Source: Bacteroidota bacterium (GTDB lineage Bacteria; Bacteroidota; Ignavibacteria; Ignavibacteriales; Ignavibacteriaceae). From it: a stretch of 64,000 nt of DNA. How positions within the stretch are numbered: the first letter of the stretch is position 1; every line of letters starts with the position of its first letter. Location: positions 186,001-250,000 of the forward strand of contig JAIUOE010000005.1 of assembly GCA_020161395.1 (NCBI GenBank), read 5' to 3'. Made by a program: the position numbers and the translations under genes. This document shows, piece by piece, positions 1 through 64,000 of this stretch. The notes below the pieces were generated by a model. That model was given only the letters and a program-made list of their open reading frames with translations, was not told the origin of the DNA and made no database searches.

Positions 1-130
1 CGGGTATCAATTCGGAAGCATCCGGTGATCCTAGTGTCTCGCTTATCCCCCGCTTTATCTCATCAGCCTTCCCCGCAGCGGCAGCAGCGATGAGCTCACT
101 GAACAAATTTTTTAACTCTTCCTCGTTCAT
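1..130 (-). CDS. hypothetical protein, N-terminal fragment (runs off the window)
   Basis: A minus-strand frame opens with ATG at 130-128, preceded by AAGG about 7 bases upstream, and stays open to the window edge. The first 43 residues begin MNEEELKNLFSEL and include an alanine-rich stretch and a charged helix. I do not recognise a family from this fragment. It is divergent from the next gene at 289, so the 158 bases between them should hold both promoters. Confidence 0.55.
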   Translation of the reverse strand, partial: MNEEELKNLFSELIAAAAAGKADEIKRGISETLGSPDASELIP

Positions 131-288
131 ATTTACCTTCAAAATTTACGATGCAAATTTAGGAAGTGCCGCCCGCCCTCTCAATATTAAAGATTTACAC
201 ATCTATTGTTACTACAAATCATCAAAACTCTTTATCTTATGATCTTTTTTTCATAAATTAACATGATGAATTAAAAAATTGGTGATTT

Positions 289-792
289 ATGTGCAGCAGT
301 AAATGGACATGCTATTTTAAGTACTTCCTGCTCCTCGCAGCTTTCCTTGGAATGTCTGTTTTCGCTCAGGCAGGAAAAGTTGAACGGGAGAAGTTCGACC
401 CGACGCGTAATCCCGTCGAAGATCTGAAATCTGCAGTAAAACAGGCAACCGAACAGAATAAAAGAATCCTGCTTGATGTGGGCGGCGAATGGTGCATCTG
501 GTGCCACCGTATTGATGAATTCGTGGAAACGAATGATGATATTAAAAAGGCATTCCACGATGCTTTTGTGGTTCTTAAAGTAAATTTCAGCCCTGAAAAT
601 AAAAATGAGGCTTTTCTCTCTGCTTACCCGAAGATTGAGGGTTATCCCCATTTCTTTGTTCTGGAAGGTGACGGCAGTCTCCTCCACTCCCAGAATACAG
701 GTGACCTCGAGGAAGGTAAATCGTATTCCAAAACCAAATTTCTTGAGTTCATCACCGCTTACAAAAAAACCGGCACCAAAACTCAACAGTAA
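289..792 (+). CDS. thioredoxin-fold periplasmic protein with WCIWCH motif
   Basis: This 167-residue protein has an N-terminal hydrophobic signal segment (about residues 10-28, ending FAQA) and then a thioredoxin-like fold. The redox motif is WCIWCH at about residues 67-72, the form seen in thioredoxin_7/DsbD-gamma-like proteins. A cis-proline-type GYPHFFVL segment follows at about residue 120. It probably acts in the envelope as a disulfide reductase or oxidase; the substrate cannot be read from sequence. It appears to be a single gene, followed by low-complexity repeats. Confidence 0.8.
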   Translation: MCSSKWTCYFKYFLLLAAFLGMSVFAQAGKVEREKFDPTRNPVEDLKSAVKQATEQNKRILLDVGGEWCIWCHRIDEFVETNDDIKKAFHDAFVVLKVNFSPENKNEAFLSAYPKIEGYPHFFVLEGDGSLLHSQNTGDLEEGKSYSKTKFLEFITAYKKTGTKTQQ

Positions 793-813
793 ACCAACCG
801 GTCATTGCCTTAA

Positions 814-897
814 TGATTACCGGATTATTGGATTACTGCATTATTGGATTATTGGATTATTGGATTACTGCATTATTGGATTATTGCATTATTGAAT
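814..897. repeat. ATTATTGGATTACTGC-type tandem low-complexity repeat, copy 1
   Basis: The stretch is built of alternating 8-base words ATTATTGG, ATTACTGC and ATTATTGC in irregular order. The same words recur at 2945-3054 and 25144-25172. It lies between the thioredoxin-like gene and the coiled-coil gene. Frames that read through it give artificial peptides rich in HYWII and LLDYC. Confidence 0.85.
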
Positions 898-929
898 TAA
901 AACTCTTTTTCCATCAAAATTAAAGCGTC

Positions 930-2879
930 TTGAGTCTGTTTAGAAACTATAAAAGAGAATTCGAAGAACTTCTTCAAAAGTATGAAGACCTCCTTGAAAA
1001 ACATGAGGACCTCGTAGCTGCCAATGGAGAAATAGAACGGTTATCGAATGATCTTGATTCTAAAAATGTTGAACTCGCCGATCTGACCAGAAAAGTAAAT
1101 GACCTCAGAAATGAGGAATCCGACCTCTCCATCCTCGTTTACACAAAAAGAAGCGAACTCCAGAAAACAGAAGAAAATCACCGCCAGCTTTCCGGTGACC
1201 TCGAGTCAAAGTCGAAACTTATTGGTGAACTTGAGACTGAAATAACTGAAAAAAAGAAGGAAACGGAGATATTTTCGAAGGAACTGATTACACTTCTTTC
1301 TAAAGTTGAATCCGCAAGAGTGGAGTTTGAAGAGTACGATGAGGGCCTTAAACTGATAAGAGAGGAAGAGTCCGGTAAAAAAGAAAATATTATCAGACTT
1401 CAGCAGGAACTCGAAGAACTTAAGTATAACAAGGAAAAATACTCCAACCTTGAAATTCTGCGCGTAAGGTACGATGAAGTTTACGACAAAGTGCAGGACA
1501 TTCTCAAGGAAAGAGCAGAACTCGAATTTGAACTCCGTGACCTGGAGCAGATCAAGAAAAAACTGATCGAAGATATCAATAAAATGCGCAACGAAATGTT
1601 GCAACAACGGGCTGCCTTCGAACAAAATGTTGTTCAGGAAAGAATTTCCATCGAGCGGGAACTGATGCGAATGAAATCAGACCTCGACGATGCAATCAAA
1701 CAAAGGCAGGAGCAGCTTGCCCACCTCGATCGTGAATTCTCTGAAGCAAAAATCAGATATTCCAAAATATCGGCTGCAGCAGATCAGGTTATTGAAGAAC
1801 TGCAGGAAAACGAGAAAAAACTCGAGATGATAAAAATCGAGAGGGCTAACCTGAATGATGAAGCAACCGCTCTCTCGAAAAAGGTGGAAACCCTGCTGAG
1901 TAAAGCCTCCGCACTCGACGCTGAAGTTCAGTTGCTAACCAGACAGGTTGACCGCCTGAACGAAGAACGGCAAATTACTTCCGGACTTCTCGAACAAATC
2001 AGAGGATCAATCCAGGGACTTTCGGGCTCCAAAGAGGCGATGATTGAGAATATTACCCGTTTGAATCAGCAAATGAATGACAAATCGATCGCCTACTCTA
2101 AAAGCAATGATGAATATCAGGAATTGCTGGAACAGATACAGGCAAAAAAGATCGAAGCAGTCAACCTCAAGGGTATAATCGAAATAAGAAACAGAAAACT
2201 TCGCGACATTGACAGGGAACTTTCATCTCTCGAAGCTCTCCGTGATGAATATGAAGCCGACTTGAAACAAATTCTCGACCTCCAAAAATCTCTGAGTAAC
2301 GATCTGACGAATTCACAGGAAGATGTGGATGCACTTCAGGATACATTGACTGCCATCAGAAAGAAATTCTCCGAGATTATTAAAATCAGGAAAGCAAGAC
2401 AGGAATCTGCCAGAAGAGAACGGGCACGACAGGAATATGAAGAGGAAGACGATTATCAGGATGACCGCAAACCATCGCAAACACAATATCAGCCTGAACC
2501 CGCCGATGATGAATTTCTGAAAGCCCTCTACGCCGACAACGACAGACAGGCTCTTGAAGACATGACCAAAATACTTCTAAACAGCCGGATTGTTCTCACT
2601 ACTGCCGACTCGGGTGTTACCGCATTCGATGCCCTTAAATCGGAACCTTACGACCTCGCCTTTTTCGATATGAATCTTCCAGGCATGTCACCGGTTGAAA
2701 TAATCGAAAGAATGAGATCGTCAAATGTCTATAAAACCATTCCTATATTTGCCGTGCTCGATGCTCCCGACGACAACCTCTCCCGTCTTGCAATGAATGC
2801 AGGAGCAACAAATCTGCTCTACAAACCGGTTTCACCAGAAATACTTGTCTCAGAACTGAAGAAATATCTCCCGGTCTAA
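930..2879 (+). CDS. long coiled-coil protein with C-terminal response-regulator receiver domain
   Basis: The 649-residue protein is almost wholly charged, heptad-rich coiled coil from residue 1 to about 490. An acidic and Gln/Pro-rich linker follows (about 495-528), then a CheY-like receiver domain (about 530-649). The receiver keeps the acidic pair (YADNDRQ), the phospho-acceptor Asp (LAFFDMNLPGM) and the Lys-Pro near the end (LYKPVSPE). The usual Thr/Ser after beta-4 is replaced (FAVLDAPDD), so phosphotransfer signalling may be altered. Start: TTG at 930 is the only plausible start near the 5' end; no strong ribosome site is visible. Role unknown; scaffolding or polar organisation under phosphorelay control is a guess. 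Confidence 0.8.
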   Translation: MSLFRNYKREFEELLQKYEDLLEKHEDLVAANGEIERLSNDLDSKNVELADLTRKVNDLRNEESDLSILVYTKRSELQKTEENHRQLSGDLESKSKLIGELETEITEKKKETEIFSKELITLLSKVESARVEFEEYDEGLKLIREEESGKKENIIRLQQELEELKYNKEKYSNLEILRVRYDEVYDKVQDILKERAELEFELRDLEQIKKKLIEDINKMRNEMLQQRAAFEQNVVQERISIERELMRMKSDLDDAIKQRQEQLAHLDREFSEAKIRYSKISAAADQVIEELQENEKKLEMIKIERANLNDEATALSKKVETLLSKASALDAEVQLLTRQVDRLNEERQITSGLLEQIRGSIQGLSGSKEAMIENITRLNQQMNDKSIAYSKSNDEYQELLEQIQAKKIEAVNLKGIIEIRNRKLRDIDRELSSLEALRDEYEADLKQILDLQKSLSNDLTNSQEDVDALQDTLTAIRKKFSEIIKIRKARQESARRERARQEYEEEDDYQDDRKPSQTQYQPEPADDEFLKALYADNDRQALEDMTKILLNSRIVLTTADSGVTAFDALKSEPYDLAFFDMNLPGMSPVEIIERMRSSNVYKTIPIFAVLDAPDDNLSRLAMNAGATNLLYKPVSPEILVSELKKYLPV

Positions 2880-2944
2880 CCTCAGATGCATAACCGAATG
2901 TCCGGTACCCTCTTAAATCCAGTCCACCACTCTCCAATCACAAC

Positions 2945-3054
2945 CATTACTGCATTATTGCATTATTGGATTATTGCATTACTGCATTATTGGATTATTG
3001 CATTACTGCATTATTGGATTATTGCATTACTGCATTACTGCATTATTGGATTAA
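2945..3054. repeat. ATTATTGGATTACTGC-type tandem repeat, copy 2
   Basis: About 110 bases of the same 8-base words as at 814-897 end two bases before the ATG of the glycosyltransferase at 3056. The frame stays open through the repeat, so an automatic caller would add 30 false residues to that protein. Confidence 0.9.
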
Positions 3055-3055
3055 T

Positions 3056-4207
3056 ATGCCTCTCCTCCACCTTATAAACTCATCTGCCCGGGGTGGACGC
3101 GAACTCTATGTCCGCGATCTTATACTCGAACTTCAAAAAGCAGGGGTTGAGAATTTCGTGGTTTGCAGAAAATTTTCAGTCGTGGATGAAGCATGCAGGG
3201 ATGCAGGAATCGCTGTAATTCACACTTCAACAAAACTTAAATTTTCTTTTATTGAGGTGCTCCGGCTAAATGCGTTTGTCAAAAAGAATGGTGTAAGCGC
3301 GATCTTTTCACATACGCGAAACGATGTTTTCACGGGAGCACTGCTGAAGAAACTTTCAGGAATTAAACATCTTCACGCTGTTTACATGGGTACGGGTCCA
3401 AAAAAGGATTTTGTGCACCGTTTTGTGTATGGAAGTGTGGACGAACTGATAACATCGTCGGAATTTTCAAAACGGGAATGTGAAAACTACCTCCCCGTCC
3501 CCAACGGAGCGGTAAAACTTGTCAGATACGGGAGATACACAGAAAATTACAAGGTGTCTGCCGGGACGAGAAACCGGATCAGAAGAGAAATGAAGACTCC
3601 CGATGAAAAAATTGTTGTTGCCGTTATGAGCAGAATTGACAGTGGCAAGGGTGTGGGAATTTTTGCAGAAGCACTTCAGTATCTCGAACCGGGAATTTCC
3701 TCAAAGGTGGAATTTTGGATTATGGGCGAACCGACAGTAAAAGAGGTAGACGATACGGGAAAAGTCGTTTACGAGGAACAGGCTGACCTTCTCTATTCAA
3801 AATTGAAAGAACTTGCCAAAAACAATCCGGCATCCCTGAAGCTGATACCGTTCCAAAAAGATTATATTTCGTGGCTCTCTGCAATGGACATTTTTGTGCT
3901 CCCGACTCATAACGAAATGTATTCCCTCTCGGTAATCGATGCAATGATGACCGGTCTGCCCGTGATCGGAACAGATGCAGGGGGAACCACAGAACAAATC
4001 GGAAATAATGAAAGAGGAATTCTCGTGGAACCGGGCTCAAGCAAAGCCATCGCGGGGGCAATTTCAGAATTTGTTACTCATCCTGAAACGATTAAAATAA
4101 AAGGGGACAATGCCCGTCAATGGGCATTATCCCAACACAACTTCAACACAACAATTAGCAGGATTCTTTCCCTGCTCCCAAATCAAGTCATAACTAATAA
4201 ATCATAA
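3056..4207 (+). CDS. GT4-family glycosyltransferase
   Basis: The 383-residue protein is a GT-B fold glycosyltransferase. The N-terminal domain starts MPLLHLINSSARGGRELYV, where the Gly-Gly loop is typical of GT4 enzymes. The C-terminal nucleotide-sugar domain has VAVMSRIDSGKG at about residue 198 and SLSVIDAMMTGLPVIGTDAG at about 306. The first Glu of the usual EX7E motif is Asp here. I chose ATG 3056 because earlier in-frame starts lie inside a tandem repeat. Donor and acceptor are unknown; surface polysaccharide assembly is likely. It converges with the glutathione peroxidase gene and ends where that gene ends. Confidence 0.85.
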   Translation: MPLLHLINSSARGGRELYVRDLILELQKAGVENFVVCRKFSVVDEACRDAGIAVIHTSTKLKFSFIEVLRLNAFVKKNGVSAIFSHTRNDVFTGALLKKLSGIKHLHAVYMGTGPKKDFVHRFVYGSVDELITSSEFSKRECENYLPVPNGAVKLVRYGRYTENYKVSAGTRNRIRREMKTPDEKIVVAVMSRIDSGKGVGIFAEALQYLEPGISSKVEFWIMGEPTVKEVDDTGKVVYEEQADLLYSKLKELAKNNPASLKLIPFQKDYISWLSAMDIFVLPTHNEMYSLSVIDAMMTGLPVIGTDAGGTTEQIGNNERGILVEPGSSKAIAGAISEFVTHPETIKIKGDNARQWALSQHNFNTTISRILSLLPNQVITNKS

Positions 4208-4825
4208 CTAATAATTCAAATTTTTTTCTATCGCTCCGGTAATCTTCTCACCATCCGGTTCATCTTTGCTGACAAATCTCTCGACTATCTCACCTTTTTT
4301 ATTGATGAGGAATTTCTCGAAATTCCATTTGATGTCCTTTTTACCGGTAACACTGTTGTCCGTCAACCATGCAAAAAGCGGAGATTTATCTTCGCCGAGC
4401 ACTTTTACCTTGTCCATCATTGGGAAGGTAACTGAGAATTTTGTGGAACAGAAATCCTTTATCTCCTCGTTTGAACCGGGTTCCTGTCCTCCAAAATCGT
4501 TACATGGAAATCCAAGTATCACGAGTCCCTGATCTTTGTACTTCTTGTAAATATCCTCGAGACCTTTATACTGACGGGTGTATCCGCATTGACTGGCAAC
4601 ATTAACAATCAACACAACCTTGCCCTCATAGGCTGAGAGATCGACTTCCTTGCCGTCTATGTCCTGCACCTTAAAATCACCAAGTTTTTTACCTGAAGAT
4701 ACCATTTCACTCCTTTTTACACCGGAATTTGAATTTGAGCTTGCTTCACTCTTCTTTGAAGTGATAAATCCTGTTACCACCACAACCATTACGACTGCGA
4801 AAATTATAGACAGATATTTTTTCAT
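4208..4825 (-). CDS. glutathione peroxidase family protein, exported
   Basis: The 205-residue protein has a signal or membrane anchor (MKKYLSIIFAVVMVVVVTGF) and a complete glutathione-peroxidase fold. The peroxidatic Cys is in NVASQCGYT, a second Cys in FPCNDFGGQEPG supplies the Gln and a likely resolving thiol, and the Trp-Asn are in KWNFEKFLI. Enzymes of this class reduce peroxides, often with thioredoxin as donor. The start is decided by AGGAGG seven bases upstream of ATG 4825; the open frame continues another 65 codons without support. The envelope location fits the secreted thioredoxin-like protein nearby, but a partnership is only inferred. Confidence 0.9.
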   Translation of the reverse strand: MKKYLSIIFAVVMVVVVTGFITSKKSEASSNSNSGVKRSEMVSSGKKLGDFKVQDIDGKEVDLSAYEGKVVLIVNVASQCGYTRQYKGLEDIYKKYKDQGLVILGFPCNDFGGQEPGSNEEIKDFCSTKFSVTFPMMDKVKVLGEDKSPLFAWLTDNSVTGKKDIKWNFEKFLINKKGEIVERFVSKDEPDGEKITGAIEKNLNY

Positions 4826-4904
4826 GTTATCCTCCTGAAAATCTAACATAAACAAATGGTAAAATAGTTCATTTTTCACCCTCACTACATGCCTTATTTC
4901 CTGT

Positions 4905-4947
4905 TTAAAAACAAAACAGCCCTGATAATCATCGATCATCCGGGCTG
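4905..4947 (-). terminator. rho-independent terminator
   Basis: On the minus strand CAGCCC and GGGCTG form the base of a hairpin with further TGAT/ATCA pairing, followed by a TTTTGTTTTT tract. It lies just downstream of the TerB-like gene that ends at 4974. Confidence 0.8.
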
Positions 4948-4973
4948 AATAAACATACGACTTTATGTCAGGA

Positions 4974-5438
4974 CTATAACTGCTCCCGTTCCACATCCTT
5001 TTTGATGGTCTCCAGGGCAATCTTGTTTATTCCAAGTGCACTGGAAATAGTGGAAAACAGTTTGACTTCGTGAGTACTCAAATCAGAGTCCGCCAGCATC
5101 AGGGTATACAGATATTTCATCAGATCATATTTCTCATCAAAATAAAAATTATCATCTATGAACTTCAGCGTCTCTCTCACCTGAGTTTCAGGAATTATCT
5201 GACCCCGGCACTCCACAATTAACGATTCCACTTCTTCTCCGGAAATGCCAAATCTCTTCCTTAGCAGATAAACTATTTTTTTATGCTCATCTTCGGTGAA
5301 ATCATCATCGGCATGTGCCATCAGCACGAGTAGTGCTGCCGTGGCAAGCTTTATATTCGCCTTGTACTCGGGGGAGTTCCGGTTTATTTCTCTTTTACCG
5401 TCAAACTTCTTCTTGAATACCTTGTCAAATAGTCCCAT
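4974..5438 (-). CDS. TerB-like (tellurite-resistance B fold) cytoplasmic protein
   Basis: The 154-residue all-helical protein has the paired acidic repeat of TerB domains: LMAHADDDFTEDEHKKI (about residues 39-55) and LMLADSDLSTHEVKLF (about 111-126). The acidic loops are the likely metal-binding sites known from TerB. No signal peptide is visible. It is the first of three TerB-like proteins in this window (see 18776 and 50042). It follows malQ after 14 bases on the same strand, so it is probably in that transcript and ends at the terminator at 4905-4947. Confidence 0.75.
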   Translation of the reverse strand: MGLFDKVFKKKFDGKREINRNSPEYKANIKLATAALLVLMAHADDDFTEDEHKKIVYLLRKRFGISGEEVESLIVECRGQIIPETQVRETLKFIDDNFYFDEKYDLMKYLYTLMLADSDLSTHEVKLFSTISSALGINKIALETIKKDVEREQL

Positions 5439-5452
5439 ATTCTGTGCTCCTG

Positions 5453-6976
5453 TCAGTTCCCGTTTTCAGGTTTTGGTCGCTCAAATATTCTGGTCATGTA
5501 ATTGTAGTAGGCAGCCAAATCACTTGTGAATGCCTCTCTTCTTGCTCTCCAAGCCCAGTTTCCACCACCTAATCTGCCGGGATAATTCATTCGGGATTCT
5601 GTTCCGAGATTCAAAACATCCTGCATCGGAATTACAACTGTATTAGCCACAGAAGCATATGCCGATTTAATGGCAGCAGAGACCATCGCTTCGTGTTTGT
5701 AGCAATTTAAATAATCCTGAGCAAACTTGTAGATATCGTTTTCCTGTCCTTTTGCAGCATCAAAATATCCACGGGTAGTGTCATTGTCATGCGATCCGGT
5801 GTGAACAACGCAGTTTTTGATGTAGTTGTGAGGCAGAAATTTTGATTCCATCCCGGTCCCAAATGCAAACTGCATTATTTTGATTCCCGGGAAATTGAAT
5901 GTATCACGGAGCTTTTCCACCGGTGGAGTGATTACCCCGAGGTCTTCTGCAATTATTGGCAGATCTCCGAGGTACTTTTTAACGGTCCTGAAGAATTTCA
6001 TTCCTGGAGCTTTTACCCATTTGCCCGTCTGGGCAGTGGGTGCGTCTCCCGGAATCCGCCAGTATGCTTCAAATCCTCTAAAGTGGTCTATTCTGGCTAT
6101 GTCGACTATTTTCAGAAGTGCAGAAATACGGTCTCTCCACCACTTGAAATCATCCTTTTCCATCTCATCCCAACGGTAAAGAGGGTTGCCCCAAAGCTGA
6201 CCTGTCGGACTGAAATAATCAGGAGGTACTCCTGCTACCCAAATCAGTTTGCCGTCACCGTCAACTGTGAAAAGTTCTTTGTTTGCCCAGACATCAGCAC
6301 TGTCGTATGCAACAAATATCGGGAGATCACCAATTACGGTGATTCCGTTTTTGTTTGCATAGGCTTTTATTTTCGACCACTGATCGTAAAAACAGAACTG
6401 CAGAAACTTCTGATAGTTGATGCCTTCAGCAAGTTTTTTCTTCCATTTTGGCAACTCTTTCGGATCTCTTACTGCAATCGATTTTTCCCATGTGGTCCAC
6501 AAGGCTCCACCATGATACTCTTTTGCCGCCATAAAGAGTGCATAATCCTCGAGCCACTCGCTATTGCTCTTGCAAAACTTGTTGTAACTCTCTTTTACAC
6601 CCTTTTTGGTGTTGTTTTTGAATCCTTCATAAGCCTTCAGCAGAAGTCCTTTTTTATAATCTATTACCCAACCGTAGTCGATCAGGTCAGGATTAAACGC
6701 CGGCACATCCTTTATGTCATCTTCTGTGAGGAAACCTTCCTCTGTCAGCACATCCGGAGATAGAAGCAGCGGATTACCTGCAAACGCTGAGAAACACTGG
6801 TATGGTGAATCACCATACCCTGTCGGTCCCAGGGGAAAAACTTGCCACAGGGTTTGACCTGCGGCAGTAAGAAAATCGATAAAATTATACGCTTCGGGTC
6901 CGAGATCACCAATTCCATACTTCCCGGGAAGGGAGGTTGGATGCATCAGGATTCCCGCTGCTCTATTAAATTCCAT
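5453..6976 (-). CDS. malQ: 4-alpha-glucanotransferase (amylomaltase, GH77)
   Basis: At 507 residues the length is normal for bacterial MalQ. The enzyme transfers alpha-1,4-glucan segments in maltodextrin or glycogen metabolism in the cytoplasm. Visible motifs: N-terminal GILMHPTSLPGKYGIGDLG, GDLPIFVAYDSADVW, the catalytic nucleophile region RIDHFRGFEAYW, the acid/base IAEDLGVITP, and TGSHDNDTTRG. It is followed by the TerB-like gene and preceded by a T9SS protein gene, all on the same strand. Confidence 0.95.
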   Translation of the reverse strand: MEFNRAAGILMHPTSLPGKYGIGDLGPEAYNFIDFLTAAGQTLWQVFPLGPTGYGDSPYQCFSAFAGNPLLLSPDVLTEEGFLTEDDIKDVPAFNPDLIDYGWVIDYKKGLLLKAYEGFKNNTKKGVKESYNKFCKSNSEWLEDYALFMAAKEYHGGALWTTWEKSIAVRDPKELPKWKKKLAEGINYQKFLQFCFYDQWSKIKAYANKNGITVIGDLPIFVAYDSADVWANKELFTVDGDGKLIWVAGVPPDYFSPTGQLWGNPLYRWDEMEKDDFKWWRDRISALLKIVDIARIDHFRGFEAYWRIPGDAPTAQTGKWVKAPGMKFFRTVKKYLGDLPIIAEDLGVITPPVEKLRDTFNFPGIKIMQFAFGTGMESKFLPHNYIKNCVVHTGSHDNDTTRGYFDAAKGQENDIYKFAQDYLNCYKHEAMVSAAIKSAYASVANTVVIPMQDVLNLGTESRMNYPGRLGGGNWAWRARREAFTSDLAAYYNYMTRIFERPKPENGN

Positions 6977-6997
6977 GTGAGTTCCTTCTCTTTAACG

Positions 6998-8407
6998 CTA
7001 TTTCATTAACATCATTTTTTTGGTCAGTCTGCCGGTCATTGTCTCTATGGTGTAGAAGTAGACTCCACTTGTGAGACCTGAAGCATCAAATACCATTGAA
7101 TGTGTTCCCGAACTCTTGTATCCGTCGAAAATCTCAGCAACCTTTTGACCAAGCGAGTTTGAAACATACAGTTTTACATTCGATGCTTCAGGAAGACTGA
7201 ACTTGATGAAGGTGGAAGGGTTAAACGGATTTGGATAATTCTGATCAAGTGAGAAGTTAACTGGGTTGGATACAACTCCGTCTTCCACGCTTGTCGGATC
7301 GAAATATTCGAATTTGTAAACTGAACGGCTGCCACCATCGGCAACAAATGCTGTTCTTGCATCCTTCGACAATACTACATCACTGGGTGCGGTCAACGGG
7401 GCACCTGTAGGATCCGGATTTGAGGAGCTGAACTGCGCAGGAAGTTCAAAAACAGGGTCTGCAAAGTTCACGATTACATTGTAGCCTTTAACCCAGCGTC
7501 TTGTTGAATCTGTACCGGCAACCCAAAGAACACCGTTGTTGTCAACATCAATACCATTGGGAATCGCACTGGAGAAATCAAGATCACGAGCCAAATCAGA
7601 AATTTTTGTACCTGTATAAGCCTGAGGATTGATCTGGCTTCCGCCTGTCCACATGGCGATACCGCCCGTTACTTCACTTGAAGATCTGGAGTTTCTGGTT
7701 GTGAACCATGGTGTTTCAGGATTGGTGTAGTCACCATTTCTGTTTAGCGCAACATCTCTGACAACATCGGATCCATTGGTTGGTCCACCCGGTACAGGAG
7801 GATATACAGTCAAAGGTACCCACGATCCTCTTGCAGGAGGGTTTAGTCCATAGCTGAAATTGTAGAACCTGATGCTGGTCTGGAATGAAATACCTGTAAA
7901 GAGAATGCTGTCTCTTGTCATGGCAGCACCGTGAAGATAGGTACCGTATCCTGCACCGTTGATATTAAATCCAAATTTCTGAACAAGATTTGTGTCGCCA
8001 TTTGGATAGAAATACTGAGCTGCCACTGTGTTGGGAGCAGTTCTCGGGTATGGAATGTTCGAGTTGATCAGGATGTCTCTGTTCAGTGCAGTAATACCCC
8101 TGATGGCGCCGATATTTCCCGTAAGAGAATCTGAATCACCATTGTAATCGAAGTCGATCATTTTCTTCATTACCGTGTCACCCGGAAGCAGGTAATAGAT
8201 TGCGTTGTGAGTATTTACTGTGGTTGCTTTTGATGTCACCACATAAACCACGCCTGCAGAATCCATGGTAATCAGGTACGGTCTTGCAAAAGCAGTGTCG
8301 GACGGAGGGAAATGGATTTGTTTTGTATAGTTCCACTTCTCTGTCTGGGAATATCCCGTAAGGCTTATTACAGCCATCAGGAGTAGAATTGAATAGATAT
8401 TTTTCAT
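6998..8407 (-). CDS. secreted T9SS-sorted protein with propeller-like repeats
   Basis: The 469-residue product begins with a signal peptide (MKNIYSILLLMAVISLTGYS). Its body has repeated short beta motifs such as GVVYVVTS, NGVLWVAG and RTAFVADG, like NHL or lactonase-type propellers. It ends in a type A T9SS sorting domain (NYPNPFNPSTFIKFSLPEAS, then GVYFYTIETMTGRLTKKMMLMK in outline). T9SS cargo cross the outer membrane and have this domain removed. Ligand or enzymatic activity is not evident. ATG 8407 starts the signal peptide; the frame extends three codons further. Confidence 0.85.
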   Translation of the reverse strand: MKNIYSILLLMAVISLTGYSQTEKWNYTKQIHFPPSDTAFARPYLITMDSAGVVYVVTSKATTVNTHNAIYYLLPGDTVMKKMIDFDYNGDSDSLTGNIGAIRGITALNRDILINSNIPYPRTAPNTVAAQYFYPNGDTNLVQKFGFNINGAGYGTYLHGAAMTRDSILFTGISFQTSIRFYNFSYGLNPPARGSWVPLTVYPPVPGGPTNGSDVVRDVALNRNGDYTNPETPWFTTRNSRSSSEVTGGIAMWTGGSQINPQAYTGTKISDLARDLDFSSAIPNGIDVDNNGVLWVAGTDSTRRWVKGYNVIVNFADPVFELPAQFSSSNPDPTGAPLTAPSDVVLSKDARTAFVADGGSRSVYKFEYFDPTSVEDGVVSNPVNFSLDQNYPNPFNPSTFIKFSLPEASNVKLYVSNSLGQKVAEIFDGYKSSGTHSMVFDASGLTSGVYFYTIETMTGRLTKKMMLMK

Positions 8408-8434
8408 AGAAATCAAGCCTCGTTGTTGTTGTTG

Positions 8435-9688
8435 TTATTCATCATATTTCTTAAAGATCACTGATGTATTATGACCGCCAAATCCAAATGCATTACTCAT
8501 GGCATATTCAACATTCTTCTTCTGAGGAGTGTTGAATGTGTAGTTGAGATCACAGTCGGGATCAGGATATTCAAAATTTATTGTGGGGGGTATTGCACTG
8601 TTTCTGATCGACAGAATCGTAGCTATCGCCTCAACAGCACCCGCAGCACCAAGTAGATGCCCTGTCATGCTCTTTGTCGATGACACATTCATTTTATATG
8701 CCTGCTCACCAAATACCGCCTTAATCGACTGTGTCTCTGCTATGTCACCAAGTCCTGTCGATGTTCCGTGCATGTTTATGTAATCTATTACCGAAGGATC
8801 AAGCCCTGCATATTTCAATGCTCTGTGCATGGCGAGTCTCGCACCCCTTCCCTCGGGATCGGGAGCGGTTATGTGGTAGGCATCACCCGTCAGTCCGTAA
8901 CCAACCACTTCAGCGTAAATTTTTGCACCTCTCTTCTTTGCGTGCTCGAGTTCTTCAAGCACGAGTGCACCGGCACCCTCTCCCATCACAAAACCGTCAC
9001 GGGTTTTGTCGAAAGGTCTGCTTGCAGTTTCAGGTGATTCATTTCTTTTCGAGAGTGCCTGAGCGGAATTGAAGCCCGCAACGCCAAGTTCGCAAATTGG
9101 TCCCTCGGTTCCGCCACATACCATCACTTCCGCCTGACCTTCCTTGATCAGCATAAAGGAATCGATAAAATTGTGGTTTGAAGTTGCACAGGCTGATACG
9201 GCACAATAGTTGGGTCCTCTGAAACCATACTCAATCGAAACCTGCCCGGAAGCAATGTCGGGAATCAGCATCGGAATAAAGAAGGGAGATACACGGTTGG
9301 GTCCCTGTTCGGCGAGTATCCTTGCCTGTTCCTGGAATACATTCATACCACCAATTCCTGATCCTATCATTACGCCTGTATCATCTTTATCATCTGACGA
9401 CATCTTTTCGGGATCAAGTCCGGCATCCTCAAGTACTTCTTTTGCAACCGCCATGGCATACTGACAGAAAAGATCCATGCGGCGTACTGCCTTGCGGTCA
9501 ATATAGTTCAGGGGATCGAAACCTTTGAGCTCACAGGCAAATTTAGTTACCACTCTTGAAGTGTCAAATTTTGTGATCTCTGCAGCTCCACTCCTGCCCT
9601 CCATCATTCCTTGCCAAAATTCATCTACACTAAGTCCAATCGGAGTGAGGGCTGCCATTCCGGTTACTACTACTCTTCTTCTTTGCAT
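8435..9688 (-). CDS. fabF: 3-oxoacyl-[acyl-carrier-protein] synthase II
   Basis: The 417-residue condensing enzyme of fatty-acid elongation starts MQRRRVVVTGMAALTPIG. The catalytic Cys lies in VSACATSNHN and the two His in NMHGTSTGLGD and STKSMTGHLLGAAG. The glycine-rich end is NAFGFGGHNTSVIF. An upstream in-frame ATG at 9727 would add 13 residues unlike the family start, so 9688 is preferred, with a weak AGAGAA ribosome site. The usual acpP neighbour is absent. Confidence 0.95.
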   Translation of the reverse strand: MQRRRVVVTGMAALTPIGLSVDEFWQGMMEGRSGAAEITKFDTSRVVTKFACELKGFDPLNYIDRKAVRRMDLFCQYAMAVAKEVLEDAGLDPEKMSSDDKDDTGVMIGSGIGGMNVFQEQARILAEQGPNRVSPFFIPMLIPDIASGQVSIEYGFRGPNYCAVSACATSNHNFIDSFMLIKEGQAEVMVCGGTEGPICELGVAGFNSAQALSKRNESPETASRPFDKTRDGFVMGEGAGALVLEELEHAKKRGAKIYAEVVGYGLTGDAYHITAPDPEGRGARLAMHRALKYAGLDPSVIDYINMHGTSTGLGDIAETQSIKAVFGEQAYKMNVSSTKSMTGHLLGAAGAVEAIATILSIRNSAIPPTINFEYPDPDCDLNYTFNTPQKKNVEYAMSNAFGFGGHNTSVIFKKYDE

Positions 9689-9883
9689 TAGTTCTCTTTG
9701 TTTGTTAAAAATTAGTAAAAGCTGCATACCGGCATCTCGATTTCCACCGGAGAAAACATAGTCCCGGGGTGTTCCGGTGTACTGCTTCTAACAATTATTA
9801 AATATATAAATCCTCAACCTGTAAATTTAAATCTTTTTTTCATTCTAATCAAACCGGGCAGCATTAAAGATCAAGTTATCTTG

Positions 9884-10339
9884 CTAAAACTCCCACATTC
9901 CAAAAAGAAATTCCTTGTCGAGCGGAAGATTCACCGATTTCAGTGTGACCACAATCTGACCTCTGTGATGAGCCTCGTGCGAAACAAGATAGACCAGAAA
10001 AGAGTTTATCCCCTTTGGATATCCCTTCACCTTCATGTCTGTTCTGATACTTGTCTCAATCAGACCTCCAAACCTGTCGGATGAAATCCTCAGTGCCTCA
10101 GATATTTTTGTTTTGTAGGTTTGATCATCTTTCTGAAGTTTTATCAGTCCCTCAGGCTTTGTTGTACCTATTGCCATTAGCCATTGAACCCGTACATTAT
10201 TTATGTGACAGAACTGCGAACCGACACTTCTTCCTCCGTATGACGGTTTCACATTCAAATAATGCTCCGGTATTTTTTCAAGAAGATCCAGTGTTATTTT
10301 GTTGGATGCATCCCACGATTCTCGAAGACTTAAGACCAT
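9884..10339 (-). CDS. DinB/YfiT-like four-helix metalloprotein
   Basis: The 151-residue protein has the DinB-family metal ligands: a His in FCHINNVRVQW (about residue 45) and HEAHHRGQIV near residue 126. DinB-like proteins bind a divalent metal and often act as thiol-dependent transferases; the substrate here cannot be told. It stands alone between fabF and the divergent SDR gene. Confidence 0.85.
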   Translation of the reverse strand: MVLSLRESWDASNKITLDLLEKIPEHYLNVKPSYGGRSVGSQFCHINNVRVQWLMAIGTTKPEGLIKLQKDDQTYKTKISEALRISSDRFGGLIETSIRTDMKVKGYPKGINSFLVYLVSHEAHHRGQIVVTLKSVNLPLDKEFLFGMWEF

Positions 10340-10414
10340 TTTATAACTCTTATTTCAATTTTTGGTAAATTGCAGTCAGTTTTTTTTAATTGATCACAAA
10401 ATACGGTAAATTTT

Positions 10415-11182
10415 ATGAACATCAAAGGAAAAATTGTATTTATTACGGGTGCCTCTTCCGGAATCGGACTGGAAACAGCCAAAGCCTTCGCCCGTGAAGG
10501 ATGCAATCTTATTCTTACTGCGCGGAGAATCGAAAAGCTTCACTCCCTCTCTTCTTCTATTTCATCTGAATTTGGCATAGAAACCCTGCCTCTGCAGCTC
10601 GATGTCCGGAAAAGAAAAGATGTTTTCACTCTAATAGAGGGACTGCCCGACAAATGGAAAAAAATTGACATCCTGGTCAATAACGCCGGTCTCGGAAGAG
10701 GGCTCTCCCCCATCCACGAAAGTGATGTCGACGGCTGGGACGAAATGATCGATACAAACATTAAAGGACTCCTCTTTGTTACCAAAGCTGTGGTGCCCCT
10801 CATGATCGCAAACGGAAGCGGACACATTATTAATATCGGTTCTGTTGCCGGACGCGAAGTGTATCCCAACGGAAATGTTTACTGCGCTACAAAATTTGCG
10901 GTTTTTGCCCTCTCCAAATCGTTGAGACTCGAACTGTACGACAAAAACATCCGGGCTACAACGGTTGATCCGGGGATGGTTGAAACTGATTTCAGCGTTG
11001 TAAGGTTTCGAGGAGATACTGAACGGGCTGCAAATGTTTACAAAGGTTTGACTCCACTTCATCCCGCTGATGTCGCTGACACAGTGGTTTTCTGCGCAAC
11101 CAGACCTCCTCATGTCAATATTTCGGAAATTGTTATTTATCCTTCAGACCAGGCTAACACAACAACTGTAAAAAGAGTCTAA
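10415..11182 (+). CDS. short-chain dehydrogenase/reductase (SDR, YdfG-like)
   Basis: The 255-residue classical SDR has the nucleotide loop TGASSGIG (about residue 11), NNAGLGRG (about 88), and the catalytic Ser-Tyr-Lys in IGSVAGREVYPNGNVYCATK (about 141-161). The Arg in LTARRIEKL after beta-2 suggests NADP(H). The sequence resembles serine/3-hydroxy acid dehydrogenases of the YdfG type, but the substrate is not proven. The helicase gene follows after 13 bases. Confidence 0.88.
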   Translation: MNIKGKIVFITGASSGIGLETAKAFAREGCNLILTARRIEKLHSLSSSISSEFGIETLPLQLDVRKRKDVFTLIEGLPDKWKKIDILVNNAGLGRGLSPIHESDVDGWDEMIDTNIKGLLFVTKAVVPLMIANGSGHIINIGSVAGREVYPNGNVYCATKFAVFALSKSLRLELYDKNIRATTVDPGMVETDFSVVRFRGDTERAANVYKGLTPLHPADVADTVVFCATRPPHVNISEIVIYPSDQANTTTVKRV

Positions 11183-11195
11183 ACTCCAGAGAGAT

Positions 11196-13337
11196 ATGCC
11201 CGACAAACTTAAAGGCGAAATTGAACGCATAACCTTTTATAACGAAGATACCGGATTCGGGGTCGTAAGGCTCCGTTCCGGGAAAATAATTACGGGCACA
11301 CTTCCGAAACTTTCCGAAGGCGACAGGGTTGAAGCAGAAGGTGAGTGGACTGTCCACCCCAAATTCGGTTCCCAGCTTAAGGTGAGTAAAATAGTGATAA
11401 TGAAGCCGGAAGGAAAACTCGCCATCCTGAAATATCTCTCCTCAGGCGCCCTTAAAGGTCTCCCGAAAAACTCGGCTAAATTTATCGTCGACTACTTCGG
11501 CGAAAAGGCCCTTGAAATTATCGATAAAGACCCGCAAAAACTTCTGAAGGTTCCCGGTATATCAGCTAAAAAACTTCAAAAAATTCTTGAAAGCTGGAAT
11601 GAACAAAAAAACCTTCACAAACTGGTTATTTTTCTCCAGAACTATGATATCCCCCTCACTCACGCCAATAAAATATTGCAGAAATATGGCGACAAAGCTG
11701 AAACTGTCATCCTGACCAACCCCTATCAGTTGATTTTTGATATCAGAGGTGTCGGATTCAAAACGGCTGATACCATTGCTCAAAAGATTGGCTTGAATCA
11801 CGATTTTCCTCCGAGAATCAAAAGCGGTGTGCTCTATATTCTGGAAAATGTGGCAAACAGCGACGGACATGTTTATCTCCCTTATGATCAACTGGTCACT
11901 CTCTGTCAAAAAAATCTCTCAGTCGATCTTGCTTCTTATGAAAAGCAGTTCAACGAGCTGATTGCAGAAAGAAGAATACTCGTGGTAAATGATAATGTCT
12001 ACCTGCGCGAGGTTTATGAATCCGAGAGAATTATCGAGACAAAAATCCTGGAACTCTCGAGAACAAAACACGATGACACTACCGATTTTTTCAAAAACTT
12101 TGTCCATACTCTGAAACACTTTTCGGAAGAACAGCTTGAAGCGGTAAGATTCAGTACGGAGAACGGCTTCCTCGTCCTCACAGGCGGACCGGGCACTGGA
12201 AAGACGACCACTCTAAAAGGAATTATCGATCTTTACAAGAAGTGCAAACTGAAAATTGCTCTCGCAGCCCCTACCGGAAGAGCCGCAAAAAGAATGGCTG
12301 AAGTAATCGGTCTCGAAGCTAAAACCATCCACAGACTCCTCGAATATGATTCACAGACAGGCAAGTTTGTACATAACAAAAGCAATCCGATAAAGGCAAA
12401 TCTCCTCGTTATAGATGAAGTCTCGATGATCAATACATTTCTGATGGCATCACTTCTCTATGCGGTGGACAGTGAAACCACGGTCGTTTTTGTCGGTGAC
12501 AAAGACCAGCTCCCCGCCATCGGACCGGGTAACATCCTCCACGATATCCTCGAATATAACCGGATTCCGATTATCAGATTGAATAAAATTTTCCGTCAGG
12601 CAGAGCAAAGCAGAATCATCACCAATTCTCACAAGATCAATCAGGGGCTCATGCCCGATCTCTCCAACTCGAAGGAGAGCGATTTCTTCTTTATGGAAGA
12701 GGATGACAGCAACAAAATCCCCGACTTGCTCCTCGACCTTGTAAAGAACCGCCTCCCTGCGAAGTATAATTTTAATCCTTTCACCGACATACAGATTCTT
12801 GCTCCTATGTACAAAGGAAATGCAGGGGTCGATGCAATTAACAACCTCCTGCAGGAGGGTCTGAATCAGGGGAAGGTCATCTATACAAAGGGGGATGTTA
12901 CATTCAAGTTGAACGATAAATTTATGCAACTTGTGAACGACTATGAAAGGGATATTTACAACGGTGACATTGGTTATCTGGCAGGCTTGGACGATGAAGA
13001 GGAAGAACTGATCTTCAATTTTGGGGAACGGGAAGTAAAATTCAGTAATTCATCTCTCGATGATGTTACCCTTGCATACGCATGCACTATCCACAAAAGT
13101 CAGGGTTCGGAATACCCCTGCGTAATAGTGGTGCTTACAAATGAACAATATTATATGCTCAAGCGGAATCTGATCTATACGGCGATTACCAGAGCTGCTG
13201 AATTGCTGATAATTGTCGGAAGCAAGCGCGCAGTACAACTTGCTGTTTCAAACAATGCGGAACAAAAACGCTACACCTCTCTCTTTAAATTACCCGGTCA
13301 AACTGAAACTTCCCTCGCTCCGACCTATATGTTCTAA
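11196..13337 (+). CDS. recD2: RecD2-type ATP-dependent 5'-3' DNA helicase
   Basis: The 713-residue superfamily 1B helicase matches RecD2/TraA-type proteins, which act without RecBC in repair. The N-terminal OB-like region is followed by helix-hairpin-helix motifs (LLKVPGISAKKLQK and GVGFKTADTIAQKIGL). The motor has Walker A GGPGTGKTT near residue 330, Walker B LLVIDEVSMI near 404, GDKDQLPAIGPGN, LNKIFRQAEQSRI, and the C-terminal HKSQGSEYPCV plus YTAITRA. It is probably co-transcribed with the SDR gene. Its 3' end overlaps by 4 bases the convergent methyltransferase gene. Confidence 0.92.
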   Translation: MPDKLKGEIERITFYNEDTGFGVVRLRSGKIITGTLPKLSEGDRVEAEGEWTVHPKFGSQLKVSKIVIMKPEGKLAILKYLSSGALKGLPKNSAKFIVDYFGEKALEIIDKDPQKLLKVPGISAKKLQKILESWNEQKNLHKLVIFLQNYDIPLTHANKILQKYGDKAETVILTNPYQLIFDIRGVGFKTADTIAQKIGLNHDFPPRIKSGVLYILENVANSDGHVYLPYDQLVTLCQKNLSVDLASYEKQFNELIAERRILVVNDNVYLREVYESERIIETKILELSRTKHDDTTDFFKNFVHTLKHFSEEQLEAVRFSTENGFLVLTGGPGTGKTTTLKGIIDLYKKCKLKIALAAPTGRAAKRMAEVIGLEAKTIHRLLEYDSQTGKFVHNKSNPIKANLLVIDEVSMINTFLMASLLYAVDSETTVVFVGDKDQLPAIGPGNILHDILEYNRIPIIRLNKIFRQAEQSRIITNSHKINQGLMPDLSNSKESDFFFMEEDDSNKIPDLLLDLVKNRLPAKYNFNPFTDIQILAPMYKGNAGVDAINNLLQEGLNQGKVIYTKGDVTFKLNDKFMQLVNDYERDIYNGDIGYLAGLDDEEEELIFNFGEREVKFSNSSLDDVTLAYACTIHKSQGSEYPCVIVVLTNEQYYMLKRNLIYTAITRAAELLIIVGSKRAVQLAVSNNAEQKRYTSLFKLPGQTETSLAPTYMF

Positions 13338-14128
13338 ACGGACTTGCTCAGGATATATACCGTCTCATTCGGGAAGGTTAAATCAATCTTAATCAGCTCA
13401 AGCCCCTCTATAAGACCGTCAAGAAATACAGCATAGTTTTCAGCCATCCCTTTTTCTCTGCCACCAATCGATTTAGACGGAAAACTTACCACCACATTCT
13501 TTGCAGCAAGTGCATTTTTAAGAATCAAGGCGGCACTTCCTTTTTCCTGTCTCTCAATACACGACAATGTCTTGAAAAGAAAAACCACATCATAATCAGC
13601 GAAATTGATCTGATCCACCGTCAAATCCTTGTTCGAGCTCGAAAAATTTACCAGCCCCGCATCGCGAAAAAATCTGTTCAGATTATCATTCAACACCACA
13701 TCAATATCGGAACAGTGATATTCCTCAACCCAACTCATAAAATACCCTGCCGAGAAAGGATTATATCCACACGCCGCATCGTAAATTTTAAATTTCCTGT
13801 CACTCCCCAACACCCCGAATATCCTGCTGTAGAATTCCTCATAAAACCCCGCCCTCTCCGCCGTCGATACATGCCCGCTCAATATTTTTTCAACATCCAA
13901 CATCCCCCCGTCACCAACTAATAACTCATAATTCATAACTAATAATTGGTACGCTCCATAAATCTGATGCAGCTTTTTCTTCACATTTTTTTCAATCTCT
14001 TTTTCCTTGCCGTACCGGGTGATCATCATATCGATAATCTTACGAACGGTTCCCTCATAAACATTGGAATATTTACCCGATTTCCTGATCGAGGAGTAAA
14101 TCTTTTCCGACAGAGTCTGTTTATCCAT
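13334..14128 (-). CDS. ArmA/Rmt-like 16S rRNA (guanine-1405-N7) methyltransferase, paralogue 1
   Basis: The 264-residue protein resembles ArmA, RmtB and Sgm (FmrO family) along its whole length. It has the N-terminal SGKYSNVYEGTVRKII segment, KKKLHQIYGAY (residues 50-60), HVSTAER (86-92), the SAM loop YDAACGYNPF (116-125), YDVVFLFKTL, and the C-terminal FPSKSIGGREKGMAENY (about 217-233) that is diagnostic of the family. Known members methylate N7 of G1405 in helix 44 and give high aminoglycoside resistance. ATG 14128 overlaps the end of tgt; a longer frame to 14353 would read back through tgt and is rejected. It is the last gene of a four-gene operon. Native function is inferred. Confidence 0.82.
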   Translation of the reverse strand: MDKQTLSEKIYSSIRKSGKYSNVYEGTVRKIIDMMITRYGKEKEIEKNVKKKLHQIYGAYQLLVMNYELLVGDGGMLDVEKILSGHVSTAERAGFYEEFYSRIFGVLGSDRKFKIYDAACGYNPFSAGYFMSWVEEYHCSDIDVVLNDNLNRFFRDAGLVNFSSSNKDLTVDQINFADYDVVFLFKTLSCIERQEKGSAALILKNALAAKNVVVSFPSKSIGGREKGMAENYAVFLDGLIEGLELIKIDLTFPNETVYILSKSV

Positions 14129-15224
14129 TAATCTGCCGCAGCTTGTCGGTGAGTCTGGTGTAAAACCGGAGATTGTGAATTGTTGCGAGTCTGTTGGCAA
14201 GTGTATCCCCGATTCTGAATAAATGATGCAGATAACTTCGTGTGAAGTGCCGGCATGTATGGCAGTCACATCCCTCCTCAACCGGCTTGAAATCCTTAAT
14301 GTGAATGTCATCCTGCATATAAAGATATTTGTAAAATCCGTCTGCAAGATCATCGATATTTTCTATCGAATCGTAGTTTTTGAATGTGTAGAGCCTTTTG
14401 TGCCGGGCATCCCTGGTTGGTATTACACAATCGAAGATTTCATAACCGGCGATAAATGCCCTAACAAGATTTTCCGGCTTCCCGATTCCGAGAGCATGTT
14501 TCGGGTAACCCGCCCCCACGAGTCCGGCAACGAATCCCACCATTTCCAGAAGCTTTCCCTCGTCGTCGATGGGCCAGCCGCCAAAACCGTAGCCGTCAAA
14601 ACCGATCTCCATCAAAGCTTCAACACATTTTTTTCTGAGCTCTTTGTTGTTCCCCCCCTGAACGACACCAAATATCAGGGGTCTGTCGTCATCCGAAATT
14701 TTCCTGATTTTGATCTGATTTTCATACTCTTTTTTGCATCTCTTTGCCCACTTTATCGTCAGGTCAACGCTCTCAATCTGGATTTCATCGGGTGCCGAGG
14801 GATGAGTGCAGTAGTCGAGACAATAGATTATGTCAGCTCCGATTCTGAACTGGTGCTGAATACATTTTTCCGGTGTGAGGGTCTGCTTCTCTTTTTCCTG
14901 CTCAAGTTTGTAGGTGAATCCGTCTTTGTGTATCGTCCCCGCTTTTGACTCGGTGATCAGGGAATAAACCTGAAAACCACCCGAATCTGATATCACAGGA
15001 TGATGAAAGTTCATAAACTCATGGATGCCACCGATTCCGTTCACGGTTGTCAGTCCGGGCTTGGTGGTCAGGTGAAGTGTATTCACAACTATTGCCTCAA
15101 TTCCGCAGGTTTCCAGATCGGACGAATCAACACTTCTTACTATTCCTCTCGTACCATCGGGCAAAAATACCGGGAAGTACATCTCACCTGAACGGGTTTT
15201 AAGACTCTTCATCTTCCTCCTCAC
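14121..15224 (-). CDS. tgt: tRNA-guanine transglycosylase family protein, divergent
   Basis: The 367-residue TIM-barrel enzyme keeps the base-exchange Asp in ISDSGGFQVYSL (D80), FGVVQGG, the nucleophile region FDCVIPTRDAR, and the zinc site CDCHTCRHFTRSYLHHL. Bacterial Tgt inserts preQ1 at tRNA position 34. Here the base-recognition loop GGLAVGE is replaced by GFGGWPID and the normal PTRNAR-NGHLF is PTRDARHKRLY. The substrate may therefore differ from preQ1. ATG 15212 (MKSLKTR) is an alternative start. It overlaps rsmI upstream by 26 bases and the methyltransferase downstream by 8. Confidence 0.85.
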   Translation of the reverse strand: MRRKMKSLKTRSGEMYFPVFLPDGTRGIVRSVDSSDLETCGIEAIVVNTLHLTTKPGLTTVNGIGGIHEFMNFHHPVISDSGGFQVYSLITESKAGTIHKDGFTYKLEQEKEKQTLTPEKCIQHQFRIGADIIYCLDYCTHPSAPDEIQIESVDLTIKWAKRCKKEYENQIKIRKISDDDRPLIFGVVQGGNNKELRKKCVEALMEIGFDGYGFGGWPIDDEGKLLEMVGFVAGLVGAGYPKHALGIGKPENLVRAFIAGYEIFDCVIPTRDARHKRLYTFKNYDSIENIDDLADGFYKYLYMQDDIHIKDFKPVEEGCDCHTCRHFTRSYLHHLFRIGDTLANRLATIHNLRFYTRLTDKLRQING

Positions 15225-16017
15225 TCTCCATTTTCTTTAATTTGTATTTTGAAACCCGTTTCTTTTCTTCGAATTCCTCGCTCTCCATTTCATCGGGATC
15301 ATCAGTTTCAGAGTCACCCTCCTCATCTGTGAATTTTGGATTCGCACCCGCTAACAGTGCGGTTATCTCTCCCCTCAAATCACTCTTTTCCAGCACTTCC
15401 TTCATCTCTGAAAGTGGTGCCCTGATAATTGTTTCATACTGCTTTGTAAGTTCGAGACAGACCACCGCCATCCTGTTACCGAGCACTGCATATGCCGATT
15501 CCATCGCCTTGATTATCCTGAATTTTGACTCAAAAAAGATGATGGTGTGAGGCAGGTTTTTCTCGTCCTCAAAAAACTTCCTTCTTTTACCCTCTTTCCT
15601 CGGAGGAAAGCCCTTGAATGTGTAACTCGAAAAGGGAAGTCCTGAAGCTATAAGGGCAGTCTGAACCGCGGATGCCCCCGGCGACACCTCCACCTTGAAA
15701 CCCTCTTCAACAGCCCGCGAAACCACCCTGTAACCGGGATCGCTTATCCCCGGCATTCCGGCATCCGACACCAAGCCGACATCAATACCCGATCGTAAAA
15801 GGTTGAGCATCTTCTCCGTCGCTTTTATCTCGTTATGTTCATGACAGGAGAAAAGATGGTGATGCATCTCTATTTCGAGTTTTTGCATCAAAGACCGTGT
15901 TGTTCTGGTATCCTCGCATGCGATGTGTTCCAGCGTCTTTAGAAGCCTGAGACTCCTCAAGGTGATATCCTCAAGATTTCCGATTGGAGTGGAAATCACA
16001 TACAGAGTTCCGCTCAT
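15199..16017 (-). CDS. rsmI: 16S rRNA (cytidine-1402-2'-O)-methyltransferase
   Basis: The 272-residue tetrapyrrole-methylase-fold enzyme starts GTLYVISTPIGNLEDITLRS. It has CEDTRTTRSL, VSDAGMPGISDPGYRVV and the RsmI signature FKGFPPRKEGKRRKFFE. It adds the ribose methyl at C1402 of helix 44, three nucleotides from G1405. The last 45 residues form an acidic, lysine-dotted extension (DSETDDPDEMESEEFEEKK) beyond the usual end. ATGA overlap with the upstream methyltransferase (16014-16017) indicates translational coupling. Confidence 0.93.
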   Translation of the reverse strand: MSGTLYVISTPIGNLEDITLRSLRLLKTLEHIACEDTRTTRSLMQKLEIEMHHHLFSCHEHNEIKATEKMLNLLRSGIDVGLVSDAGMPGISDPGYRVVSRAVEEGFKVEVSPGASAVQTALIASGLPFSSYTFKGFPPRKEGKRRKFFEDEKNLPHTIIFFESKFRIIKAMESAYAVLGNRMAVVCLELTKQYETIIRAPLSEMKEVLEKSDLRGEITALLAGANPKFTDEEGDSETDDPDEMESEEFEEKKRVSKYKLKKMESEEEDEES

Positions 16018-16850
16018 TTCCCCTCCTCCGTCACCGGTTCCTTGTCAACCACTACCACCACTTCATTTTCAAACTCGATATATCCGAGCTTCCAGCCAAA
16101 CTCTTCGGCACCTTTCTTAAGGTCTTCTTCATGGTTCCCAAGGATGTCGGTCTTCTTTGCGACCAGATTCAGAGTCGGAAATGAAATTAAAACCTTGCGG
16201 GCAGGAACATTCTTCACCACTTCAAGCCCCGCTCCCGTCAGTCTGTGCTCAAGACAATAGTACATTTTGAACAGAAACGCCACATCCACCGGAATTTCAG
16301 GAGGACTCGGGTAAACATCCCTCTGTATCCCGAGAGGTTCCAATCCCTCCAAAGCAAAGTAGAAATTTATCAGATCAATAAACTGTTCATTTACATCATA
16401 GGCATAAAACTTCACGGAATTGTCCAGTCCCATCCATCTGAATGATAATGGATTCAACGCACAGGCAAGATCGGCTATCGATTCAGGCCTCCCCGTCACC
16501 TCAAACAGTCTGTTGTAATATTCCCCCAACAGAAGATTCCTCTCCCGGGTGGAGGCATGCTTCGAAAATATCGACCAGCAGACTCCCCTTATCTCCTCGT
16601 CATCTTTCTTTTCAAATGCAGCAGTCAGCGCCTCCTTCACTTTTTTATAGTTCGGCTCCCCCAGATATTCCGCCCGAATCCTGTGCAGCTTCTTTTTAGC
16701 TGCCTCCTCGGCAATTTTCAAACTCTTGTGCCGCTCCAGTTCCTTCACTATCACATCACGGATCGTCTCTTCAAGAATAATCTTATACTTTTTCGAGGCT
16801 TTTATTTTCTTTACTATGTCGTCTATTTTCTGCTGCATCTCATTTTTCAT
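16014..16850 (-). CDS. ArmA/Rmt-like 16S rRNA methyltransferase paralogue 2 (divergent)
   Basis: The 278-residue protein shares the family pattern of RmtB: IKASKKYKIILEETIRDV, an ERHKS motif, AAKKKLHRIRAEY (about residues 65-77), KHASTRERN, the SAM loop ADLACALNPLSF and VAFLFKMYYCLE. The C-terminal GGRxKGMxxNY motif of active G1405 methylases is replaced by NLVAKKTDILGNHEEDL after the conserved SFP. It may modify another site, act with paralogue 1, or be regulatory. It is the first gene of the operon with rsmI, tgt and paralogue 1. ATG 16838 (MQQKIDD) is an alternative start. Confidence 0.75.
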   Translation of the reverse strand: MKNEMQQKIDDIVKKIKASKKYKIILEETIRDVIVKELERHKSLKIAEEAAKKKLHRIRAEYLGEPNYKKVKEALTAAFEKKDDEEIRGVCWSIFSKHASTRERNLLLGEYYNRLFEVTGRPESIADLACALNPLSFRWMGLDNSVKFYAYDVNEQFIDLINFYFALEGLEPLGIQRDVYPSPPEIPVDVAFLFKMYYCLEHRLTGAGLEVVKNVPARKVLISFPTLNLVAKKTDILGNHEEDLKKGAEEFGWKLGYIEFENEVVVVVDKEPVTEEGK

Positions 16851-16920
16851 TTTAACACTGCAAATTTAACTATAATCTCCCGAATTTGGAGGACGCAGAT
16901 TAAACAGATGAACGCGGCTG

Positions 16921-17045
16921 AAAAATGGAACACAGATGAAACGGATTCACCTGATTTCCACGGATGGGGGAAGCCCATGCGGCGACATATGGGTAGAAAA
17001 ATGGAACACGGATGAAACGGATTCACCTGATTTCCACGGATGGGG
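16921..17045. repeat. two 49-base direct repeats
   Basis: The segments 16921-16969 and 16997-17045 are nearly identical (both contain GATGAAACGGATTCACCTGA and then TTTCCACGGATGGGG). They are separated by 27 bases containing GCGGCGACATATGGG, a word related to CATGTCGCCACAAGGG at 34004 and 46080. These belong to the short dispersed intergenic repeats seen across this window. The rest of the 500-base gap to the insertion element has no gene I can support. Confidence 0.8.
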
Positions 17046-17128
17046 CACCAAATCAACTCGCCTGGGCGTGTGTCATGTTCGTAGCAGAATGTTCGTAGCA
17101 ACATCGACCAATTTCACCCACCGCTTTT

Positions 17129-17153
17129 CCCCCCACCTTTATAAGGAGGGGGG
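17129..17153. repeat. G/C-tract hairpin
   Basis: CCCCCC, A, CCTT, a short TA loop, AAGG, A and GGGGGG form a near-perfect inverted repeat, followed by more G-runs to 17180. It is an intergenic structural repeat with no adjacent U-tract, so I do not call it a terminator. Confidence 0.7.
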
Positions 17154-17415
17154 TTAGGGGGGCGGTACGAAGGAGGGGGGAAGAGCTGTAACTACCTCCT
17201 CATATCATCTCGCATCCACAAAATAATACTAATACTCTTTGCGTTTGTTTTAGCAAAGTTATAACTTATTTGGAAACAAGTATACTATTCATTGCAATAA
17301 GCACTTCCAGATTATTGATCTCAATCATATTTGTATTATCTTCTAACCATTGTGTTAAGGTTAGAAGAAAGTAGAATTTCATAAATTTAATTAAATAAAT
17401 TTGGAGATTCCTAAA

Positions 17416-17727
17416 ATGTCAAAAAGGACCACATATCCTGCAGCAAAGAAAGTAGAAATATTAAGAGAAATCATGGAAGGCGGACTGAAAGTATCAGATG
17501 CTTCAAGGAAATATGATATACCCGTTCAGGTAATTCTTCAATGGAAAAAGCGGCTGTTTGAAGGAGCCCTTCAGACATTTAGTGCACCCCCCGGAAAGAA
17601 GCCCGGTGATAAACACGATAAAGAAGTTGCCCTGCTACAGAAGAAACTCCAAAACCGGGAGATAGCGATAACAGGTCTGGCTATGGAGTTGATGTACTTA
17701 AAAAAAAACATCAATGGAGAAATGTAA
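17416..17727 (+). CDS. IS3-family transposase OrfA
   Basis: The 103-residue protein starts MSKRTTYPAAKKVEILREI and carries a helix-turn-helix (VSDASRKYDIPVQVILQWKKR), then a leucine-containing coiled coil (HDKEVALLQKKLQNREI) typical of OrfA. Its last codons cross a run of nine A (17700-17708). TTG 17401 is an alternative start without support. Confidence 0.85.
   Translation: MSKRTTYPAAKKVEILREIMEGGLKVSDASRKYDIPVQVILQWKKRLFEGALQTFSAPPGKKPGDKHDKEVALLQKKLQNREIAITGLAMELMYLKKNINGEM
17700..17709 (+). promoter_or_regulatory. programmed -1 frameshift slippery site of the IS
   Basis: In the orfA frame the codons are TTA AAA AAA AAC, giving the slippery heptamers A AAA AAA (17700-17706) and A AAA AAC (17703-17709). 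The -1 frame is open without a stop from here to the orfB end at 18695, so slippage yields a full OrfAB transposase of about 426 residues. Confidence 0.8.
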
Positions 17728-17876
17728 AGGGTAAATGGGTATCTCCGGAGATAAGAGATGACATTTTAACCACGGTAAAAAGAATCAGTGAAAAGTACAA
17801 GGTTGCACAATTAGCACTCATAGCAGCATCAGGTACAGGAATTAGCACCTTCTACAAATGGGAGAAACAGTTTGGT

Positions 17877-18695
17877 ATGCAACGGATTATGCAGACGAGA
17901 ACACCTCCTTGTATCTGGCTGACAGATGAAGAGAAACTTGACATCATAGCTTATTCGAGAGACCACCCTGGAGAAGGTTATAAACGACTGACATTTATGA
18001 TGATAGATGAAAATGTCGCTTTTGCATCACCATCAACGGTTTACAGGGTGTTAAAGAAGGAGAATCTCCTTAACCGGTTCAATAATGTAAAGAAGACAGC
18101 AAGCAAAGGGAGTGGTTTTCAGCAACCTGATGGAGTGAATCAACACTGGCATACAGATATCAAATATGTAAAGTTTCATTACTCTTTCTTATTTTTGATA
18201 ACTGTTATTGATGGCTTTTCAAGGTACATAGTCCATCATGAACTTTTTCTGTCAATGAACACCGGGGATGTGATCATGACAATACAGAGGGCTTTGGAGA
18301 AACATCCGGGCATAGCTCCAAGAGTGATTACGGATAACGGGTCACAGTTCGTCTCGAAAGAATTTGGGGAGTATTTACGAATGGTCGGAATGAAGCAGAT
18401 CAGAACCTCTGTGGTTTATCCCCAAAGTAACGGTAAGATCGAGAGATACCACAGATCAATCAACCAGGAGTGCCTGCAGGTGAACTCGCTTCTTGACTAT
18501 GAGGATGCAAAGAGACAGGTCGCTGAATATGTGGAATACTATAATTGCGAGAGACTGCATAGTGCTCTGCATTATCTGCCACCTGAGGACTATTTGCTCG
18601 GAAGAATTGATGAAAGAATTGCGGAAAGAAAAAACAAACTGTTCGAAGCTCAACAAAGAAGATCAGAGAAAAATATGAGCTCTTTGTTAGCTTAA
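17877..18695 (+). CDS. IS3-family transposase OrfB (rve/DDE integrase core)
   Basis: The catalytic core shows the DDE triad: HWHTDIKYV, VITDNGSQFVS, and QSNGKIERYHRSINQE with the usual K/R seven residues after the Glu. The part translated from ATG 17877 is 272 residues, but the frame is open back to the slippery site and adds about 55 residues that include a second helix-turn-helix-like segment (VAQLALIAASGTGISTFYKW). The working protein is most likely the OrfAB fusion rather than free OrfB. Confidence 0.88.
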   Translation: MQRIMQTRTPPCIWLTDEEKLDIIAYSRDHPGEGYKRLTFMMIDENVAFASPSTVYRVLKKENLLNRFNNVKKTASKGSGFQQPDGVNQHWHTDIKYVKFHYSFLFLITVIDGFSRYIVHHELFLSMNTGDVIMTIQRALEKHPGIAPRVITDNGSQFVSKEFGEYLRMVGMKQIRTSVVYPQSNGKIERYHRSINQECLQVNSLLDYEDAKRQVAEYVEYYNCERLHSALHYLPPEDYLLGRIDERIAERKNKLFEAQQRRSEKNMSSLLA

Positions 18696-18775
18696 TTAAT
18701 AAATAATTATTCCACTTTTTGGTGAACCAATACATTCGCACCTAAATTCTTTTTTAGTTATACATTATTTTAAAC

Positions 18776-19303
18776 TTAATTAATTCGGAATCCAGTTGCA
18801 TTTTTTTTTGAAGGGGAAGCCTTCGATCTTTTTATTAATCCTTTCTCCAAATCTTCTTTGAACTTGGCTGCCAGTCTTTCACGATATTCTCTTCGCATTA
18901 TTAGCGCAGCTCTATCTTCCTTGGATAGCTTTTCAATTTCATCTAAAATTTGACACAACCCAAGATAGCTGCACAATTTTGTTAGTATTTGGATTTCATT
19001 TGAATCAATTCCGTCTGTCACCGCAGCGACAACAAACGCATCGAGAATTAGCAAAACTTGCTCTTCCAGATTATCAGTAAGTTCCAGTTCGTTTTTTGTT
19101 CGTGCAGCTTCAAAGCATTCAACCATATCTTGGTCCGATAAACCCATTCTGCCCGCAACCAAATGTATTATGCCTATTTCAGCCCCATCTACATTCCCGT
19201 CTGCAAGACCGATATTAAATAAAATGGTGAGATGCGATTTCTGTTTTGACAATTTCTTTTCCATATTTAATATGCTTTCTTTAAATGTTGCTAGATTAGA
19301 CAT
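18776..19303 (-). CDS. TerB-like protein, partner of the putative nuclease upstream
   Basis: The 175-residue protein has two TerB-type acidic repeats: LFNIGLADGNVDGAEIGII (about residues 28-46) and AAVTDGIDSNEIQILTKL (about 92-109). A basic C-terminal tail (KRSKASPSKKNATGFRIN) follows. No signal peptide. It lies 7 bases downstream of the 494-residue gene, so the two are one transcription unit. The pair sits directly beside the insertion element and has lower G+C than the flanks, which suggests transfer. Confidence 0.65.
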   Translation of the reverse strand: MSNLATFKESILNMEKKLSKQKSHLTILFNIGLADGNVDGAEIGIIHLVAGRMGLSDQDMVECFEAARTKNELELTDNLEEQVLLILDAFVVAAVTDGIDSNEIQILTKLCSYLGLCQILDEIEKLSKEDRAALIMRREYRERLAAKFKEDLEKGLIKRSKASPSKKNATGFRIN

Positions 19304-19310
19304 TTTTTAT

Positions 19311-20795
19311 TTACTTCACTTCTTCAATAAATTCATAAAATTCGATTACCTGAGTATAAAGAAGATCAACGAGTTTCTCTTCATCCTTAAATAGTTTGAC
19401 CAGGAGTTGATCCTGCCTTACAATTTCTTCCTCTTCCGAGTTTCCGAATTTATTTTGCTTACCATATGGGATTCTTAGAGTATAAAAGAGTGAAAATCTT
19501 TTAATTCCCATTTTCAGGTATGGTATAAATCTTTCTTCAAGGAACTGCACTGGATCACCTTGCCTGAGCAGAAAATCGAAATCAAACTCCAATTTGAACC
19601 TGTTATACATTTCACCTTTTATTTGTCCCTTTTTCCAGTCCCAAAGTCGATCATCGCTTAATGACAACCTGTAACGATGCAAAATGTCTTTTTGATCTTT
19701 AGATACTCCTTTGGATTTTATGTATTCAGCAATTTTCCCTTTGGAAAGACTGGCGATAAGTTTCGTAATGCTCTTTTGAGACATGTCAAATGTATCGAAT
19801 CCAATGACCATGTATTCACCCGGCAGACCCATACTAATGTGTGGAGACCGCATTGGAGTACCATTTGAATCCGGGATGCCCCAATAATCCCAAAGTCCCG
19901 CCAAAGGCCGTTCGCTCATTATGACAGTTGATTCTTTTGGTTGCCCCTCGAAGTGCTTTGTTACCTTCTGATTCACTTTGTTTAATAGATGTGCAAATAT
20001 CTGTTTTCTTTCTATTGAATCGGTGTCTTCTTTTAAGAGATTTTTAATATCAACATCAGCATTGGACATAAGGAAGTAGCCTCGTAAATTTTTCGTAAAA
20101 TATTTGGTTGCAATATCCGTCTGAGAAAATCGATCTAAACTTTCATTAATTTCACGCCATGTAAGGTTTATAATGTTTGAGTTGCAGAAATCCTTCAACT
20201 TTTCTTTGTTCAAATTTAAACCGAATTTTTCTCTTACCAGGTGTCGCAAAATTTGGTGCACTGAAATTGGATTGTTACCGATTTTTGCCTCGACCAACAC
20301 GGCAACATCCACTTTTTCACCTTCATTTTTTTTCTGCAATATCCAGGCATCTGCGCGGTTTTCACCAGTTTCTAGATCGGGCTTAGGTTGACTCATATCG
20401 CTTACCCCGGTTGTCGGATCGTAAATTTCGCTAAGGTTACCAAGGTCAAAAGGTAAAGTTGATATTATCATTAATACCTTTTGTACATCTGCCTCTTTGA
20501 CCCTTCTATGATCTGCTTTGTCCTCAAGGTTTTGCAAGTCAAACTGTGGTTTTTTCAATTTTTTCAAAGCTTTTAGAGCATTTAAAGTGATTTTTTCTTT
20601 GGGCAGACAATTAAAGAAGCCCTGAAGCTGTTCTGTCTCTGAAAGAAAGTCCAGGAAAATTATGAAAGCGCGGGTGACATTGTCTTCAATAATCCCCCTT
20701 ACATTTGCATCACCATTTTCTTGGGTCTTCGTTCTAATCTGAAGATGTTCGTTGTTATAGTTATGAAACAAGTTTAAGTGTCTGTCTCTGCTCAT
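19311..20795 (-). CDS. putative PD-(D/E)XK-type nuclease, accessory
   Basis: I do not recognise a named family. The 494-residue protein has an N-terminal helical part and, at about residues 140-180, the pattern PKPDLETGENRADAWILQ followed after about ten residues by VAVLVEAKIGNNP. An Asp then E-x-K on adjacent strands, with QILRH a little further on, is what PD-(D/E)XK nucleases show. The rest is mixed alpha/beta with many aromatic and charged residues. Together with the TerB-like partner and the local A+T richness, a defence role is likely but unproven. Confidence 0.55.
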   Translation of the reverse strand: MSRDRHLNLFHNYNNEHLQIRTKTQENGDANVRGIIEDNVTRAFIIFLDFLSETEQLQGFFNCLPKEKITLNALKALKKLKKPQFDLQNLEDKADHRRVKEADVQKVLMIISTLPFDLGNLSEIYDPTTGVSDMSQPKPDLETGENRADAWILQKKNEGEKVDVAVLVEAKIGNNPISVHQILRHLVREKFGLNLNKEKLKDFCNSNIINLTWREINESLDRFSQTDIATKYFTKNLRGYFLMSNADVDIKNLLKEDTDSIERKQIFAHLLNKVNQKVTKHFEGQPKESTVIMSERPLAGLWDYWGIPDSNGTPMRSPHISMGLPGEYMVIGFDTFDMSQKSITKLIASLSKGKIAEYIKSKGVSKDQKDILHRYRLSLSDDRLWDWKKGQIKGEMYNRFKLEFDFDFLLRQGDPVQFLEERFIPYLKMGIKRFSLFYTLRIPYGKQNKFGNSEEEEIVRQDQLLVKLFKDEEKLVDLLYTQVIEFYEFIEEVK

Positions 20796-20941
20796 TTGTT
20801 ATCTTTTGAAAGAGTTAGTCGGGTTTCACTATTAATTCTGTACAGTACCGGATTATCGATAAAAACCGGCTGTCGGAACTTGCTGTTCCCAAACATCAAT
20901 ATTTTCTTCTGCCAATATTTTATCCAGGAATCATTTAACAA

Positions 20942-21163
20942 TTAATACATTTTCATTGGACCATTAACATATTTAGCATCATACTCTTTTAAAAATCCTT
21001 GTATATCTGGATCATTTTGTATAGCTTTCTTTAGATCTAGCATTATTTGATTCGCCTTCTTAACCGCATCATTATTTTCCCTCTCCCACCGTGCATTCTG
21101 AGCCATCAACCTAACTTCAGTTGGCCAAAGCAATACTCTTCCAATTTTTTCTAAAATAGACAT
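20942..21163 (-). CDS. small helical hypothetical protein
   Basis: The 73-residue product starts MSILEKIGRVLLWPTEVRLM. The start is chosen because GGAGG lies 5 bases upstream of ATG 21163; a second ATG four codons earlier overlaps that ribosome site. It is a charged helical protein (NDAVKKANQIMLDLKKAI) with no motif I can name. It may belong with the nuclease/TerB pair 146 bases downstream. Confidence 0.6.
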   Translation of the reverse strand: MSILEKIGRVLLWPTEVRLMAQNARWERENNDAVKKANQIMLDLKKAIQNDPDIQGFLKEYDAKYVNGPMKMY

Positions 21164-21179
21164 TTTGTCCTCCATTACT

Positions 21180-21746
21180 CTTATGAATTTAATTACACAT
21201 CACTGGTTAAATATTTTAACACCGAATTATACTGATTAGATTTCTATTGATTGTTAAAATTTGTTTTAGGATTATTTTTGAAGTAATAAAATCTGGGAAA
21301 AGTCAAATTCTGACATACTTAAGTTACAAATTTCTCTCGAAATATTTCATCACTATTCTTAATATAATTATCATAATTTTATCGGGTTGCTTTGCATAAT
21401 TTTTTCATAAATTTACTAGTTTAATTAGTATTTCTACTAATTTATTAAGTAAAACTACTGATTACGAACTATTTTATTTGTTTGGAATAAAACTTTACTG
21501 AGGCAAATATTTGTCAAGCATTGTATTTTATTTCGACTTTTATTTAGAATTGACACATTTCTAAAAGAGTGTACTGACTTAAATTGACAAAAAAGTTCGA
21601 GTTTAGGTCATTCTTTAATATAATACGGAATTATTATTGCATCTCAAATGACCTCTTCAAAATCTAATTAACTGTTTGGTGCGAAGGGCAGATGCCTCAT
21701 GTAAATATTTTTGCAAATAACCAGTAATCGGAATAACTCCCCTAAA
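21180..21746. other. A+T-rich intergenic stretch without a supported gene
   Basis: No open frame of useful length is visible on either strand. A weak palindromic patch of ACTAGTTTAATTAGT-like words lies at about 21410-21470 and may be a decayed version of the array that follows. The composition is clearly more A+T-rich than the core genes. Confidence 0.6.
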
Positions 21747-21876
21747 TTCCATAAATTTACCGTAATTTGTGGAGTATAACTCCATAAATTCAGCTTATTT
21801 TATGGTTTATATATCCATATTTTTTACTATATTTGTGGAGTTTCATTCCATAAATTTACCGTAATTTGTGGAATAT
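21747..21876. repeat. palindromic repeat array in front of the first AAA_14/DUF4143 ATPase
   Basis: Two copies of CCATAAATTTACCGTAATTT followed by GTGGA (21749-21773 and 21848-21872) bracket further inverted words: TTTGTGGAGTATAACTCCAT, a TTTTATGG half-site and ATTTGTGGAGTTTCATTCCA. The units are palindromes (TGGAGT facing ACTCCA) joined by an AATTTACCGTAATT spacer. The last copy runs into the start codon of the ATPase gene, so these sites could act as its operator. Confidence 0.8.
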
Positions 21877-23041
21877 GATTTATCATTATCTCAAAAATGA
21901 CATGAAAACCTATTTAAAGCGAAAACTGGACTCCCCCGAACTTCTCAAAGCCAATAAGGTGCTTGTGATTTACGGACCCCGTCGTGTCGGAAAAACAACT
22001 CTGATGGACTCCCTTATCAGCAATGTCACGGGCAGGATAAAGCGCGTAACCGGCGATGACATTTCGGTGCAAAATACCATCGCATCGCGGCGACTGGATG
22101 TGCTGAACCCTTTCCTGTCGGAAATTAACCTTCTGGCAATTGATGAAGCACACGAAATCAAGGATGTGGGGAAGGGACTTAAACTGATTGTCGATAATAT
22201 TGAAGAAATTACAGTAGTGATTACGGGCTCATCCTCTTTCAATATCGAACAGGCAGCAGGTGAGCCCCTGGTTGGAAGAAAAACCGTTGTGACTCTCTAC
22301 CCTTTCGCACAGCAGGAGCTTTTGGCTATACATCAAAACGCTTGGGACCTAAGCCGAAAACTGCCCGAATACCTGGTTTTTGGTTCTTATCCTGAAGTGG
22401 TTCTGGCTAAAACTGTCCGTGAAAAGATGGAAATCATTCACGGGATTGTTAACTCGTATCTTCTGAAGGATATTCTTGCATTCTCCAATCTTAGAGGTTC
22501 CATGCTGATATTTAATCTGCTGAAACTGTTGGCTTTTCAGGTTGGAAGTGAAGTGTCTATGAATGAACTCTCAGACAAGGTGGGAATAGATGTTAAAACG
22601 ACTCAAAGGTATCTCGACCTGTTGGAAAAATCTTTCATAATCAAAAGATTAACTCCCTGGTCGACCAACAGACGCCGTGAGGTTACTTCCAAAAACAAAT
22701 ACTATTTTATCGATAACGGTATAAGAAACGGAACAATCTCACAGTTTAACGGTCTCGAGAACCGAAATGACATCGGCGCTCTTTTTGAAAATTTCATCGT
22801 GATGGAATTCTTCAAAAAGCAGGCGAACAACCGTGACTATGGTGAGTTGTATTTTTGGAGAAATTATGAGAAACAGGAAATAGACCTTTTGCTGATCAGG
22901 GATGGTTTTATCCAACCTTATGAGATTAAGTATAATCCCAAAGCGAAGATAAAAAAGACCTCATTCACTGACACCTACCATGAAGTGTTACCTGTGAAAG
23001 TAATTCACTCCGAAAACTACCACGAATATCTGCTGGATTGA
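21875..23041 (+). CDS. AAA_14/DUF4143 ATPase, copy 1
   Basis: The 388-residue protein has Walker A IYGPRRVGKTTL (about residues 33-44), Walker B LLAIDEAHEI (about 86-95) and the sensor VITGSSSFN. A winged-helix region (MNELSDKVGIDVKTTQRYLD) follows, then the C-terminal DUF4143 domain with KQEIDLLLIRDGFIQPYEIK, whose Asp and E-x-K look nuclease-like. Start: ATG 21875 is used; ATG 21902 is the alternative, and the palindromic array overlaps the first. This family is very mobile and its function is unresolved. A second copy lies at 30519. Confidence 0.82.
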   Translation: MIYHYLKNDMKTYLKRKLDSPELLKANKVLVIYGPRRVGKTTLMDSLISNVTGRIKRVTGDDISVQNTIASRRLDVLNPFLSEINLLAIDEAHEIKDVGKGLKLIVDNIEEITVVITGSSSFNIEQAAGEPLVGRKTVVTLYPFAQQELLAIHQNAWDLSRKLPEYLVFGSYPEVVLAKTVREKMEIIHGIVNSYLLKDILAFSNLRGSMLIFNLLKLLAFQVGSEVSMNELSDKVGIDVKTTQRYLDLLEKSFIIKRLTPWSTNRRREVTSKNKYYFIDNGIRNGTISQFNGLENRNDIGALFENFIVMEFFKKQANNRDYGELYFWRNYEKQEIDLLLIRDGFIQPYEIKYNPKAKIKKTSFTDTYHEVLPVKVIHSENYHEYLLD

Positions 23042-23063
23042 TATCCCGTCCGCGGGGTATCAA
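23040..23063. repeat. hairpin after the ATPase gene
   Basis: GATATCCCG and CGGGGTATC form an inverted repeat with a TCCG loop right at the stop codon of the ATPase gene. No U-tract follows, so termination is possible but not shown. Confidence 0.5.
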
Positions 23064-23081
23064 TCCCGGCAATTAAACCCT

Positions 23082-23657
23082 CTACCCCCCAAACTCTGCT
23101 GCCTTCTTCACCATTTCGTCATACCAAAACGGCTTTTTGGGGTTCTCTTTCAATCCCTCCATGTCGAGGTGTTCGCAAAGAAGCTTAAATTCGTCTGCGG
23201 ATAGATAAGGCACAATCGTGACGGGAAGATTCAAAATTTTCTTCGAGGCGAGTATTCTTTCGACAACATGCGGAAAAATGTACCCAAGTTGTTTCAATTC
23301 ACTAAACACAAAAAGGAGGTCATAAAGATTTGTAACCCCCTCCTCAAATTCCCTGAGCAGCACATCCACCAATCCGGGGATTTTCCCGACGGGGATCTCC
23401 TTCACTTCATACCAGATGCTGTCAACCTTCCTCTTTCCGTCAGGTCGCTCCTTTGAAGTGAAAAAGAGGAAGAAATCGCCCCGCTTCAGCTTCGTAAGTT
23501 TGGCAAGCAATTCCTCCCTCTTTATCTGACTGAAATGGAAAAATACATCGTTCCTGTAGTGCAGACTCTTCAGGAATCCATAGCCTTTTTCATCAATTTT
23601 CTTTACCCGGCAAAAATCCACGGGCTCATTTACAACCGCTCTATCTGGCAAGTACAA
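23082..23657 (-). CDS. cold-shock-like domain protein with unknown C-terminal region
   Basis: Residues about 14-50 (CRVKKIDEKGYGFLKSLHYR, then NDVFFHFSQIK) match the nucleic-acid-binding strands of a cold-shock OB fold (K-GYGF and VFFHFS are the RNP-like motifs). The remaining 140 residues are helical and I do not recognise them. The start is TTG 23657, which overlaps the end of the serine hydrolase gene by 17 bases in another frame. The overlap suggests translational coupling with it. RNA binding is the likely activity. Confidence 0.6.
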   Translation of the reverse strand: MYLPDRAVVNEPVDFCRVKKIDEKGYGFLKSLHYRNDVFFHFSQIKREELLAKLTKLKRGDFFLFFTSKERPDGKRKVDSIWYEVKEIPVGKIPGLVDVLLREFEEGVTNLYDLLFVFSELKQLGYIFPHVVERILASKKILNLPVTIVPYLSADEFKLLCEHLDMEGLKENPKKPFWYDEMVKKAAEFGG

Positions 23658-24912
23658 TCCTTTTTGCTTTATATAACGCTTCCTGCATATGACCCATTGT
23701 TACCCGTATGGAGGCAATTCCTTCCCGAAGGTCCCATGCATTTGTGTAAATTACAAGAGTCACATCTGTCACAGGATCATGTATCATCTGGGAAAGATAA
23801 CCCTCGTGCGCTCCTGTGTGTCCGTACCCGAGCATATTGATGCTGTTCACTCCACATCCGTAAAGGGAAAGTGAACCGGGAGCTGTCGGCAGACAATTCA
23901 ACATCGTGGAATAAACCAGATTGGAGCTAAGAACCCCTTCGCCTCTCAACAGTTTTCTGATAAACAGCGACAAATCGGCAGGAGTGGTAACGAGGTTCCC
24001 CTCGGCTACATTTCCTGAAACATTTGACATGGAGACATTCTGAATGCTTCCGGGAATATGCACAAATCCGGGTGCAAAAGGAGCAGGCAACTGCTGGTCA
24101 CTCCCCTGATCAGGCATCGATGAAGAGGTCATCCCCATCGGTTTTATTATCTCATCTGTAATAAACTGCCCGTATGACTTCCCCGAAACTCGCTCAATTA
24201 TCTTGCCGAGAATCGAGTAACCGGTGTTGCTGTAATGAAAATCCGTGCCGGGTCTGAAATAATAAAGCCCGGTGGTGGCTACCACGCCGGCAAGCTCATC
24301 AAATGTAAAGGTATAGTTGGGATTTGTAGCTTTCATGTACTCAAGGTACCAGTCATTTTTATATGGTACCGGTGCACTCACCGTATCAGGAATCGGATCA
24401 TTCGCCACATCAAACACCCCCGCACGGTGCTGCATCAACTGAAGAATGGTGATTTCATTTTTGAATGGAATGGCATAATTCTGGTCGCCGGGCACATAAG
24501 TGATGTTTGTGCCGGGAATTGTGTCTGTAATTTTATGATTGATGTTCAGCTTCCCCCTCTGATGCAAAAGAAGTATAGCTGCTGCTGTAAGTGTCTTCGT
24601 GTTGCTTGCAGCCCTGAAATGTGTACCCGTTGTTACTGCATTTGTAAAACCTGTCTGCTGAAACACTTGCCCTCCGGGATAAATTACCTGAAGCGCCAGT
24701 CCTCCCGGAAACTGCGGGTCTGCCCTCCTGATCGAATCGAGCGCCACATCCAGTACCTTTTTGATTTCATCAGAATAATTTTTGTGCATCGCTTCACTGC
24801 TGTTCTCATCCTTGCAGGAAACAAACAACATGGAAAGAATCAACGACATTACAACCAAAAGTGACCTCTCAGTGTAACTGCCGGTTCCTCTAACGGACTT
24901 TAAGATCGCCAT
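23641..24912 (-). CDS. class C beta-lactamase-like serine hydrolase, lipoprotein
   Basis: The 423-residue protein has an N-terminal lipobox (SLILSMLFVSC) and the three active-site motifs of the serine beta-lactamase/D-aminopeptidase fold: SNTK in HFRAASNTKTLTA, YSN in FHYSNTGYSILG, and GHTGAHEG. Members are esterases, peptidases or penicillin-binding-like enzymes; resistance should not be assumed. ATG 24912 is chosen because GGAG stands 9 bases before it. It is an envelope enzyme, anchored by lipid. Confidence 0.88.
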   Translation of the reverse strand: MAILKSVRGTGSYTERSLLVVMSLILSMLFVSCKDENSSEAMHKNYSDEIKKVLDVALDSIRRADPQFPGGLALQVIYPGGQVFQQTGFTNAVTTGTHFRAASNTKTLTAAAILLLHQRGKLNINHKITDTIPGTNITYVPGDQNYAIPFKNEITILQLMQHRAGVFDVANDPIPDTVSAPVPYKNDWYLEYMKATNPNYTFTFDELAGVVATTGLYYFRPGTDFHYSNTGYSILGKIIERVSGKSYGQFITDEIIKPMGMTSSSMPDQGSDQQLPAPFAPGFVHIPGSIQNVSMSNVSGNVAEGNLVTTPADLSLFIRKLLRGEGVLSSNLVYSTMLNCLPTAPGSLSLYGCGVNSINMLGYGHTGAHEGYLSQMIHDPVTDVTLVIYTNAWDLREGIASIRVTMGHMQEALYKAKRIVLAR

Positions 24913-25044
24913 ATAATCTCCGGTCAAAATGTTTAATAGTGGACATCTATTGCGATTAAATACTTTGTGTAATTGCTATTAGAAAGAGTAACCACAAATT
25001 AAAGTTAATTCCACTAATAAACAAATAACTGCGTCACTTTACCA

Positions 25045-25080
25045 CAAAATAAAAAAGCTGCCCCGTTTCTGAGACAGCTT
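25045..25080 (-). terminator. rho-independent terminator
   Basis: On the minus strand AAGCTGTCTC pairs with GGGCAGCTT around a short loop and is followed by TTTTTTATTTT. It lies about 100 bases beyond the end of the T9SS gene at 25178, with repeats between. Confidence 0.75.
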
Positions 25081-25143
25081 CTTCTAATTATCATGTTTTT
25101 GGTATCAGGTATTATTTTCATACCTCAAACTTCATACTTCAAA

Positions 25144-25172
25144 CATTACTGCATTACTGCATTACTGCATTA
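25144..25172. repeat. ATTACTGC-type tandem repeat, copy 3
   Basis: Three ATTACTGC words followed by ATTATTGC, the same family as 814-897 and 2945-3054. It is preceded by CATACTTCAAAC-type words that recur near 44210. Confidence 0.8.
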
Positions 25173-25177
25173 TTGCA

Positions 25178-26578
25178 TTATTTATTAAGTATCATCTTCT
25201 TTGTTGATTTGAAGTTCGAACCGTCAACTCCGGCAGCTTCGATGGAATATACATAAATTCCGGAAGTGAGAGCCGAGGCATCAAAGTTCAGGTTGTGTGT
25301 GCCGGCACCATAAGTTGCGTTGGCAAGTACACTTACTTCCTGACCAAGTGCGTTGTAAACTTTCAATGTTACCTTTGAATCAACTGCAAGATTGAAGCTG
25401 ATGGTGGTTGAAGGATTGAAAGGATTCGGGAAGTTCTGAGCAAGTCCGAACTGTGAAGGAGCCGTAACATCCACTTCAACTATCGAAGAGAAAGCATAGC
25501 TTCCGTCAAAATCGATCTGACGCAGACGGTAGGAATTCTGACCGTTAGGTACATTCTTGTCAACAAATGAATAGTTGTGCGGATTCAGTGTGGTACCGTT
25601 ACCGTTGATGTAACCAACTGACATGTACTCGCCATTTCCTGATTTTCTCATTACTTCAAATCCCTGGTTGTTCTTTTCTGTCGCTGTCGACCAGCTAAGA
25701 AGAACATTGTTGCCATTGGTTGAAGCACTGAAAGATGTAAATTCCACAGGAATTGTAGCATTTGGCAACTGGTAACCTGAAAGGGCGAGGTTCTGGAAGT
25801 TCAAAAGAAGTACTCTCTGACCATTCACGATGCTTATATCCGCTCCACCGGCAATACCTATGCTTGCTCCGGGAAGTGTAAACGAATATGAAGCTTCTTC
25901 AAGTCCGGTAGCAACATTATACTTGTGCAATGTATTTAACGCCGAAGCCTGATTCCAAGCCCAAACATATGCAGGCTGTCCGGGAATGCTGTCGAAAGCC
26001 AGACCATATTTACCGGTAAGTGTGCTGGTTATTGTCATCTTTAATGCACCGGTAGTGTCATGGAAGAAAATGTTACCACCAAAAGCTGTGTTCCAGAAAC
26101 CTTTTCTCGTGGCATCCCATGCTACCGCTCTGGTCGCTCCGCCTGTGAGAGTAAAAGTTTTTACAGTTGCACCGGTATTTGGGTCTATCTCAATTACGCC
26201 AGTTGATGAGTTTCCACCAAACAGTCTTGTTCCGTCAGAAGCAAGATCACGAATAGATCCGGCATAAGTGAGTGAATCGAAAAAAGTACCCGGTCCGTTG
26301 CCCGGTCCGTCAGGATTGTAACGATAGATAAAAGTACTGTTCCAACGGTTGAAGTAATACTTTCCGTTAATGAACATGGCACCTACAGTACCACCGATCA
26401 TGTTTGGTGAAGTTACACCGGTGTAATTGTAGACAAACTGCTTGGGCAAAGGAAAATCAACCGGAGGGATTGTATCCATATGAACACCGCCCAGTGGATT
26501 TCTGGGTGCCACATCAACCTGACCATAGGTCAAGGAAACAGCAAAAAGACAAACGAACAAAAAAGAAGCAAGTTTCAT
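25178..26578 (-). CDS. secreted T9SS-sorted protein
   Basis: The 466-residue protein has a signal peptide (MKLASFLFVCLFAVSLTYG). A middle region has propeller-like repeats (GYYNRWNST-type strands, IEIDPNTGATVKTF). A fibronectin-like segment typical of this phylum follows (VEFTSFSASTNGNNVLLSWS and YRLRQIDFDGSYAFS). It ends in a sorting domain (NFPNPFNPSTTISFNL, then GIYVYSIEA and TKKMILNK). It is exported by T9SS; function unknown. Possibly expressed from the promoter at 26633-26664. Confidence 0.85.
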   Translation of the reverse strand: MKLASFLFVCLFAVSLTYGQVDVAPRNPLGGVHMDTIPPVDFPLPKQFVYNYTGVTSPNMIGGTVGAMFINGKYYFNRWNSTFIYRYNPDGPGNGPGTFFDSLTYAGSIRDLASDGTRLFGGNSSTGVIEIDPNTGATVKTFTLTGGATRAVAWDATRKGFWNTAFGGNIFFHDTTGALKMTITSTLTGKYGLAFDSIPGQPAYVWAWNQASALNTLHKYNVATGLEEASYSFTLPGASIGIAGGADISIVNGQRVLLLNFQNLALSGYQLPNATIPVEFTSFSASTNGNNVLLSWSTATEKNNQGFEVMRKSGNGEYMSVGYINGNGTTLNPHNYSFVDKNVPNGQNSYRLRQIDFDGSYAFSSIVEVDVTAPSQFGLAQNFPNPFNPSTTISFNLAVDSKVTLKVYNALGQEVSVLANATYGAGTHNLNFDASALTSGIYVYSIEAAGVDGSNFKSTKKMILNK

Positions 26579-26632
26579 GGCGAGATCTTTCTGATTAAAT
26601 TATTATTACATGAGATTATTAAAGAACCGTCT

Positions 26633-26664
26633 GCAAGATAGAGAATATTTTTTTTAATTGCAAA
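26633..26664 (-). promoter_or_regulatory. possible Bacteroidota-type promoter for the T9SS gene
   Basis: On the minus strand TTTG is followed after 20 bases by TATCTTGC, one base from the TAnnTTTG -7 consensus. It is 55 bases upstream of the start codon. Confidence 0.4.
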
Positions 26665-26781
26665 AGGTTTTTTATTTTTTTGATTTTTTTTTCTTGAAGT
26701 ATCGTTTTTTTGTTAACTCTGTTTCTCTTAACTTCGCACTTTAACCGAAAATCTTTTCCCAACCTGTAATCGAGGCATGGT

Positions 26782-27219
26782 ATGAAATACAGCAGCGAAA
26801 TCGAAATCAATCTCCCTGTGAAAAAAGTTGTAGAACTTTTCAACAATCCCGACAACCTGAAACTCTGGCAACCCGGCCTGCAAAGTTTCCAACACCTCAG
26901 CGGCACCCCCGGCGAGCCCGGTGCAAAATCAAAACTCCATTACATAATGGGGAAACGGGAAATCGAAATGATCGAAACCATCACCGTCAACAACCTCCCC
27001 GATGAATTCTCGGGAACCTACGAAGCAAAAGGTGTCTGGAACGAAGTGAAAAACTGCTTTATCCCGCTGGATGAAAACCGAACCCTCTACCGCTGCGTAA
27101 ACGAATTCCAATTTACCGGCTTCATGAAAATCATCGGCTTCCTCATGCCCGGTGCCTTCAAAAAGGAAAGCTACAAGTATATGGTTCAATTTAAGGAATT
27201 TGCAGAAAAAGCAGGGTGA
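26782..27219 (+). CDS. SRPBCC (START/polyketide-cyclase-like) family protein
   Basis: The 145-residue protein opens MKYSSEIEINLPVKKVVELF and follows the helix-grip pattern: N-terminal strand, NPDNLKLWQPGL helix turn, alternating strands (KSKLHYIMGKREIEMIETI) and a long C-terminal helix (ESYKYMVQFKEFAEKAG). Such proteins bind small hydrophobic ligands. No active-site residue can be singled out. It lies just outside the 62-bp repeat that begins the defence module. Confidence 0.75.
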   Translation: MKYSSEIEINLPVKKVVELFNNPDNLKLWQPGLQSFQHLSGTPGEPGAKSKLHYIMGKREIEMIETITVNNLPDEFSGTYEAKGVWNEVKNCFIPLDENRTLYRCVNEFQFTGFMKIIGFLMPGAFKKESYKYMVQFKEFAEKAG

Positions 27220-27260
27220 GGCAGTAAGTCTCCACCCCCTGAAGACTGAATTTTTCGGGC

Positions 27261-27322
27261 AATTGAACGAATTTAGCTAAATTCGTTCAATTGGTTGAAT
27301 GAATTTGCGTGAATTGGTTGAA
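27261..27322. repeat. 62-bp palindromic direct repeat, left copy
   Basis: It contains a perfect 28-bp palindrome centred on AATTTAGCTAAATT (27263-27290), then TTCAATTGGTTGAA and AATTTGCGTGAATT. An almost identical copy (60 of 62 bases, same orientation) lies at 31661-31722, exactly 4400 bases away. The two copies bracket the four genes from 27337 to 31646. Confidence 0.9.
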
Positions 27323-27336
27323 ATGATGGATTTTAA

Positions 27337-28194
27337 TTAGTGAAAGAGATAGTGTCCTTTGCAAGCAATGAAAGTTACATTGTCATTCTCCACAAAATAA
27401 CTTAGCCGATTCGAGATGTTAATCCTTTTTGAGGCCTCTTTCCCCCTGCCTTTAAGATTTTCTGTCTTACCAATCCCCCCGGTAAAAGGATGTTCTTCTA
27501 CATCTTTCATCAAATCAAGTATCCACTTGAAGGTATCTGTATCCTGATTTTTCCAGTCTAATAATTGTTCGAAGAAATTTCCAGTAAATTTTATCTCATA
27601 CACCTTAAAATTCAAATACATTGTTAACGATTTCTCATCTCTGAGATTTATCGACAGATAATTTTTCCCCCACTCCTCTATCTCCGGCGTATCGATATCG
27701 GAAGCATGACAAAGATTATAAACCTCAATTAGCCTGCTTTCATCTTTCGTTTGCTCAGTTATCTTAATTGTGATCTTTCTTCTCTCCCAAAAAGCATGAG
27801 ACTGTAAACTGATTGCAGGAATCGATTTAATATTAGCAATTGGCAATCCTAAAGGTGAGTTTCTTGTGGGGGCATCATCATCTGCTATTACAAAATTGTT
27901 GCCGAGATAATTATCTAGTACTTCATCTTCCAGATTTTCCACAAATGGCCTTTTTGCAACAGACAATATCTGAGATCTAAGAGTAAAATCTGTGATTGAA
28001 TAAACCCATTCGTAAAATGTTTTTGTTGGAGTGACATAGAGCCTTGAATAGTCCTCCTGAAATCGAATATGGTTAAAACCATATCTATCTTTTGATTCAC
28101 GGAAAGTTAATAAAAGCCTGTGAAACACTTTATCAACCTCATAGTCATTCCCCAGAGGCGGGAGAAGGGAAAGTTCGTTAAATATTAATTCCAT
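27337..28194 (-). CDS. putative effector: unknown N-terminal domain fused to YoeB/Txe-type RNase toxin
   Basis: Residues 199-285 of this 285-residue protein align end to end with E. coli YoeB. FFEQLLDW opens the domain, EEHPFTGGIGKTENLKG follows, then SKRINISNRLSYFV, and it closes with IACKGHY. The catalytic residues known from YoeB are all present: Glu (E245), Arg (R263), and the terminal His-Tyr (H281, Y282). YoeB cleaves mRNA at the ribosome. The 198-residue N-terminal part is not recognised and no YefM antitoxin gene is adjacent. The gene is last in an operon, 6 bases after the ATPase. Regulation by the N-terminal domain or the partners is inferred. Confidence 0.78.
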   Translation of the reverse strand: MELIFNELSLLPPLGNDYEVDKVFHRLLLTFRESKDRYGFNHIRFQEDYSRLYVTPTKTFYEWVYSITDFTLRSQILSVAKRPFVENLEDEVLDNYLGNNFVIADDDAPTRNSPLGLPIANIKSIPAISLQSHAFWERRKITIKITEQTKDESRLIEVYNLCHASDIDTPEIEEWGKNYLSINLRDEKSLTMYLNFKVYEIKFTGNFFEQLLDWKNQDTDTFKWILDLMKDVEEHPFTGGIGKTENLKGRGKEASKRINISNRLSYFVENDNVTFIACKGHYLFH

Positions 28195-28200
28195 AAATAA

Positions 28201-29298
28201 CTATAGAAGTTTTAGTAATTGATTCGCCCACTCATCTAAAAAATTCGGGGGATACTGGTTCAATTCTCCATTTATATCCAATCTAATTGGAGTAATTTTG
28301 GTGAACTGCTCAATATCTGTCGATTCTTTATCAAAAAACAAAATATTTACTTGATTTCTGTCTATCAATTCCTCTTTCACGGAAACCCGAATTCCATTGA
28401 TGATATGATCACTGTGAGTTTCAATGAACAACTGAGCTCCTGTTGATGTTGCAAGCGATATCAACCTTCCCATTTCAGCTTGACCTCGTGGATGAATATG
28501 AGACTCCGGATTCTCAACCACAATCGTTTTCCCCGGCTCAGCAGTCAACAATGCGACAATTATTGGCAAGACATAAGATATTCCAAAACCAACATTTTTA
28601 GGACGGAATGAATTGGTCTTGTTATACCCAAACTCAAACTGATAATCCAAAATAATTTTATTTACATCCGGGAGATATTTGGTATTCAAAGTGACCCCGG
28701 GCGAAATCTCACTCAACCAGGCATTCACCTGATCTATCAATTTTTCTGATTTTGCACTCTTGTGTCGTAAATTTTCATTCACAGAGTACTCTGTTCCGAA
28801 TGCGTTGAGATAATTTGCGGCAAATTCCCCAAGAAGCCCAATCTGTTTTTTATCTTCAACAATGATACTTGAAGAATCGTATAAATCTCTTGGTCCAATC
28901 CGTTCGGCACTTATGTATTGGAATTGCTCTTTCAGAGCCCTAAACATGCTAAAATCTCTACTTGAAAACTTTTTTTGAGTTTGTAGTTTATCTTTGTCTC
29001 TGCTGTAAATTAAATCCCATTCAAAGTTAATGAACCCGAATAACGAAACTCCAATAGCAATACTATCATTTTCGGCAAACTGATAAAGTGCATCCTTGCC
29101 TTGCCCGATCTGTACAAGGCTACCATTAAGATCAACTACTCCATCCTCCAATTTATCACTTTGCATCAGTATCAAAAGTGATTGAATTAGTGAACTTTTA
29201 CCCATTCCATTTAGTCCCAATAATAAATTTAATGGCTTAGTGGAAATGGATACATCCTTTAAGGATTTAAAATTTTTGACTTTGATATTAGTTAACAT
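28201..29298 (-). CDS. SMC/ABC-like AAA ATPase with DUF3696-type C-terminus
   Basis: The 365-residue protein starts MLTNIKVKNFKSLKDVSIS, the usual opening of RecF/OLD-like ATPases. It has Walker A GLNGMGKSS (about residues 29-37), a Walker B region VVENPESHIHPRGQ and a D-loop/H-switch FIETHSDHIINGI. The end, IRLDINGELNQYPPNFLDEW, fits DUF3696. There is no long coiled coil and no TOPRIM. Similar ATPases serve as sensors or switches in anti-phage systems. It overlaps the DUF262 gene by 7 bases and precedes the toxin-fused gene by 6. Confidence 0.85.
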   Translation of the reverse strand: MLTNIKVKNFKSLKDVSISTKPLNLLLGLNGMGKSSLIQSLLILMQSDKLEDGVVDLNGSLVQIGQGKDALYQFAENDSIAIGVSLFGFINFEWDLIYSRDKDKLQTQKKFSSRDFSMFRALKEQFQYISAERIGPRDLYDSSSIIVEDKKQIGLLGEFAANYLNAFGTEYSVNENLRHKSAKSEKLIDQVNAWLSEISPGVTLNTKYLPDVNKIILDYQFEFGYNKTNSFRPKNVGFGISYVLPIIVALLTAEPGKTIVVENPESHIHPRGQAEMGRLISLATSTGAQLFIETHSDHIINGIRVSVKEELIDRNQVNILFFDKESTDIEQFTKITPIRLDINGELNQYPPNFLDEWANQLLKLL

Positions 29299-30428
29299 TT
29301 ACTCAAAATTTCATTGATTATTGAACTCATTTTTGAAAATCTTTCATTAACATTCGCTCTACTGCCCGTTGAAACGGTAATACTCCCAAGAAATGATTGA
29401 TCGTTTTTCATTAAATTCTCCATAGCAGCCATAAGATCTGTTCCATTCGACCGAATGCTTTCACGATCATCTTCATTCAATTTTGCAAACAATACACTCA
29501 AGACTTCAAAAAGTGCCTTATTAAAAGGTTTTTTTCTTGGGAAATCATCCAATTTCCTGAAAGCATACCCTCCAAAAACATCCTTTGCAAGCCACATTGC
29601 ACTATTGAAGTCTTGTTTAATCTTGTCCCTTTCCTGTTCAGATAAATTTTTTAACCCTCTCATCGCATTATTCAAAAATGTATCAAGATCGGGGATATAG
29701 TTTTGATAACCATAACAATAAAACGCAAGGAATCTTGTTACAAACTCCCTGTCCATCATCCTCGGACTGTCAATTTTATAGGAGGTTGCTTCCTTAAAAG
29801 AATCACTTTCAGCGAGATTGGTTACAAATTGAGCAGGAATACCCTGATTAAGAGCTTGTCTGATTTCCTGACTGTTAAGCATCAAACCACCCGTATTAAT
29901 TCGCTTAAATATGTTGAATTTCACTTCATCCGGAGTGCCCGGGTTGATGAGATAGACGACTATTTGAGCTTCTTCTATCTGCCTCTGCAAGTTTCGAGGA
30001 AGATCATCATATCCTTTTCCCTCCAATTTTTGCAAAAACTCAAGCCCTTTTAATTTTAATGTCTTGTTTACAATAAAATTCTGTAACGAACTTAAGCGTT
30101 GAAGCCCGTCAACGACGAGCCAACAATCATTATCTGAGCCATCAAAATAAAATGCAGGAAGAGGAAATTTGATCAATAACGACTCAATCAACTGGCTTTG
30201 TTTCCTCTGATCCCAAAGATCCCTTTTCCGCTGAAATGCAGGCTGCATATCGATTTCAATTGGGTCTGCCTTCAACCTTTTTATCAACAAATCGATCGTC
30301 AATGGTCTGTTATCAATACGAATATCATTGGGATTAAAGGGCTTCTCCATTAAGCTGTCGGTGGATGTTTCTTCAATTTCCACAGCAGACTCAGGGCTGC
30401 CAAAAATTAATTCGTCGTCAGGGGTCAT
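29292..30428 (-). CDS. DUF262 (ParB/GmrS-like) protein
   Basis: The 378-residue protein has the DUF262 core: MQPAFQRKRDLWDQRKQSQL, WLVVDGLQRLSSLQNFIV near residue 103, and FNIFKRINTGGLMLNSQEIR. The DGxQR motif is the nucleotide-binding/catalytic loop of the ParB-like fold. No DUF1524/HNH half is attached, unlike the larger protein at 31788. It is the first gene of the three-gene operon with the ATPase and toxin-fused effector, so it may be the sensor or DNA-binding part. Confidence 0.85.
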   Translation of the reverse strand: MTPDDELIFGSPESAVEIEETSTDSLMEKPFNPNDIRIDNRPLTIDLLIKRLKADPIEIDMQPAFQRKRDLWDQRKQSQLIESLLIKFPLPAFYFDGSDNDCWLVVDGLQRLSSLQNFIVNKTLKLKGLEFLQKLEGKGYDDLPRNLQRQIEEAQIVVYLINPGTPDEVKFNIFKRINTGGLMLNSQEIRQALNQGIPAQFVTNLAESDSFKEATSYKIDSPRMMDREFVTRFLAFYCYGYQNYIPDLDTFLNNAMRGLKNLSEQERDKIKQDFNSAMWLAKDVFGGYAFRKLDDFPRKKPFNKALFEVLSVLFAKLNEDDRESIRSNGTDLMAAMENLMKNDQSFLGSITVSTGSRANVNERFSKMSSIINEILSKC

Positions 30429-30518
30429 TTTTCAAATTTCGAATAATTCATATACTAAATCTAAGGATTTTTACGGTTTTTTGTTTGATCAACGGGAGTG
30501 GAAGATAACAGACATTTT

Positions 30519-31646
30519 TCACATCACAAAGTCATGATAGTTATTAGCCGATATCACATGAAACTCCGATTCCGGATATGCCGTTGAGAAGGCTACGGGA
30601 AATTTTGCTTTCTCCTTATTGAATTTGAACTCATACGCAAAGAATCTGCCTTCCCTTTCCTCTATCCAGTCAATCTCCTGTTTGTCATAAGTACGCCAGA
30701 AAAAGTTGTTTGAGAGAAGGTCATTATATTCCTGATACTTGATTCTTTCACTTATTATAAAATTCTCCCACAAGCTTCCCGTATCGTTCCGAAGTTCAAG
30801 AGGATTGACATTAGCCACCAATGTGTTTCTTATCCCGTTATCGTAGAAATACCACTTTGCGTTCTTGGTGATTTCCTTTCTTAGATTGCGGGAGAAACCC
30901 TCAACCTTGAAAATAACAAAAACCTTCGACAGAAGATCAAGATACTTCTCAACCGTGTTTCTGGAAATCCCAAGATTTGATGCCAGTTCATTCATCGACA
31001 CTTCCGCTCCTGCCTGGAAGGCAACCAGTCTTAAAAGATTTTTAATCACCCCGGCATTTTTTACACCCTCGAACGACAAAAGATCACGCAGCAGATAATC
31101 ATTAACCAGCTCTTTAAGATACTTTGCCTTCGCCGTTCTACCCTGAAGTGAGATAACTTCGGGATAAGAACCAAAAACAAGTCGTTCCTCGAGTGCGGAT
31201 CTCTTTTCAACAAGCCCATAAAGGGGATCGAGTTCCTGCTCGCTCAATGGAAAAAGACGAAATGTGCGGTTTCTTCCTGTTAGAGGCTCTCCGAGTTTTC
31301 CCGACAAATCAAATGCCGATGATCCCGTAACAATTACTCTTAATCCGGGGATGGAATCAACCATCAGCTTCAGAATTTTCCCGATCTCAGGTATCTTCTG
31401 AGCTTCATCTATCACCAACAGTCTTGAAGTGCCGAGAATTTTTTCATAATTTGCCACAGTCCGGTTCTCAAGCAACCTCTGCACTTCAAAATCCTCACCA
31501 TTAAAAAAAATGTACGGCTCGGAAATCATCGAAACAACCTTGTTCAACATTACCGTCTTTCCCGTCCTCCTTGCTCCAAGCAAAATAACCACCTTCCCCG
31601 GAACAAGCGACTCAAGAATATAAGACTCAATTTTTCTGGCAATCAT
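30519..31646 (-). CDS. AAA_14/DUF4143 ATPase, copy 2
   Basis: The 375-residue protein has Walker A LLGARRTGKTVML, Walker B LLVIDEAQKI, VIVTGSSAFDLSG, a winged helix (MNELASNLGISRNTVEKYLD) and the DUF4143 end (YDKQEIDWIEEREGRFFAYE, then FKFNKEK). It parallels the copy at 21875 motif by motif. ATG 31646 is preferred because GGAG stands 8 bases before it; an ATG at 31658 overlaps that site. The 62-bp palindromic repeat begins 14 bases upstream. It is 90 bases from the DUF262 gene downstream. Confidence 0.83.
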   Translation of the reverse strand: MIARKIESYILESLVPGKVVILLGARRTGKTVMLNKVVSMISEPYIFFNGEDFEVQRLLENRTVANYEKILGTSRLLVIDEAQKIPEIGKILKLMVDSIPGLRVIVTGSSAFDLSGKLGEPLTGRNRTFRLFPLSEQELDPLYGLVEKRSALEERLVFGSYPEVISLQGRTAKAKYLKELVNDYLLRDLLSFEGVKNAGVIKNLLRLVAFQAGAEVSMNELASNLGISRNTVEKYLDLLSKVFVIFKVEGFSRNLRKEITKNAKWYFYDNGIRNTLVANVNPLELRNDTGSLWENFIISERIKYQEYNDLLSNNFFWRTYDKQEIDWIEEREGRFFAYEFKFNKEKAKFPVAFSTAYPESEFHVISANNYHDFVM

Positions 31647-31660
31647 AAATTTCTCCATTC

Positions 31661-31722
31661 AATTGAACAAATTTAGCTAAATTCGTTCAATTAGTTGAAT
31701 GAATTTGCGTGAATTGGTTGAA
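31661..31722. repeat. 62-bp palindromic direct repeat, right copy
   Basis: This differs from the copy at 27261-27322 by two bases (A for G at 31669, A for G at 31693). It lies immediately upstream of the second DUF4143 ATPase gene, in the position of an operator or mobile-element end. Confidence 0.9.
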
Positions 31723-31787
31723 AATGGAGATAAACTCTTAAAATACCAGCTTATCACTGATACCTGCATACGGCCTGTTAAATCGAG

Positions 31788-33779
31788 CTACCTCTTACCG
31801 TCTCTATATTCCTCAGGTGTTACAGTCCTTACAACCCATTCTTCTTCAGAAAATCCAAAGTGCTTCAAAGCTCTTTTGCAAAAATTAAATATTGTCTGCG
31901 AATTCAATTGGGATTCTGCAAAGTAAGTCCCTCTGATTATTTTGGGAGTCTTAAACTTGCCGCCGACTTTTGACAAAAAAGTTGGATTTTTTAATGCTAG
32001 CTCTTCAAACTTCACGGGGTCCAGATCGTACAGGACATTTAATGTCTCGTTCAAAACATCCCGCCACGATTGAACAGAAATATTCTTACCGTTGAATATT
32101 AACCCGATTGCATAGAGACCAGTAACGACTTCTTTAGTAATCGTGTATTCGTTCCCGAAGTATTTCCATGTGTCAATGATCAACGAAGCAAGTTTTAGTG
32201 ATCGCTCTCTTACATCTTCAGGTTGCCACGAATTAATTGAGTCAAAATATCTGTTAATTTCGAGGTGGCTCTGGGCGTAGAACTCCTTTTTTTTGTCAAA
32301 ACTCATATTGGACAGCTCGGAATTGTAACCTGTTAATGTCAAATTGCCGATGACATCCACATAATCATCATGCCATTCAATTCCCTCATCACCCAAATAT
32401 TCCATCCACCACTCATTTAGTGTCTTTGGCATGATATGCTCGATGGTCAAATTGTCCAGATTAATTCTCTCTTTGTGATTAAAAGATTCCTCAATAGATT
32501 CAAGGATGAATTTTGTTTTTAACTGCCTGTCTCCGCCACCATACATTTTTCTTTCCGTTATATCGCGCAGAATATCAGAATCTTTTGGATAGCCTTTTGT
32601 TGTGAGGAACTCTGCTGCTGTTCTTGCTATATCCTCGCCGCTTTTCTCTTTAACGACAGAAATCAAAGACGGAAATATTTTGTTTAACTGGTTTGTAGCA
32701 ATTCCCATTAAATATCTTCTTATCAGATAATTTTCGAGAATCTCAAGGAAAAGGACAAACTGTTCTTTGGTCATGATCTCTGAATCCACATACTCATACA
32801 ATTTTAACAGTAGTGGGTAAGCGGTAGTTACTTCTATTCTGTTAATCCTTTTTAACTGTCTTTGCAATCCTGCATGAGTCTCGAATTCAGGTTCTAACAG
32901 TTTCTGATAATTAGTGCCAAATTCAGCTAATTTCGTCAAATAATCTCTTGCGTCATCTTTTCCCAAAGAATCTTTAAACCTGTCGTAGACCTCACTGTTC
33001 TTGACTATGTCACCATCTTTCATTAAAAAATGTCTGATAAATTCGGTTAGTTTTTCTCCAAGGGCTTGTTCCATAGGGAACCAGCATTCCTTATACTGAA
33101 CTTCCTGTTCCTTTTGCTGAATTCTCATAAAAAGGTGATTCTTGATGAGATCAGCCTGAGTCAAGGGCTTACCTTTTGCATTCAAACTCTCAAACACGAG
33201 ATAGGGATTGTCATCCTGGTCAAGGGTAATGCTTACAACATAAAGATAATGTGTTATGATATTCCTGTATAACTTGTAATCATTACTCTTCCTGATTCTT
33301 TCATAAAAATATTTATACGCATGAACCAGAAGTGAATCCTCATCCACTTTTCCTCGGCCTATCAGATTCTTTAAAGTCTCCCGATCCTTCTGTGACGACA
33401 AAACTTTATAATGTTCGTCGCCTTCTTTGTATTTATTCACCAGGTAAGAATCATTTATTTCATTCGCCTTCACAACATCGCCAAGTTCATTTGCAATATC
33501 ACGAACTGCGCACAAAATCAGATACAATGTGGTCAAACGCTGTTGCCCGTCTATAACAATGTATTTGGCTACCGCATCCGGTCCGGAATTCATCGGCAGG
33601 GTTACAATTGCCCCAAGGAAATGACTTTTATCATGCCCTTTATCGGCAATGTAATTCAGGTCATCCCACAAAACCTCCCACTCCCTTTTCGTCCAGGTGT
33701 AGTTCCGCTGAAATAGAGGTAACTGAAATTGTTTGTTACCATCAATCAAAAAGGATATTATACTTTTGTTCGCTTCCAT
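31788..33779 (-). CDS. GmrSD-like DUF262-DUF1524 protein (type IV restriction-like)
   Basis: The 663-residue protein has an N-terminal DUF262 domain (FQLPLFQRNYTWTKREWE, VIDGQQRLTTLYLILCA, VFESLNAKGKPLTQADLIKN). A DUF1524 HNH-type nuclease domain lies at about residues 440-500 (LTIEHIMPKTLNEWW, DVIGNLTLTGYNSELSN). About 100 unrecognised C-terminal residues follow. Fused GmrS-GmrD enzymes of this design use NTP to cut modified phage DNA. It stands alone, between the 62-bp repeat and a repeat-filled gap. Confidence 0.85.
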   Translation of the reverse strand: MEANKSIISFLIDGNKQFQLPLFQRNYTWTKREWEVLWDDLNYIADKGHDKSHFLGAIVTLPMNSGPDAVAKYIVIDGQQRLTTLYLILCAVRDIANELGDVVKANEINDSYLVNKYKEGDEHYKVLSSQKDRETLKNLIGRGKVDEDSLLVHAYKYFYERIRKSNDYKLYRNIITHYLYVVSITLDQDDNPYLVFESLNAKGKPLTQADLIKNHLFMRIQQKEQEVQYKECWFPMEQALGEKLTEFIRHFLMKDGDIVKNSEVYDRFKDSLGKDDARDYLTKLAEFGTNYQKLLEPEFETHAGLQRQLKRINRIEVTTAYPLLLKLYEYVDSEIMTKEQFVLFLEILENYLIRRYLMGIATNQLNKIFPSLISVVKEKSGEDIARTAAEFLTTKGYPKDSDILRDITERKMYGGGDRQLKTKFILESIEESFNHKERINLDNLTIEHIMPKTLNEWWMEYLGDEGIEWHDDYVDVIGNLTLTGYNSELSNMSFDKKKEFYAQSHLEINRYFDSINSWQPEDVRERSLKLASLIIDTWKYFGNEYTITKEVVTGLYAIGLIFNGKNISVQSWRDVLNETLNVLYDLDPVKFEELALKNPTFLSKVGGKFKTPKIIRGTYFAESQLNSQTIFNFCKRALKHFGFSEEEWVVRTVTPEEYRDGKR

Positions 33780-33868
33780 AATTTCTCTCTGCTAATACTG
33801 TAATTTGAAAATATTAATAAAAATGATCAGCCCGTAAACTCTAAATCCGGTTTAATTCACCACCAAAC

Positions 33869-33962
33869 CAATAGCCTGTGGTTTTAACCACAGGGAGAGA
33901 AAATTTCCCGAAAGCAGTCGGCAGGACAATCGAGGACGATTGTCGCTCCTTTTCCGAAATTC
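33869..33962. repeat. REP-like composite repeat: two hairpins
   Basis: The first hairpin is CCTGTGGTTTTAACCACAGG (33875-33894); the second is GACAATCG-AGGA-CGATTGTC (about 33924-33943), joined by GAGAAAATTTCCCGAAAG. The same composite occurs at 39511-39597 and 40793-40877. The remaining gap to 34183 contains CATGTCGCCACAAGGG, CTTTGCGGTCTTTGCG and a third GACAATCG-AGA-CGATTGTC hairpin (34120-34138). No gene is seen there. Confidence 0.85.
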
Positions 33963-34183
33963 AACAAATTACACACCTAAAAAACTCATAATTTCCTACA
34001 CACATGTCGCCACAAGGGCTCTCTTTGCGGTCTTTGCGTCCTTTGCGGTTTCCAAAAATCCTTCTGTCGAATCCATGTCCCATCCGTGAAATCAGTGGAA
34101 CCATTAATTTGTCGATAGGACAATCGAGACGATTGTCACTCCTTTTCCGAAAGTCAACATTGTACCAACTCATAAATCATAAC

Positions 34184-36691
34184 TTATAACTCATAATTAA
34201 CAAATGTCAAACGATAGTCTTCTCCGCTTAGCACGGTATCATATAGCCCGACACCCTCACCCTGGTGTTTATTCACTCCGGTGTAAACAAGACTGGCATC
34301 CTCGTACCGCTTGAATTTGTAAACGGCATCGTTCATCAGAGCGGAATTGAACACCCCAAGACTTACTAAAAGATCAAAATCCTTCACGGTAAGTCCCGTT
34401 ACTTTTTTGAATAAACCCGGTTCGAGTTGCGTAATTACATCCTTCAGGCTTCTCTCACGGTAGTCGGTAAGATAGAGGAACACGGGAATTCTCGTTGCAA
34501 ATTTTATCAGTTTCTCCTGAATCTCCTTCCGCTTCGATTTATATTCCTTCTCTTCCTCTGTCAGTTGCCTTTTCTCGTCAGAAGAGAGGTGTCGCTCATT
34601 CGCTTCCCGTTTCAGCTTTTTAATCGACTCCGACTTGTTGATTATTGTCTCGATATCCTGATTCAGCGACCGGAACCCCTCAATTTTCATCAGGGCATCC
34701 ATCGCCTCCTCGCTGTTCATAAGCCGTTGAAGTGTGGCATTGTCAACATTCACAAGAAGAGCACTTTCCCATCTCCTCGCAAGAAGTGTAGCCGAGGTAC
34801 CACTCAGTGCCATATCCAAAATGCCAGCCGCATCTATCTGCTTCATCGAGCTGCCGTCATAGGCAAGAACGGGAAGAAATTTGATAAACTCCTCCACCTT
34901 CTTTTCGGGATTCATCTCATTCACATTCAACCGGCAACTGTAGTCAGCTGTCTGCCTCAGTGCCCTGTCGGGAGCAAAATCGAAAATGTAGCACTCCTCC
35001 TTCATTATCAGTTCCTTGTTGGGCGAAAGACTGTCGGGATTTTTAATCGTCCAGGGAGTCTGAACACGAAATGCAGCCTGAAAATATGTTTCGGGACTGG
35101 AAGAATTCCTTAGCATGAAAATCCCCGTCCACGGCTTAACGGAAACACCCGTAGTAAGTTTCCCGCATGAAAGGGTGATGCTCTTTGTCTTTAACGGATT
35201 TTCCATCGCCTCCTTTACGGGTGGAAGTGCTTCCACACCAATCCCGGCACCATTTCCCGCTGCAACAACAATTCTGTATTCATGATAAAATTTATTCTGA
35301 GGCTGTTTCAACAAATTCGCCATGGCATTGCAGGAGGCGATTGACGGCAGAAACCAGAATGTATGCGAGAGCACCCCCAGAAGCCGCACATCCGAAAACG
35401 GCATGGGTGGTTTTTGTGCTCCGAGCTTGAGGTTGTCGATGGTTGTCGCAAGATAAGCCCCCCTGATCAGATCGAGCCACTTCTGCACTTCATTCAAATA
35501 TTTGAATATTGCCTGATCCCCCTCCCCCTCGGCTTTAAAAAATTCATTCAAATCAAACTCGTCAAACTCACCCCCCCTTGCCACATCCTTGATGGAAGGC
35601 GGAAGCTGATATGTAAGCATAACCATCCGGGGAAGTGAGGCGTATGGATTTTCGTCCCCTTTCCACTCCTCTTTTGCTCTTTGTTCGTCGGAGTAGGTCC
35701 AGTTGAAAATCTGCTCTTCTATAAATTCACCCGATACAATTGCCCGAAAAGGAGTACCCGAAAGATAAAGGTATGCGTTTGTGGTGATCGGCATGATGCT
35801 CTCATCAAAATCTTCAAGCCATTTCCCGTTCGCAAATTCCCTCTCCTTTTTGTCTTCGGCTTCGAAGAGGTCTTTGGCATTTTCCCGCCATGCTCCGTAA
35901 TGGTACTCGTCAAAGATCACACAATCCCAGTTGGTGGTGTGCACCCATTCGTTCCTCGGCTTTATCCCCCCTGCCTCGTTTCTCCCGAGAAAATCCTGAA
36001 ACGAACCGAAGCAAACCACGGGTCTCGAAGTGTCGGCATCCTCCATCCTCCTGCCGTTCCTGCTGATGAATTGCCACCCCTCAAAATCCAGATGTGAATT
36101 AAGATCTTCCTCCCACGCACTTTGAACAGCGGGCTTAAAGGTAAGAACAAGCAGTTTTTTCCACCCCAGTTTTTTGGCAAGCTGATATGATGCAAAGGTT
36201 TTACCAAATCTCATTTTGGCATTCCAAAGGAAGTGGGGTGTTTTGCCGGGATTCTCGGCACTGAAACTTCTGAAATACCGGGCTGTTTTCTCCACCGCCT
36301 CCCTCTGCTCGGGTCTCATCTCAAAATCAAGTGTCCGGTTCTCCTCATTTCTTACTCCCGTTTTTATCGCAACTATGGCAACTTTTACATCATCGACCCC
36401 GCAGGCAAACCATTCACCTTCGGGATTTCTGAACCCCTTCTTCCGCAGGAACCTGTGGACTTCGTGATCTGTAAATACCGACCCGTCGTTCCGCATCGCA
36501 GGCTCCTCAAGGAGTATCCTGTAGGGAGGCTCCCCCGGCTTAAGCGTTGGATACTGCTGCCCCACCCTCGTCTTTGCATCACGAACTGTAAAACCAATTT
36601 TGAGGAGACCCGCATACTGTGGATGTGTATCCTCGTATGCGTATATCACGGGATTTGCTTCAGGCTTCTGCGGAAAAAAGTTTTTAGGCAT
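34184..36691 (-). CDS. restriction-type DEAD/H helicase with N-terminal GIY-YIG (T5orf172-like) domain
   Basis: Residues about 14-60 (VIYAYEDTHPQYAGLLKIGF and the following Arg-containing helix) match the T5orf172/GIY-YIG nuclease fold, ending at EGEWFACG. The helicase begins near residue 125. It has Walker A NAKMRFGKTFASY, DEYH in VIFDEYHYGAW, LSGTPFRAI, ITLSCGKLTTGVSVKPWTG and the motif VI-like YFQAAFRVQTPW. At 835 residues it looks like the R subunit of a restriction system. The two methyltransferase-like genes upstream on the same strand are its likely partners. Confidence 0.82.
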   Translation of the reverse strand: MPKNFFPQKPEANPVIYAYEDTHPQYAGLLKIGFTVRDAKTRVGQQYPTLKPGEPPYRILLEEPAMRNDGSVFTDHEVHRFLRKKGFRNPEGEWFACGVDDVKVAIVAIKTGVRNEENRTLDFEMRPEQREAVEKTARYFRSFSAENPGKTPHFLWNAKMRFGKTFASYQLAKKLGWKKLLVLTFKPAVQSAWEEDLNSHLDFEGWQFISRNGRRMEDADTSRPVVCFGSFQDFLGRNEAGGIKPRNEWVHTTNWDCVIFDEYHYGAWRENAKDLFEAEDKKEREFANGKWLEDFDESIMPITTNAYLYLSGTPFRAIVSGEFIEEQIFNWTYSDEQRAKEEWKGDENPYASLPRMVMLTYQLPPSIKDVARGGEFDEFDLNEFFKAEGEGDQAIFKYLNEVQKWLDLIRGAYLATTIDNLKLGAQKPPMPFSDVRLLGVLSHTFWFLPSIASCNAMANLLKQPQNKFYHEYRIVVAAGNGAGIGVEALPPVKEAMENPLKTKSITLSCGKLTTGVSVKPWTGIFMLRNSSSPETYFQAAFRVQTPWTIKNPDSLSPNKELIMKEECYIFDFAPDRALRQTADYSCRLNVNEMNPEKKVEEFIKFLPVLAYDGSSMKQIDAAGILDMALSGTSATLLARRWESALLVNVDNATLQRLMNSEEAMDALMKIEGFRSLNQDIETIINKSESIKKLKREANERHLSSDEKRQLTEEEKEYKSKRKEIQEKLIKFATRIPVFLYLTDYRERSLKDVITQLEPGLFKKVTGLTVKDFDLLVSLGVFNSALMNDAVYKFKRYEDASLVYTGVNKHQGEGVGLYDTVLSGEDYRLTFVNYEL

Positions 36692-36723
36692 TATTTCTTA
36701 CCAAAATTGTTATCTGTCTTTCC

Positions 36724-36883
36724 AATTGTCGTGACACTGTAACGACAATTCTTTTTATCGTTTACTAATAGTCTCTACACAGTAGAGACAATTAACTTGT
36801 CATCGCTCACCAATTGTCGCTACACTGTAGCGACAATTCACCTTTCATTGCTCACCAATTGTCGCCACACTGTAGCGACAATT
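36724..36883. repeat. cluster of four palindromes, TTGTCGCTACA-type
   Basis: Four hairpins occur at 36724-36750, 36768-36792, 36812-36838 and 36857-36883. Copies 3 and 4 each have 12- to 13-base arms (AATTGTCGCTAC facing GTAGCGACAATT), and spacers share TCGCTCACC or TTGCTCACC. They separate the methyltransferase gene from the helicase gene within one presumed operon and could set relative expression. Confidence 0.9.
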
Positions 36884-36917
36884 TAAATATTGCGAATTTC
36901 TTCCAAAAACGGCATTT

Positions 36918-38474
36918 TTACTCTCCATCCCCCAACTCCATCGGTCTTATCATCGACTCGATAAAATCTATCTCCTCCTGTGTCAAACCGTATTTTTTAT
37001 ACAGCTTCTCGTCTGTCCATGACTCCGAAAAATCCTGGATGGGGACGAAGGAGTAAGCTTTTTTCATCGCATTTTGTGTTAATTTGACAACACCTACAAG
37101 AAGATGAAATAATTTGGTTTGAGTATAAGAATAAACATTTTCCATTTCCACAATGTCTTTAAATGGACCTACAAGCAGATATGTTTCTGTGCAGGCTGAT
37201 TTTGGTAAGGCTGTTATTGGCTTGAGCCAGTCTTTTCCTAAATACCCGCTACCCCATGCTTTAGGGAAAAAAAGTTTATAGGAATCTATCAAGTGCTGGT
37301 TTTTTCTAATATTTTCAAGAGAAATAAACCTTTCACCCTCTCGCTGCCAACCAAAGTAATATACCAGAATGGAATCATTTCCATCTCTTTTTGAAAAATT
37401 AGGTTTTATTCTCCTGTAACTATTTTCCTCTCTTTGGTCGAAGCCGAAAGGATCATTTGCACTTACTATATCAGAAAATTTATCTTCTTTTAGCCGATTA
37501 ATTTTTTCAAGAATCGTTATAACTCTATTATAACGAATGAAACTTCCACCCTCGTCCATCATCAGATATCGGAAGGATTCTGTCATCTTATTTAAATCTT
37601 CGTAGGAATATATTTGGCATTTTCCATTGTAGTTCTTATCCCATAAGAAATAGCATACTCCACCTTTAATCTCGACTCCGGGGAAGCAATCTGAAGCATT
37701 CCAAAAATCATGTAAGATTTTCATTCTTTGATCCCTCAGCATGCTGTCACGAAAATCATCAAGCCCTCTGCCTCCTGTAAACCATCTGGAGGGTATGATC
37801 ATTATTAAATAATTCGGATTTAATTTTTTCGCTTGCTCAACAAATTTTTGATAGATGGGAATAGCACTTGCACCAGTCCCTCCCCCATCGTTTAGTTGAT
37901 AGGGAGGATTTCCAATAATTACATCGAATTTCATGTTAAAGATATTTTCCGGGTTTTCTGTGTGAATAAATTGATAGGCGTGCGATTCGAGTTCATCGCC
38001 ACGGGAATAAACAGCCTCGGAGGCACCGCAAAATGTGCATTTACCGTTTACCCACGAGTGTTCGGTTCTCTCAAAAATTATGTTCCCCTCCTCACCTTCG
38101 AAGAGGTCACAAACCGAGTATTTTCCGTTTGCGGTTTTTGAACAGTAAACACTTCTTCTCGAAAGGAGAGCCGTCAGTTCTGTAATTGCAATGCCGAACA
38201 ACTGGTTTTTGTAGATGTGGTTTAGTCTCTTCTGCCTGTCGGGGAACTCCGTCTCAAGACCGGCAATCAGTCTTTTTGCGATCTCCCTTAAAAACACCCC
38301 CGATTTACTGACGGGATCGAGAAACCTTGTATTTTTATCGCTCCAGAGCTCTTCCGGCAGCATGTCCAAAATTCTGTTTGCGAGATCGGGCGGAGTAAAA
38401 ACCTCGTCATTACTCAAATTTGCGAGACACGAGAGAACATCGGGGTTGTATTCAGAAACCATCTTCAACTCCAA
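36918..38474 (-). CDS. Eco57I-like adenine-specific DNA methyltransferase component
   Basis: The 518-residue protein contains the N6-adenine motif NPPYQLNDGGG near residue 190, followed by YLIMIIPSRWFTGGRGLDDF and GVEIKGGVCYFLW, as in Eco57I-type enzymes. A variant SAM loop LDPVSKSGVFLREI is near residue 47. The middle contains a Cys pair (CTFCGA). ATG 38462 is an alternative start. It overlaps by up to 23 bases the end of the upstream methyltransferase-like gene, so the two are translated together. Confidence 0.85.
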   Translation of the reverse strand: MELKMVSEYNPDVLSCLANLSNDEVFTPPDLANRILDMLPEELWSDKNTRFLDPVSKSGVFLREIAKRLIAGLETEFPDRQKRLNHIYKNQLFGIAITELTALLSRRSVYCSKTANGKYSVCDLFEGEEGNIIFERTEHSWVNGKCTFCGASEAVYSRGDELESHAYQFIHTENPENIFNMKFDVIIGNPPYQLNDGGGTGASAIPIYQKFVEQAKKLNPNYLIMIIPSRWFTGGRGLDDFRDSMLRDQRMKILHDFWNASDCFPGVEIKGGVCYFLWDKNYNGKCQIYSYEDLNKMTESFRYLMMDEGGSFIRYNRVITILEKINRLKEDKFSDIVSANDPFGFDQREENSYRRIKPNFSKRDGNDSILVYYFGWQREGERFISLENIRKNQHLIDSYKLFFPKAWGSGYLGKDWLKPITALPKSACTETYLLVGPFKDIVEMENVYSYTQTKLFHLLVGVVKLTQNAMKKAYSFVPIQDFSESWTDEKLYKKYGLTQEEIDFIESMIRPMELGDGE

Positions 38475-39111
38475 GTTTCATAAAATGTACAACGGGAAAT
38501 TCCGCCACAGGTGTGGGAAGGAAAGCCCTTTCCCCCAGATCGGAAAAAAGATTCGGTTCATTCATCGGCTGGCTTTCCAAAAGGTTCGCCATCGTAAAAT
38601 CCCTCCTTTTTATACCGTTATCGCTTACGGGACTCCATTCGGAAAAAACTATTGGCAGGGCTAAACCATCGGGAGTTTTCAGACTCAAGGCATCACCCCA
38701 TAAAATATTGCGTTTCAAAATAAATGATGCCACATTCAAACATTGGGGGTTACACTTCCCGCCAAAATTTTGCCCGTACCGCTCAGCAAATATTCTCAAA
38801 AGCCGCTCCCGGCACTCAATCACATTATCTTCGAGAATGTCGATCCCGTAAATGCTCGAAACGGCGAGAATTGCATAAAATTCCCACTCCGTTTGAGCGG
38901 ATTTATATCTTTTGTCTGTAACTGCAAGTTTTCTGTTGAGTATTTCGGCGAGGAAATTCCCTGTACCGCATGCGGGTTCAAGGAATCGTGATTCGATTCG
39001 TTCTGTTTCCTGTTTCACGAGGTCGAGCATGGCGTTCACCTCCCTCTCGGAAGTGAATACTTCACCATGTTCAGCTACCCGTTTCTTTGATTTTACCTGT
39101 TTGCTCTTCAT
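38452..39111 (-). CDS. SAM-binding methyltransferase-like protein of the same restriction system
   Basis: The 219-residue protein has the SAM motif FLEPACGTGNFLAEIL (about residues 42-57) and YGIDILEDNVIECRERL, as in Eco57I or HsdM-like N6 methyltransferases. The NPPY catalytic motif is absent; where it would be expected there is FSEWSPVSDNG. It therefore probably needs the 518-residue protein downstream. It is the first gene of the three-gene restriction unit. Confidence 0.8.
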   Translation of the reverse strand: MKSKQVKSKKRVAEHGEVFTSEREVNAMLDLVKQETERIESRFLEPACGTGNFLAEILNRKLAVTDKRYKSAQTEWEFYAILAVSSIYGIDILEDNVIECRERLLRIFAERYGQNFGGKCNPQCLNVASFILKRNILWGDALSLKTPDGLALPIVFSEWSPVSDNGIKRRDFTMANLLESQPMNEPNLFSDLGERAFLPTPVAEFPVVHFMKLGVEDGF

Positions 39112-39137
39112 TATATCACGCCACCTTGCTCCCGTTT

Positions 39138-39597
39138 GGCATTAAAAATAGAAATGAACGACAATATTAAATTAAGGAAAAAAATTGAATTTCTGAATAA
39201 CGAAGGATGAATAACGAGGGCTGAATTGCGAAGGCTGAAAAGCAATAGCCTGTGGTTTTAACCACAGGAAATAAAAAAAATAAAGGGGACGCAGATACAC
39301 GCAGATTTAACAGATTTTCGCAGATTGTGTTAATGGTTCCACGGATTTCACGGATTGCACACGGATTTTCGCAGATGAGAGCTGAAAAACAATAGCCTGT
39401 GGTTTCAACCACAGGAAATAAAAAAATTTGGGGACGCAGATTAGGCAGATTTTCGCAGATGAGAGCTGAAAATCAATAGCCTGTGGTTTCAACCACAGGA
39501 GAGAAAATAGCCTGTGGTTTTAACCACAGGGAGAGAAAATTTCCCGAAAGCTGTCGTCAGGACAATCGAGGACGATTGTCGCTCCTTTTCCGAAATG
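39138..39597. repeat. repeat-filled intergenic region with at least four REP-like hairpins
   Basis: CCTGTGGTTTTAACCACAGG or its CAACC variant occurs at 39249-39268, 39396-39415, 39480-39499 and 39511-39530. They alternate with GGACGCAGAT...TTTTCGCAGATGAGAG words and GAATAACGAAGGATG words. It ends with the GACAATCG-CGATTGTC hairpin. Only artificial frames cross this region; I see no gene. Confidence 0.85.
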
Positions 39598-39637
39598 TTC
39601 AACTAGCTCATAGTTAATAGATCATAGCTTTTTTATG

Positions 39638-39700
39638 TCACCAAAAGCGTGAGAACAAAGGAAATTGCCGGTATTTTCATACCAAAATATAAGGGGAAAA
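39638..39700 (-). pseudogene. 5' remnant of a duplicated GH53 galactanase gene
   Basis: These 63 bases match 41973-42035, the start and leader of the intact galactanase gene, with one mismatch. The remnant reads MKIPAISFVLTLLV and then runs into unrelated sequence with a stop codon one codon later. It sits downstream of the small exported gene at 39705, just as the intact gene sits downstream of 42044, so it marks a duplicated operon that lost its last gene. Confidence 0.85.
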
Positions 39701-39704
39701 TTAC

Positions 39705-40121
39705 CTACTTCTGCCTAAGTTTTTTTATTTTTATGCCCGCGTTTGTAGATATATCAACAACATAACCGGAACCTTTTAATAAGATATAAGAGTTTCCAAC
39801 CTCTCTTTCAACTTTAAGTCCGGCGTTTTTGCATTGGGTTATTATCTCCGCACGCCGTTCCGTCGATGGGCGCGTTTCAGCGTAATAGTATGCTTTGCCG
39901 TCTGCCTCCGGTAAAAGTTGGAACAACTCCTCACCTTTCTTCCATTCTTTTCCTGTTTTGCTTTCATAACCCCACTCTTTCAGAGTTGCTCTCATTTTGT
40001 AATTACTCTGTGTAAGCAAAACGGTGATATTTTCAAAAGAAATGTATCCGGTCCCTCCATCCTGTGAAAAAGCCATTCCGGTTAAAAGAAAAACAAAAAG
40101 AAGAAGTGTTTTTGTACGCAT
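39705..40121 (-). CDS. small exported protein, family A (copy beside the galactanase remnant)
   Basis: The 138-residue protein has the signal peptide MRTKTLLLFVFLLTGMAFS. Its mature part starts DGGTGYISFENIT and has WKKGEELFQLLPEADGKAYY and AGLKVEREVGNSYILLKG. It is clearly related to the protein at 42044 (shared GGTG-ISF, AGLKVERE, IKKL). No known domain is recognised. A GAGGT ribosome site is placed 6 bases before the ATG. It is 43 bases downstream of the gene at 40165 and likely co-transcribed. Confidence 0.8.
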   Translation of the reverse strand: MRTKTLLLFVFLLTGMAFSQDGGTGYISFENITVLLTQSNYKMRATLKEWGYESKTGKEWKKGEELFQLLPEADGKAYYYAETRPSTERRAEIITQCKNAGLKVEREVGNSYILLKGSGYVVDISTNAGIKIKKLRQK

Positions 40122-40164
40122 ATTATACCTCGATTAAATTTGGTGACAAAAAATTGAAAACTTG

Positions 40165-40584
40165 CTATTTTCTTGTGATCTCGATCTGTTGGCCCTTTTT
40201 GAGATTAATAACAAAGATATTATTGGACATCTCAATATTCTCCGTATCCTCTTTCACGATCTTGAAACCCGCTGCCAATGCATCGGCTTTCAGACTTTCT
40301 TCCCTCTCCGTGGTAAGGTTTAACTCCAGAAATGTGAAGAAATCATCTGTTTTAGACTTTCTGAACATCTGAAATCTGTGCATCCCTTTCCTGTATGTGT
40401 CGCGATTTTCCCAATCAGGAATATACCCATAATCCTTGAGAGTCATTTTAAGCGTACTGAGTCTGCCAATATCTAAAATAGAGAGCACTTCGCCGAAACT
40501 GATCGGTTTGGAGGTCTCGTTCTGTTGCGAGAAAGCCATTCCGGTTAAAAGGAAAACGAAAAGAAGAAATGTTTTTGTACGCAT
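40165..40584 (-). CDS. small exported protein, family B
   Basis: The 139-residue protein has the same signal peptide as its neighbours. Its mature part (QQNETSKPISFGEVLSILDI, then TLKMTLKDYGYIPDW and RFQMFRKSKTDDFF) shares only loose features with the others, such as an ISF-like start and an AGFK-V-KE stretch near the end. Function unknown. It is the first gene after the promoter at 40625-40656. Confidence 0.78.
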   Translation of the reverse strand: MRTKTFLLFVFLLTGMAFSQQNETSKPISFGEVLSILDIGRLSTLKMTLKDYGYIPDWENRDTYRKGMHRFQMFRKSKTDDFFTFLELNLTTEREESLKADALAAGFKIVKEDTENIEMSNNIFVINLKKGQQIEITRK

Positions 40585-40624
40585 ATTATACCTCGATTAA
40601 ATTGAATATTAAAAATCTAAATTC

Positions 40625-40656
40625 CAAAGATAAAAACCTTTGATTGTTTTAAACAA
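40625..40656 (-). promoter_or_regulatory. Bacteroidota-type promoter, copy 1
   Basis: On the minus strand TTG is followed after 21 bases by a perfect TATCTTTG (TAnnTTTG consensus). It lies about 40 bases upstream of the ATG at 40584. The same promoter, base for base, is found at 43061-43092. Confidence 0.7.
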
Positions 40657-40677
40657 AACAAATTAGATTTTGTTTCA

Positions 40678-40880
40678 ATTTATTGTGAAGGCTGAATAAC
40701 GAGTGCTGAGGGCTGAAAAACAATAGCCTGTCGGTTTTAACAACAGGGGGAGAGATACGAAGGATGAATAGCGAGGGCTGAAAAACAAATAGCCTGTGGT
40801 TTTAACCACAGGGAGAGAAAATTTCCCGAAAGTTATCGGCAGGACAATCGAGACGATTGTCGCTCCTTTTCCGAAAGCCA
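40678..40880. repeat. REP-like and GGCTGAA-type repeats
   Basis: GAAGGCTGAATAACGA-type words, a decayed hairpin at 40727-40746, and a full composite repeat at 40793-40877 (CCTGTGGTTTTAACCACAGG plus the GACAATCG hairpin). The first part is also duplicated upstream of the gene at 42568. Confidence 0.85.
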
Positions 40881-40926
40881 AACTTCTAATCTCAAAATTC
40901 AGCCCTCAGCCTTCCAAAATTCAGCC

Positions 40927-42015
40927 TTACTTCCCGCTAAACGCCTTCACCACCGGCAAAACGCGGAAATTGAAATCGTATAAAGCCTGATTTTCCCAGG
41001 AAGAACCGTTGGTGGAAGTGGTGCCCCGAAATGCAACCCACTCGCCACCCCAGTAACAAACACCTGCACCACCTGTCGACTCCCGAACTTCAGAAAAAAC
41101 CTTTTTCAGAAACTGGTGTTGTCCCTCAGGTGTTGCGGGATAACCGGGATGAAGTTGATCATTGGTTCCCAGTACATTATGCGTCCAGTCATTCCACCCC
41201 AAAGTGAATGGATATGATGTTTCCACAATTGCGACTTTTTTCCCAAACTCCCGATTGAGTCCGGTGATTACAGAGTCAAGAGCGTCAATCCTCTTACCGT
41301 GGTAAAGCGGATAATATGAAAGTCCGATAATATCGTAATCAGCACCCTTTATCGAACGGAAAAATCCATCTGACCAGTCCAATCCTGCATAGTGAATCAC
41401 AATCTTCGTTCCGGGAGAATACTTCCTGACGGCTTTTGCTGTTGTATCAAGCAGAGTACGAAAAATTCCGTCAGAGTTTGCAATCCTCCCCGGCTCAAAC
41501 ATGAAACCGATGTTTATCTCATTCCCTGTCTGGATATAATCCGGTTTAATCTCCTCTGCGATCATCTTCGTATATTCGTAAACCGAATCAATGAGAGCGG
41601 AACCGGTTATCCCCCTCCAGGCTGAAGGCATTTCCTGATGACCGGGATCCGACCAGGTATCTGAATAGTGCACCGAAATCATGACGCGAAAACCTTCACT
41701 TCTGAGGCGGGAACAAAACAATCGAACTCCGGAAAAACTTTGATCAAACTCATCCGGATCCTTGAACAGACGAACTCTTACGGTGTTTACTCCTGCTTTT
41801 TTCAAGGTGATGAGCATTGGTTCGGCTATGCTGTCGGAATTGAGGAAGATCGTCCCCTCCCTTTCTATCAAAGGTAAAAACGAAAGATCCGCCCCGCTAA
41901 TGAAGAATTTTTCTTCACTTACGGGAGGGATCTCAGGGGATGTGGTACTCTCGCAGCCGGCGAAAAGGGTCATCACCAAAAGCGTGAGAACAAAGGAAAT
42001 TGCTGGTATTTTCAT
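40927..42015 (-). CDS. arabinogalactan endo-beta-1,4-galactanase (GH53), lipoprotein
   Basis: The 362-residue protein has a lipobox (LLVMTLFAGC) and a GH53 TIM barrel. It has FISGADLSFLPLIEREG, VNTVRVRLFKDP, MISVHYSDTWSDPGHQ, the acid/base Glu in YIQTGNEINIGF, the nucleophile Glu in KVAIVETSYPFTLGW, and YWGGEWVAF near the end. GH53 enzymes cut beta-1,4-galactan side chains of pectin. It is last in an operon with the small exported genes at 42568 and 42044. Confidence 0.93.
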   Translation of the reverse strand: MKIPAISFVLTLLVMTLFAGCESTTSPEIPPVSEEKFFISGADLSFLPLIEREGTIFLNSDSIAEPMLITLKKAGVNTVRVRLFKDPDEFDQSFSGVRLFCSRLRSEGFRVMISVHYSDTWSDPGHQEMPSAWRGITGSALIDSVYEYTKMIAEEIKPDYIQTGNEINIGFMFEPGRIANSDGIFRTLLDTTAKAVRKYSPGTKIVIHYAGLDWSDGFFRSIKGADYDIIGLSYYPLYHGKRIDALDSVITGLNREFGKKVAIVETSYPFTLGWNDWTHNVLGTNDQLHPGYPATPEGQHQFLKKVFSEVRESTGGAGVCYWGGEWVAFRGTTSTNGSSWENQALYDFNFRVLPVVKAFSGK

Positions 42016-42043
42016 ACCAAAATATAAGGGGAAAAGCCCGGAA

Positions 42044-42457
42044 TTACTTTAACTTTTTGATTTCGATACTTCCGTCACCATTAATCACTACTGAATAATT
42101 GTTTCCCTTTAATCGAACATATCTTAGTCCCTGCTCCCTTTCAACTTTGAGACCCGCTGCAATAGCCTGGGATTTTATTTCGTCACGCCGTTGTTTGGTT
42201 GCAGGGGGTTCGTTATAAGTTGCAGTTCCTGTGGCAGGATCGGCGACTATCCGAAATTGCTCATCGCCTTTTTTAAAGTCACTATCTGAGCTAAATTCAT
42301 TACCCATTTCTTTTAAAACCTCCCCGATCACTTGTTGTGTCGGCAATTCCATTAGCTGGGTAATCTGCTTGAAACTGATCCTCCCGGTTCCCCCCTGCTG
42401 AGAAAAAGCCATCCCGGTTAAAAGAAAAACGAAAAGAAGAAGTGTTTTTGTGCGCAT
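42044..42457 (-). CDS. small exported protein, family A (copy beside the intact galactanase)
   Basis: The 137-residue protein has the shared signal peptide and a mature part QGGTGRISFKQITQLMELPT. It continues with FKKGDEQFRIVADPATGTAT and AGLKVEREQGLRYVRLKGNN. It is a paralogue of the protein at 39705. It lies 28 bases upstream of the galactanase gene, which points to joint expression; a role in galactan use is only suggested by position. Confidence 0.8.
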   Translation of the reverse strand: MRTKTLLLFVFLLTGMAFSQQGGTGRISFKQITQLMELPTQQVIGEVLKEMGNEFSSDSDFKKGDEQFRIVADPATGTATYNEPPATKQRRDEIKSQAIAAGLKVEREQGLRYVRLKGNNYSVVINGDGSIEIKKLK

Positions 42458-42567
42458 TTTATACCTCGATTAAAGTTAATGATTAAGATTGTATAAGGGA
42501 TCCGGGCAATTCAATCGCACCGATTCCCTCAATTCTCGTGAAATGGATCCCACACGGAAGGTCACTT

Positions 42568-43020
42568 TTACTGTTTGGAATACCAAATTATTATATTGCT
42601 ATTGCCTTTCTCTTTACTCTCGTTTTGCGAAAATTTCCAAGGCCCCTTGCTCATCGAAATTCGTGATGGTATGCTCCCTGGATCTTCCTTGAAGCCGTCG
42701 ACTTTGACTTCAGTGAGCAGATCCGGGGTCCTTCCGATTCCATTTTTGCTGACAGTCTCTTGGTAGATCACCTGTTGACCGCGATTGGCTGAGAGCGTGA
42801 ATTGGAATCTGCCATTAGAGAATTTCGTCCCTTTCTCACTGATCTCCCCGGTAACCTCAAATCGTTTATCCAGAGATTTAACCTTCTCAACAAGTTCGTT
42901 GATGTCCGTGGAGTATGTCATTACTTGTTTAATCTCAAATAAGCTAAGTGGTTGGGCACGCTGAGCAACCAGATACGAACCCATAAATAAGAAGAAAAGA
43001 AGAAGTGTTTTTGTACGCAT
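42568..43020 (-). CDS. small exported protein, divergent family member
   Basis: The 150-residue protein begins MRTKTLLLFFLFMGSYLVA, a variant of the shared leader. The mature part (PLSLFEIKQVMTYSTDINEL, FQFTLSANRGQQVIYQE, PWKFSQNESKEKGNSNIIIW) shows little similarity to the gene in the same position of the other copy, at 40165. The upstream 160 bases of the two genes are almost identical. Function unknown. Confidence 0.75.
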   Translation of the reverse strand: MRTKTLLLFFLFMGSYLVAQRAQPLSLFEIKQVMTYSTDINELVEKVKSLDKRFEVTGEISEKGTKFSNGRFQFTLSANRGQQVIYQETVSKNGIGRTPDLLTEVKVDGFKEDPGSIPSRISMSKGPWKFSQNESKEKGNSNIIIWYSKQ

Positions 43021-43215
43021 TTTATACCTCGATTAAATTGAATATTAAAAATCTAAATTCCAAAGATAAAAACCTTTGATTGTTTTAAACAAAATAAATT
43101 AGATTTTGTTTCAATTTATTGTGAAGGCTGAATAACGAATGCTGAGGGCTGAAAAACAATAGCCTGTCGGTTTTAACCACAGGGGAAAAACAAATAGCCT
43201 GTGGTTTCAACCACA
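43021..43215. repeat. duplicated upstream segment and REP-like hairpins
   Basis: From the start codon outward to about 43172 this matches 40585-40736 with about three differences, including the promoter and the CAATAGCCTGTCGG repeat start. A further CCTGTGGTTTCAACCACAGG hairpin lies at about 43198-43217. Confidence 0.85.
43061..43092 (-). promoter_or_regulatory. Bacteroidota-type promoter, copy 2
   Basis: Identical to the promoter at 40625-40656: TTG, 21 bases, TATCTTTG on the minus strand. It should drive the genes at 42568, 42044 and the galactanase. Confidence 0.7.
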
Positions 43216-43283
43216 GGGAGGAAAAACAATAGAGAAAATTTAGAGGGACGCAGATTTACAATATTCTGCATCCCTCAAAAAAA

Positions 43284-43940
43284 TTATAATTTAAGTCTGA
43301 GACCGGCATTTATTCCGAGGTAGGAACCTGTTGATGATGAATAGGAAACGGAGTTTCCGCTTGCGGTCATCTGGCTGAATTCCTGTCCCATGAGTGCGTA
43401 ACGGATGTTTACATCAATATCAGCTACAATTCCAACGCCAATCAAGACACCAACACCTGCTGCGAGGTATTGTTTGGTTTCCGATTTATCTTCAGTCTTT
43501 ATTGACATCGAGTTTCCGGAACCCTGGAGAAACACATTTTTCATCGATGCAATGCCAAGACCAAGATTGACTTCACCATATGGACGGATACCAACGGGCG
43601 TCATGTAATATCTCGCATTTACGGTCAACGGAATCAGATTCAAAGGCGCATCAACATCAACTGTTGGGGTCGCACCTGTAGCCTGTTTCAACTGAGTTGC
43701 GAAATAATCGTTGTTGAATTTGAATGAGTAGTAACCTACAGATGCCGACAATTCCACGGGAATCGGTAACGGCAATACAAATGTGACACTTCCGCCAAAT
43801 CCGGTTTTGTAGATGTCACCCATGTCTCCCGAAGGGATTGCCACACCACCATTGATGCCCAAACCAAATTTTGGTACTATCTGACCAAACGACATCGGCA
43901 CAAAAACCAAAATGAAAAGAAATATATACGATTTTTTCAT
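43284..43940 (-). CDS. outer-membrane beta-barrel protein
   Basis: The 218-residue protein has a signal peptide (MKKSYIFLFILVFVPMSFGQ) and alternating amphipathic strands with glycine-aromatic turns (FGLGINGGVAIPSGDMGD, LSASVGYYSFKF, VNARYYMTPVGIRPYGEVNL). It ends in SYLGINAGLRLKL, a strand with a terminal hydrophobic residue as in BAM substrates. It resembles small OmpA/PorT-like barrels. A possible promoter (TTG, 18 bases, TATATTGC) lies at 43986-44014. Confidence 0.8.
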   Translation of the reverse strand: MKKSYIFLFILVFVPMSFGQIVPKFGLGINGGVAIPSGDMGDIYKTGFGGSVTFVLPLPIPVELSASVGYYSFKFNNDYFATQLKQATGATPTVDVDAPLNLIPLTVNARYYMTPVGIRPYGEVNLGLGIASMKNVFLQGSGNSMSIKTEDKSETKQYLAAGVGVLIGVGIVADIDVNIRYALMGQEFSQMTASGNSVSYSSSTGSYLGINAGLRLKL

Positions 43941-44035
43941 TGGATTTCCTTTTTTTTATGTAACAGTGTTATTTAAATTTCGATTGCAATATACAAATTT
44001 GAACCAAAAAACAATGCGATCTTCAGCAAACATCA

Positions 44036-44240
44036 TCCGTGATATCCGTGTCCAGTCCGTGGAGTCCGTGTAACTATCCCCTCTCTGCGTAAATCTGTCT
44101 AATCTGCGTGCATCCGCGTCCCCTTCAATTTTTCAAACCTTTGACCCCTCTCCCTGTGGTTAAAACCACAGGCTATTGATTTTTCAGCCTTCACCATTCA
44201 GCCTTCATACTTCAAACTTCATACTTCAAACTTCAGCCCT
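44036..44240. repeat. dispersed short repeats between barrel and kinase genes
   Basis: The segment holds CCGTGATATCCGTGTCC and TCTGTCTAATCTGCGTG words, one reversed REP-like hairpin (CCTGTGGTTAAAACCACAGG, 44153-44172) and CATACTTCAAACTT words repeated twice. No gene is seen between 43941 and 44246. Confidence 0.8.
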
Positions 44241-44246
44241 CAGCCT

Positions 44247-45917
44247 TCACAATTCATCTCTCTGTAAAGTAAAAAAGAATGTGCTCCCTTCGCCGATGCT
44301 GCTTTCAATCCACAACCTGCCACCATGTTTTTCGATAAACTCTTTGCAGAGAAGGAGACCGAGACCACTGCTTCTTTCCCCGGCGGTACCCAGTCTTCCC
44401 GTTTTCTCTCCAATTTTAAAGAGGTTTTGGAGGATATCTGCGGGGATGCCGATTCCTTTATCCTTCACCAGAACCTGTACCATATTTTCTTCAGTCAATC
44501 CGGTCTTTACTAAAATTGTGGTACCTCTGTTACTGAACTTCAGAGCATTGGAAAGCAGGTTCAGGACAACCGAATTCAACATGTTTCTGTCACCATCAAC
44601 CACCACATCATCCGCCAGATCAGTGGTTATCTTAATATCCTTTTGGTTCCCCTGCTCCTTCAGCAATTCAACATGCTGTTCAATAAGTTCGTTCAGCGGG
44701 ATTTTCTCCGGCTTAAATGTAATCATTCCCTGTTGTAGCTTTGCCCAATCCAAAAGGTTGTTAAGGAGGTTGAACAATCCTTTGGCACTTCTGTTCAGGT
44801 CCTTGCTTAGTTTGAGCATCTCGGAAACTGTAAGTTCCTCTCCCTCATAAGCCATAATTTCGGTCAGATTTAAAAAAGCATGAAAAGGATTTCTGAGGTC
44901 ATGTGCTATAATCGAGAAAAACTTGTCTTTCAGAGAAATCTGTTTCTCCAGCTCTTCCTGCCTCAACTTCAACTGGTACTCCACTTCGCTTCTCTCAAGT
45001 TCACCGGCAGCCCGCGTTGAAACGAGATTAAGAATGGTTTCCACCAAATGATGATCTTCCAAAGGTTTTTCGCCAATCACCGCTATCAATCCAATCGGCT
45101 TGCCGTCGGAACTCCAGAGCGTGGTCCCCACATAACTCTCGGCAGTCATATCCTGCAACGCCTGATCGTAGGGGAAAAGATGCCTCACTCCTTTGGGATA
45201 GTAACAGATGTTTTTGCCAACCACCTCACCGCAGGGAGTCTCCTTAAGAGTGTATTCGATGTTGTCGTCAAACTTTCCTTTGTAATACATCGCCAGAGTT
45301 CTCGCAGCAAGATTCCCGCCGGTCAGTCTGTCAATACAGACAAACTCCATGTTCAAACTCTCTGAAAGGAACCGTGCAAGAGACTCAAAAAAAGTTTCCC
45401 TGTTCTCGAGGTATCTGCTGTTGATCAAAAAAAGCTGGGTGTCCTGAATCAGTTTTTGCTCTGTGATATCCTGAAAAGTACCGTAAACCACCCCGGCATC
45501 CAGGTCAGTTCTCCCTATAACGCGAACCTGTTTCCTGATTCCTTTTGCGCTGATCTGTTCCAGTTCCAGGTCGAACACTTCTCCTGTCTTTATCGAGTGA
45601 GACAAAGCCTCCTCCACTCTCACTCTCGATTCGGGAACATAAAATTTTAGCCCCGCTTCCAGCTCCGGGTGATACGACATTTCAACATCATGAATCGCCC
45701 TCACCTCATCAGTCCAAAGCAGAGACTTCGTTTCAATATCCAGCTCCCAAGCCCCTATCTTTGTAAGCCAGCCCATCTCCTTCAAAAGCGTTACATGCTT
45801 TCTGTGAAGAATCATCTCGTTTTTGTGTTGCTCAATGATATCCTCATGAGACTTCAACAACAATTCGTATTTCTCGCGTAGAATTTTATATTCTGCTAAC
45901 AATTCATTCTCTTGCAT
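44247..45917 (-). CDS. PAS/GAF sensor histidine kinase
   Basis: The 556-residue protein has an N-terminal coiled coil, a PAS domain (about residues 45-155, ending YGTFQDITEQK), a GAF-like domain (about 160-310, FVCIDRLTGGNLAARTLAMY) and a HisKA/HATPase pair. Phospho-acceptor: FSIIAHDLRNPFHAFL. ATP lid: N box LNLLSNALKFSNRG, G1 DKGIGIPADIL, G2 SSGLGLLLCKEF. No membrane segment, so it senses cytoplasmic signals. ATG 45917 is chosen because GGAGGAG lies 7 bases before it. No response-regulator gene is adjacent. Confidence 0.9.
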   Translation of the reverse strand: MQENELLAEYKILREKYELLLKSHEDIIEQHKNEMILHRKHVTLLKEMGWLTKIGAWELDIETKSLLWTDEVRAIHDVEMSYHPELEAGLKFYVPESRVRVEEALSHSIKTGEVFDLELEQISAKGIRKQVRVIGRTDLDAGVVYGTFQDITEQKLIQDTQLFLINSRYLENRETFFESLARFLSESLNMEFVCIDRLTGGNLAARTLAMYYKGKFDDNIEYTLKETPCGEVVGKNICYYPKGVRHLFPYDQALQDMTAESYVGTTLWSSDGKPIGLIAVIGEKPLEDHHLVETILNLVSTRAAGELERSEVEYQLKLRQEELEKQISLKDKFFSIIAHDLRNPFHAFLNLTEIMAYEGEELTVSEMLKLSKDLNRSAKGLFNLLNNLLDWAKLQQGMITFKPEKIPLNELIEQHVELLKEQGNQKDIKITTDLADDVVVDGDRNMLNSVVLNLLSNALKFSNRGTTILVKTGLTEENMVQVLVKDKGIGIPADILQNLFKIGEKTGRLGTAGERSSGLGLLLCKEFIEKHGGRLWIESSIGEGSTFFFTLQRDEL

Positions 45918-45988
45918 TTCTCTCTCCTCCATGCAAAACGAATTGAAAAAATTGTAGGGATTCCATTTTCTGTCTAACCCGAATTATT

Positions 45989-46100
45989 CCCGGGGATAAA
46001 TCCCCGGGCTATCGGTTTTTTCCCATCAACCCCATCCGCGTAAATCCGTCTAATCTGCGTGTATCCGCGTCCCCTACCCACATGTCGCCACAAGGGCTCA
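45989..46100. repeat. hairpin and dispersed repeat words
   Basis: CCCGGGGATAAATCCCCGGG (45989-46008) is a REP-like hairpin with a different stem from the CCTGTGG type. It is followed by GCGTAAATCCGTCTAATCTG and CATGTCGCCACAAGGG words seen elsewhere in the window. No gene is seen. Confidence 0.8.
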
Positions 46101-46141
46101 AATGCAACAACTCATAGATCATAGTTCATTCCTCCTCCCTT

Positions 46142-46174
46142 AACAAAAAAAGCCCCCAATAACATTGAGAGCTT
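46142..46174 (-). terminator. rho-independent terminator after tRNA-Lys
   Basis: On the minus strand AAAGCTCTCAAT pairs over 12 bases with ATTGGGGGCTTT (two G-U pairs) around GTT, and a run of seven T follows. Confidence 0.9.
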
Positions 46175-46177
46175 TCC

Positions 46178-46253
46178 TGGTGCACCTTGCGGGACTCGAA
46201 CCCGCGACCTGATGATTAAGAGTCATATGCTCTACCAACTGAGCTAAAGGTGC
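46178..46253 (-). tRNA. tRNA-Lys (anticodon CUU)
   Basis: The minus strand folds as a tRNA: acceptor GCACCTT with AAGGTGC, discriminator A and encoded CCA. The D arm is GCTC-AGTTGGTA-GAGC, the anticodon loop is CTCTTAA giving CUU, and the T arm is GCGGG-TTCGAGT-CCCGC. The first pair of the anticodon stem is a mismatch (T with C). It reads AAG codons. Confidence 0.95.
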
Positions 46254-46384
46254 ACCGCAAAATTACTCAAAATATTTTATATTGCAAAATTGTTCTCGAA
46301 TTTTCCGGAACATTTAAAACGGAATTGTTTCATTCCTGTTCCGTTTAACCGCTTTTTGTTAATTCTTCAGTAGAAGGAGATATT

Positions 46385-47032
46385 CTGAATCTTCAGGTCA
46401 TCTGGGACCGGATCAGCTATGCTGTTACAATCCCCTCTCTTTTCATTGCGATACTCTGGATCATCAAACTGACCGAATGGTTCACCGGGATGTCTCTCTC
46501 GTGGCTCGGTATTGCCCCGAGAGATACCGACCATATCCTGGGAATATTTCTCTCACCCCTCATTCACGGCGACTTCAAACACCTGATGTCGAACACACCA
46601 CCGTTGTTCGTTTTGGGCTTTCTTGTACTTTTCTTTTATCCCGTTGGCTCCCGAAAAGCGATACCTCTGATGTATGTGCTCGGCGGAATAATCCTTTGGG
46701 TCATCGGCAGACCGGCGATTCACATCGGTGCATCCACTCTGGTTTACGGACTGGCATCATTTCTCTTTTTCAGCGGTGTGGTAAGAAGGGATATCCGTTC
46801 GATAGCCCTCGCTCTACTCGTGGTGTTTGTTTATGGAGGTTCTCTTTCGATGGGACTTCTCCCCGTCGATTCGGGAATTTCGTGGGAAGGACATCTCTCG
46901 GGTGGAATTGCAGGCATGATTTCAGCCATGCTCTTCAGAAAATATGACCCCCCTAAAAAATATTCATGGGAGGAAGAAGAGGAGTCTGAAACCGATGTGA
47001 AAAGGTACTATAAAGACAATTATTTTACTTGA
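46385..47032 (+). CDS. rhomboid-family intramembrane serine protease, probable non-AUG start
   Basis: Rhomboid motifs are present: HGDFKHLMSN (the HxxxN of TM2), the catalytic Ser in HIGASTLVYGLASFLF and the catalytic His in GHLSGGIAGMISA. The first in-frame ATG (46490) would cut away TM1, which is encoded upstream in the same open frame (YAVTIPSLFIAILWIIKL). AAGGAG at 46374-46379 lies 5 bases before CTG 46385, so CTG there, or ATT 46382, is the likely start, giving about 215 residues. Substrates unknown. It ends 8 bases into the convergent J-domain gene. Confidence 0.82.
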   Translation: MNLQVIWDRISYAVTIPSLFIAILWIIKLTEWFTGMSLSWLGIAPRDTDHILGIFLSPLIHGDFKHLMSNTPPLFVLGFLVLFFYPVGSRKAIPLMYVLGGIILWVIGRPAIHIGASTLVYGLASFLFFSGVVRRDIRSIALALLVVFVYGGSLSMGLLPVDSGISWEGHLSGGIAGMISAMLFRKYDPPKKYSWEEEEESETDVKRYYKDNYFT

Positions 47033-47996
47033 AATTGTATCTCTTTTTGAAATAGGCATAGGCTGAGTTTATCCGTTTGGATGCCTCTTCAGCCCGTTTC
47101 CCCTCCTGTGCATTCGAACCCGCTTTCGAGTCGGGGTGGCTCTCCTTCATCCGTTCCCTGTATTTTTTCTTGATGTTTTCCTTGCTGTAGTCGCCATTCA
47201 ACCCGAGGATGTCGCCGTAGTATTTATCCATCGGATCAATGTATTTTCCACCGGTTCCCGTTGAGGATGTGTAGCTGCTTCCGCCTGAACCGCCACGGGA
47301 ATAACGGCTCGAACCTGACGCACTCGCATTGTCAAAATCCCTTACAAGGTGCTCCCTTCCGATCAGGAGAAAATGGTAGAGATTCTGTGTCCTGTATCCG
47401 AAAGCGTGAAGATAAATCAGGAGCAGGTCACCATACGGCTCGGTCTCCATCGAGAGTTTGCTTGCCTCCAGATACAACTCGTGAAGCAGTTTGGGGATGT
47501 CGTAATGGTGCTCGTTTCCGTTCAGTCCTTCATCCGCAAATGGATTAATCAGGCGAAAAACACTCTTCAACCAACTGTCATCCTGCCTTGAATTACTGAG
47601 CTTGTAGAGAATAAGAAAATCCCTGAGCATATCTTTTTGAGGAACCCTCGCCATTATTCCCGGCTCCAGGGTACTGCATATCAGTTTCATGTAGGTAGCC
47701 CGCCCGAGGAGGTCCATCAGTCCATCAAGATTGACCCCAAAAAGTGAGAGAACCACCTTATTAATTGCAGGAACGATCAGAAGGTCCTCGGCACCAAATC
47801 CGCCCGTGAGAAATGCAGCCAGCCAGCCGGCACCCTTTGCGATGTTGCGCGAGAGTTTCACTTTGTCGAGACCCTGCATTATCTCATTTCTGATCTCTCC
47901 CGCAATTGTATATGCCTCGTTATACTTGCTCTGATCATAATATTTCTGAGCCAGCCGGTATTTCTTCTCAAGTTCGTAGTAGTTCAAGAGGTCCAT
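47025..47996 (-). CDS. membrane-associated J-domain protein
   Basis: The C-terminal 70 residues form a DnaJ domain: YYGDILGLNGDYSKENIKKK, the HPD in KESHPDSKAG, and INSAYAYFKKR. It would recruit DnaK. Residues 1-225 are helical with a hydrophobic segment (GAGWLAAFLTGGFGAEDLLI) and match nothing I recognise. A Gly/Ser-rich linker (about 228-250) joins the two. Confidence 0.8.
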   Translation of the reverse strand: MDLLNYYELEKKYRLAQKYYDQSKYNEAYTIAGEIRNEIMQGLDKVKLSRNIAKGAGWLAAFLTGGFGAEDLLIVPAINKVVLSLFGVNLDGLMDLLGRATYMKLICSTLEPGIMARVPQKDMLRDFLILYKLSNSRQDDSWLKSVFRLINPFADEGLNGNEHHYDIPKLLHELYLEASKLSMETEPYGDLLLIYLHAFGYRTQNLYHFLLIGREHLVRDFDNASASGSSRYSRGGSGGSSYTSSTGTGGKYIDPMDKYYGDILGLNGDYSKENIKKKYRERMKESHPDSKAGSNAQEGKRAEEASKRINSAYAYFKKRYNFK

Positions 47997-48022
47997 TGTG
48001 TTTGTTAATTGATTGATGCAAC

Positions 48023-48058
48023 AGAAAAAAGAAAGGCTGCCCGTAATGAGACAGCCTT
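48023..48058 (-). terminator. rho-independent terminator
   Basis: On the minus strand AAGGCTG and CAGCCTT close a hairpin followed by TCTTTTTT. It serves the acetyltransferase gene that ends at 48081. Confidence 0.8.
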
Positions 48059-48080
48059 AAAAATCAGGATTACAAAATGA

Positions 48081-48635
48081 CTAAAGATCCCCGGCTCTCT
48101 TCATCTGGAAATACATGCTTCGTGTCATTTCATATCTCCAGACAAGCCCGTCAACTGGATCTACATAATCATCAGTCCTTACCATACGGAGTTTGTTCAG
48201 TATATGGTTCGACGCATTCACTTCAGGTCTCGTATGAGCGATAACTTTTATAATCGAGCTGTCCTTAAACGAAAAATGAAGAAAAGCCCTCGCAGCTTCG
48301 GTCGCATAACCTCTGTTGCGGTACTTTTCAGCGGTACCATATCCGATTTCAACAACGCCGTTGTTCGGCTTTCCTTTAAATCCGCCCGCACCTATCAGTG
48401 CCTTGTCTTTTCTGTGTATAAAAAGGTAGAAACCCCACTCGCCAAATCCCGGTCCGTGTGCCAGTAAACTGTAGATGAACTCGAGTGCCTCAGGGAACTC
48501 AAGGTATCCCTTCTCTACTTTTAAGCCAAATTCCTTCTCAAAAAGAGACTCGTCCTCTTTTAACAGCTCGATATGACGGGCTTTTGAGTTGACAAGATCA
48601 AGATTTTCTGTTTTGATTACAAATGGTTCTAGCAT
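48081..48635 (-). CDS. GNAT-family N-acetyltransferase
   Basis: The 184-residue protein follows the RimJ/RimL-like GNAT pattern. It has ALIGAGGFKGKPNNGVVEIG and the acetyl-CoA loop YGTAEKYRNRGYATEAARAF (Q/RxxGxG/A), then VIAHTRPEVNASNHILNKL. It acetylates an amino group of an unknown substrate. It is a single gene ending at the terminator at 48023. Confidence 0.88.
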   Translation of the reverse strand: MLEPFVIKTENLDLVNSKARHIELLKEDESLFEKEFGLKVEKGYLEFPEALEFIYSLLAHGPGFGEWGFYLFIHRKDKALIGAGGFKGKPNNGVVEIGYGTAEKYRNRGYATEAARAFLHFSFKDSSIIKVIAHTRPEVNASNHILNKLRMVRTDDYVDPVDGLVWRYEMTRSMYFQMKRAGDL

Positions 48636-48722
48636 GAAATGAATTTTTCCGGAAAAAATAAAAAAACTAACTTTTAATGTAACTTATTTTTTGACCGAAA
48701 TAAAGTCATTTATTTTGCTTGG

Positions 48723-49154
48723 CTACTTTAATTTGGTTGCCTGATATTCAAGCACGACCTGACCACCGGAATAGAGGAACAATGTCTCACCCGTCACGGA
48801 AAACCTGTCAACCTTCTTCAGCGCCTGAAAATAGTTGATCTCCAGATTCATGTCGTCACATGCCATCTTTGTGGAACCGAGATCACCAAATGTTATTTTG
48901 TCACCCGATACAGTTACATTTCCAAAATACTGGTTACAGCTTGAATTGCCGCCAAAACTGTTTACTCCTGCAACAACCGCCAAAGTAACATCGCCGGAGT
49001 TTGCCGGTTTCACTGCAACCTGCCCGTTGATCTTTACCAGCTTCCAGGCATTGCTGTAGAGTACACCACTGTCAGAGAGCTTTACGATTGAACCGCATCC
49101 TGCGAACAACAGCAACAGAAGAAGCGGTGTGATAAGTTTAATCGTTCGTTTCAT
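48723..49154 (-). CDS. META-domain lipoprotein (HslJ-like)
   Basis: The 143-residue protein has a lipobox (LLLLLFAGC) and a META domain: WKLVKINGQVAV, FGGNSSCNQYFGNVTVSGDK, ITFGDLGSTKMAC and FLYSGGQVVLEY. META domains occur in stress-related envelope proteins such as HslJ. Role unknown. Divergent from the STAS gene. Confidence 0.87.
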   Translation of the reverse strand: MKRTIKLITPLLLLLLFAGCGSIVKLSDSGVLYSNAWKLVKINGQVAVKPANSGDVTLAVVAGVNSFGGNSSCNQYFGNVTVSGDKITFGDLGSTKMACDDMNLEINYFQALKKVDRFSVTGETLFLYSGGQVVLEYQATKLK

Positions 49155-49332
49155 TTTTCTTCCTCGAATCTGATTGAAAATTTAATGATGGTTTTACTGA
49201 ATGAAAGTTCAGATTGTTTCCCGTCACGGGTGCTTCCATTCTGAATCCATGACAATTAAAACTTTTCGTTTATTAAAAAAACGAAACTTCATATATTGTC
49301 ACTTTCAATTTAACTCTTTCCGGAGATTTTTA

Positions 49333-49683
49333 ATGTACTTTACAATAAATGCCGAAGATAACAAGTTCTTCATCCTTTGCGACGGTTCACTAAACGCTGT
49401 TGCTGTTGAAGAATTCAGAAATACCGTGGAACCCTTCATTCGTGACTACAGAGCCCCTGTCGTTATAGACCTCGACAAGGTTGACTATGTCTCCTCCGCC
49501 GGTATCAGAGCATTTCTGCTCCTTTTCAGAGCTGCAATGGCAAAAAGCCCCGAAGTCGGCGTACATTTCATGGACATGGTTTCAATTATTAATATCTCCC
49601 CCCAGGTTCAGCAGATACTCGACATCTCCGGCCTTTCAGACTCAATAAAACAATGGTCGGACGAGAGAGATTCTCTTCATTAA
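49333..49683 (+). CDS. STAS-domain anti-sigma factor antagonist-like protein
   Basis: The 116-residue protein is a single STAS domain with VVIDLDKVDYVSSAGIRAFL, where the Ser is the usual phosphorylation site, and VVIDL as the central strand. It would act in a partner-switching pathway with a kinase/anti-sigma factor not found in this window. ATG 49333 is preferred because GGAG stands 9 bases before it; the frame upstream adds 44 residues with no family match. Confidence 0.85.
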   Translation: MYFTINAEDNKFFILCDGSLNAVAVEEFRNTVEPFIRDYRAPVVIDLDKVDYVSSAGIRAFLLLFRAAMAKSPEVGVHFMDMVSIINISPQVQQILDISGLSDSIKQWSDERDSLH

Positions 49684-49733
49684 AAGGAACTTTTTAATTA
49701 ACCTGTGGATTTATTCAAATAAAAAGAGAGTTA

Positions 49734-50054
49734 ATGAGCAGAATAAACATTGAAGACAACCGCATAAAAAGATACCTCCTCTTCGGGCTCGGTTTTTCGT
49801 TTATGGTACTCGGAATCATCGGTTTTATCATCCCCCTGATGCCCGGCACAATCTTCCTGATTCTTGCATCGATATTTTTTGCGAGAAGTTCGGAGAAATT
49901 CCACAATCTTATCCTCCACAACCGGTTCGTAGGGAAATATATCCACTATTATCACAGTGGAGGGAAAATGCCCCTCAGAGCAAAAATTATCACCGTTGGA
50001 ATAATTGTTGTTTCCCTCACCATCTCTGCAGCCTTCACATTTTGGATAAACTGA
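49734..50054 (+). CDS. DUF454/YbaN-like small membrane protein
   Basis: The 106-residue protein has three hydrophobic segments and the DUF454 signature: FGLGFSFMVLGIIGFIIPLM, PGTIFLILASIFFARSSEKF and LHNRFVGKYIHYY. Function in the family is unknown. The last 13 bases overlap the TerB-like gene. Confidence 0.85.
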   Translation: MSRINIEDNRIKRYLLFGLGFSFMVLGIIGFIIPLMPGTIFLILASIFFARSSEKFHNLILHNRFVGKYIHYYHSGGKMPLRAKIITVGIIVVSLTISAAFTFWIN

Positions 50055-50527
50055 ACAAAAAGAACAATCCGCCAACGCACGGCGGCAAGACAGTCCCGCC
50101 GGTTCATCAGGACGGGATTGCTGCAAACCTGCAGGAACGGTTAAATAAACTCTCTTTGATGGTCTATCTTGCAGCAGGTGATTTGGAAATTCATGAAACT
50201 GAATCAAAACTGATTATTGAAATTGGTACAAAACTCGGATTCCTGCCTGAAGAGACCGCAGAAATAATTCAATCCCCTTCAGATTTCCTGCATGTCGTTA
50301 TCCCGGAGCGAAAAAGGGAAAAACTTTCGCTGATCTATGACCTCCTCTACCTGATGCTCGCTGACGGCAAGGTAACCGTTGAAGAAGTTGCCATCATTTC
50401 CAAAATAAGTTTCCTCTTCGGAATCCCCGCCATCAAGCTCAAAACATTCTACATCCAGCTCGTTGAAGCCGGCAACAAAGGGATTTCAAAAGAAGAATTT
50501 CTGCACACTATGGAAATCTTTGTCTGA
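50042..50527 (+). CDS. TerB-like protein
   Basis: The 161-residue protein has a short disordered N-terminus and two TerB-type acidic repeats, VYLAAGDLEIHETESKLII (about residues 42-60) and YLMLADGKVTVEEVAIISK (about 102-120). Overlap with the DUF454 gene suggests coupled translation. It is the third TerB-like protein here and closest in layout to the one at 4974. Confidence 0.75.
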   Translation: MDKLNKKNNPPTHGGKTVPPVHQDGIAANLQERLNKLSLMVYLAAGDLEIHETESKLIIEIGTKLGFLPEETAEIIQSPSDFLHVVIPERKREKLSLIYDLLYLMLADGKVTVEEVAIISKISFLFGIPAIKLKTFYIQLVEAGNKGISKEEFLHTMEIFV

Positions 50528-50637
50528 CCTCAGCTTTTACCTCGATTAGTGTCTTGTATCACTTGATTTATTCCTCTTAAGTTATTACATTGAAATGCGG
50601 TAAAGTTTTATTTTTCAACTAAACAAGTTGTTGCACA

Positions 50638-51159
50638 GTGGCTCCCAATACAATGATCACCCTTGGTGGTCTCGTCCTTTTTGGAATATTTCTCCTCTCC
50701 ACGAACAGTATCATTCTGAATCAGTCTGATATTGCCGTCTCGAATGAATTCTATATCTCAGCCATCGGGTTGGGGCAGTCCCTGATTGATGAGGCGAAAG
50801 GGAAAAAATTTGATGAAGCCGCAGTTGCCGGTACTCTGAATGCCATTGGAAATCTGACCGACCCTGCCTCTCTCGGAAGGGAGACAGGCGAGACCTATAC
50901 AACTCCCGATTCTTCCTGGACGGGAAATTTCAGAAGCCTTACCACATTCGACGACTTCGACGATTATAATAACTACACAAGAATGGTCAGCACACCCCGC
51001 GCAGACAGGTTTTCAATTTCTTCGAGAATTGGATATGTAAGCGAGACCTGGCCCGATTCCACTAAAACCGTCAGAACCTTTGCCAAGAAAATGACTGTCA
51101 CCGTAAGCAGTCCTTATCTTTCGAACACAGTCGTTCTGGAATATCTCTTTATCTACTGA
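50638..51159 (+). CDS. minor-pseudopilin-like protein (PilV-type)
   Basis: The 173-residue product has one N-terminal hydrophobic helix (ITLGGLVLFGIFLLSTNSII) and a beta-rich extracytoplasmic part with VSNEFYISAIGLGQSLIDEA, like type IV pilus or type II secretion minor pilins. A canonical prepilin peptidase site is not evident. No strong ribosome site is seen; GTG 50638 or ATG 50653 may be the start. The next gene begins one base after its stop. Confidence 0.6.
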   Translation: MAPNTMITLGGLVLFGIFLLSTNSIILNQSDIAVSNEFYISAIGLGQSLIDEAKGKKFDEAAVAGTLNAIGNLTDPASLGRETGETYTTPDSSWTGNFRSLTTFDDFDDYNNYTRMVSTPRADRFSISSRIGYVSETWPDSTKTVRTFAKKMTVTVSSPYLSNTVVLEYLFIY

Positions 51160-51160
51160 T

Positions 51161-51715
51161 ATGACTGCGATGTTAGACCTGATCGGTGCAACTCTGATCT
51201 CAGCTTTTATAACCCTGATGTTGATGACCGTTAACAACAACCTCTCCACTACGGCATCGCAACAGTATATGAACACAAATACCCAGCAGAATATGGTTGC
51301 CCTTACCGAGGTGTTTCAGTACGACTTCAAAAACATGGGGTACAGAGTTACTGACTCGATAAAAATCAGGGTTTCAGAACCAACATACATGAGCTTCAGA
51401 ACCGATTTTGATAACAACGGCACGGTCGATTCAATTACCTATTACCTCGGTACCACATCAGAACTTACTGCCACCGAAAACCCGAGTGACATGCCGCTCT
51501 ACAGGAAGGTAAACAACAATACCGCGGTTTTAAATAACTGGGGTATAACGAGTTTGAGATTCAGATATTACGACAGTTTGGGAGTGGAAACTTCCTTCAA
51601 ATCTAAAATAAGATCATTCAAGGTTACAGTTTCAACAATGAGCTCAGTGAAATATGACAACCAGTATTCGTATTCCAACTGGGAAAAACTTTACAAACCA
51701 AGAAATCTGAGGTAA
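51161..51715 (+). CDS. minor-pseudopilin-like protein (PilW-type)
   Basis: The 184-residue protein has an N-terminal hydrophobic helix (IGATLISAFITLMLMTVNNN). Its soluble part, MVALTEVFQYDFKNMGYRVT and FNNNGTVDSITYYLG-like strands, resembles PilW/PulJ. It is the second of four genes in one run, 3 bases before the next. Confidence 0.6.
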   Translation: MTAMLDLIGATLISAFITLMLMTVNNNLSTTASQQYMNTNTQQNMVALTEVFQYDFKNMGYRVTDSIKIRVSEPTYMSFRTDFDNNGTVDSITYYLGTTSELTATENPSDMPLYRKVNNNTAVLNNWGITSLRFRYYDSLGVETSFKSKIRSFKVTVSTMSSVKYDNQYSYSNWEKLYKPRNLR

Positions 51716-51718
51716 ACC

Positions 51719-52846
51719 ATGCCCGGGAAAGCTTTAATAATTTTACTCGCTGGAATTCTCAGCATCGCCGGGATCACTTACATGAATATTTTCGATTCAG
51801 GCAGAAAAATGAATCAGTCAACTACTGATTCCTACGGCAACATGCAGGTTAAAAACATTGCCGAAGCAGGTGCACAGATGGCAGTCAGGCAAATGATCAA
51901 GGACACCGCCTGGAGAACCGGCTACCAGAACCTGAAGCTCTTCGGCGGCACTATCAATGTCAGACTTAAAGATACCATCTTCGATACCACTTCCGTTGTC
52001 AAAGTGGTTTCCATAGCAACTATGGGAGGCACTGATGATTTCAAATCATGGACTGCAACATGTTACTTCAACAGGTTTAAAAGACTCACCATCTTCCCTC
52101 CTTCAATTAAAGGAGCAGCAACCACCAACAGCACTATCACCACACTCGGTGACATGAATGTGGACGGAAGAGACCATACAATCAGTGGGGCACTCCTCTC
52201 CGGAACGGGAAGTCTTGGCATCTGGACTACAGGCGGTCTCTATCAAAGCGGTTCTTCAACCATCGGAGGCACCAATTCAGGTGGTACAGATTACTCCCCC
52301 TCCAAACCGGCAAATGCATCGATTGTCGCCTACAATCAGACATACCCCGGCGGTTACCCCCGCTCTCCTGACAGTCTGCTGGGAGGACCGACAAACGGAT
52401 ATCCCGAAGGAACCCTGAAATCGATTGCCCTCGCAGGACTTGGTGGCAGCCAGTATGTTACAAACCCTGTGAACCTCACCTATCCTCTCAGAGGGGTAAC
52501 TTATGTGGAACTCCCGTCGGGCAGCTCCTGGAACTCTGCGAATGTGGATGGAACAGGAATTCTTGTAATCCACAATTCATCCGTGAACGCAACTATAACC
52601 AACATTAATTCAGGTGTTTTTGCGGGTGTTTTTATGGCGGATGAAATAGTGAGAATCCACACGAATATAATCGGGGCTCTAATTGCCATCTCACACGACC
52701 CCCAAAGTGGTGATTGTATCGGCAACGGAACGGGAAGCATCCTCTTCTCGCGACAGGCAATCATGAATGCTGTTAACCTCGTTAATTTAACCAACTCGAT
52801 CAATGCCCTTTCTGTTAATCAACAGATTTTGTACTGGTTCGAGTGA
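51719..52846 (+). CDS. PilX-like exported protein, tandem copy 1
   Basis: The 375-residue protein begins with a hydrophobic helix (ALIILLAGILSIAGITYM). NIAEAGAQMAVRQMIKDTAW follows, a PilX-like N-terminal motif. The rest is a beta-rich domain of conserved blocks (GDMNVDGRDHTISG, YPGGYPRSPDSLLGGP, GGSQYVTNP, LRGVTYVELPSG, GTGILVIHN). The tandem copy downstream shares these blocks. Function of the passenger domain unknown. Confidence 0.65.
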   Translation: MPGKALIILLAGILSIAGITYMNIFDSGRKMNQSTTDSYGNMQVKNIAEAGAQMAVRQMIKDTAWRTGYQNLKLFGGTINVRLKDTIFDTTSVVKVVSIATMGGTDDFKSWTATCYFNRFKRLTIFPPSIKGAATTNSTITTLGDMNVDGRDHTISGALLSGTGSLGIWTTGGLYQSGSSTIGGTNSGGTDYSPSKPANASIVAYNQTYPGGYPRSPDSLLGGPTNGYPEGTLKSIALAGLGGSQYVTNPVNLTYPLRGVTYVELPSGSSWNSANVDGTGILVIHNSSVNATITNINSGVFAGVFMADEIVRIHTNIIGALIAISHDPQSGDCIGNGTGSILFSRQAIMNAVNLVNLTNSINALSVNQQILYWFE

Positions 52847-52934
52847 TTAATTTTCATTAATTTTTGATTCTATATTTCCACTTTTAATCGATCTATTTAA
52901 TAATTCAAATTTAAGCACGAGATAGAGAAGGTCT

Positions 52935-54065
52935 ATGCCCGGAAAAGCCATAATTATTCTACTAGCAGGAATGATCGCCCTGGCAGGGATTACTGTGGGT
53001 AATATTTACGAACGGGGCAGCGACCTTGCTGCCGCTTCTGTAAACACTTACGACAATAATCAGGTGAAGAATATAGCTGAAGCAGGGGTACAAATGGCTT
53101 TAAGAAAAATTACCGTGGACACCGCCTGGCGGACAGGTTTTCCACTGATGAATGTAATGAGAGGAAAGGTGTCTGTAAGACTGAAAGATACTACCGCCCT
53201 CGCAATGAATCTCATTAAAATAGAAGCCTTTGCTTTTACAAGTTATGGCACTTCCTCACAAAAAAGCTATACCGCCATTTGTTATGTCAACAGGAATGCC
53301 ACTTCTGCCGGAATGCTGCCACCTGCTATTAAAGGTGCAATCTCCGCAAACAATTCAATCCAGACTCTTGGTAATCTTACTGTAGACGGGAGAGATCATG
53401 ATCTTGCAGGCTCTGTTGTGGCAAATTCAGGAACTCTGGGTGTCTGGACGACTTCCACACTGAATCAGAGTGGAGCATCGACAATTGGCGGAACCAAAAC
53501 GGGTGTGGATTACGCCCCCTCAAAACCTGCTAATCTGAATACCATAGCCACACTTCAGACCTATCCGGGTGGATATCCTGCATCGCCTGACAGCATCATG
53601 GGCGGACCTGCAAACGGTTATCCTGAAGGCACTCTGAAAGCCGTGGCAATGAGTGGTGCCGGTGGCAGCCAGTATGTCACAAACCCGGCTTCTTTGACTT
53701 ACCCTCTTAGAGGTGTAACCTATGTGGAACTCCCCTCGGGCGGCTCATGGACTCCCGCCAACATTGACGGGACAGGAATTCTTGTCGTTCATAATACAGC
53801 ATTAAACGCTGAAATGAAAAATGTAAACAGCGGTACCTTCAAAGGTGTGCTCATCGCCGACGACATAATTCATATTCATAATACCATAATCGGTGCTGTA
53901 ATAAGCATGTCACCTTTACCTTCTGCGGGTAATTGCATCGGTAATGGTTCGGGGGATATACTTTATTCGAGTGAAGCCATCAGAAATGCAGTGAATGCCG
54001 GAACCGGTGCCGGAACCGGTGCGGTCAGCAGCAGCCTGAAAGTGGTTTACTGGTGGGAACAGTAG
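52935..54065 (+). CDS. PilX-like exported protein, tandem copy 2
   Basis: The 376-residue protein is a clear paralogue of the preceding gene. It has the same MPGKA start and hydrophobic helix, NIAEAGVQMALRKITVDTAW, and the same block order (GNLTVDGRDHDLAG, YPGGYPASPDSIMGGP, GGSQYVTNPASLTYPLRGVT). It ends in an alanine/glycine-threonine patch (GTGAGTGAVSSS). It closes the cluster before the terminator at 54084. Confidence 0.65.
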   Translation: MPGKAIIILLAGMIALAGITVGNIYERGSDLAAASVNTYDNNQVKNIAEAGVQMALRKITVDTAWRTGFPLMNVMRGKVSVRLKDTTALAMNLIKIEAFAFTSYGTSSQKSYTAICYVNRNATSAGMLPPAIKGAISANNSIQTLGNLTVDGRDHDLAGSVVANSGTLGVWTTSTLNQSGASTIGGTKTGVDYAPSKPANLNTIATLQTYPGGYPASPDSIMGGPANGYPEGTLKAVAMSGAGGSQYVTNPASLTYPLRGVTYVELPSGGSWTPANIDGTGILVVHNTALNAEMKNVNSGTFKGVLIADDIIHIHNTIIGAVISMSPLPSAGNCIGNGSGDILYSSEAIRNAVNAGTGAGTGAVSSSLKVVYWWEQ

Positions 54066-54083
54066 CAGAGAATTATTTAAATT

Positions 54084-54119
54084 AAAAAAAGGGCGACCCT
54101 TTTTAAGGGAAGCCCTTTA
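54084..54119 (-). terminator. terminator between convergent genes
   Basis: AAAGGGC and GCCCTTT enclose an inner CCCTT/AAGGG pairing. On the minus strand a run of seven T follows (for tpiA); the plus strand lacks a comparable tract. Confidence 0.8.
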
Positions 54120-54138
54120 CAAATCGAACACTGTTTTT

Positions 54139-54888
54139 TTAGAGTGCTATTCCAACAAAAGAATCTGCTTTAAGACAGGCACCACCCACCAAAGCTCCAT
54201 CTATGTCAGGCTGACCGAGCAGCTCCCTTGCATTATCGGGTTTCACACTTCCGCCATACTGAATTATGGTTTTTTCTGCGGTTTCACTTCCAAAATGTTT
54301 AACGAGTTCACCTCTGATGAATGCATGCACTTCCTGTGCCTGAGCGGGCGAAGCAACTTTCCCGGTTCCGATAGCCCAAACAGGTTCATAGGCAATAATT
54401 ACATCCGACATTTCGGATAGTGAGACTCCCGCAAGACCTTTTTCGACCTGTCTTTTTATGACATCAAAAGTTACTCCTGTTTCTCTCTCTTCAAGTGTCT
54501 CTCCGATGCAGAATATCGGTTTTAACCCTGATGCGAGTGCTTTTTTCACTTTTTTGTTGATGGTTTCATCAGACTCGCCAAAAATGGTTCTCCTTTCGGA
54601 ATGTCCAAGAATTACAAATTCGACACCGACAGATTTCAACATCGAAGCTGAAATCTCACCTGTGTATGCTCCGCTCTCCTCAAAATACATGTTCTGGGCT
54701 CCGAGTCCTACGCTGCTTCCTTTTAACAGCTCTCTCGCTGTCTCAAGTGAAGTGAAGGGGGGACAAACGATAAGCTTTGCATCGATATTTTTATTTGCCA
54801 GTTCAGCTTTTATACCCGAAATAAGTTCAATGGTACCATTAAGGTCGTTGTTCATCTTCCAGTTACCGGCGATAACTTTAGTTCTCAT
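54139..54888 (-). CDS. tpiA: triosephosphate isomerase
   Basis: The 249-residue TIM-barrel glycolytic enzyme has the catalytic Asn-Lys in VIAGNWKMNND, His in VILGHSERRTIFGE, Glu in YEPVWAIGTGKVASP, and the phosphate loop IQYGGSV...DGALVGGA. ATG 54888 is fixed by GAGGAG seven bases upstream and by the family start; the frame extends 15 codons further. Confidence 0.96.
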   Translation of the reverse strand: MRTKVIAGNWKMNNDLNGTIELISGIKAELANKNIDAKLIVCPPFTSLETARELLKGSSVGLGAQNMYFEESGAYTGEISASMLKSVGVEFVILGHSERRTIFGESDETINKKVKKALASGLKPIFCIGETLEERETGVTFDVIKRQVEKGLAGVSLSEMSDVIIAYEPVWAIGTGKVASPAQAQEVHAFIRGELVKHFGSETAEKTIIQYGGSVKPDNARELLGQPDIDGALVGGACLKADSFVGIAL

Positions 54889-54963
54889 TTTTCTCCTCGA
54901 AATTTTAAGATTTTCAGATGCAAAGTTACCCATATTTATACCGTCTGCAAAGTTCTTTCCCGT

Positions 54964-55599
54964 TTATGGCTGATCAAAAGACCCGGCAGCCATCCTTTCC
55001 CTGTTTCTTTTTTTCAGCAGTTCGTAGTCTTTCAGGGTTATTTTCCCCTGTTTGTAGCTCTGAATCAGTTTTTTCTCGAACTCCACAGGATCGCCAATCT
55101 CCGTCTTGCCGCCCCCTTTTTCGGGGCGTGACTCAAGATCATGGTACTCCCGTTTCCCGTCTTCATAAAGATAGACCCGCCTCTGTCTTCCCTCCTTCCA
55201 CTCATTGAAGCGGTCAACTACTTTCGGCTTGTAGAAGGAATTTTTGATTTTACCTCCCGAACCGTCACCCAGCCAGTCCCTCTCTCCCGATCCATTCTGC
55301 CAGTATAACCATGGTTCATCATATTTGATTGTTTTTTTCTTCCCCTCCCTGTATTTTTTGTAGAGGGAAAAAACACCCGGAGATAGAAGTGAGAGCAGAG
55401 CCTCCTTTTGGGGAAGTGGTGCCCCCTCCGAAGAAGGAACACCTTTTTCTCCGCCAGCCAGCTCACCAAACAGCCGTAGTATATCGGAAACCTCCTCCTC
55501 ATTTTTTCTGCGGAGTTGGAATTTTTCATGGTTTGCTGCTCCCAGTCCCAATCCTCCCGAAAATCCTTTTATAAGATTAACGAAGAAATCCTCATTCAC
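54964..55599 (-). CDS. hypothetical protein of the phage-portal module
   Basis: The 211-residue protein is hydrophilic and basic, with an N-terminal glycine patch (IKGFSGGLGLGAANHEKF) and a charged C-terminal helix (QGKITLKDYELLKKRNRERM). I do not recognise a family. It starts 1 base after the stop of the acidic gene upstream, in the same unit as the portal gene, so it is likely a structural or packaging accessory. Confidence 0.6.
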   Translation of the reverse strand: MNEDFFVNLIKGFSGGLGLGAANHEKFQLRRKNEEEVSDILRLFGELAGGEKGVPSSEGAPLPQKEALLSLLSPGVFSLYKKYREGKKKTIKYDEPWLYWQNGSGERDWLGDGSGGKIKNSFYKPKVVDRFNEWKEGRQRRVYLYEDGKREYHDLESRPEKGGGKTEIGDPVEFEKKLIQSYKQGKITLKDYELLKKRNRERMAAGSFDQP

Positions 55600-55600
55600 T

Positions 55601-55942
55601 CTACCGCCTCGTTTCCTGCAACAGCTTTGCGATCAATGATTCCTCCTCCTGTTCCGGAACGGGTTCATCTTCATCATCACTCTCTTCAGACTCATTCGAT
55701 GACACGGGGAACGACGCCACAACTTCATTTTTAAGAAGAGGCTCAAAATATTTTCTGATCTCATCCATCAGTTCCGTTTTCAGTTTTACAAAAGCCTCAT
55801 CGTCAAGCCCTGTTGCCTGCGGGGAATCAACGGGTACTGCCTCAACGGCGGTTTCAGTTTTTGGCTCATTAACTTCAGTTGCCTCAGGAACCATTTCAGC
55901 TCCGGTTCCCTGTTCCATTTCCTTCTTTTCTTCACTGTTCAT
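55601..55942 (-). CDS. acidic scaffold-like protein of the phage-portal module
   Basis: The 113-residue product is very acidic and low in complexity (SNESEESDDEDEPVPEQEEE) with one amphipathic stretch (FVKLKTELMDEIRKYFEPLL). Composition and position after a portal gene resemble phage scaffolding proteins, but no homology can be claimed. ATG 55942 is chosen for GAGGAG eight bases upstream; it overlaps the portal gene end by 11 bases. Confidence 0.6.
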   Translation of the reverse strand: MNSEEKKEMEQGTGAEMVPEATEVNEPKTETAVEAVPVDSPQATGLDDEAFVKLKTELMDEIRKYFEPLLKNEVVASFPVSSNESEESDDEDEPVPEQEEESLIAKLLQETRR

Positions 55943-57653
55943 TTCTTTTCTCCTCTGTAGGTTGTTTACTTGTATAATTGTTGATGATCTTTTCTTTGTC
56001 ACCTGTTTCCAGATTCATGTAGTTCAGCACCACATCAATGGGAACCGAACCCGGGAAGACATTATTGAGCGAGATGAGCTGATCAAGTTTTTCCGCCTTC
56101 TCATCACTGCTCAAGGGTGCTTCTGTAACCGTAATTTCATAATCCATTATTTTTAACTCTTCGGCAGACGGGAGGTTTTCCCCCTGTATCTCCTCCCGCC
56201 TCATTTGCCGAAGTGCCGCTTCCACCGCGGAGTCTCCCTCATACTCCAGTGTCCCCTCGAGCAGCTTTTCCCCAAGATCACATTTCCATCTTCTTAGATT
56301 ATCGAGAACCAGCCCCGCAGCAAGCAGTCCCTGCTTCTGTTTGGCTATAATCGCCTTGCCACTCTCGTTGCTGTAGTCAGCAAGTCCGTGAAAACTTCTG
56401 CCACCGGCAAGATCCTCAATAAATCCCTGCATCACTGCAGCTATCTGAAAATATTGCGGATTAACTCCCGAAACCTTCAACGGACGGAAGACCTCTTCAC
56501 CCGTTCTTGTCCAGATGATTCCCCCCGTCTTCTCCGCTTTCCTTAGTGCCGTTTCGGGAGTCTCCGATTCCGCCAGTGCATGAACATTCCCCTGATATAC
56601 ATTCTTCACATCCCTGCCAAAGCTGTAATCGATTTGCATAAAGACCCTGTCAAGGAATATCTGCGGTTCCACCAAAAGATCGGCAAGAGTCCAGAATTTG
56701 TTCTCAAAATGGAAGGGTCTGTAGATTGAAACAGGAATTCTGTTCAGCGGAAGATCGAAAATGTCGAGTATTTCCCCGCCGGTCATAACATACTTTGTAA
56801 TCTGTACCCCTTCCACAGGCATGATCTCATGTATTGGAACCTCCTGATCATTCTCCAGATAGGGGATGTGGAGTTCTCTCAGCCGGTTGCCCGCCTTCTC
56901 CCGTGACGAAAACTTCCCGGCATAAACTCCCCCCGGAAGCCGGTGATAATCCCTCCAGTCATTGAAAAGGAGGGCAAACTCCCTCACCGATGACCTGCAA
57001 TAATGGTTGATGAGCCTGACTGTATCCTTCCCTCCTCTGAAAAGGTTTCCGCTGTCACTTCTGTAGAACGAATGGGTAAAAAGAGGATCGCCTGAAGAGG
57101 AAACCCTCCCGTATTTTCGTTCGACACTTTCCCTGCTGAATGTCTCACCTGTGGCAATAAACAGGGCATCATCAAGATTGTAACTCTTCGCACTGCTGTC
57201 CCAAAACACATCGAGATAATCCCTCTTTTTTGCAGACACCCTGATCTCGCCACCCGGAGAGACAGGAACAATTTCCACCGCCCCAAAACAGACCGAAAGA
57301 CCGGAATCAAACACATCGCTCTCAAGTTGCAGAAGGTCCTCGCTCCTCTCTTTGTCTTTCAATATTGCCGTGGCGATCTCTGCACCGGTGGAATTTTCCT
57401 CAGCCGAGGTGACCTTTATCGAATTCCTCGACTGCCTCTGTGTTGAAATGATATTGTTGATTTTGTGATTCATAAGGGAGATTGAGTATGGATGCCTGTT
57501 CGCACTTTTTATTGCGTCAAGCTCTTCAGATGTCCAGTGAATCCCCTGTTTATACCGCTCATTCCTCCGCCCCCGTTTCCATGCCTCCTCAAAGTAATTG
57601 AGTGATTCGAGGTGAAGTTCTGTTATTTCGTTGTGTGAATAGTAGTTGCCCAT
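55932..57653 (-). CDS. P22-type phage portal protein
   Basis: The 573-residue protein has the layout of P22-like portals. An N-terminal helical part has NRHPYSISLMNHKINNIIST and QRQSRNSIKV. DYLDVFWDSSAKSYNLDDAL is typical of the family, where the portal reads as 'D-W-D-P-A-K'. A central stem/wing region (PVSIYRPFHFENKFWTLADL) and a C-terminal helical crown with NESGKAIIAKQKQGLLAAG complete it. No terminase, capsid or tail genes are in the window. It begins a three-gene unit. Confidence 0.75.
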   Translation of the reverse strand: MGNYYSHNEITELHLESLNYFEEAWKRGRRNERYKQGIHWTSEELDAIKSANRHPYSISLMNHKINNIISTQRQSRNSIKVTSAEENSTGAEIATAILKDKERSEDLLQLESDVFDSGLSVCFGAVEIVPVSPGGEIRVSAKKRDYLDVFWDSSAKSYNLDDALFIATGETFSRESVERKYGRVSSSGDPLFTHSFYRSDSGNLFRGGKDTVRLINHYCRSSVREFALLFNDWRDYHRLPGGVYAGKFSSREKAGNRLRELHIPYLENDQEVPIHEIMPVEGVQITKYVMTGGEILDIFDLPLNRIPVSIYRPFHFENKFWTLADLLVEPQIFLDRVFMQIDYSFGRDVKNVYQGNVHALAESETPETALRKAEKTGGIIWTRTGEEVFRPLKVSGVNPQYFQIAAVMQGFIEDLAGGRSFHGLADYSNESGKAIIAKQKQGLLAAGLVLDNLRRWKCDLGEKLLEGTLEYEGDSAVEAALRQMRREEIQGENLPSAEELKIMDYEITVTEAPLSSDEKAEKLDQLISLNNVFPGSVPIDVVLNYMNLETGDKEKIINNYTSKQPTEEKRNEQ

Positions 57654-57733
57654 ATTTCGCTTTTTTTAATGCAAATTTGGGGCTCGGAGTGGTTTTTCTC
57701 AAGTGTGAAGTGGTGCACGGGAAGGAATTTAAA

Positions 57734-57768
57734 CAAAAAAACCCGGGAGAGTTTTCGCTTCCCGGGTT
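57734..57768 (-). terminator. rho-independent terminator
   Basis: On the minus strand AACCCGGGA and TCCCGGGTT form a strong stem followed by TTTTTTG. It ends the T9SS gene at 57790 and separates it from the portal module. Confidence 0.9.
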
Positions 57769-57789
57769 CGTAAAATATAAAGGTTTAGT

Positions 57790-60561
57790 CTAACGGAGGT
57801 AGATAACCTTCTTCGACAGGAATTCTGTTTTGCCCGAACCAAGATTTTTGATCCGTGCGTGAACAAGATAAACACCACTGGCGAGAGTGGTATTAAAGTT
57901 GTCCTTTCCGTTCCAGTTATACCTCTTCGCTCCCTTCACTTCCTCATTTATTGCGATATCCCTGACCAACTGACCGGTGATATCGTATATGCTGAGTGTT
58001 ACGCTCGAGAGTTCAGGCAGACTGAGTTTGATCAGCGACATCGAATTGAAGGGGTTGGGCCAGATATCGAGCATAAGCGAATCGACAACTTCCTCTTCAC
58101 TCTGAATACCTGTGAGTTTGCTCTCATCCCAAGGATTTATGAGATAATGAACAGTGTCATTCGGCTCAAGAACAAGGAAAGCCGTATAGTCGCAAAGCAC
58201 CCTGTCACTAAACGCCATGTCAACGATCAAAGCTGTATCATATGCGGCATTAACAAGCATCTCGTTTATCTTCTCGTTTGTCAGGATGCTTGGCATTATT
58301 GTTCTGCTGCTTATTGTATCAAACTGCACCGTAAATGGGTACTGCTTTGTGAAAAGTGTGTCATTTCCGGAGAATTTGGCTTTCACATCTATTGTTACGG
58401 TGTTCGTGTTCTGATATTTCCCGATGAAGAACAGGGGTGCCCAGTAGTTTTTAAGGTTTTTCCTTATCTCACGGAATTCGGAAATCAAACCACCCGACTG
58501 TGCAGAAGCATTAATAACCAGGGTATCAAGTGCAGGCATCGATGTTGCCAGACCCGACGAAATGAAATCCCAGTCATAAATCGCTTTTTCGAAGTGCAGT
58601 CCGCCCCTCTTTTCAGCTATCCTTGAAAGAAGCAAACCACTTCCGTAGTATGTCTTCAGGTTGTTGTAGGTGACAGGCGGAATTACGAATGGTTCGCCGT
58701 CGAGCAGGTTTACAGTACTTATCATTGGTTTTTTCTCACCAAGCATAACATTGAACTGATTCACCTTCTGAGCGATCTCTTCTTCTGTGTAATACTTGTC
58801 GGAATTGCTGGCAATTATTATCTTCGAAGGGTGTTCCTGAACATTGAAGTTCGTGATGAAATCCAGAAAGTCAGGGAGCATCAAAGTACCGTTTGTTACA
58901 TTCATTCCCATCATTGGCGGATTGACCAGCGATTTCAGACTGAGGTCATCATCATATCCGTAAATTCCCGAGACAACATACAGTCCGCTTAACACCTTTT
59001 TCGAGAGGACGGCAATTTTGTCCATCGAATTTTTCAACTCAACTTTCACACTACCATCGTTGTGATTCAACACATGAGTGGTCTTCCTCTCCAGCGAGAA
59101 GGGGAATCCCATCCCGAGATTACCGTTTTCATTTCTGAACCATGTATTGAACTTCGTAATGGTTGTATCCACTCTCAAATTGGTGAAATAGTTCTTGAGA
59201 AGGGAATCCTGCATCACGGTCGATTTTGATGTGTAGGAAAGGAATCTGCCACCACGACTGAGCATCAAATTGAGCGTATCTTTGTATCTCGCAATCGTAT
59301 CCTGATGTTTGAATCTTCCCACAGGCAGGTATGCCATTACCAGGTCGCTGGATGTGATCTGGTCAATACCAGTTCCAAATTCGTTAACAGCCTTGTAATT
59401 TGCCAGAGTGCTGATACCGTGGAAATCCATCGTCCATCTTGCGTCATTGTCCAGCCAGAGAATTTTCCGTTTCTTCACCTGTTGAGCCGCAATTCCGGGT
59501 CCGCTGTTCAAATAGTTTGTGAACATGTTTTGAAGATTCCACCCGGCTATAACGGAATAGGGGGTCCATCCGTCGGTTATCTCGACAATGTTGTTCCCTC
59601 CTGCCATAAAGATCCTTGCCGAATCTCCATCCCTGATACTGCCTGTTATCAGTTTCCGCAAATTTGTCGCCTGAGTCGATAGATTTTTGCTGAAATCACC
59701 ACTCACATCAAAAGCGTACATCAGCCTCTGCGGCGTTCGGGAAGTATCCACATTAAATATGGTACCCAGCGAAAGACCCAGTTCAAAATAATTCTCGCCG
59801 GGTTTCTTTTTCTCCGAACTGAAATATGTCCCGAAATTGAACGGGAAATCATAAGTCATTTTGAGCGACTGGTAACTCGCCACATTCCCCAGGTAGGTAT
59901 AGAAATAGCTGAACCCCATCGTATCCGCCTTCGGGACAAAAGTCGACCCCGGCGCTTCATATATCGATGGCAAAGGAGTATCCGCATGTGTCCTCCTGAA
60001 CAGTATATGCAAAGGAAGATTAACCAGGGAATTAGCTCTCAAAAGACCGTAAGGAAGTTCGGCTATGTTTTTGTTTTGAGCGTATTGAAGTGGTACGAGA
60101 TATGAGATTTTAACTTTTCGGGTTGTACCCGACCTTAGAGGAAAGATGTGGAGCTCATACTGCTCTCCAATCTTTGTCAGATAACCCGGATCAGGGTTCG
60201 TCGGAATGTGGATAATGCTGTCGTAAAGTTTCCTGGCTCTCCAGGTATCAATGTGCAGCGCTTGCATCACATTGTTACCCATCCACATCCAGAGATCTTT
60301 CATTATCGCACCTTGTGGCAATTCGAACCGGTGAACAATCTCAACATTGTTGTTACCGAACAGTCCGTTGTCTGTATAGTAAATGTATAACGATTGCTCT
60401 GTGAATGCACCCCTTGGCTCCACCACCAAAGTTACATCCTTCATGTACGCAGCGCGTTCCGGTACCCAGGGTTGCAATGGTATTCTGGCGATCAAAGTAT
60501 TTATCGCCGACATCTCCGTCACAAATAAGCATACGATTAAAAGCATGTATAGCCGTTTCAT
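57790..60561 (-). CDS. large exported VIT/VWA-like protein with T9SS sorting domain
   Basis: The 923-residue protein has a signal peptide (MKRLYMLLIVCLFVTEMSA). A VIT-like domain follows at about residues 40-190 (HRFELPQGAIMKDLWMWMGN, YELHIFPLRSGTTRKVKISY). A VWA-like region comes next at about 275-345, with a degenerate MIDAS (YAFDVSGDFSKN). A T9SS sorting domain closes it (DIWPNPFNSMSLIKLSLPE, SGVYLVHARI, LSKKVIYLR). VIT-VWA proteins often mediate adhesion or protein contacts at the cell surface. Confidence 0.82.
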   Translation of the reverse strand: MKRLYMLLIVCLFVTEMSAINTLIARIPLQPWVPERAAYMKDVTLVVEPRGAFTEQSLYIYYTDNGLFGNNNVEIVHRFELPQGAIMKDLWMWMGNNVMQALHIDTWRARKLYDSIIHIPTNPDPGYLTKIGEQYELHIFPLRSGTTRKVKISYLVPLQYAQNKNIAELPYGLLRANSLVNLPLHILFRRTHADTPLPSIYEAPGSTFVPKADTMGFSYFYTYLGNVASYQSLKMTYDFPFNFGTYFSSEKKKPGENYFELGLSLGTIFNVDTSRTPQRLMYAFDVSGDFSKNLSTQATNLRKLITGSIRDGDSARIFMAGGNNIVEITDGWTPYSVIAGWNLQNMFTNYLNSGPGIAAQQVKKRKILWLDNDARWTMDFHGISTLANYKAVNEFGTGIDQITSSDLVMAYLPVGRFKHQDTIARYKDTLNLMLSRGGRFLSYTSKSTVMQDSLLKNYFTNLRVDTTITKFNTWFRNENGNLGMGFPFSLERKTTHVLNHNDGSVKVELKNSMDKIAVLSKKVLSGLYVVSGIYGYDDDLSLKSLVNPPMMGMNVTNGTLMLPDFLDFITNFNVQEHPSKIIIASNSDKYYTEEEIAQKVNQFNVMLGEKKPMISTVNLLDGEPFVIPPVTYNNLKTYYGSGLLLSRIAEKRGGLHFEKAIYDWDFISSGLATSMPALDTLVINASAQSGGLISEFREIRKNLKNYWAPLFFIGKYQNTNTVTIDVKAKFSGNDTLFTKQYPFTVQFDTISSRTIMPSILTNEKINEMLVNAAYDTALIVDMAFSDRVLCDYTAFLVLEPNDTVHYLINPWDESKLTGIQSEEEVVDSLMLDIWPNPFNSMSLIKLSLPELSSVTLSIYDITGQLVRDIAINEEVKGAKRYNWNGKDNFNTTLASGVYLVHARIKNLGSGKTEFLSKKVIYLR

Positions 60562-60874
60562 TGGCATGCCTCCTTCCGATCACTCTCCCGCCAAATTATG
60601 GTCCCGTGATCTTTAGTTTTTTTCGGCGTCACCAGCAAGGCTGATTATTTCCCACCACCGAAATTTGATTATTTGTTGATGAAATTAAACATAATTTAAT
60701 TGAACCACAATAGCCGGTTATTCATTTATATTTCCCTTATTCGCTCCCCTTCTCGTAAAAAATTAGTAAGTTTGTATTATTCTTTTTTAGACACTTTTAT
60801 TGAAGTCTAACTGACATTTCAGTTACTCTTTTTACATTAACCGAACGAAAATAACGACACACGGAGATATTTAC
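60562..60874. other. intergenic region between divergent genes
   Basis: The stretch separates two divergently transcribed genes and must hold their promoters. GGAG at about 60863 serves the glycosyltransferase start at 60875. No gene, repeat or strong hairpin is seen. Confidence 0.6.
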
Positions 60875-62338
60875 ATGGAGAGACAAATCACCGTTTTCCT
60901 TCCTTACAGCGGAGGAGAACATACAAAAACCACAATCACAAATCTGCAATCAACAGGGACGGTCGACAAAATATTTTTGCTGGCAACTCAGGACGGTCTG
61001 ACCCCGCTCCCCGGTGCTGAAATTCTGAAGGTTGACTCGATTCAGTCTTCAGCCGGAATAAGAGCAATCGTTGCAAACTGTGCGACTCCTTACTTTGCTT
61101 ATATCAAACAGGATACAATCATCGAACCGGGACAGTTCGGATTCGAAAGAATGCTCCTCGTCGCAGACGCCACTTCAGCATCGATGATCTACTCGGATTA
61201 CTATGAAATAAAAGAAGGCAACGCATCTCCACACCCTGTTATCGATTATCAGGCAGGAAGCCTCCGCGATGACTTCAATTTCGGCTATCTCATGCTGTTC
61301 AATACAGAAGTGGCTAAAAAAGCTGTAGAAGAAACCAAAGATGAAAACTTTTCGTTCGCGGGTGCCTACAGCCTTCGCCTCGCTGTCTCAAGATTCGGTG
61401 ATCTCGTCAGGGTTGGTGAATTCCTCTACTCCTCCATCGAACACGATACCCGGAAATCGGGCGAAAAACTTTTTGACTATGTCGATCCCCGTAACCGTGC
61501 GGTACAAATCGAAATGGAACAGGCATGTACAAATTATCTTAAATCGATCGGTGCACTCCTCACTCCCGAACACTTTAAAAGCATCGATTTCACGAAAACA
61601 GATTTTGAGTTCACAGCTTCGGTCATCATTCCCGTAAGGAACAGAGTAACAACCGTTGCAGATGCAATCCAGTCCGTTCTGAAACAAAAAACTGATTTCC
61701 CCTTCAACCTGATTATAATTGATAATCACTCCAGCGACGGTACTACAGAGAAAATCAAGGAATTTGCTTCCGATCCAAGACTTCTTCACCTCATCCCTGA
61801 AAGAAAAGACCTTGGAATTGGCGGCTGCTGGAACCTCGGTGTTCATCATGAAAAGTGTGGCATGTTTGCCGTCCAGCTCGACAGCGATGACCTCTATAAC
61901 GATGAAAACACACTGCAAACAGTCGTTGACACTTTCAAAAAAGAAAAATGTGCAATGGTTATTGGTACCTACCAGATGACCAACTTCAAACTGGAAGAGA
62001 TACCTCCGGGAATCATCGATCATAAGGAATGGACTGATGACAACGGACCAAACAATGCTCTCAGAATCAACGGACTCGGTGCCCCAAGAGCTTTCTACAC
62101 ACCTGTTCTTCGCGAAATAAAAATACCGAATGTCTCCTATGGCGAAGATTACGGAGTTGGTCTCGCGATTTCCAGACAATATCGTATCGGAAGAATTTAT
62201 CATCCAATCTACCTCTGCCGCAGATGGGAAGGAAATTCAGATTCCGCGCTGAGCATTCCGCAGGTAAATGCACACAACTGGTACAAGGATAAACTCCGTT
62301 CGTTCGAACTTAAGGCGAGGATGAAAAAACTCTCTTGA
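60875..62338 (+). CDS. family 2 glycosyltransferase with two GT-A-like domains
   Basis: The 487-residue protein has a C-terminal GT2 domain from about residue 245: ASVIIPVRNRVTTVADAIQS, LIIIDNHSSDGT, GIGGCWNLGVHH and the metal motif AVQLDSDDLYND. Residues 1-240 look like a second, degenerate GT-A fold (TPYFAYIKQDTIIEPGQFGF, SMIYSDYYEIKEGN) without a clear DxD. Sugar and acceptor unknown. Its stop codon overlaps the start of the lyase gene. Confidence 0.82.
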   Translation: MERQITVFLPYSGGEHTKTTITNLQSTGTVDKIFLLATQDGLTPLPGAEILKVDSIQSSAGIRAIVANCATPYFAYIKQDTIIEPGQFGFERMLLVADATSASMIYSDYYEIKEGNASPHPVIDYQAGSLRDDFNFGYLMLFNTEVAKKAVEETKDENFSFAGAYSLRLAVSRFGDLVRVGEFLYSSIEHDTRKSGEKLFDYVDPRNRAVQIEMEQACTNYLKSIGALLTPEHFKSIDFTKTDFEFTASVIIPVRNRVTTVADAIQSVLKQKTDFPFNLIIIDNHSSDGTTEKIKEFASDPRLLHLIPERKDLGIGGCWNLGVHHEKCGMFAVQLDSDDLYNDENTLQTVVDTFKKEKCAMVIGTYQMTNFKLEEIPPGIIDHKEWTDDNGPNNALRINGLGAPRAFYTPVLREIKIPNVSYGEDYGVGLAISRQYRIGRIYHPIYLCRRWEGNSDSALSIPQVNAHNWYKDKLRSFELKARMKKLS

Positions 62339-63222
62339 GAAGGTCAGTACTCTCCGTACCGGGACACATCGCTAAAATGCACCTGAAAGCTTCTGCTTCA
62401 GGTGCAGATGTCGTCATGCTCGACCTCGAAGACAGCGTACCTCTTTCCGAAAAAAGATCCGCCCGTCTTCAGGTCGTTGAATCAATCAATTCCCTCGACT
62501 GGGGCAACAAGTTCCTCTCGATCAGGATTAACAGACCGGGCGACCGCTTCGCCTACAGAGACATCGTGGAAATTATCCCGTTTTGCAGTGATAAACTCGA
62601 TTCCATCGTAATTCCAAAAGTCTCCTCTGCCGCTGATATCCACTTTGTCGAAAAACTTCTGAACTCACTCGAGGATGAATATTCACTCAAAAACAGAATA
62701 TTCATCGAACCTTCCATCGAGGACGCCCTCGGACTTGAAAATGTTTCGGAGATTGCCGCCGCTTCGGAGAGAAATATTACCCTCGTATTCGGTATTGCAG
62801 ATTTCTCCTCTTCCATCGGTGCCAAATTCATATCGATTTCAGGTCATGGTGAAAATGAGGATACCTACCCGGGTCACCGCTGGCAGTATGTCCTTTCAAG
62901 AATGGTGGTGGCAGCTAAAGCCCGTAATCTCGCTGTTATTGATGCTCCTTATGGCAATTTCAGCGATCCAAACGGTCTGAGAAAATCAGCCGAACTCGCT
63001 GCCGCTCTCGGAGTGGATGGCAAGTGGGCAATACATCCTGCTCAGATTGAAATAATCAATGCGGTCTTCTCCCCTTCCCCTCAGGAAATTGAACGGGCAA
63101 AAAGAGTACTGGATGCTTATGAAAATGCTCTAAAGGAGGGAAAAGGTGCGGTTGAACTCGATGGCAGAATGATCGACAATGCAACCATACGCCTTGCAAA
63201 AATAACCCTGAATAAGATATAA
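62335..63222 (+). CDS. CitE-like CoA-ester lyase (HpcH/HpaI aldolase family)
   Basis: The 295-residue TIM-barrel protein starts RRSVLSVPGHIAKMHLKASA. It has DVVMLDLEDSVPLSEKRSAR, the Arg in FLSIRINRPGDRF, the metal Glu and Asp in IFIEPSIEDALG and FGIADFSSSIG, and the CoA-site KWAIHPAQIEIIN. Relatives cleave or form citramalyl-, malyl- or related CoA esters; the substrate is uncertain. The start is TTG 62335, overlapping the TGA of the glycosyltransferase, so translation is coupled. Confidence 0.85.
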   Translation: MRRSVLSVPGHIAKMHLKASASGADVVMLDLEDSVPLSEKRSARLQVVESINSLDWGNKFLSIRINRPGDRFAYRDIVEIIPFCSDKLDSIVIPKVSSAADIHFVEKLLNSLEDEYSLKNRIFIEPSIEDALGLENVSEIAAASERNITLVFGIADFSSSIGAKFISISGHGENEDTYPGHRWQYVLSRMVVAAKARNLAVIDAPYGNFSDPNGLRKSAELAAALGVDGKWAIHPAQIEIINAVFSPSPQEIERAKRVLDAYENALKEGKGAVELDGRMIDNATIRLAKITLNKI

Positions 63223-63244
63223 TTAAACCGCAAGGCAAATAAAA

Positions 63245-63316
63245 ACCACAGAGCACACAGAGAGCACAGAGGATCTAATTGGTTTACTTCTCTGTGTACT
63301 CTGTGTACTCTGTGGT
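63245..63316. repeat. long inverted repeat between convergent genes
   Basis: ACCACAGAGCACACAGAG... on the left faces ...CTCTGTGTACTCTGTGGT on the right, about 24 of 27 bases complementary around an 18-base loop. This ACAGAG-type word is a dispersed intergenic repeat. The hairpin probably acts as a barrier or terminator for both genes. Confidence 0.8.
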
Positions 63317-63327
63317 TAAATTCGGGT

Positions 63328-63957
63328 CTATTCTATAATCTCGAGAATTGACTCAAGAGGCAGTTTTTCCCTCGCCGGAAGCGACTCAAGAGGCTTCCCG
63401 ACCGCAACACACGCCGCAAGGCGGTATGGCTCCTTGATTCCCAGCAACGGCTCCAGTTCTTCCCGGGCGACAAGAAGACCCGTCAGCCAGCAACATCCAT
63501 AACCCATCCCTGTGGCAGCAAGCATGATATTCTCTATTGCAGCTCCGATACTCTGGATGTCAGGGTAGTTCCGCATCTTGTTCATCTCTTCATGAGTCAT
63601 TCCTGATGCTTCGAGAATCGTGTCAACAATTGCATCATACGATTTCATCTGTACCGCTATAACAGCGGGTGCATCGGTGAAGACTGTGGAAAAATGTGAA
63701 ACGGTTGTCTTTATCTTCTCACCTTTGCTGTCTTCAGTTGAATTAAGAAGAGTTGAAATCTTATGATTCACAACATTCGACATTTTGGCAATCACATCTT
63801 TATTCGTTACAACAACAAATTTCCATAGCTGTGCATTATTTATACTGGGGGCAAGACCCGCAAGCCTTACCAGTTCTTTCAAATCTTCAAGAGGAAGGCT
63901 CTCCGGCTTAAAATGCCTGACACTTCTTCTGCGTTCTATTACTTCTTTGATCTCCAT
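63328..63957 (-). CDS. nitroreductase-family FMN oxidoreductase
   Basis: The 209-residue protein has the family opening MEIKEVIERRRSVRHFKPES, the FMN contact APSINNAQLWKFVVVTNKD, a central helix pair and MLAATGMGYGCCWLTGL, then YRLAACVAVGKPLES. It uses NAD(P)H and FMN to reduce nitro compounds or quinones. ATG 63957 fits the family start; in-frame ATGs at 63969 and 63990 are alternatives. Confidence 0.88.
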   Translation of the reverse strand: MEIKEVIERRRSVRHFKPESLPLEDLKELVRLAGLAPSINNAQLWKFVVVTNKDVIAKMSNVVNHKISTLLNSTEDSKGEKIKTTVSHFSTVFTDAPAVIAVQMKSYDAIVDTILEASGMTHEEMNKMRNYPDIQSIGAAIENIMLAATGMGYGCCWLTGLLVAREELEPLLGIKEPYRLAACVAVGKPLESLPAREKLPLESILEIIE

Positions 63958-64000
63958 AAATTTTCCCATTTGTGTACTGAAACTTAACAATATTTTAGCT

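Follow-up and report, generated by a model that had tools for sequence, protein, structure and literature searches.

A chromosomal operon in a member of the Ignavibacteriaceae encodes two FmrO/Rmt-family methyltransferases, P2 and P1, on either side of an RsmI and a divergent tRNA-guanine transglycosylase (TGT) paralogue, TGT2. On balance, and with some reserve, we favor a model in which this is an old native operon for modification of the ribosomal decoding site that confers intrinsic aminoglycoside resistance, and in which operons of this type were the source of captured plasmid rmt genes. All four genes lie on the minus strand of the window, the 64,000-nucleotide stretch of DNA that we analyzed:

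16014 to 16850, minus strand: P2, divergent FmrO/Rmt-family methyltransferase (278 amino acids), first gene of the operon, with matches to Pfam FmrO and Sgm
15199 to 16017, minus strand: rsmI, predicted C1402 2′-O-methyltransferase (TIGR00096, 203 bits)
14121 to 15224, minus strand: TGT2, divergent tRNA-guanine transglycosylase paralogue (PF01702, 310 bits)
14121 to 14128, minus strand: 8-nucleotide overlap of the tgt2 stop and the P1 start, ATGGATAA
13334 to 14128, minus strand: P1, predicted FmrO/Rmt-type 16S rRNA (guanine-1405 N7) methyltransferase (264 amino acids), last gene of the operon

The reading frames and gene order agree with an initial annotation of this DNA, which had described two FmrO/Rmt paralogues flanking rsmI and tgt with overlapping ends. 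P2 and rsmI overlap by 4 nucleotides, while the 8-nucleotide overlap of tgt and P1 recurs in two other genomes (G076 and G053) and at the plasmid tgt-rmtG junction. The mechanically called reading frame of P1 begins upstream, at 14353; orthologues and the alignment with RmtC point to the ATG at 14128 as the probable start. The motifs quoted in the annotation (SGKY/SKKY, KKKLH, and HVSTAER/HASTRER) were all found, with GGREKGMAENY present in P1 only of the two paralogues. A scan of positions 9000-24000 against Rfam gave no match. An IS3-type element lies near the operon, at 17401-18695.

Membership of both proteins in the FmrO/Rmt family was confirmed, and chance resemblance does not account for it. 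P1 and P2 scored 103.6 and 153.6 bits, respectively, against Pfam FmrO (cut-off 27), and their relatives in the PDB are RmtC, Sgm, and RmtB, with RmtC the best match for P1 (E 1.8e-31) and Sgm for P2 (8e-33). The best NCBIfam family for each was Rmt_gen, at 197.8 bits for P1 and 172 bits for P2, both under the model's equivalog cut-off of 250; thus, the NCBI rule would not name P1 an Rmt. P1 has the motifs shared by the acquired m7G1405 methylases RmtC, ArmA, RmtB, RmtD, RmtE, and RmtF. Alignment revealed that it keeps every conserved family motif, including GREKGMAENY, and the SAM-site and target residues, including K204, R241, G244, M245, and Y249 (RmtC numbering). The acquired enzymes differ in being only 27-34% identical to P1, while P1 and P2 are chromosomal. 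In a phylogenetic tree, the P1 of genus g1 grouped with RmtC (90/91), but the P1/P2 tree was weakly resolved. P1 evolves about five times faster than the other three operon members, and the versions of P1 in the window and in G053 share only 33% identity, so its function may differ among the three genera. Matches to FmrO in phage records came from two 7.6-kb contigs; as their gene is 31.7% identical to P1, the same value as ArmA, we read them as resistance-gene contigs.

The annotation had grouped both paralogues with the ArmA/Rmt-type methyltransferases on motifs of m7G1405 methylases; for P2, the data point elsewhere as to the target. Although the SAM-site residues S107, T108, E110, R111, D134, N140, P141, D160, D188, and K204 are retained in all P2 proteins, the target motif G244-M245...Y249 (RmtC numbering), which reads G-M...Y in 13 of 13 other family members aligned, is D-I...H in all six P2 sequences. 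P2 thereby also differs from the acquired methylases. With this motif substituted in every one of the six genomes, P2 probably does not act as a simple G1405 methylase. Judged by its sequence, it is a member of the FmrO/Rmt family by descent and is not classed here as a G1405 enzyme. An AlphaFold model of P2 built from three sequences was poor (pLDDT 57.7, pTM 0.35). The shared family and operon would fit P1 and P2 being redundant G1405 methylases that arose by lineage-specific duplication. We regard this as improbable, since a single clade of P1 and P2 was disfavored (AU p 0.0385), the otherwise invariant target motif is changed in every P2, and P2 is far more conserved than P1.

The annotation treated rsmI and tgt as a housekeeping-like backdrop, which neither gene turned out to be. 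The operon RsmI scored 203.1 bits against TIGR00096, above the equivalog cut-off of 167.9, as do known RsmI proteins (16S C1402 2′-O-methyltransferases). Unlike these, it lies inside an FmrO operon and belongs to a clade of its own, formed by the window copy and five other operon copies (100/100). It also stands in for the native enzyme: the six genomes with FmrO lack the native type and have no true RsmI besides that of the operon. An AU test of its origin, foreign versus accelerated native, gave p 0.122. The 16S rRNA carries the canonical G1405 and C1402, and an unusual 16S target was rejected as helix 44 matches that of FmrO-negative relatives. The decoding-site theme of the annotation was borne out, in that the operon pairs RsmI (C1402) with G1405-family methylases. 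PMC12406665 cites Lioy et al. for the finding that ArmA blocks RsmI at C1402. This reported block by ArmA-type methylation, together with the missing native RsmI, could explain why the operon has a dedicated RsmI, which would add the C1402 2′-O-methyl on G1405-methylated ribosomes.

The operon tgt is a second, divergent TGT gene, as a canonical tgt (537 bits) is found elsewhere (G000:C2:183291-184367). TGT2 scored 310 bits against PF01702 and 303.7 against TIGR00430, not reaching the cut-off of 306.75. In a tree, TGT2 and the plasmid tgt genes that adjoin rmt genes formed one clade (99/97), split from canonical Tgt (100/99). Thus, the operon tgt is an FmrO-linked paralogue common to plasmid rmtB2, rmtD, rmtE2, and rmtG loci. 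Alignment with bacterial Tgt (Zymomonas mobilis, E. coli) revealed that TGT2 retains the catalytic Asp residues and the zinc ligands C318/C320/C323/H349, with D102, D156, D280, Q203, R286/R289, and C158 in common. In contrast, residues of the base pocket are altered (V45 to D, E157 to Y/H/M, L231 to W/F, and A232 to P). The Leu231/Ala232 peptide switch (whose role in Tgt is described in PMC3660597) is absent together with Glu235, as Pro232 occurs in 10 of 10 TGT2 sequences and Glu235 in none. As both QueF and QueA were found, a supply of preQ1 is expected.

Since Pro232 and the loss of Glu235 leave no backbone NH for guanine and W231 is gained, the substrate of TGT2 may be altered to a 7-substituted or N7-methylated guanine. 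If this is true, a guanine such as the product of its operon partner would suit the pocket. TGT2 could then be a new kind of transglycosylase that acts on decoding-site rRNA or N7-substituted guanine instead of ordinary G34, and it would edit or replace m7G, so that a single operon would couple methylation to base exchange. We consider this idea a long shot. A scan of IMG/VR with the TGT2 alignment recovered only four TGTs, at 31-33% identity, none TGT2-like by that measure.

TGT2 and FmrO genes co-occur in the same 6 of 80 genomes of the family and the same 4 of 391 genomes of a class-wide sample; TGT2 was never seen there without FmrO. An operon this rare is accessory, not housekeeping, at the family level. 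Six genomes hold all four genes, and the order P2-rsmI-tgt2-P1 is identical in five. In G001 the genes are split over two contigs, the ends of which fit this order. The flanks vary by genus (recD2/fabF, carotenoid genes, or alaS, giving three chromosomal contexts), so the four genes stay linked while their surroundings change. All four are under purifying selection, with dN/dS of 0.022 for P2 (versus G076), 0.027 for rsmI, 0.022 for tgt2, and 0.110 for P1, compared to 0.011-0.015 for neighboring genes. Even to the closest relative dS is ~0.6-0.8, and synonymous divergence between genera is saturated. Thus, the annotation's native chromosomal operon stands, as the four-gene order, purifying selection, and presence in three genera mark it as long established. 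When tested with canonical Tgt, the FmrO-positive genera formed one clade in 46% of bootstrap trees; the operon may reflect a single acquisition, vertical descent with loss, or transfer between genera. Searching genome contigs with P1, in a collection where other phyla are hardly sampled, found only two loci, both of the same genus.

The patchy distribution (6/80 genomes) and the different contexts of the unit would also fit a resistance island, kept mainly for aminoglycosides in the habitat (for example, from actinomycete neighbors), with rsmI and tgt2 only repairing the cost of m7G1405. G1405 methylases do cost E. coli fitness and fidelity (PMC12406665). We view this as a credible but unlikely account. 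Purifying selection on three of the four genes nearly equals that on their neighbors, which, together with the saturated divergence, argues for constant use rather than occasional selection. In addition, P2 is the more conserved paralogue despite having lost the G1405 target motif.

On plasmids, 16 of 16 TGT2 records lie at rmtB2, rmtD1/D2, rmtE2, or rmtG. These proteins are 44-53% identical to operon TGT2, compared to at most 36% for canonical Tgt. The plasmid rmtG operon (rsmH-tgt-rmtG-rsmI′, e.g., NZ_CP021956.1) resembles the chromosomal operon in that a tgt of the TGT2 clade immediately precedes the Rmt gene and overlaps it by 8 nucleotides, and in that C1402 methylases are encoded within one operon, here a genuine RsmH (380 bits) and an RsmI cut to its first ~68 residues. 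It differs in being mobile and cut by ISCR/IS91 elements, in starting with RsmH instead of P2, and in having rsmI truncated and last, not between P2 and tgt2. RmtG and P1 are only 29% identical. For rmtG, an operon that also contains rsmH, tgt, and an rsm gene has been published (Passarelli-Araujo et al., 2019, as cited in PMC9311965); the link of this one plasmid rmt gene to such an operon is already known. Because some plasmid copies keep tgt2, and rmtG also keeps rsmH and a cut rsmI, plasmid rmtB, rmtD, rmtE, and rmtG may have been captured from operons of this kind. Our searches found no direct donor of the plasmid rmt genes.

The opposite direction, a recent anthropogenic acquisition from resistance plasmids, is extremely unlikely. 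The named genus members are MAGs and the IS3-type element is close by, but the identity to plasmid proteins is low (28-34% for P1 and 26-31% for P2 versus Rmt proteins, 44-53% for TGT2), the search turned up no counterpart of P2 on plasmids, and dS is already substantial to the closest relative. Self-protection of an aminoglycoside producer is also disfavored and very unlikely. Sgm, KgmB, and FmrO, which serve this role in actinomycetes, are of the same family, and P2 resembles Sgm most closely among PDB entries. However, no biosynthetic cluster surrounds the operon. Since each of the six genomes has a single DHQ-synthase-family gene, presumably aroB, 2-deoxy-scyllo-inosose synthase appears to be absent, and no 2-DOS pathway gene was found in these genomes.

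In the decoding-site modification model that we favor, P1 would methylate N7 of 16S G1405, resulting in intrinsic resistance to 4,6-disubstituted 2-deoxystreptamine aminoglycosides. TGT2, predicted to be catalytically intact with an altered base pocket, would change guanine in tRNA (or rRNA), and this base exchange could keep decoding accurate on the modified ribosome. In V. cholerae, optimal growth in sub-lethal aminoglycosides requires tgt (PMC11703503). P2, SAM-dependent with a changed target site, might methylate another nearby residue or assist P1.

The clinical relatives of these enzymes give the operon wider interest. Acquired 16S methylases defeat gentamicin, amikacin, and plazomicin, and producers are usually suggested as their source. 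For questions about their origin and first function, this operon provides a concrete setting: an environmental Ignavibacteria-type bacterium carries a chromosomal four-gene operon related to the rmtB, rmtD, rmtE, and rmtG of hospital plasmids, and this intact, selected operon has the same unusual TGT that accompanies plasmid rmtB2, rmtD, rmtE2, and rmtG. This suggests that rmt genes are part of a module that tunes translation and includes TGT2 and a dedicated C1402 methylase. It also suggests that the partners captured with them may influence their fitness cost on plasmids.

Both methyltransferase paralogues of the operon, P1 and P2, belong to the FmrO/Rmt family, in keeping with the initial annotation, which had called them ArmA/Rmt-type. 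P1 and P2 scored 103.6 and 153.6 bits against Pfam FmrO (cut-off 27 bits), and their solved-structure relatives are RmtC, Sgm, and RmtB. The best NCBIfam matches of both were Rmt models, with scores below the Rmt_gen equivalog cut-off. The sequence motifs claimed for the two proteins were also present. The ends of neighbouring genes overlap throughout the operon:

16850-16014, minus strand, P2, first in transcription order
16017-15199, minus strand, rsmI, second in transcription order
15224-14121, minus strand, tgt (encoding TGT2, a divergent tRNA-guanine transglycosylase), third in transcription order
14128-13334, minus strand, P1, fourth in transcription order

The genome is 100% complete with 0.5% contamination, and composition is uniform through the operon on its 364-kb contig. 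From translated sequences, we identified the flanking genes as recD2 and fabF in g1 (the genus of this organism), carotenoid genes in relative G053, and alaS in relative G001. Thus, the four genes stay together across contexts. Directly upstream of P2 are two 50-nt direct repeats (16920-17045; 98% identical, spacing 76). An IS3-type transposase pair (OrfA/OrfB, 17401-18695) lies between the operon and the cold-shock-like gene that is its upstream neighbour in relatives; this gene, now at 23082-23657, is far nearer P2 in G076 and CHB2. Where an ATPase gene (21866-23041) starts, there are four AT-rich tandem units of 33 nt (TCCATAAATTTACCGTAATTTGTGGA type, 21748-21909).

We compared the two paralogues. 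P1 retains every residue conserved across the aligned Sgm, ArmA, and Rmt proteins. P2 retains the SAM-site residues, but carries D-I...H (6/6 genomes) where 13/13 others have G-M...Y (RmtC G244, M245, and Y249). Nosrati et al. reportedly found in 2019 that R241 and M245 are important for RmtC function. Since P2 has a long stem with short tips in the tree, its sequence indicates that it is constrained for some function. The pair does not look like a recent duplication, with marginal AU support (p 0.0385) from trees of short, diverged proteins that are weak in places. In relative SB14 (G074), the P1 orthologue (L077, 7508-8839) encodes 443 aa, open throughout, with low-complexity insertions that include repeats of DESSRAATPSGR.

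Compared to the closest relative, dN/dS (Nei-Gojobori) was 0.022 for P2, 0.027 for rsmI, 0.022 for tgt2, and 0.110 for P1, versus 0.011-0.015 for neighbouring genes; synonymous sites are saturated past this relative. As we looked for a second DHQ-synthase-family gene and found none, there is no sign of the 2-deoxystreptamine pathway of an aminoglycoside producer. An unusual 16S target was rejected, because helix 44 is ordinary at C1402, G1405, C1407, and A1408.

The operon tgt is a second, special TGT, distinct from the canonical copy, which is encoded on a different contig (537 bits, versus 310 for the operon copy). TGT2 occurred in 6/80 family genomes, precisely the six with FmrO. Across 391 genomes sampled from the whole class, TGT2 and FmrO matched the identical four genomes and no others; genome sampling was almost confined to this phylum. 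A third, different TGT paralogue (PTRNARHGLIY; L083, 5638-6750 of G001:C230) has a long branch and no FmrO linkage.

TGT2 is also found on clinical resistance plasmids. Searching plasmids with TGT2 recovered 16 records at 44-53% identity, the next matches being ordinary Tgt at ≤36%. All 16 are located at an acquired methylase gene: rmtB2 (2), rmtD1/rmtD2 (2), rmtG (8), or rmtE2 (4). Ignavibacteria-type and plasmid TGT2 form one clade (99/97), separated at 100/99 from the 19 canonical sequences in the tree. Within the plasmid group, rmtG-linked TGT2 branches with rmtD2, then rmtB2, then rmtE2, matching the Rmt proteins so far as their tree is resolved. An 8-nt overlap of tgt and the rmt gene recurs in the window, G076, G053, and the rmtG plasmids. 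In one rmtB2 plasmid (L093, 5010-7751), a metallophosphoesterase gene separates tgt2 from rmtB2. The rmtG operon has a true RsmH upstream (380 bits) and, downstream, the first ~68 residues of RsmI, cut close to an IS91-like element. A ribosyltransferase gene upstream of rmtG was described previously (PMC3904158), and a review places rmtG in one operon together with rsmH, tgt, and a further rsm gene, printed "rsmL" (PMC9311965, citing Passarelli-Araujo et al. 2019). The open-access literature searched contained no description of the operon on a chromosome, of a distinct TGT2 clade, or of the replacement of RsmI described below.

What base might TGT2 recognize? The enzyme conserves the Asp residues that serve as nucleophile and acid/base, the zinc ligands, and the anticodon arginines; V45, E157, L231, A232, and E235 are changed: position 232 is Pro in 10/10 and 231 is W or F. 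When guanine binds to Z. mobilis Tgt, the NH of the 231/232 peptide becomes exposed; with preQ1 bound, the peptide presents its carbonyl and Glu235 holds the amide (PMC3660597). Since proline at 232 cannot give this NH, base recognition by TGT2 must differ, judging from these substitutions. C158, which is important for preQ1 affinity in Tgt, is retained, and both QueF and QueA occur. The remaining candidates are an enzyme committed to preQ1 and one acting on another 7-substituted guanine. Tgt is known to matter in V. cholerae exposed to aminoglycoside stress (PMC11703503).

Relatives lacking FmrO carry a native RsmI and a second RsmI-like paralogue, while the six FmrO-positive genomes carry the operon RsmI and the second paralogue; native-type RsmI was not found in any of the six. 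The second paralogue (L085, L110-L121, L123-L125), present in most family genomes, lies well apart from RsmI (100/100). The copies of RsmI from the operon group in a single clade (100/100), and in a tree with outgroups the native group is a clade excluding them (100/100), although a common clade of the two was not rejected (AU p 0.122). Since the native type is missing where the operon copy is present, the native enzyme appears to have been replaced, by a foreign gene or through strong acceleration. ArmA methylation blocks RsmI at C1402, as reported by Lioy et al. in the account given in PMC12406665. Such a block would give the operon a reason to carry a dedicated RsmI.
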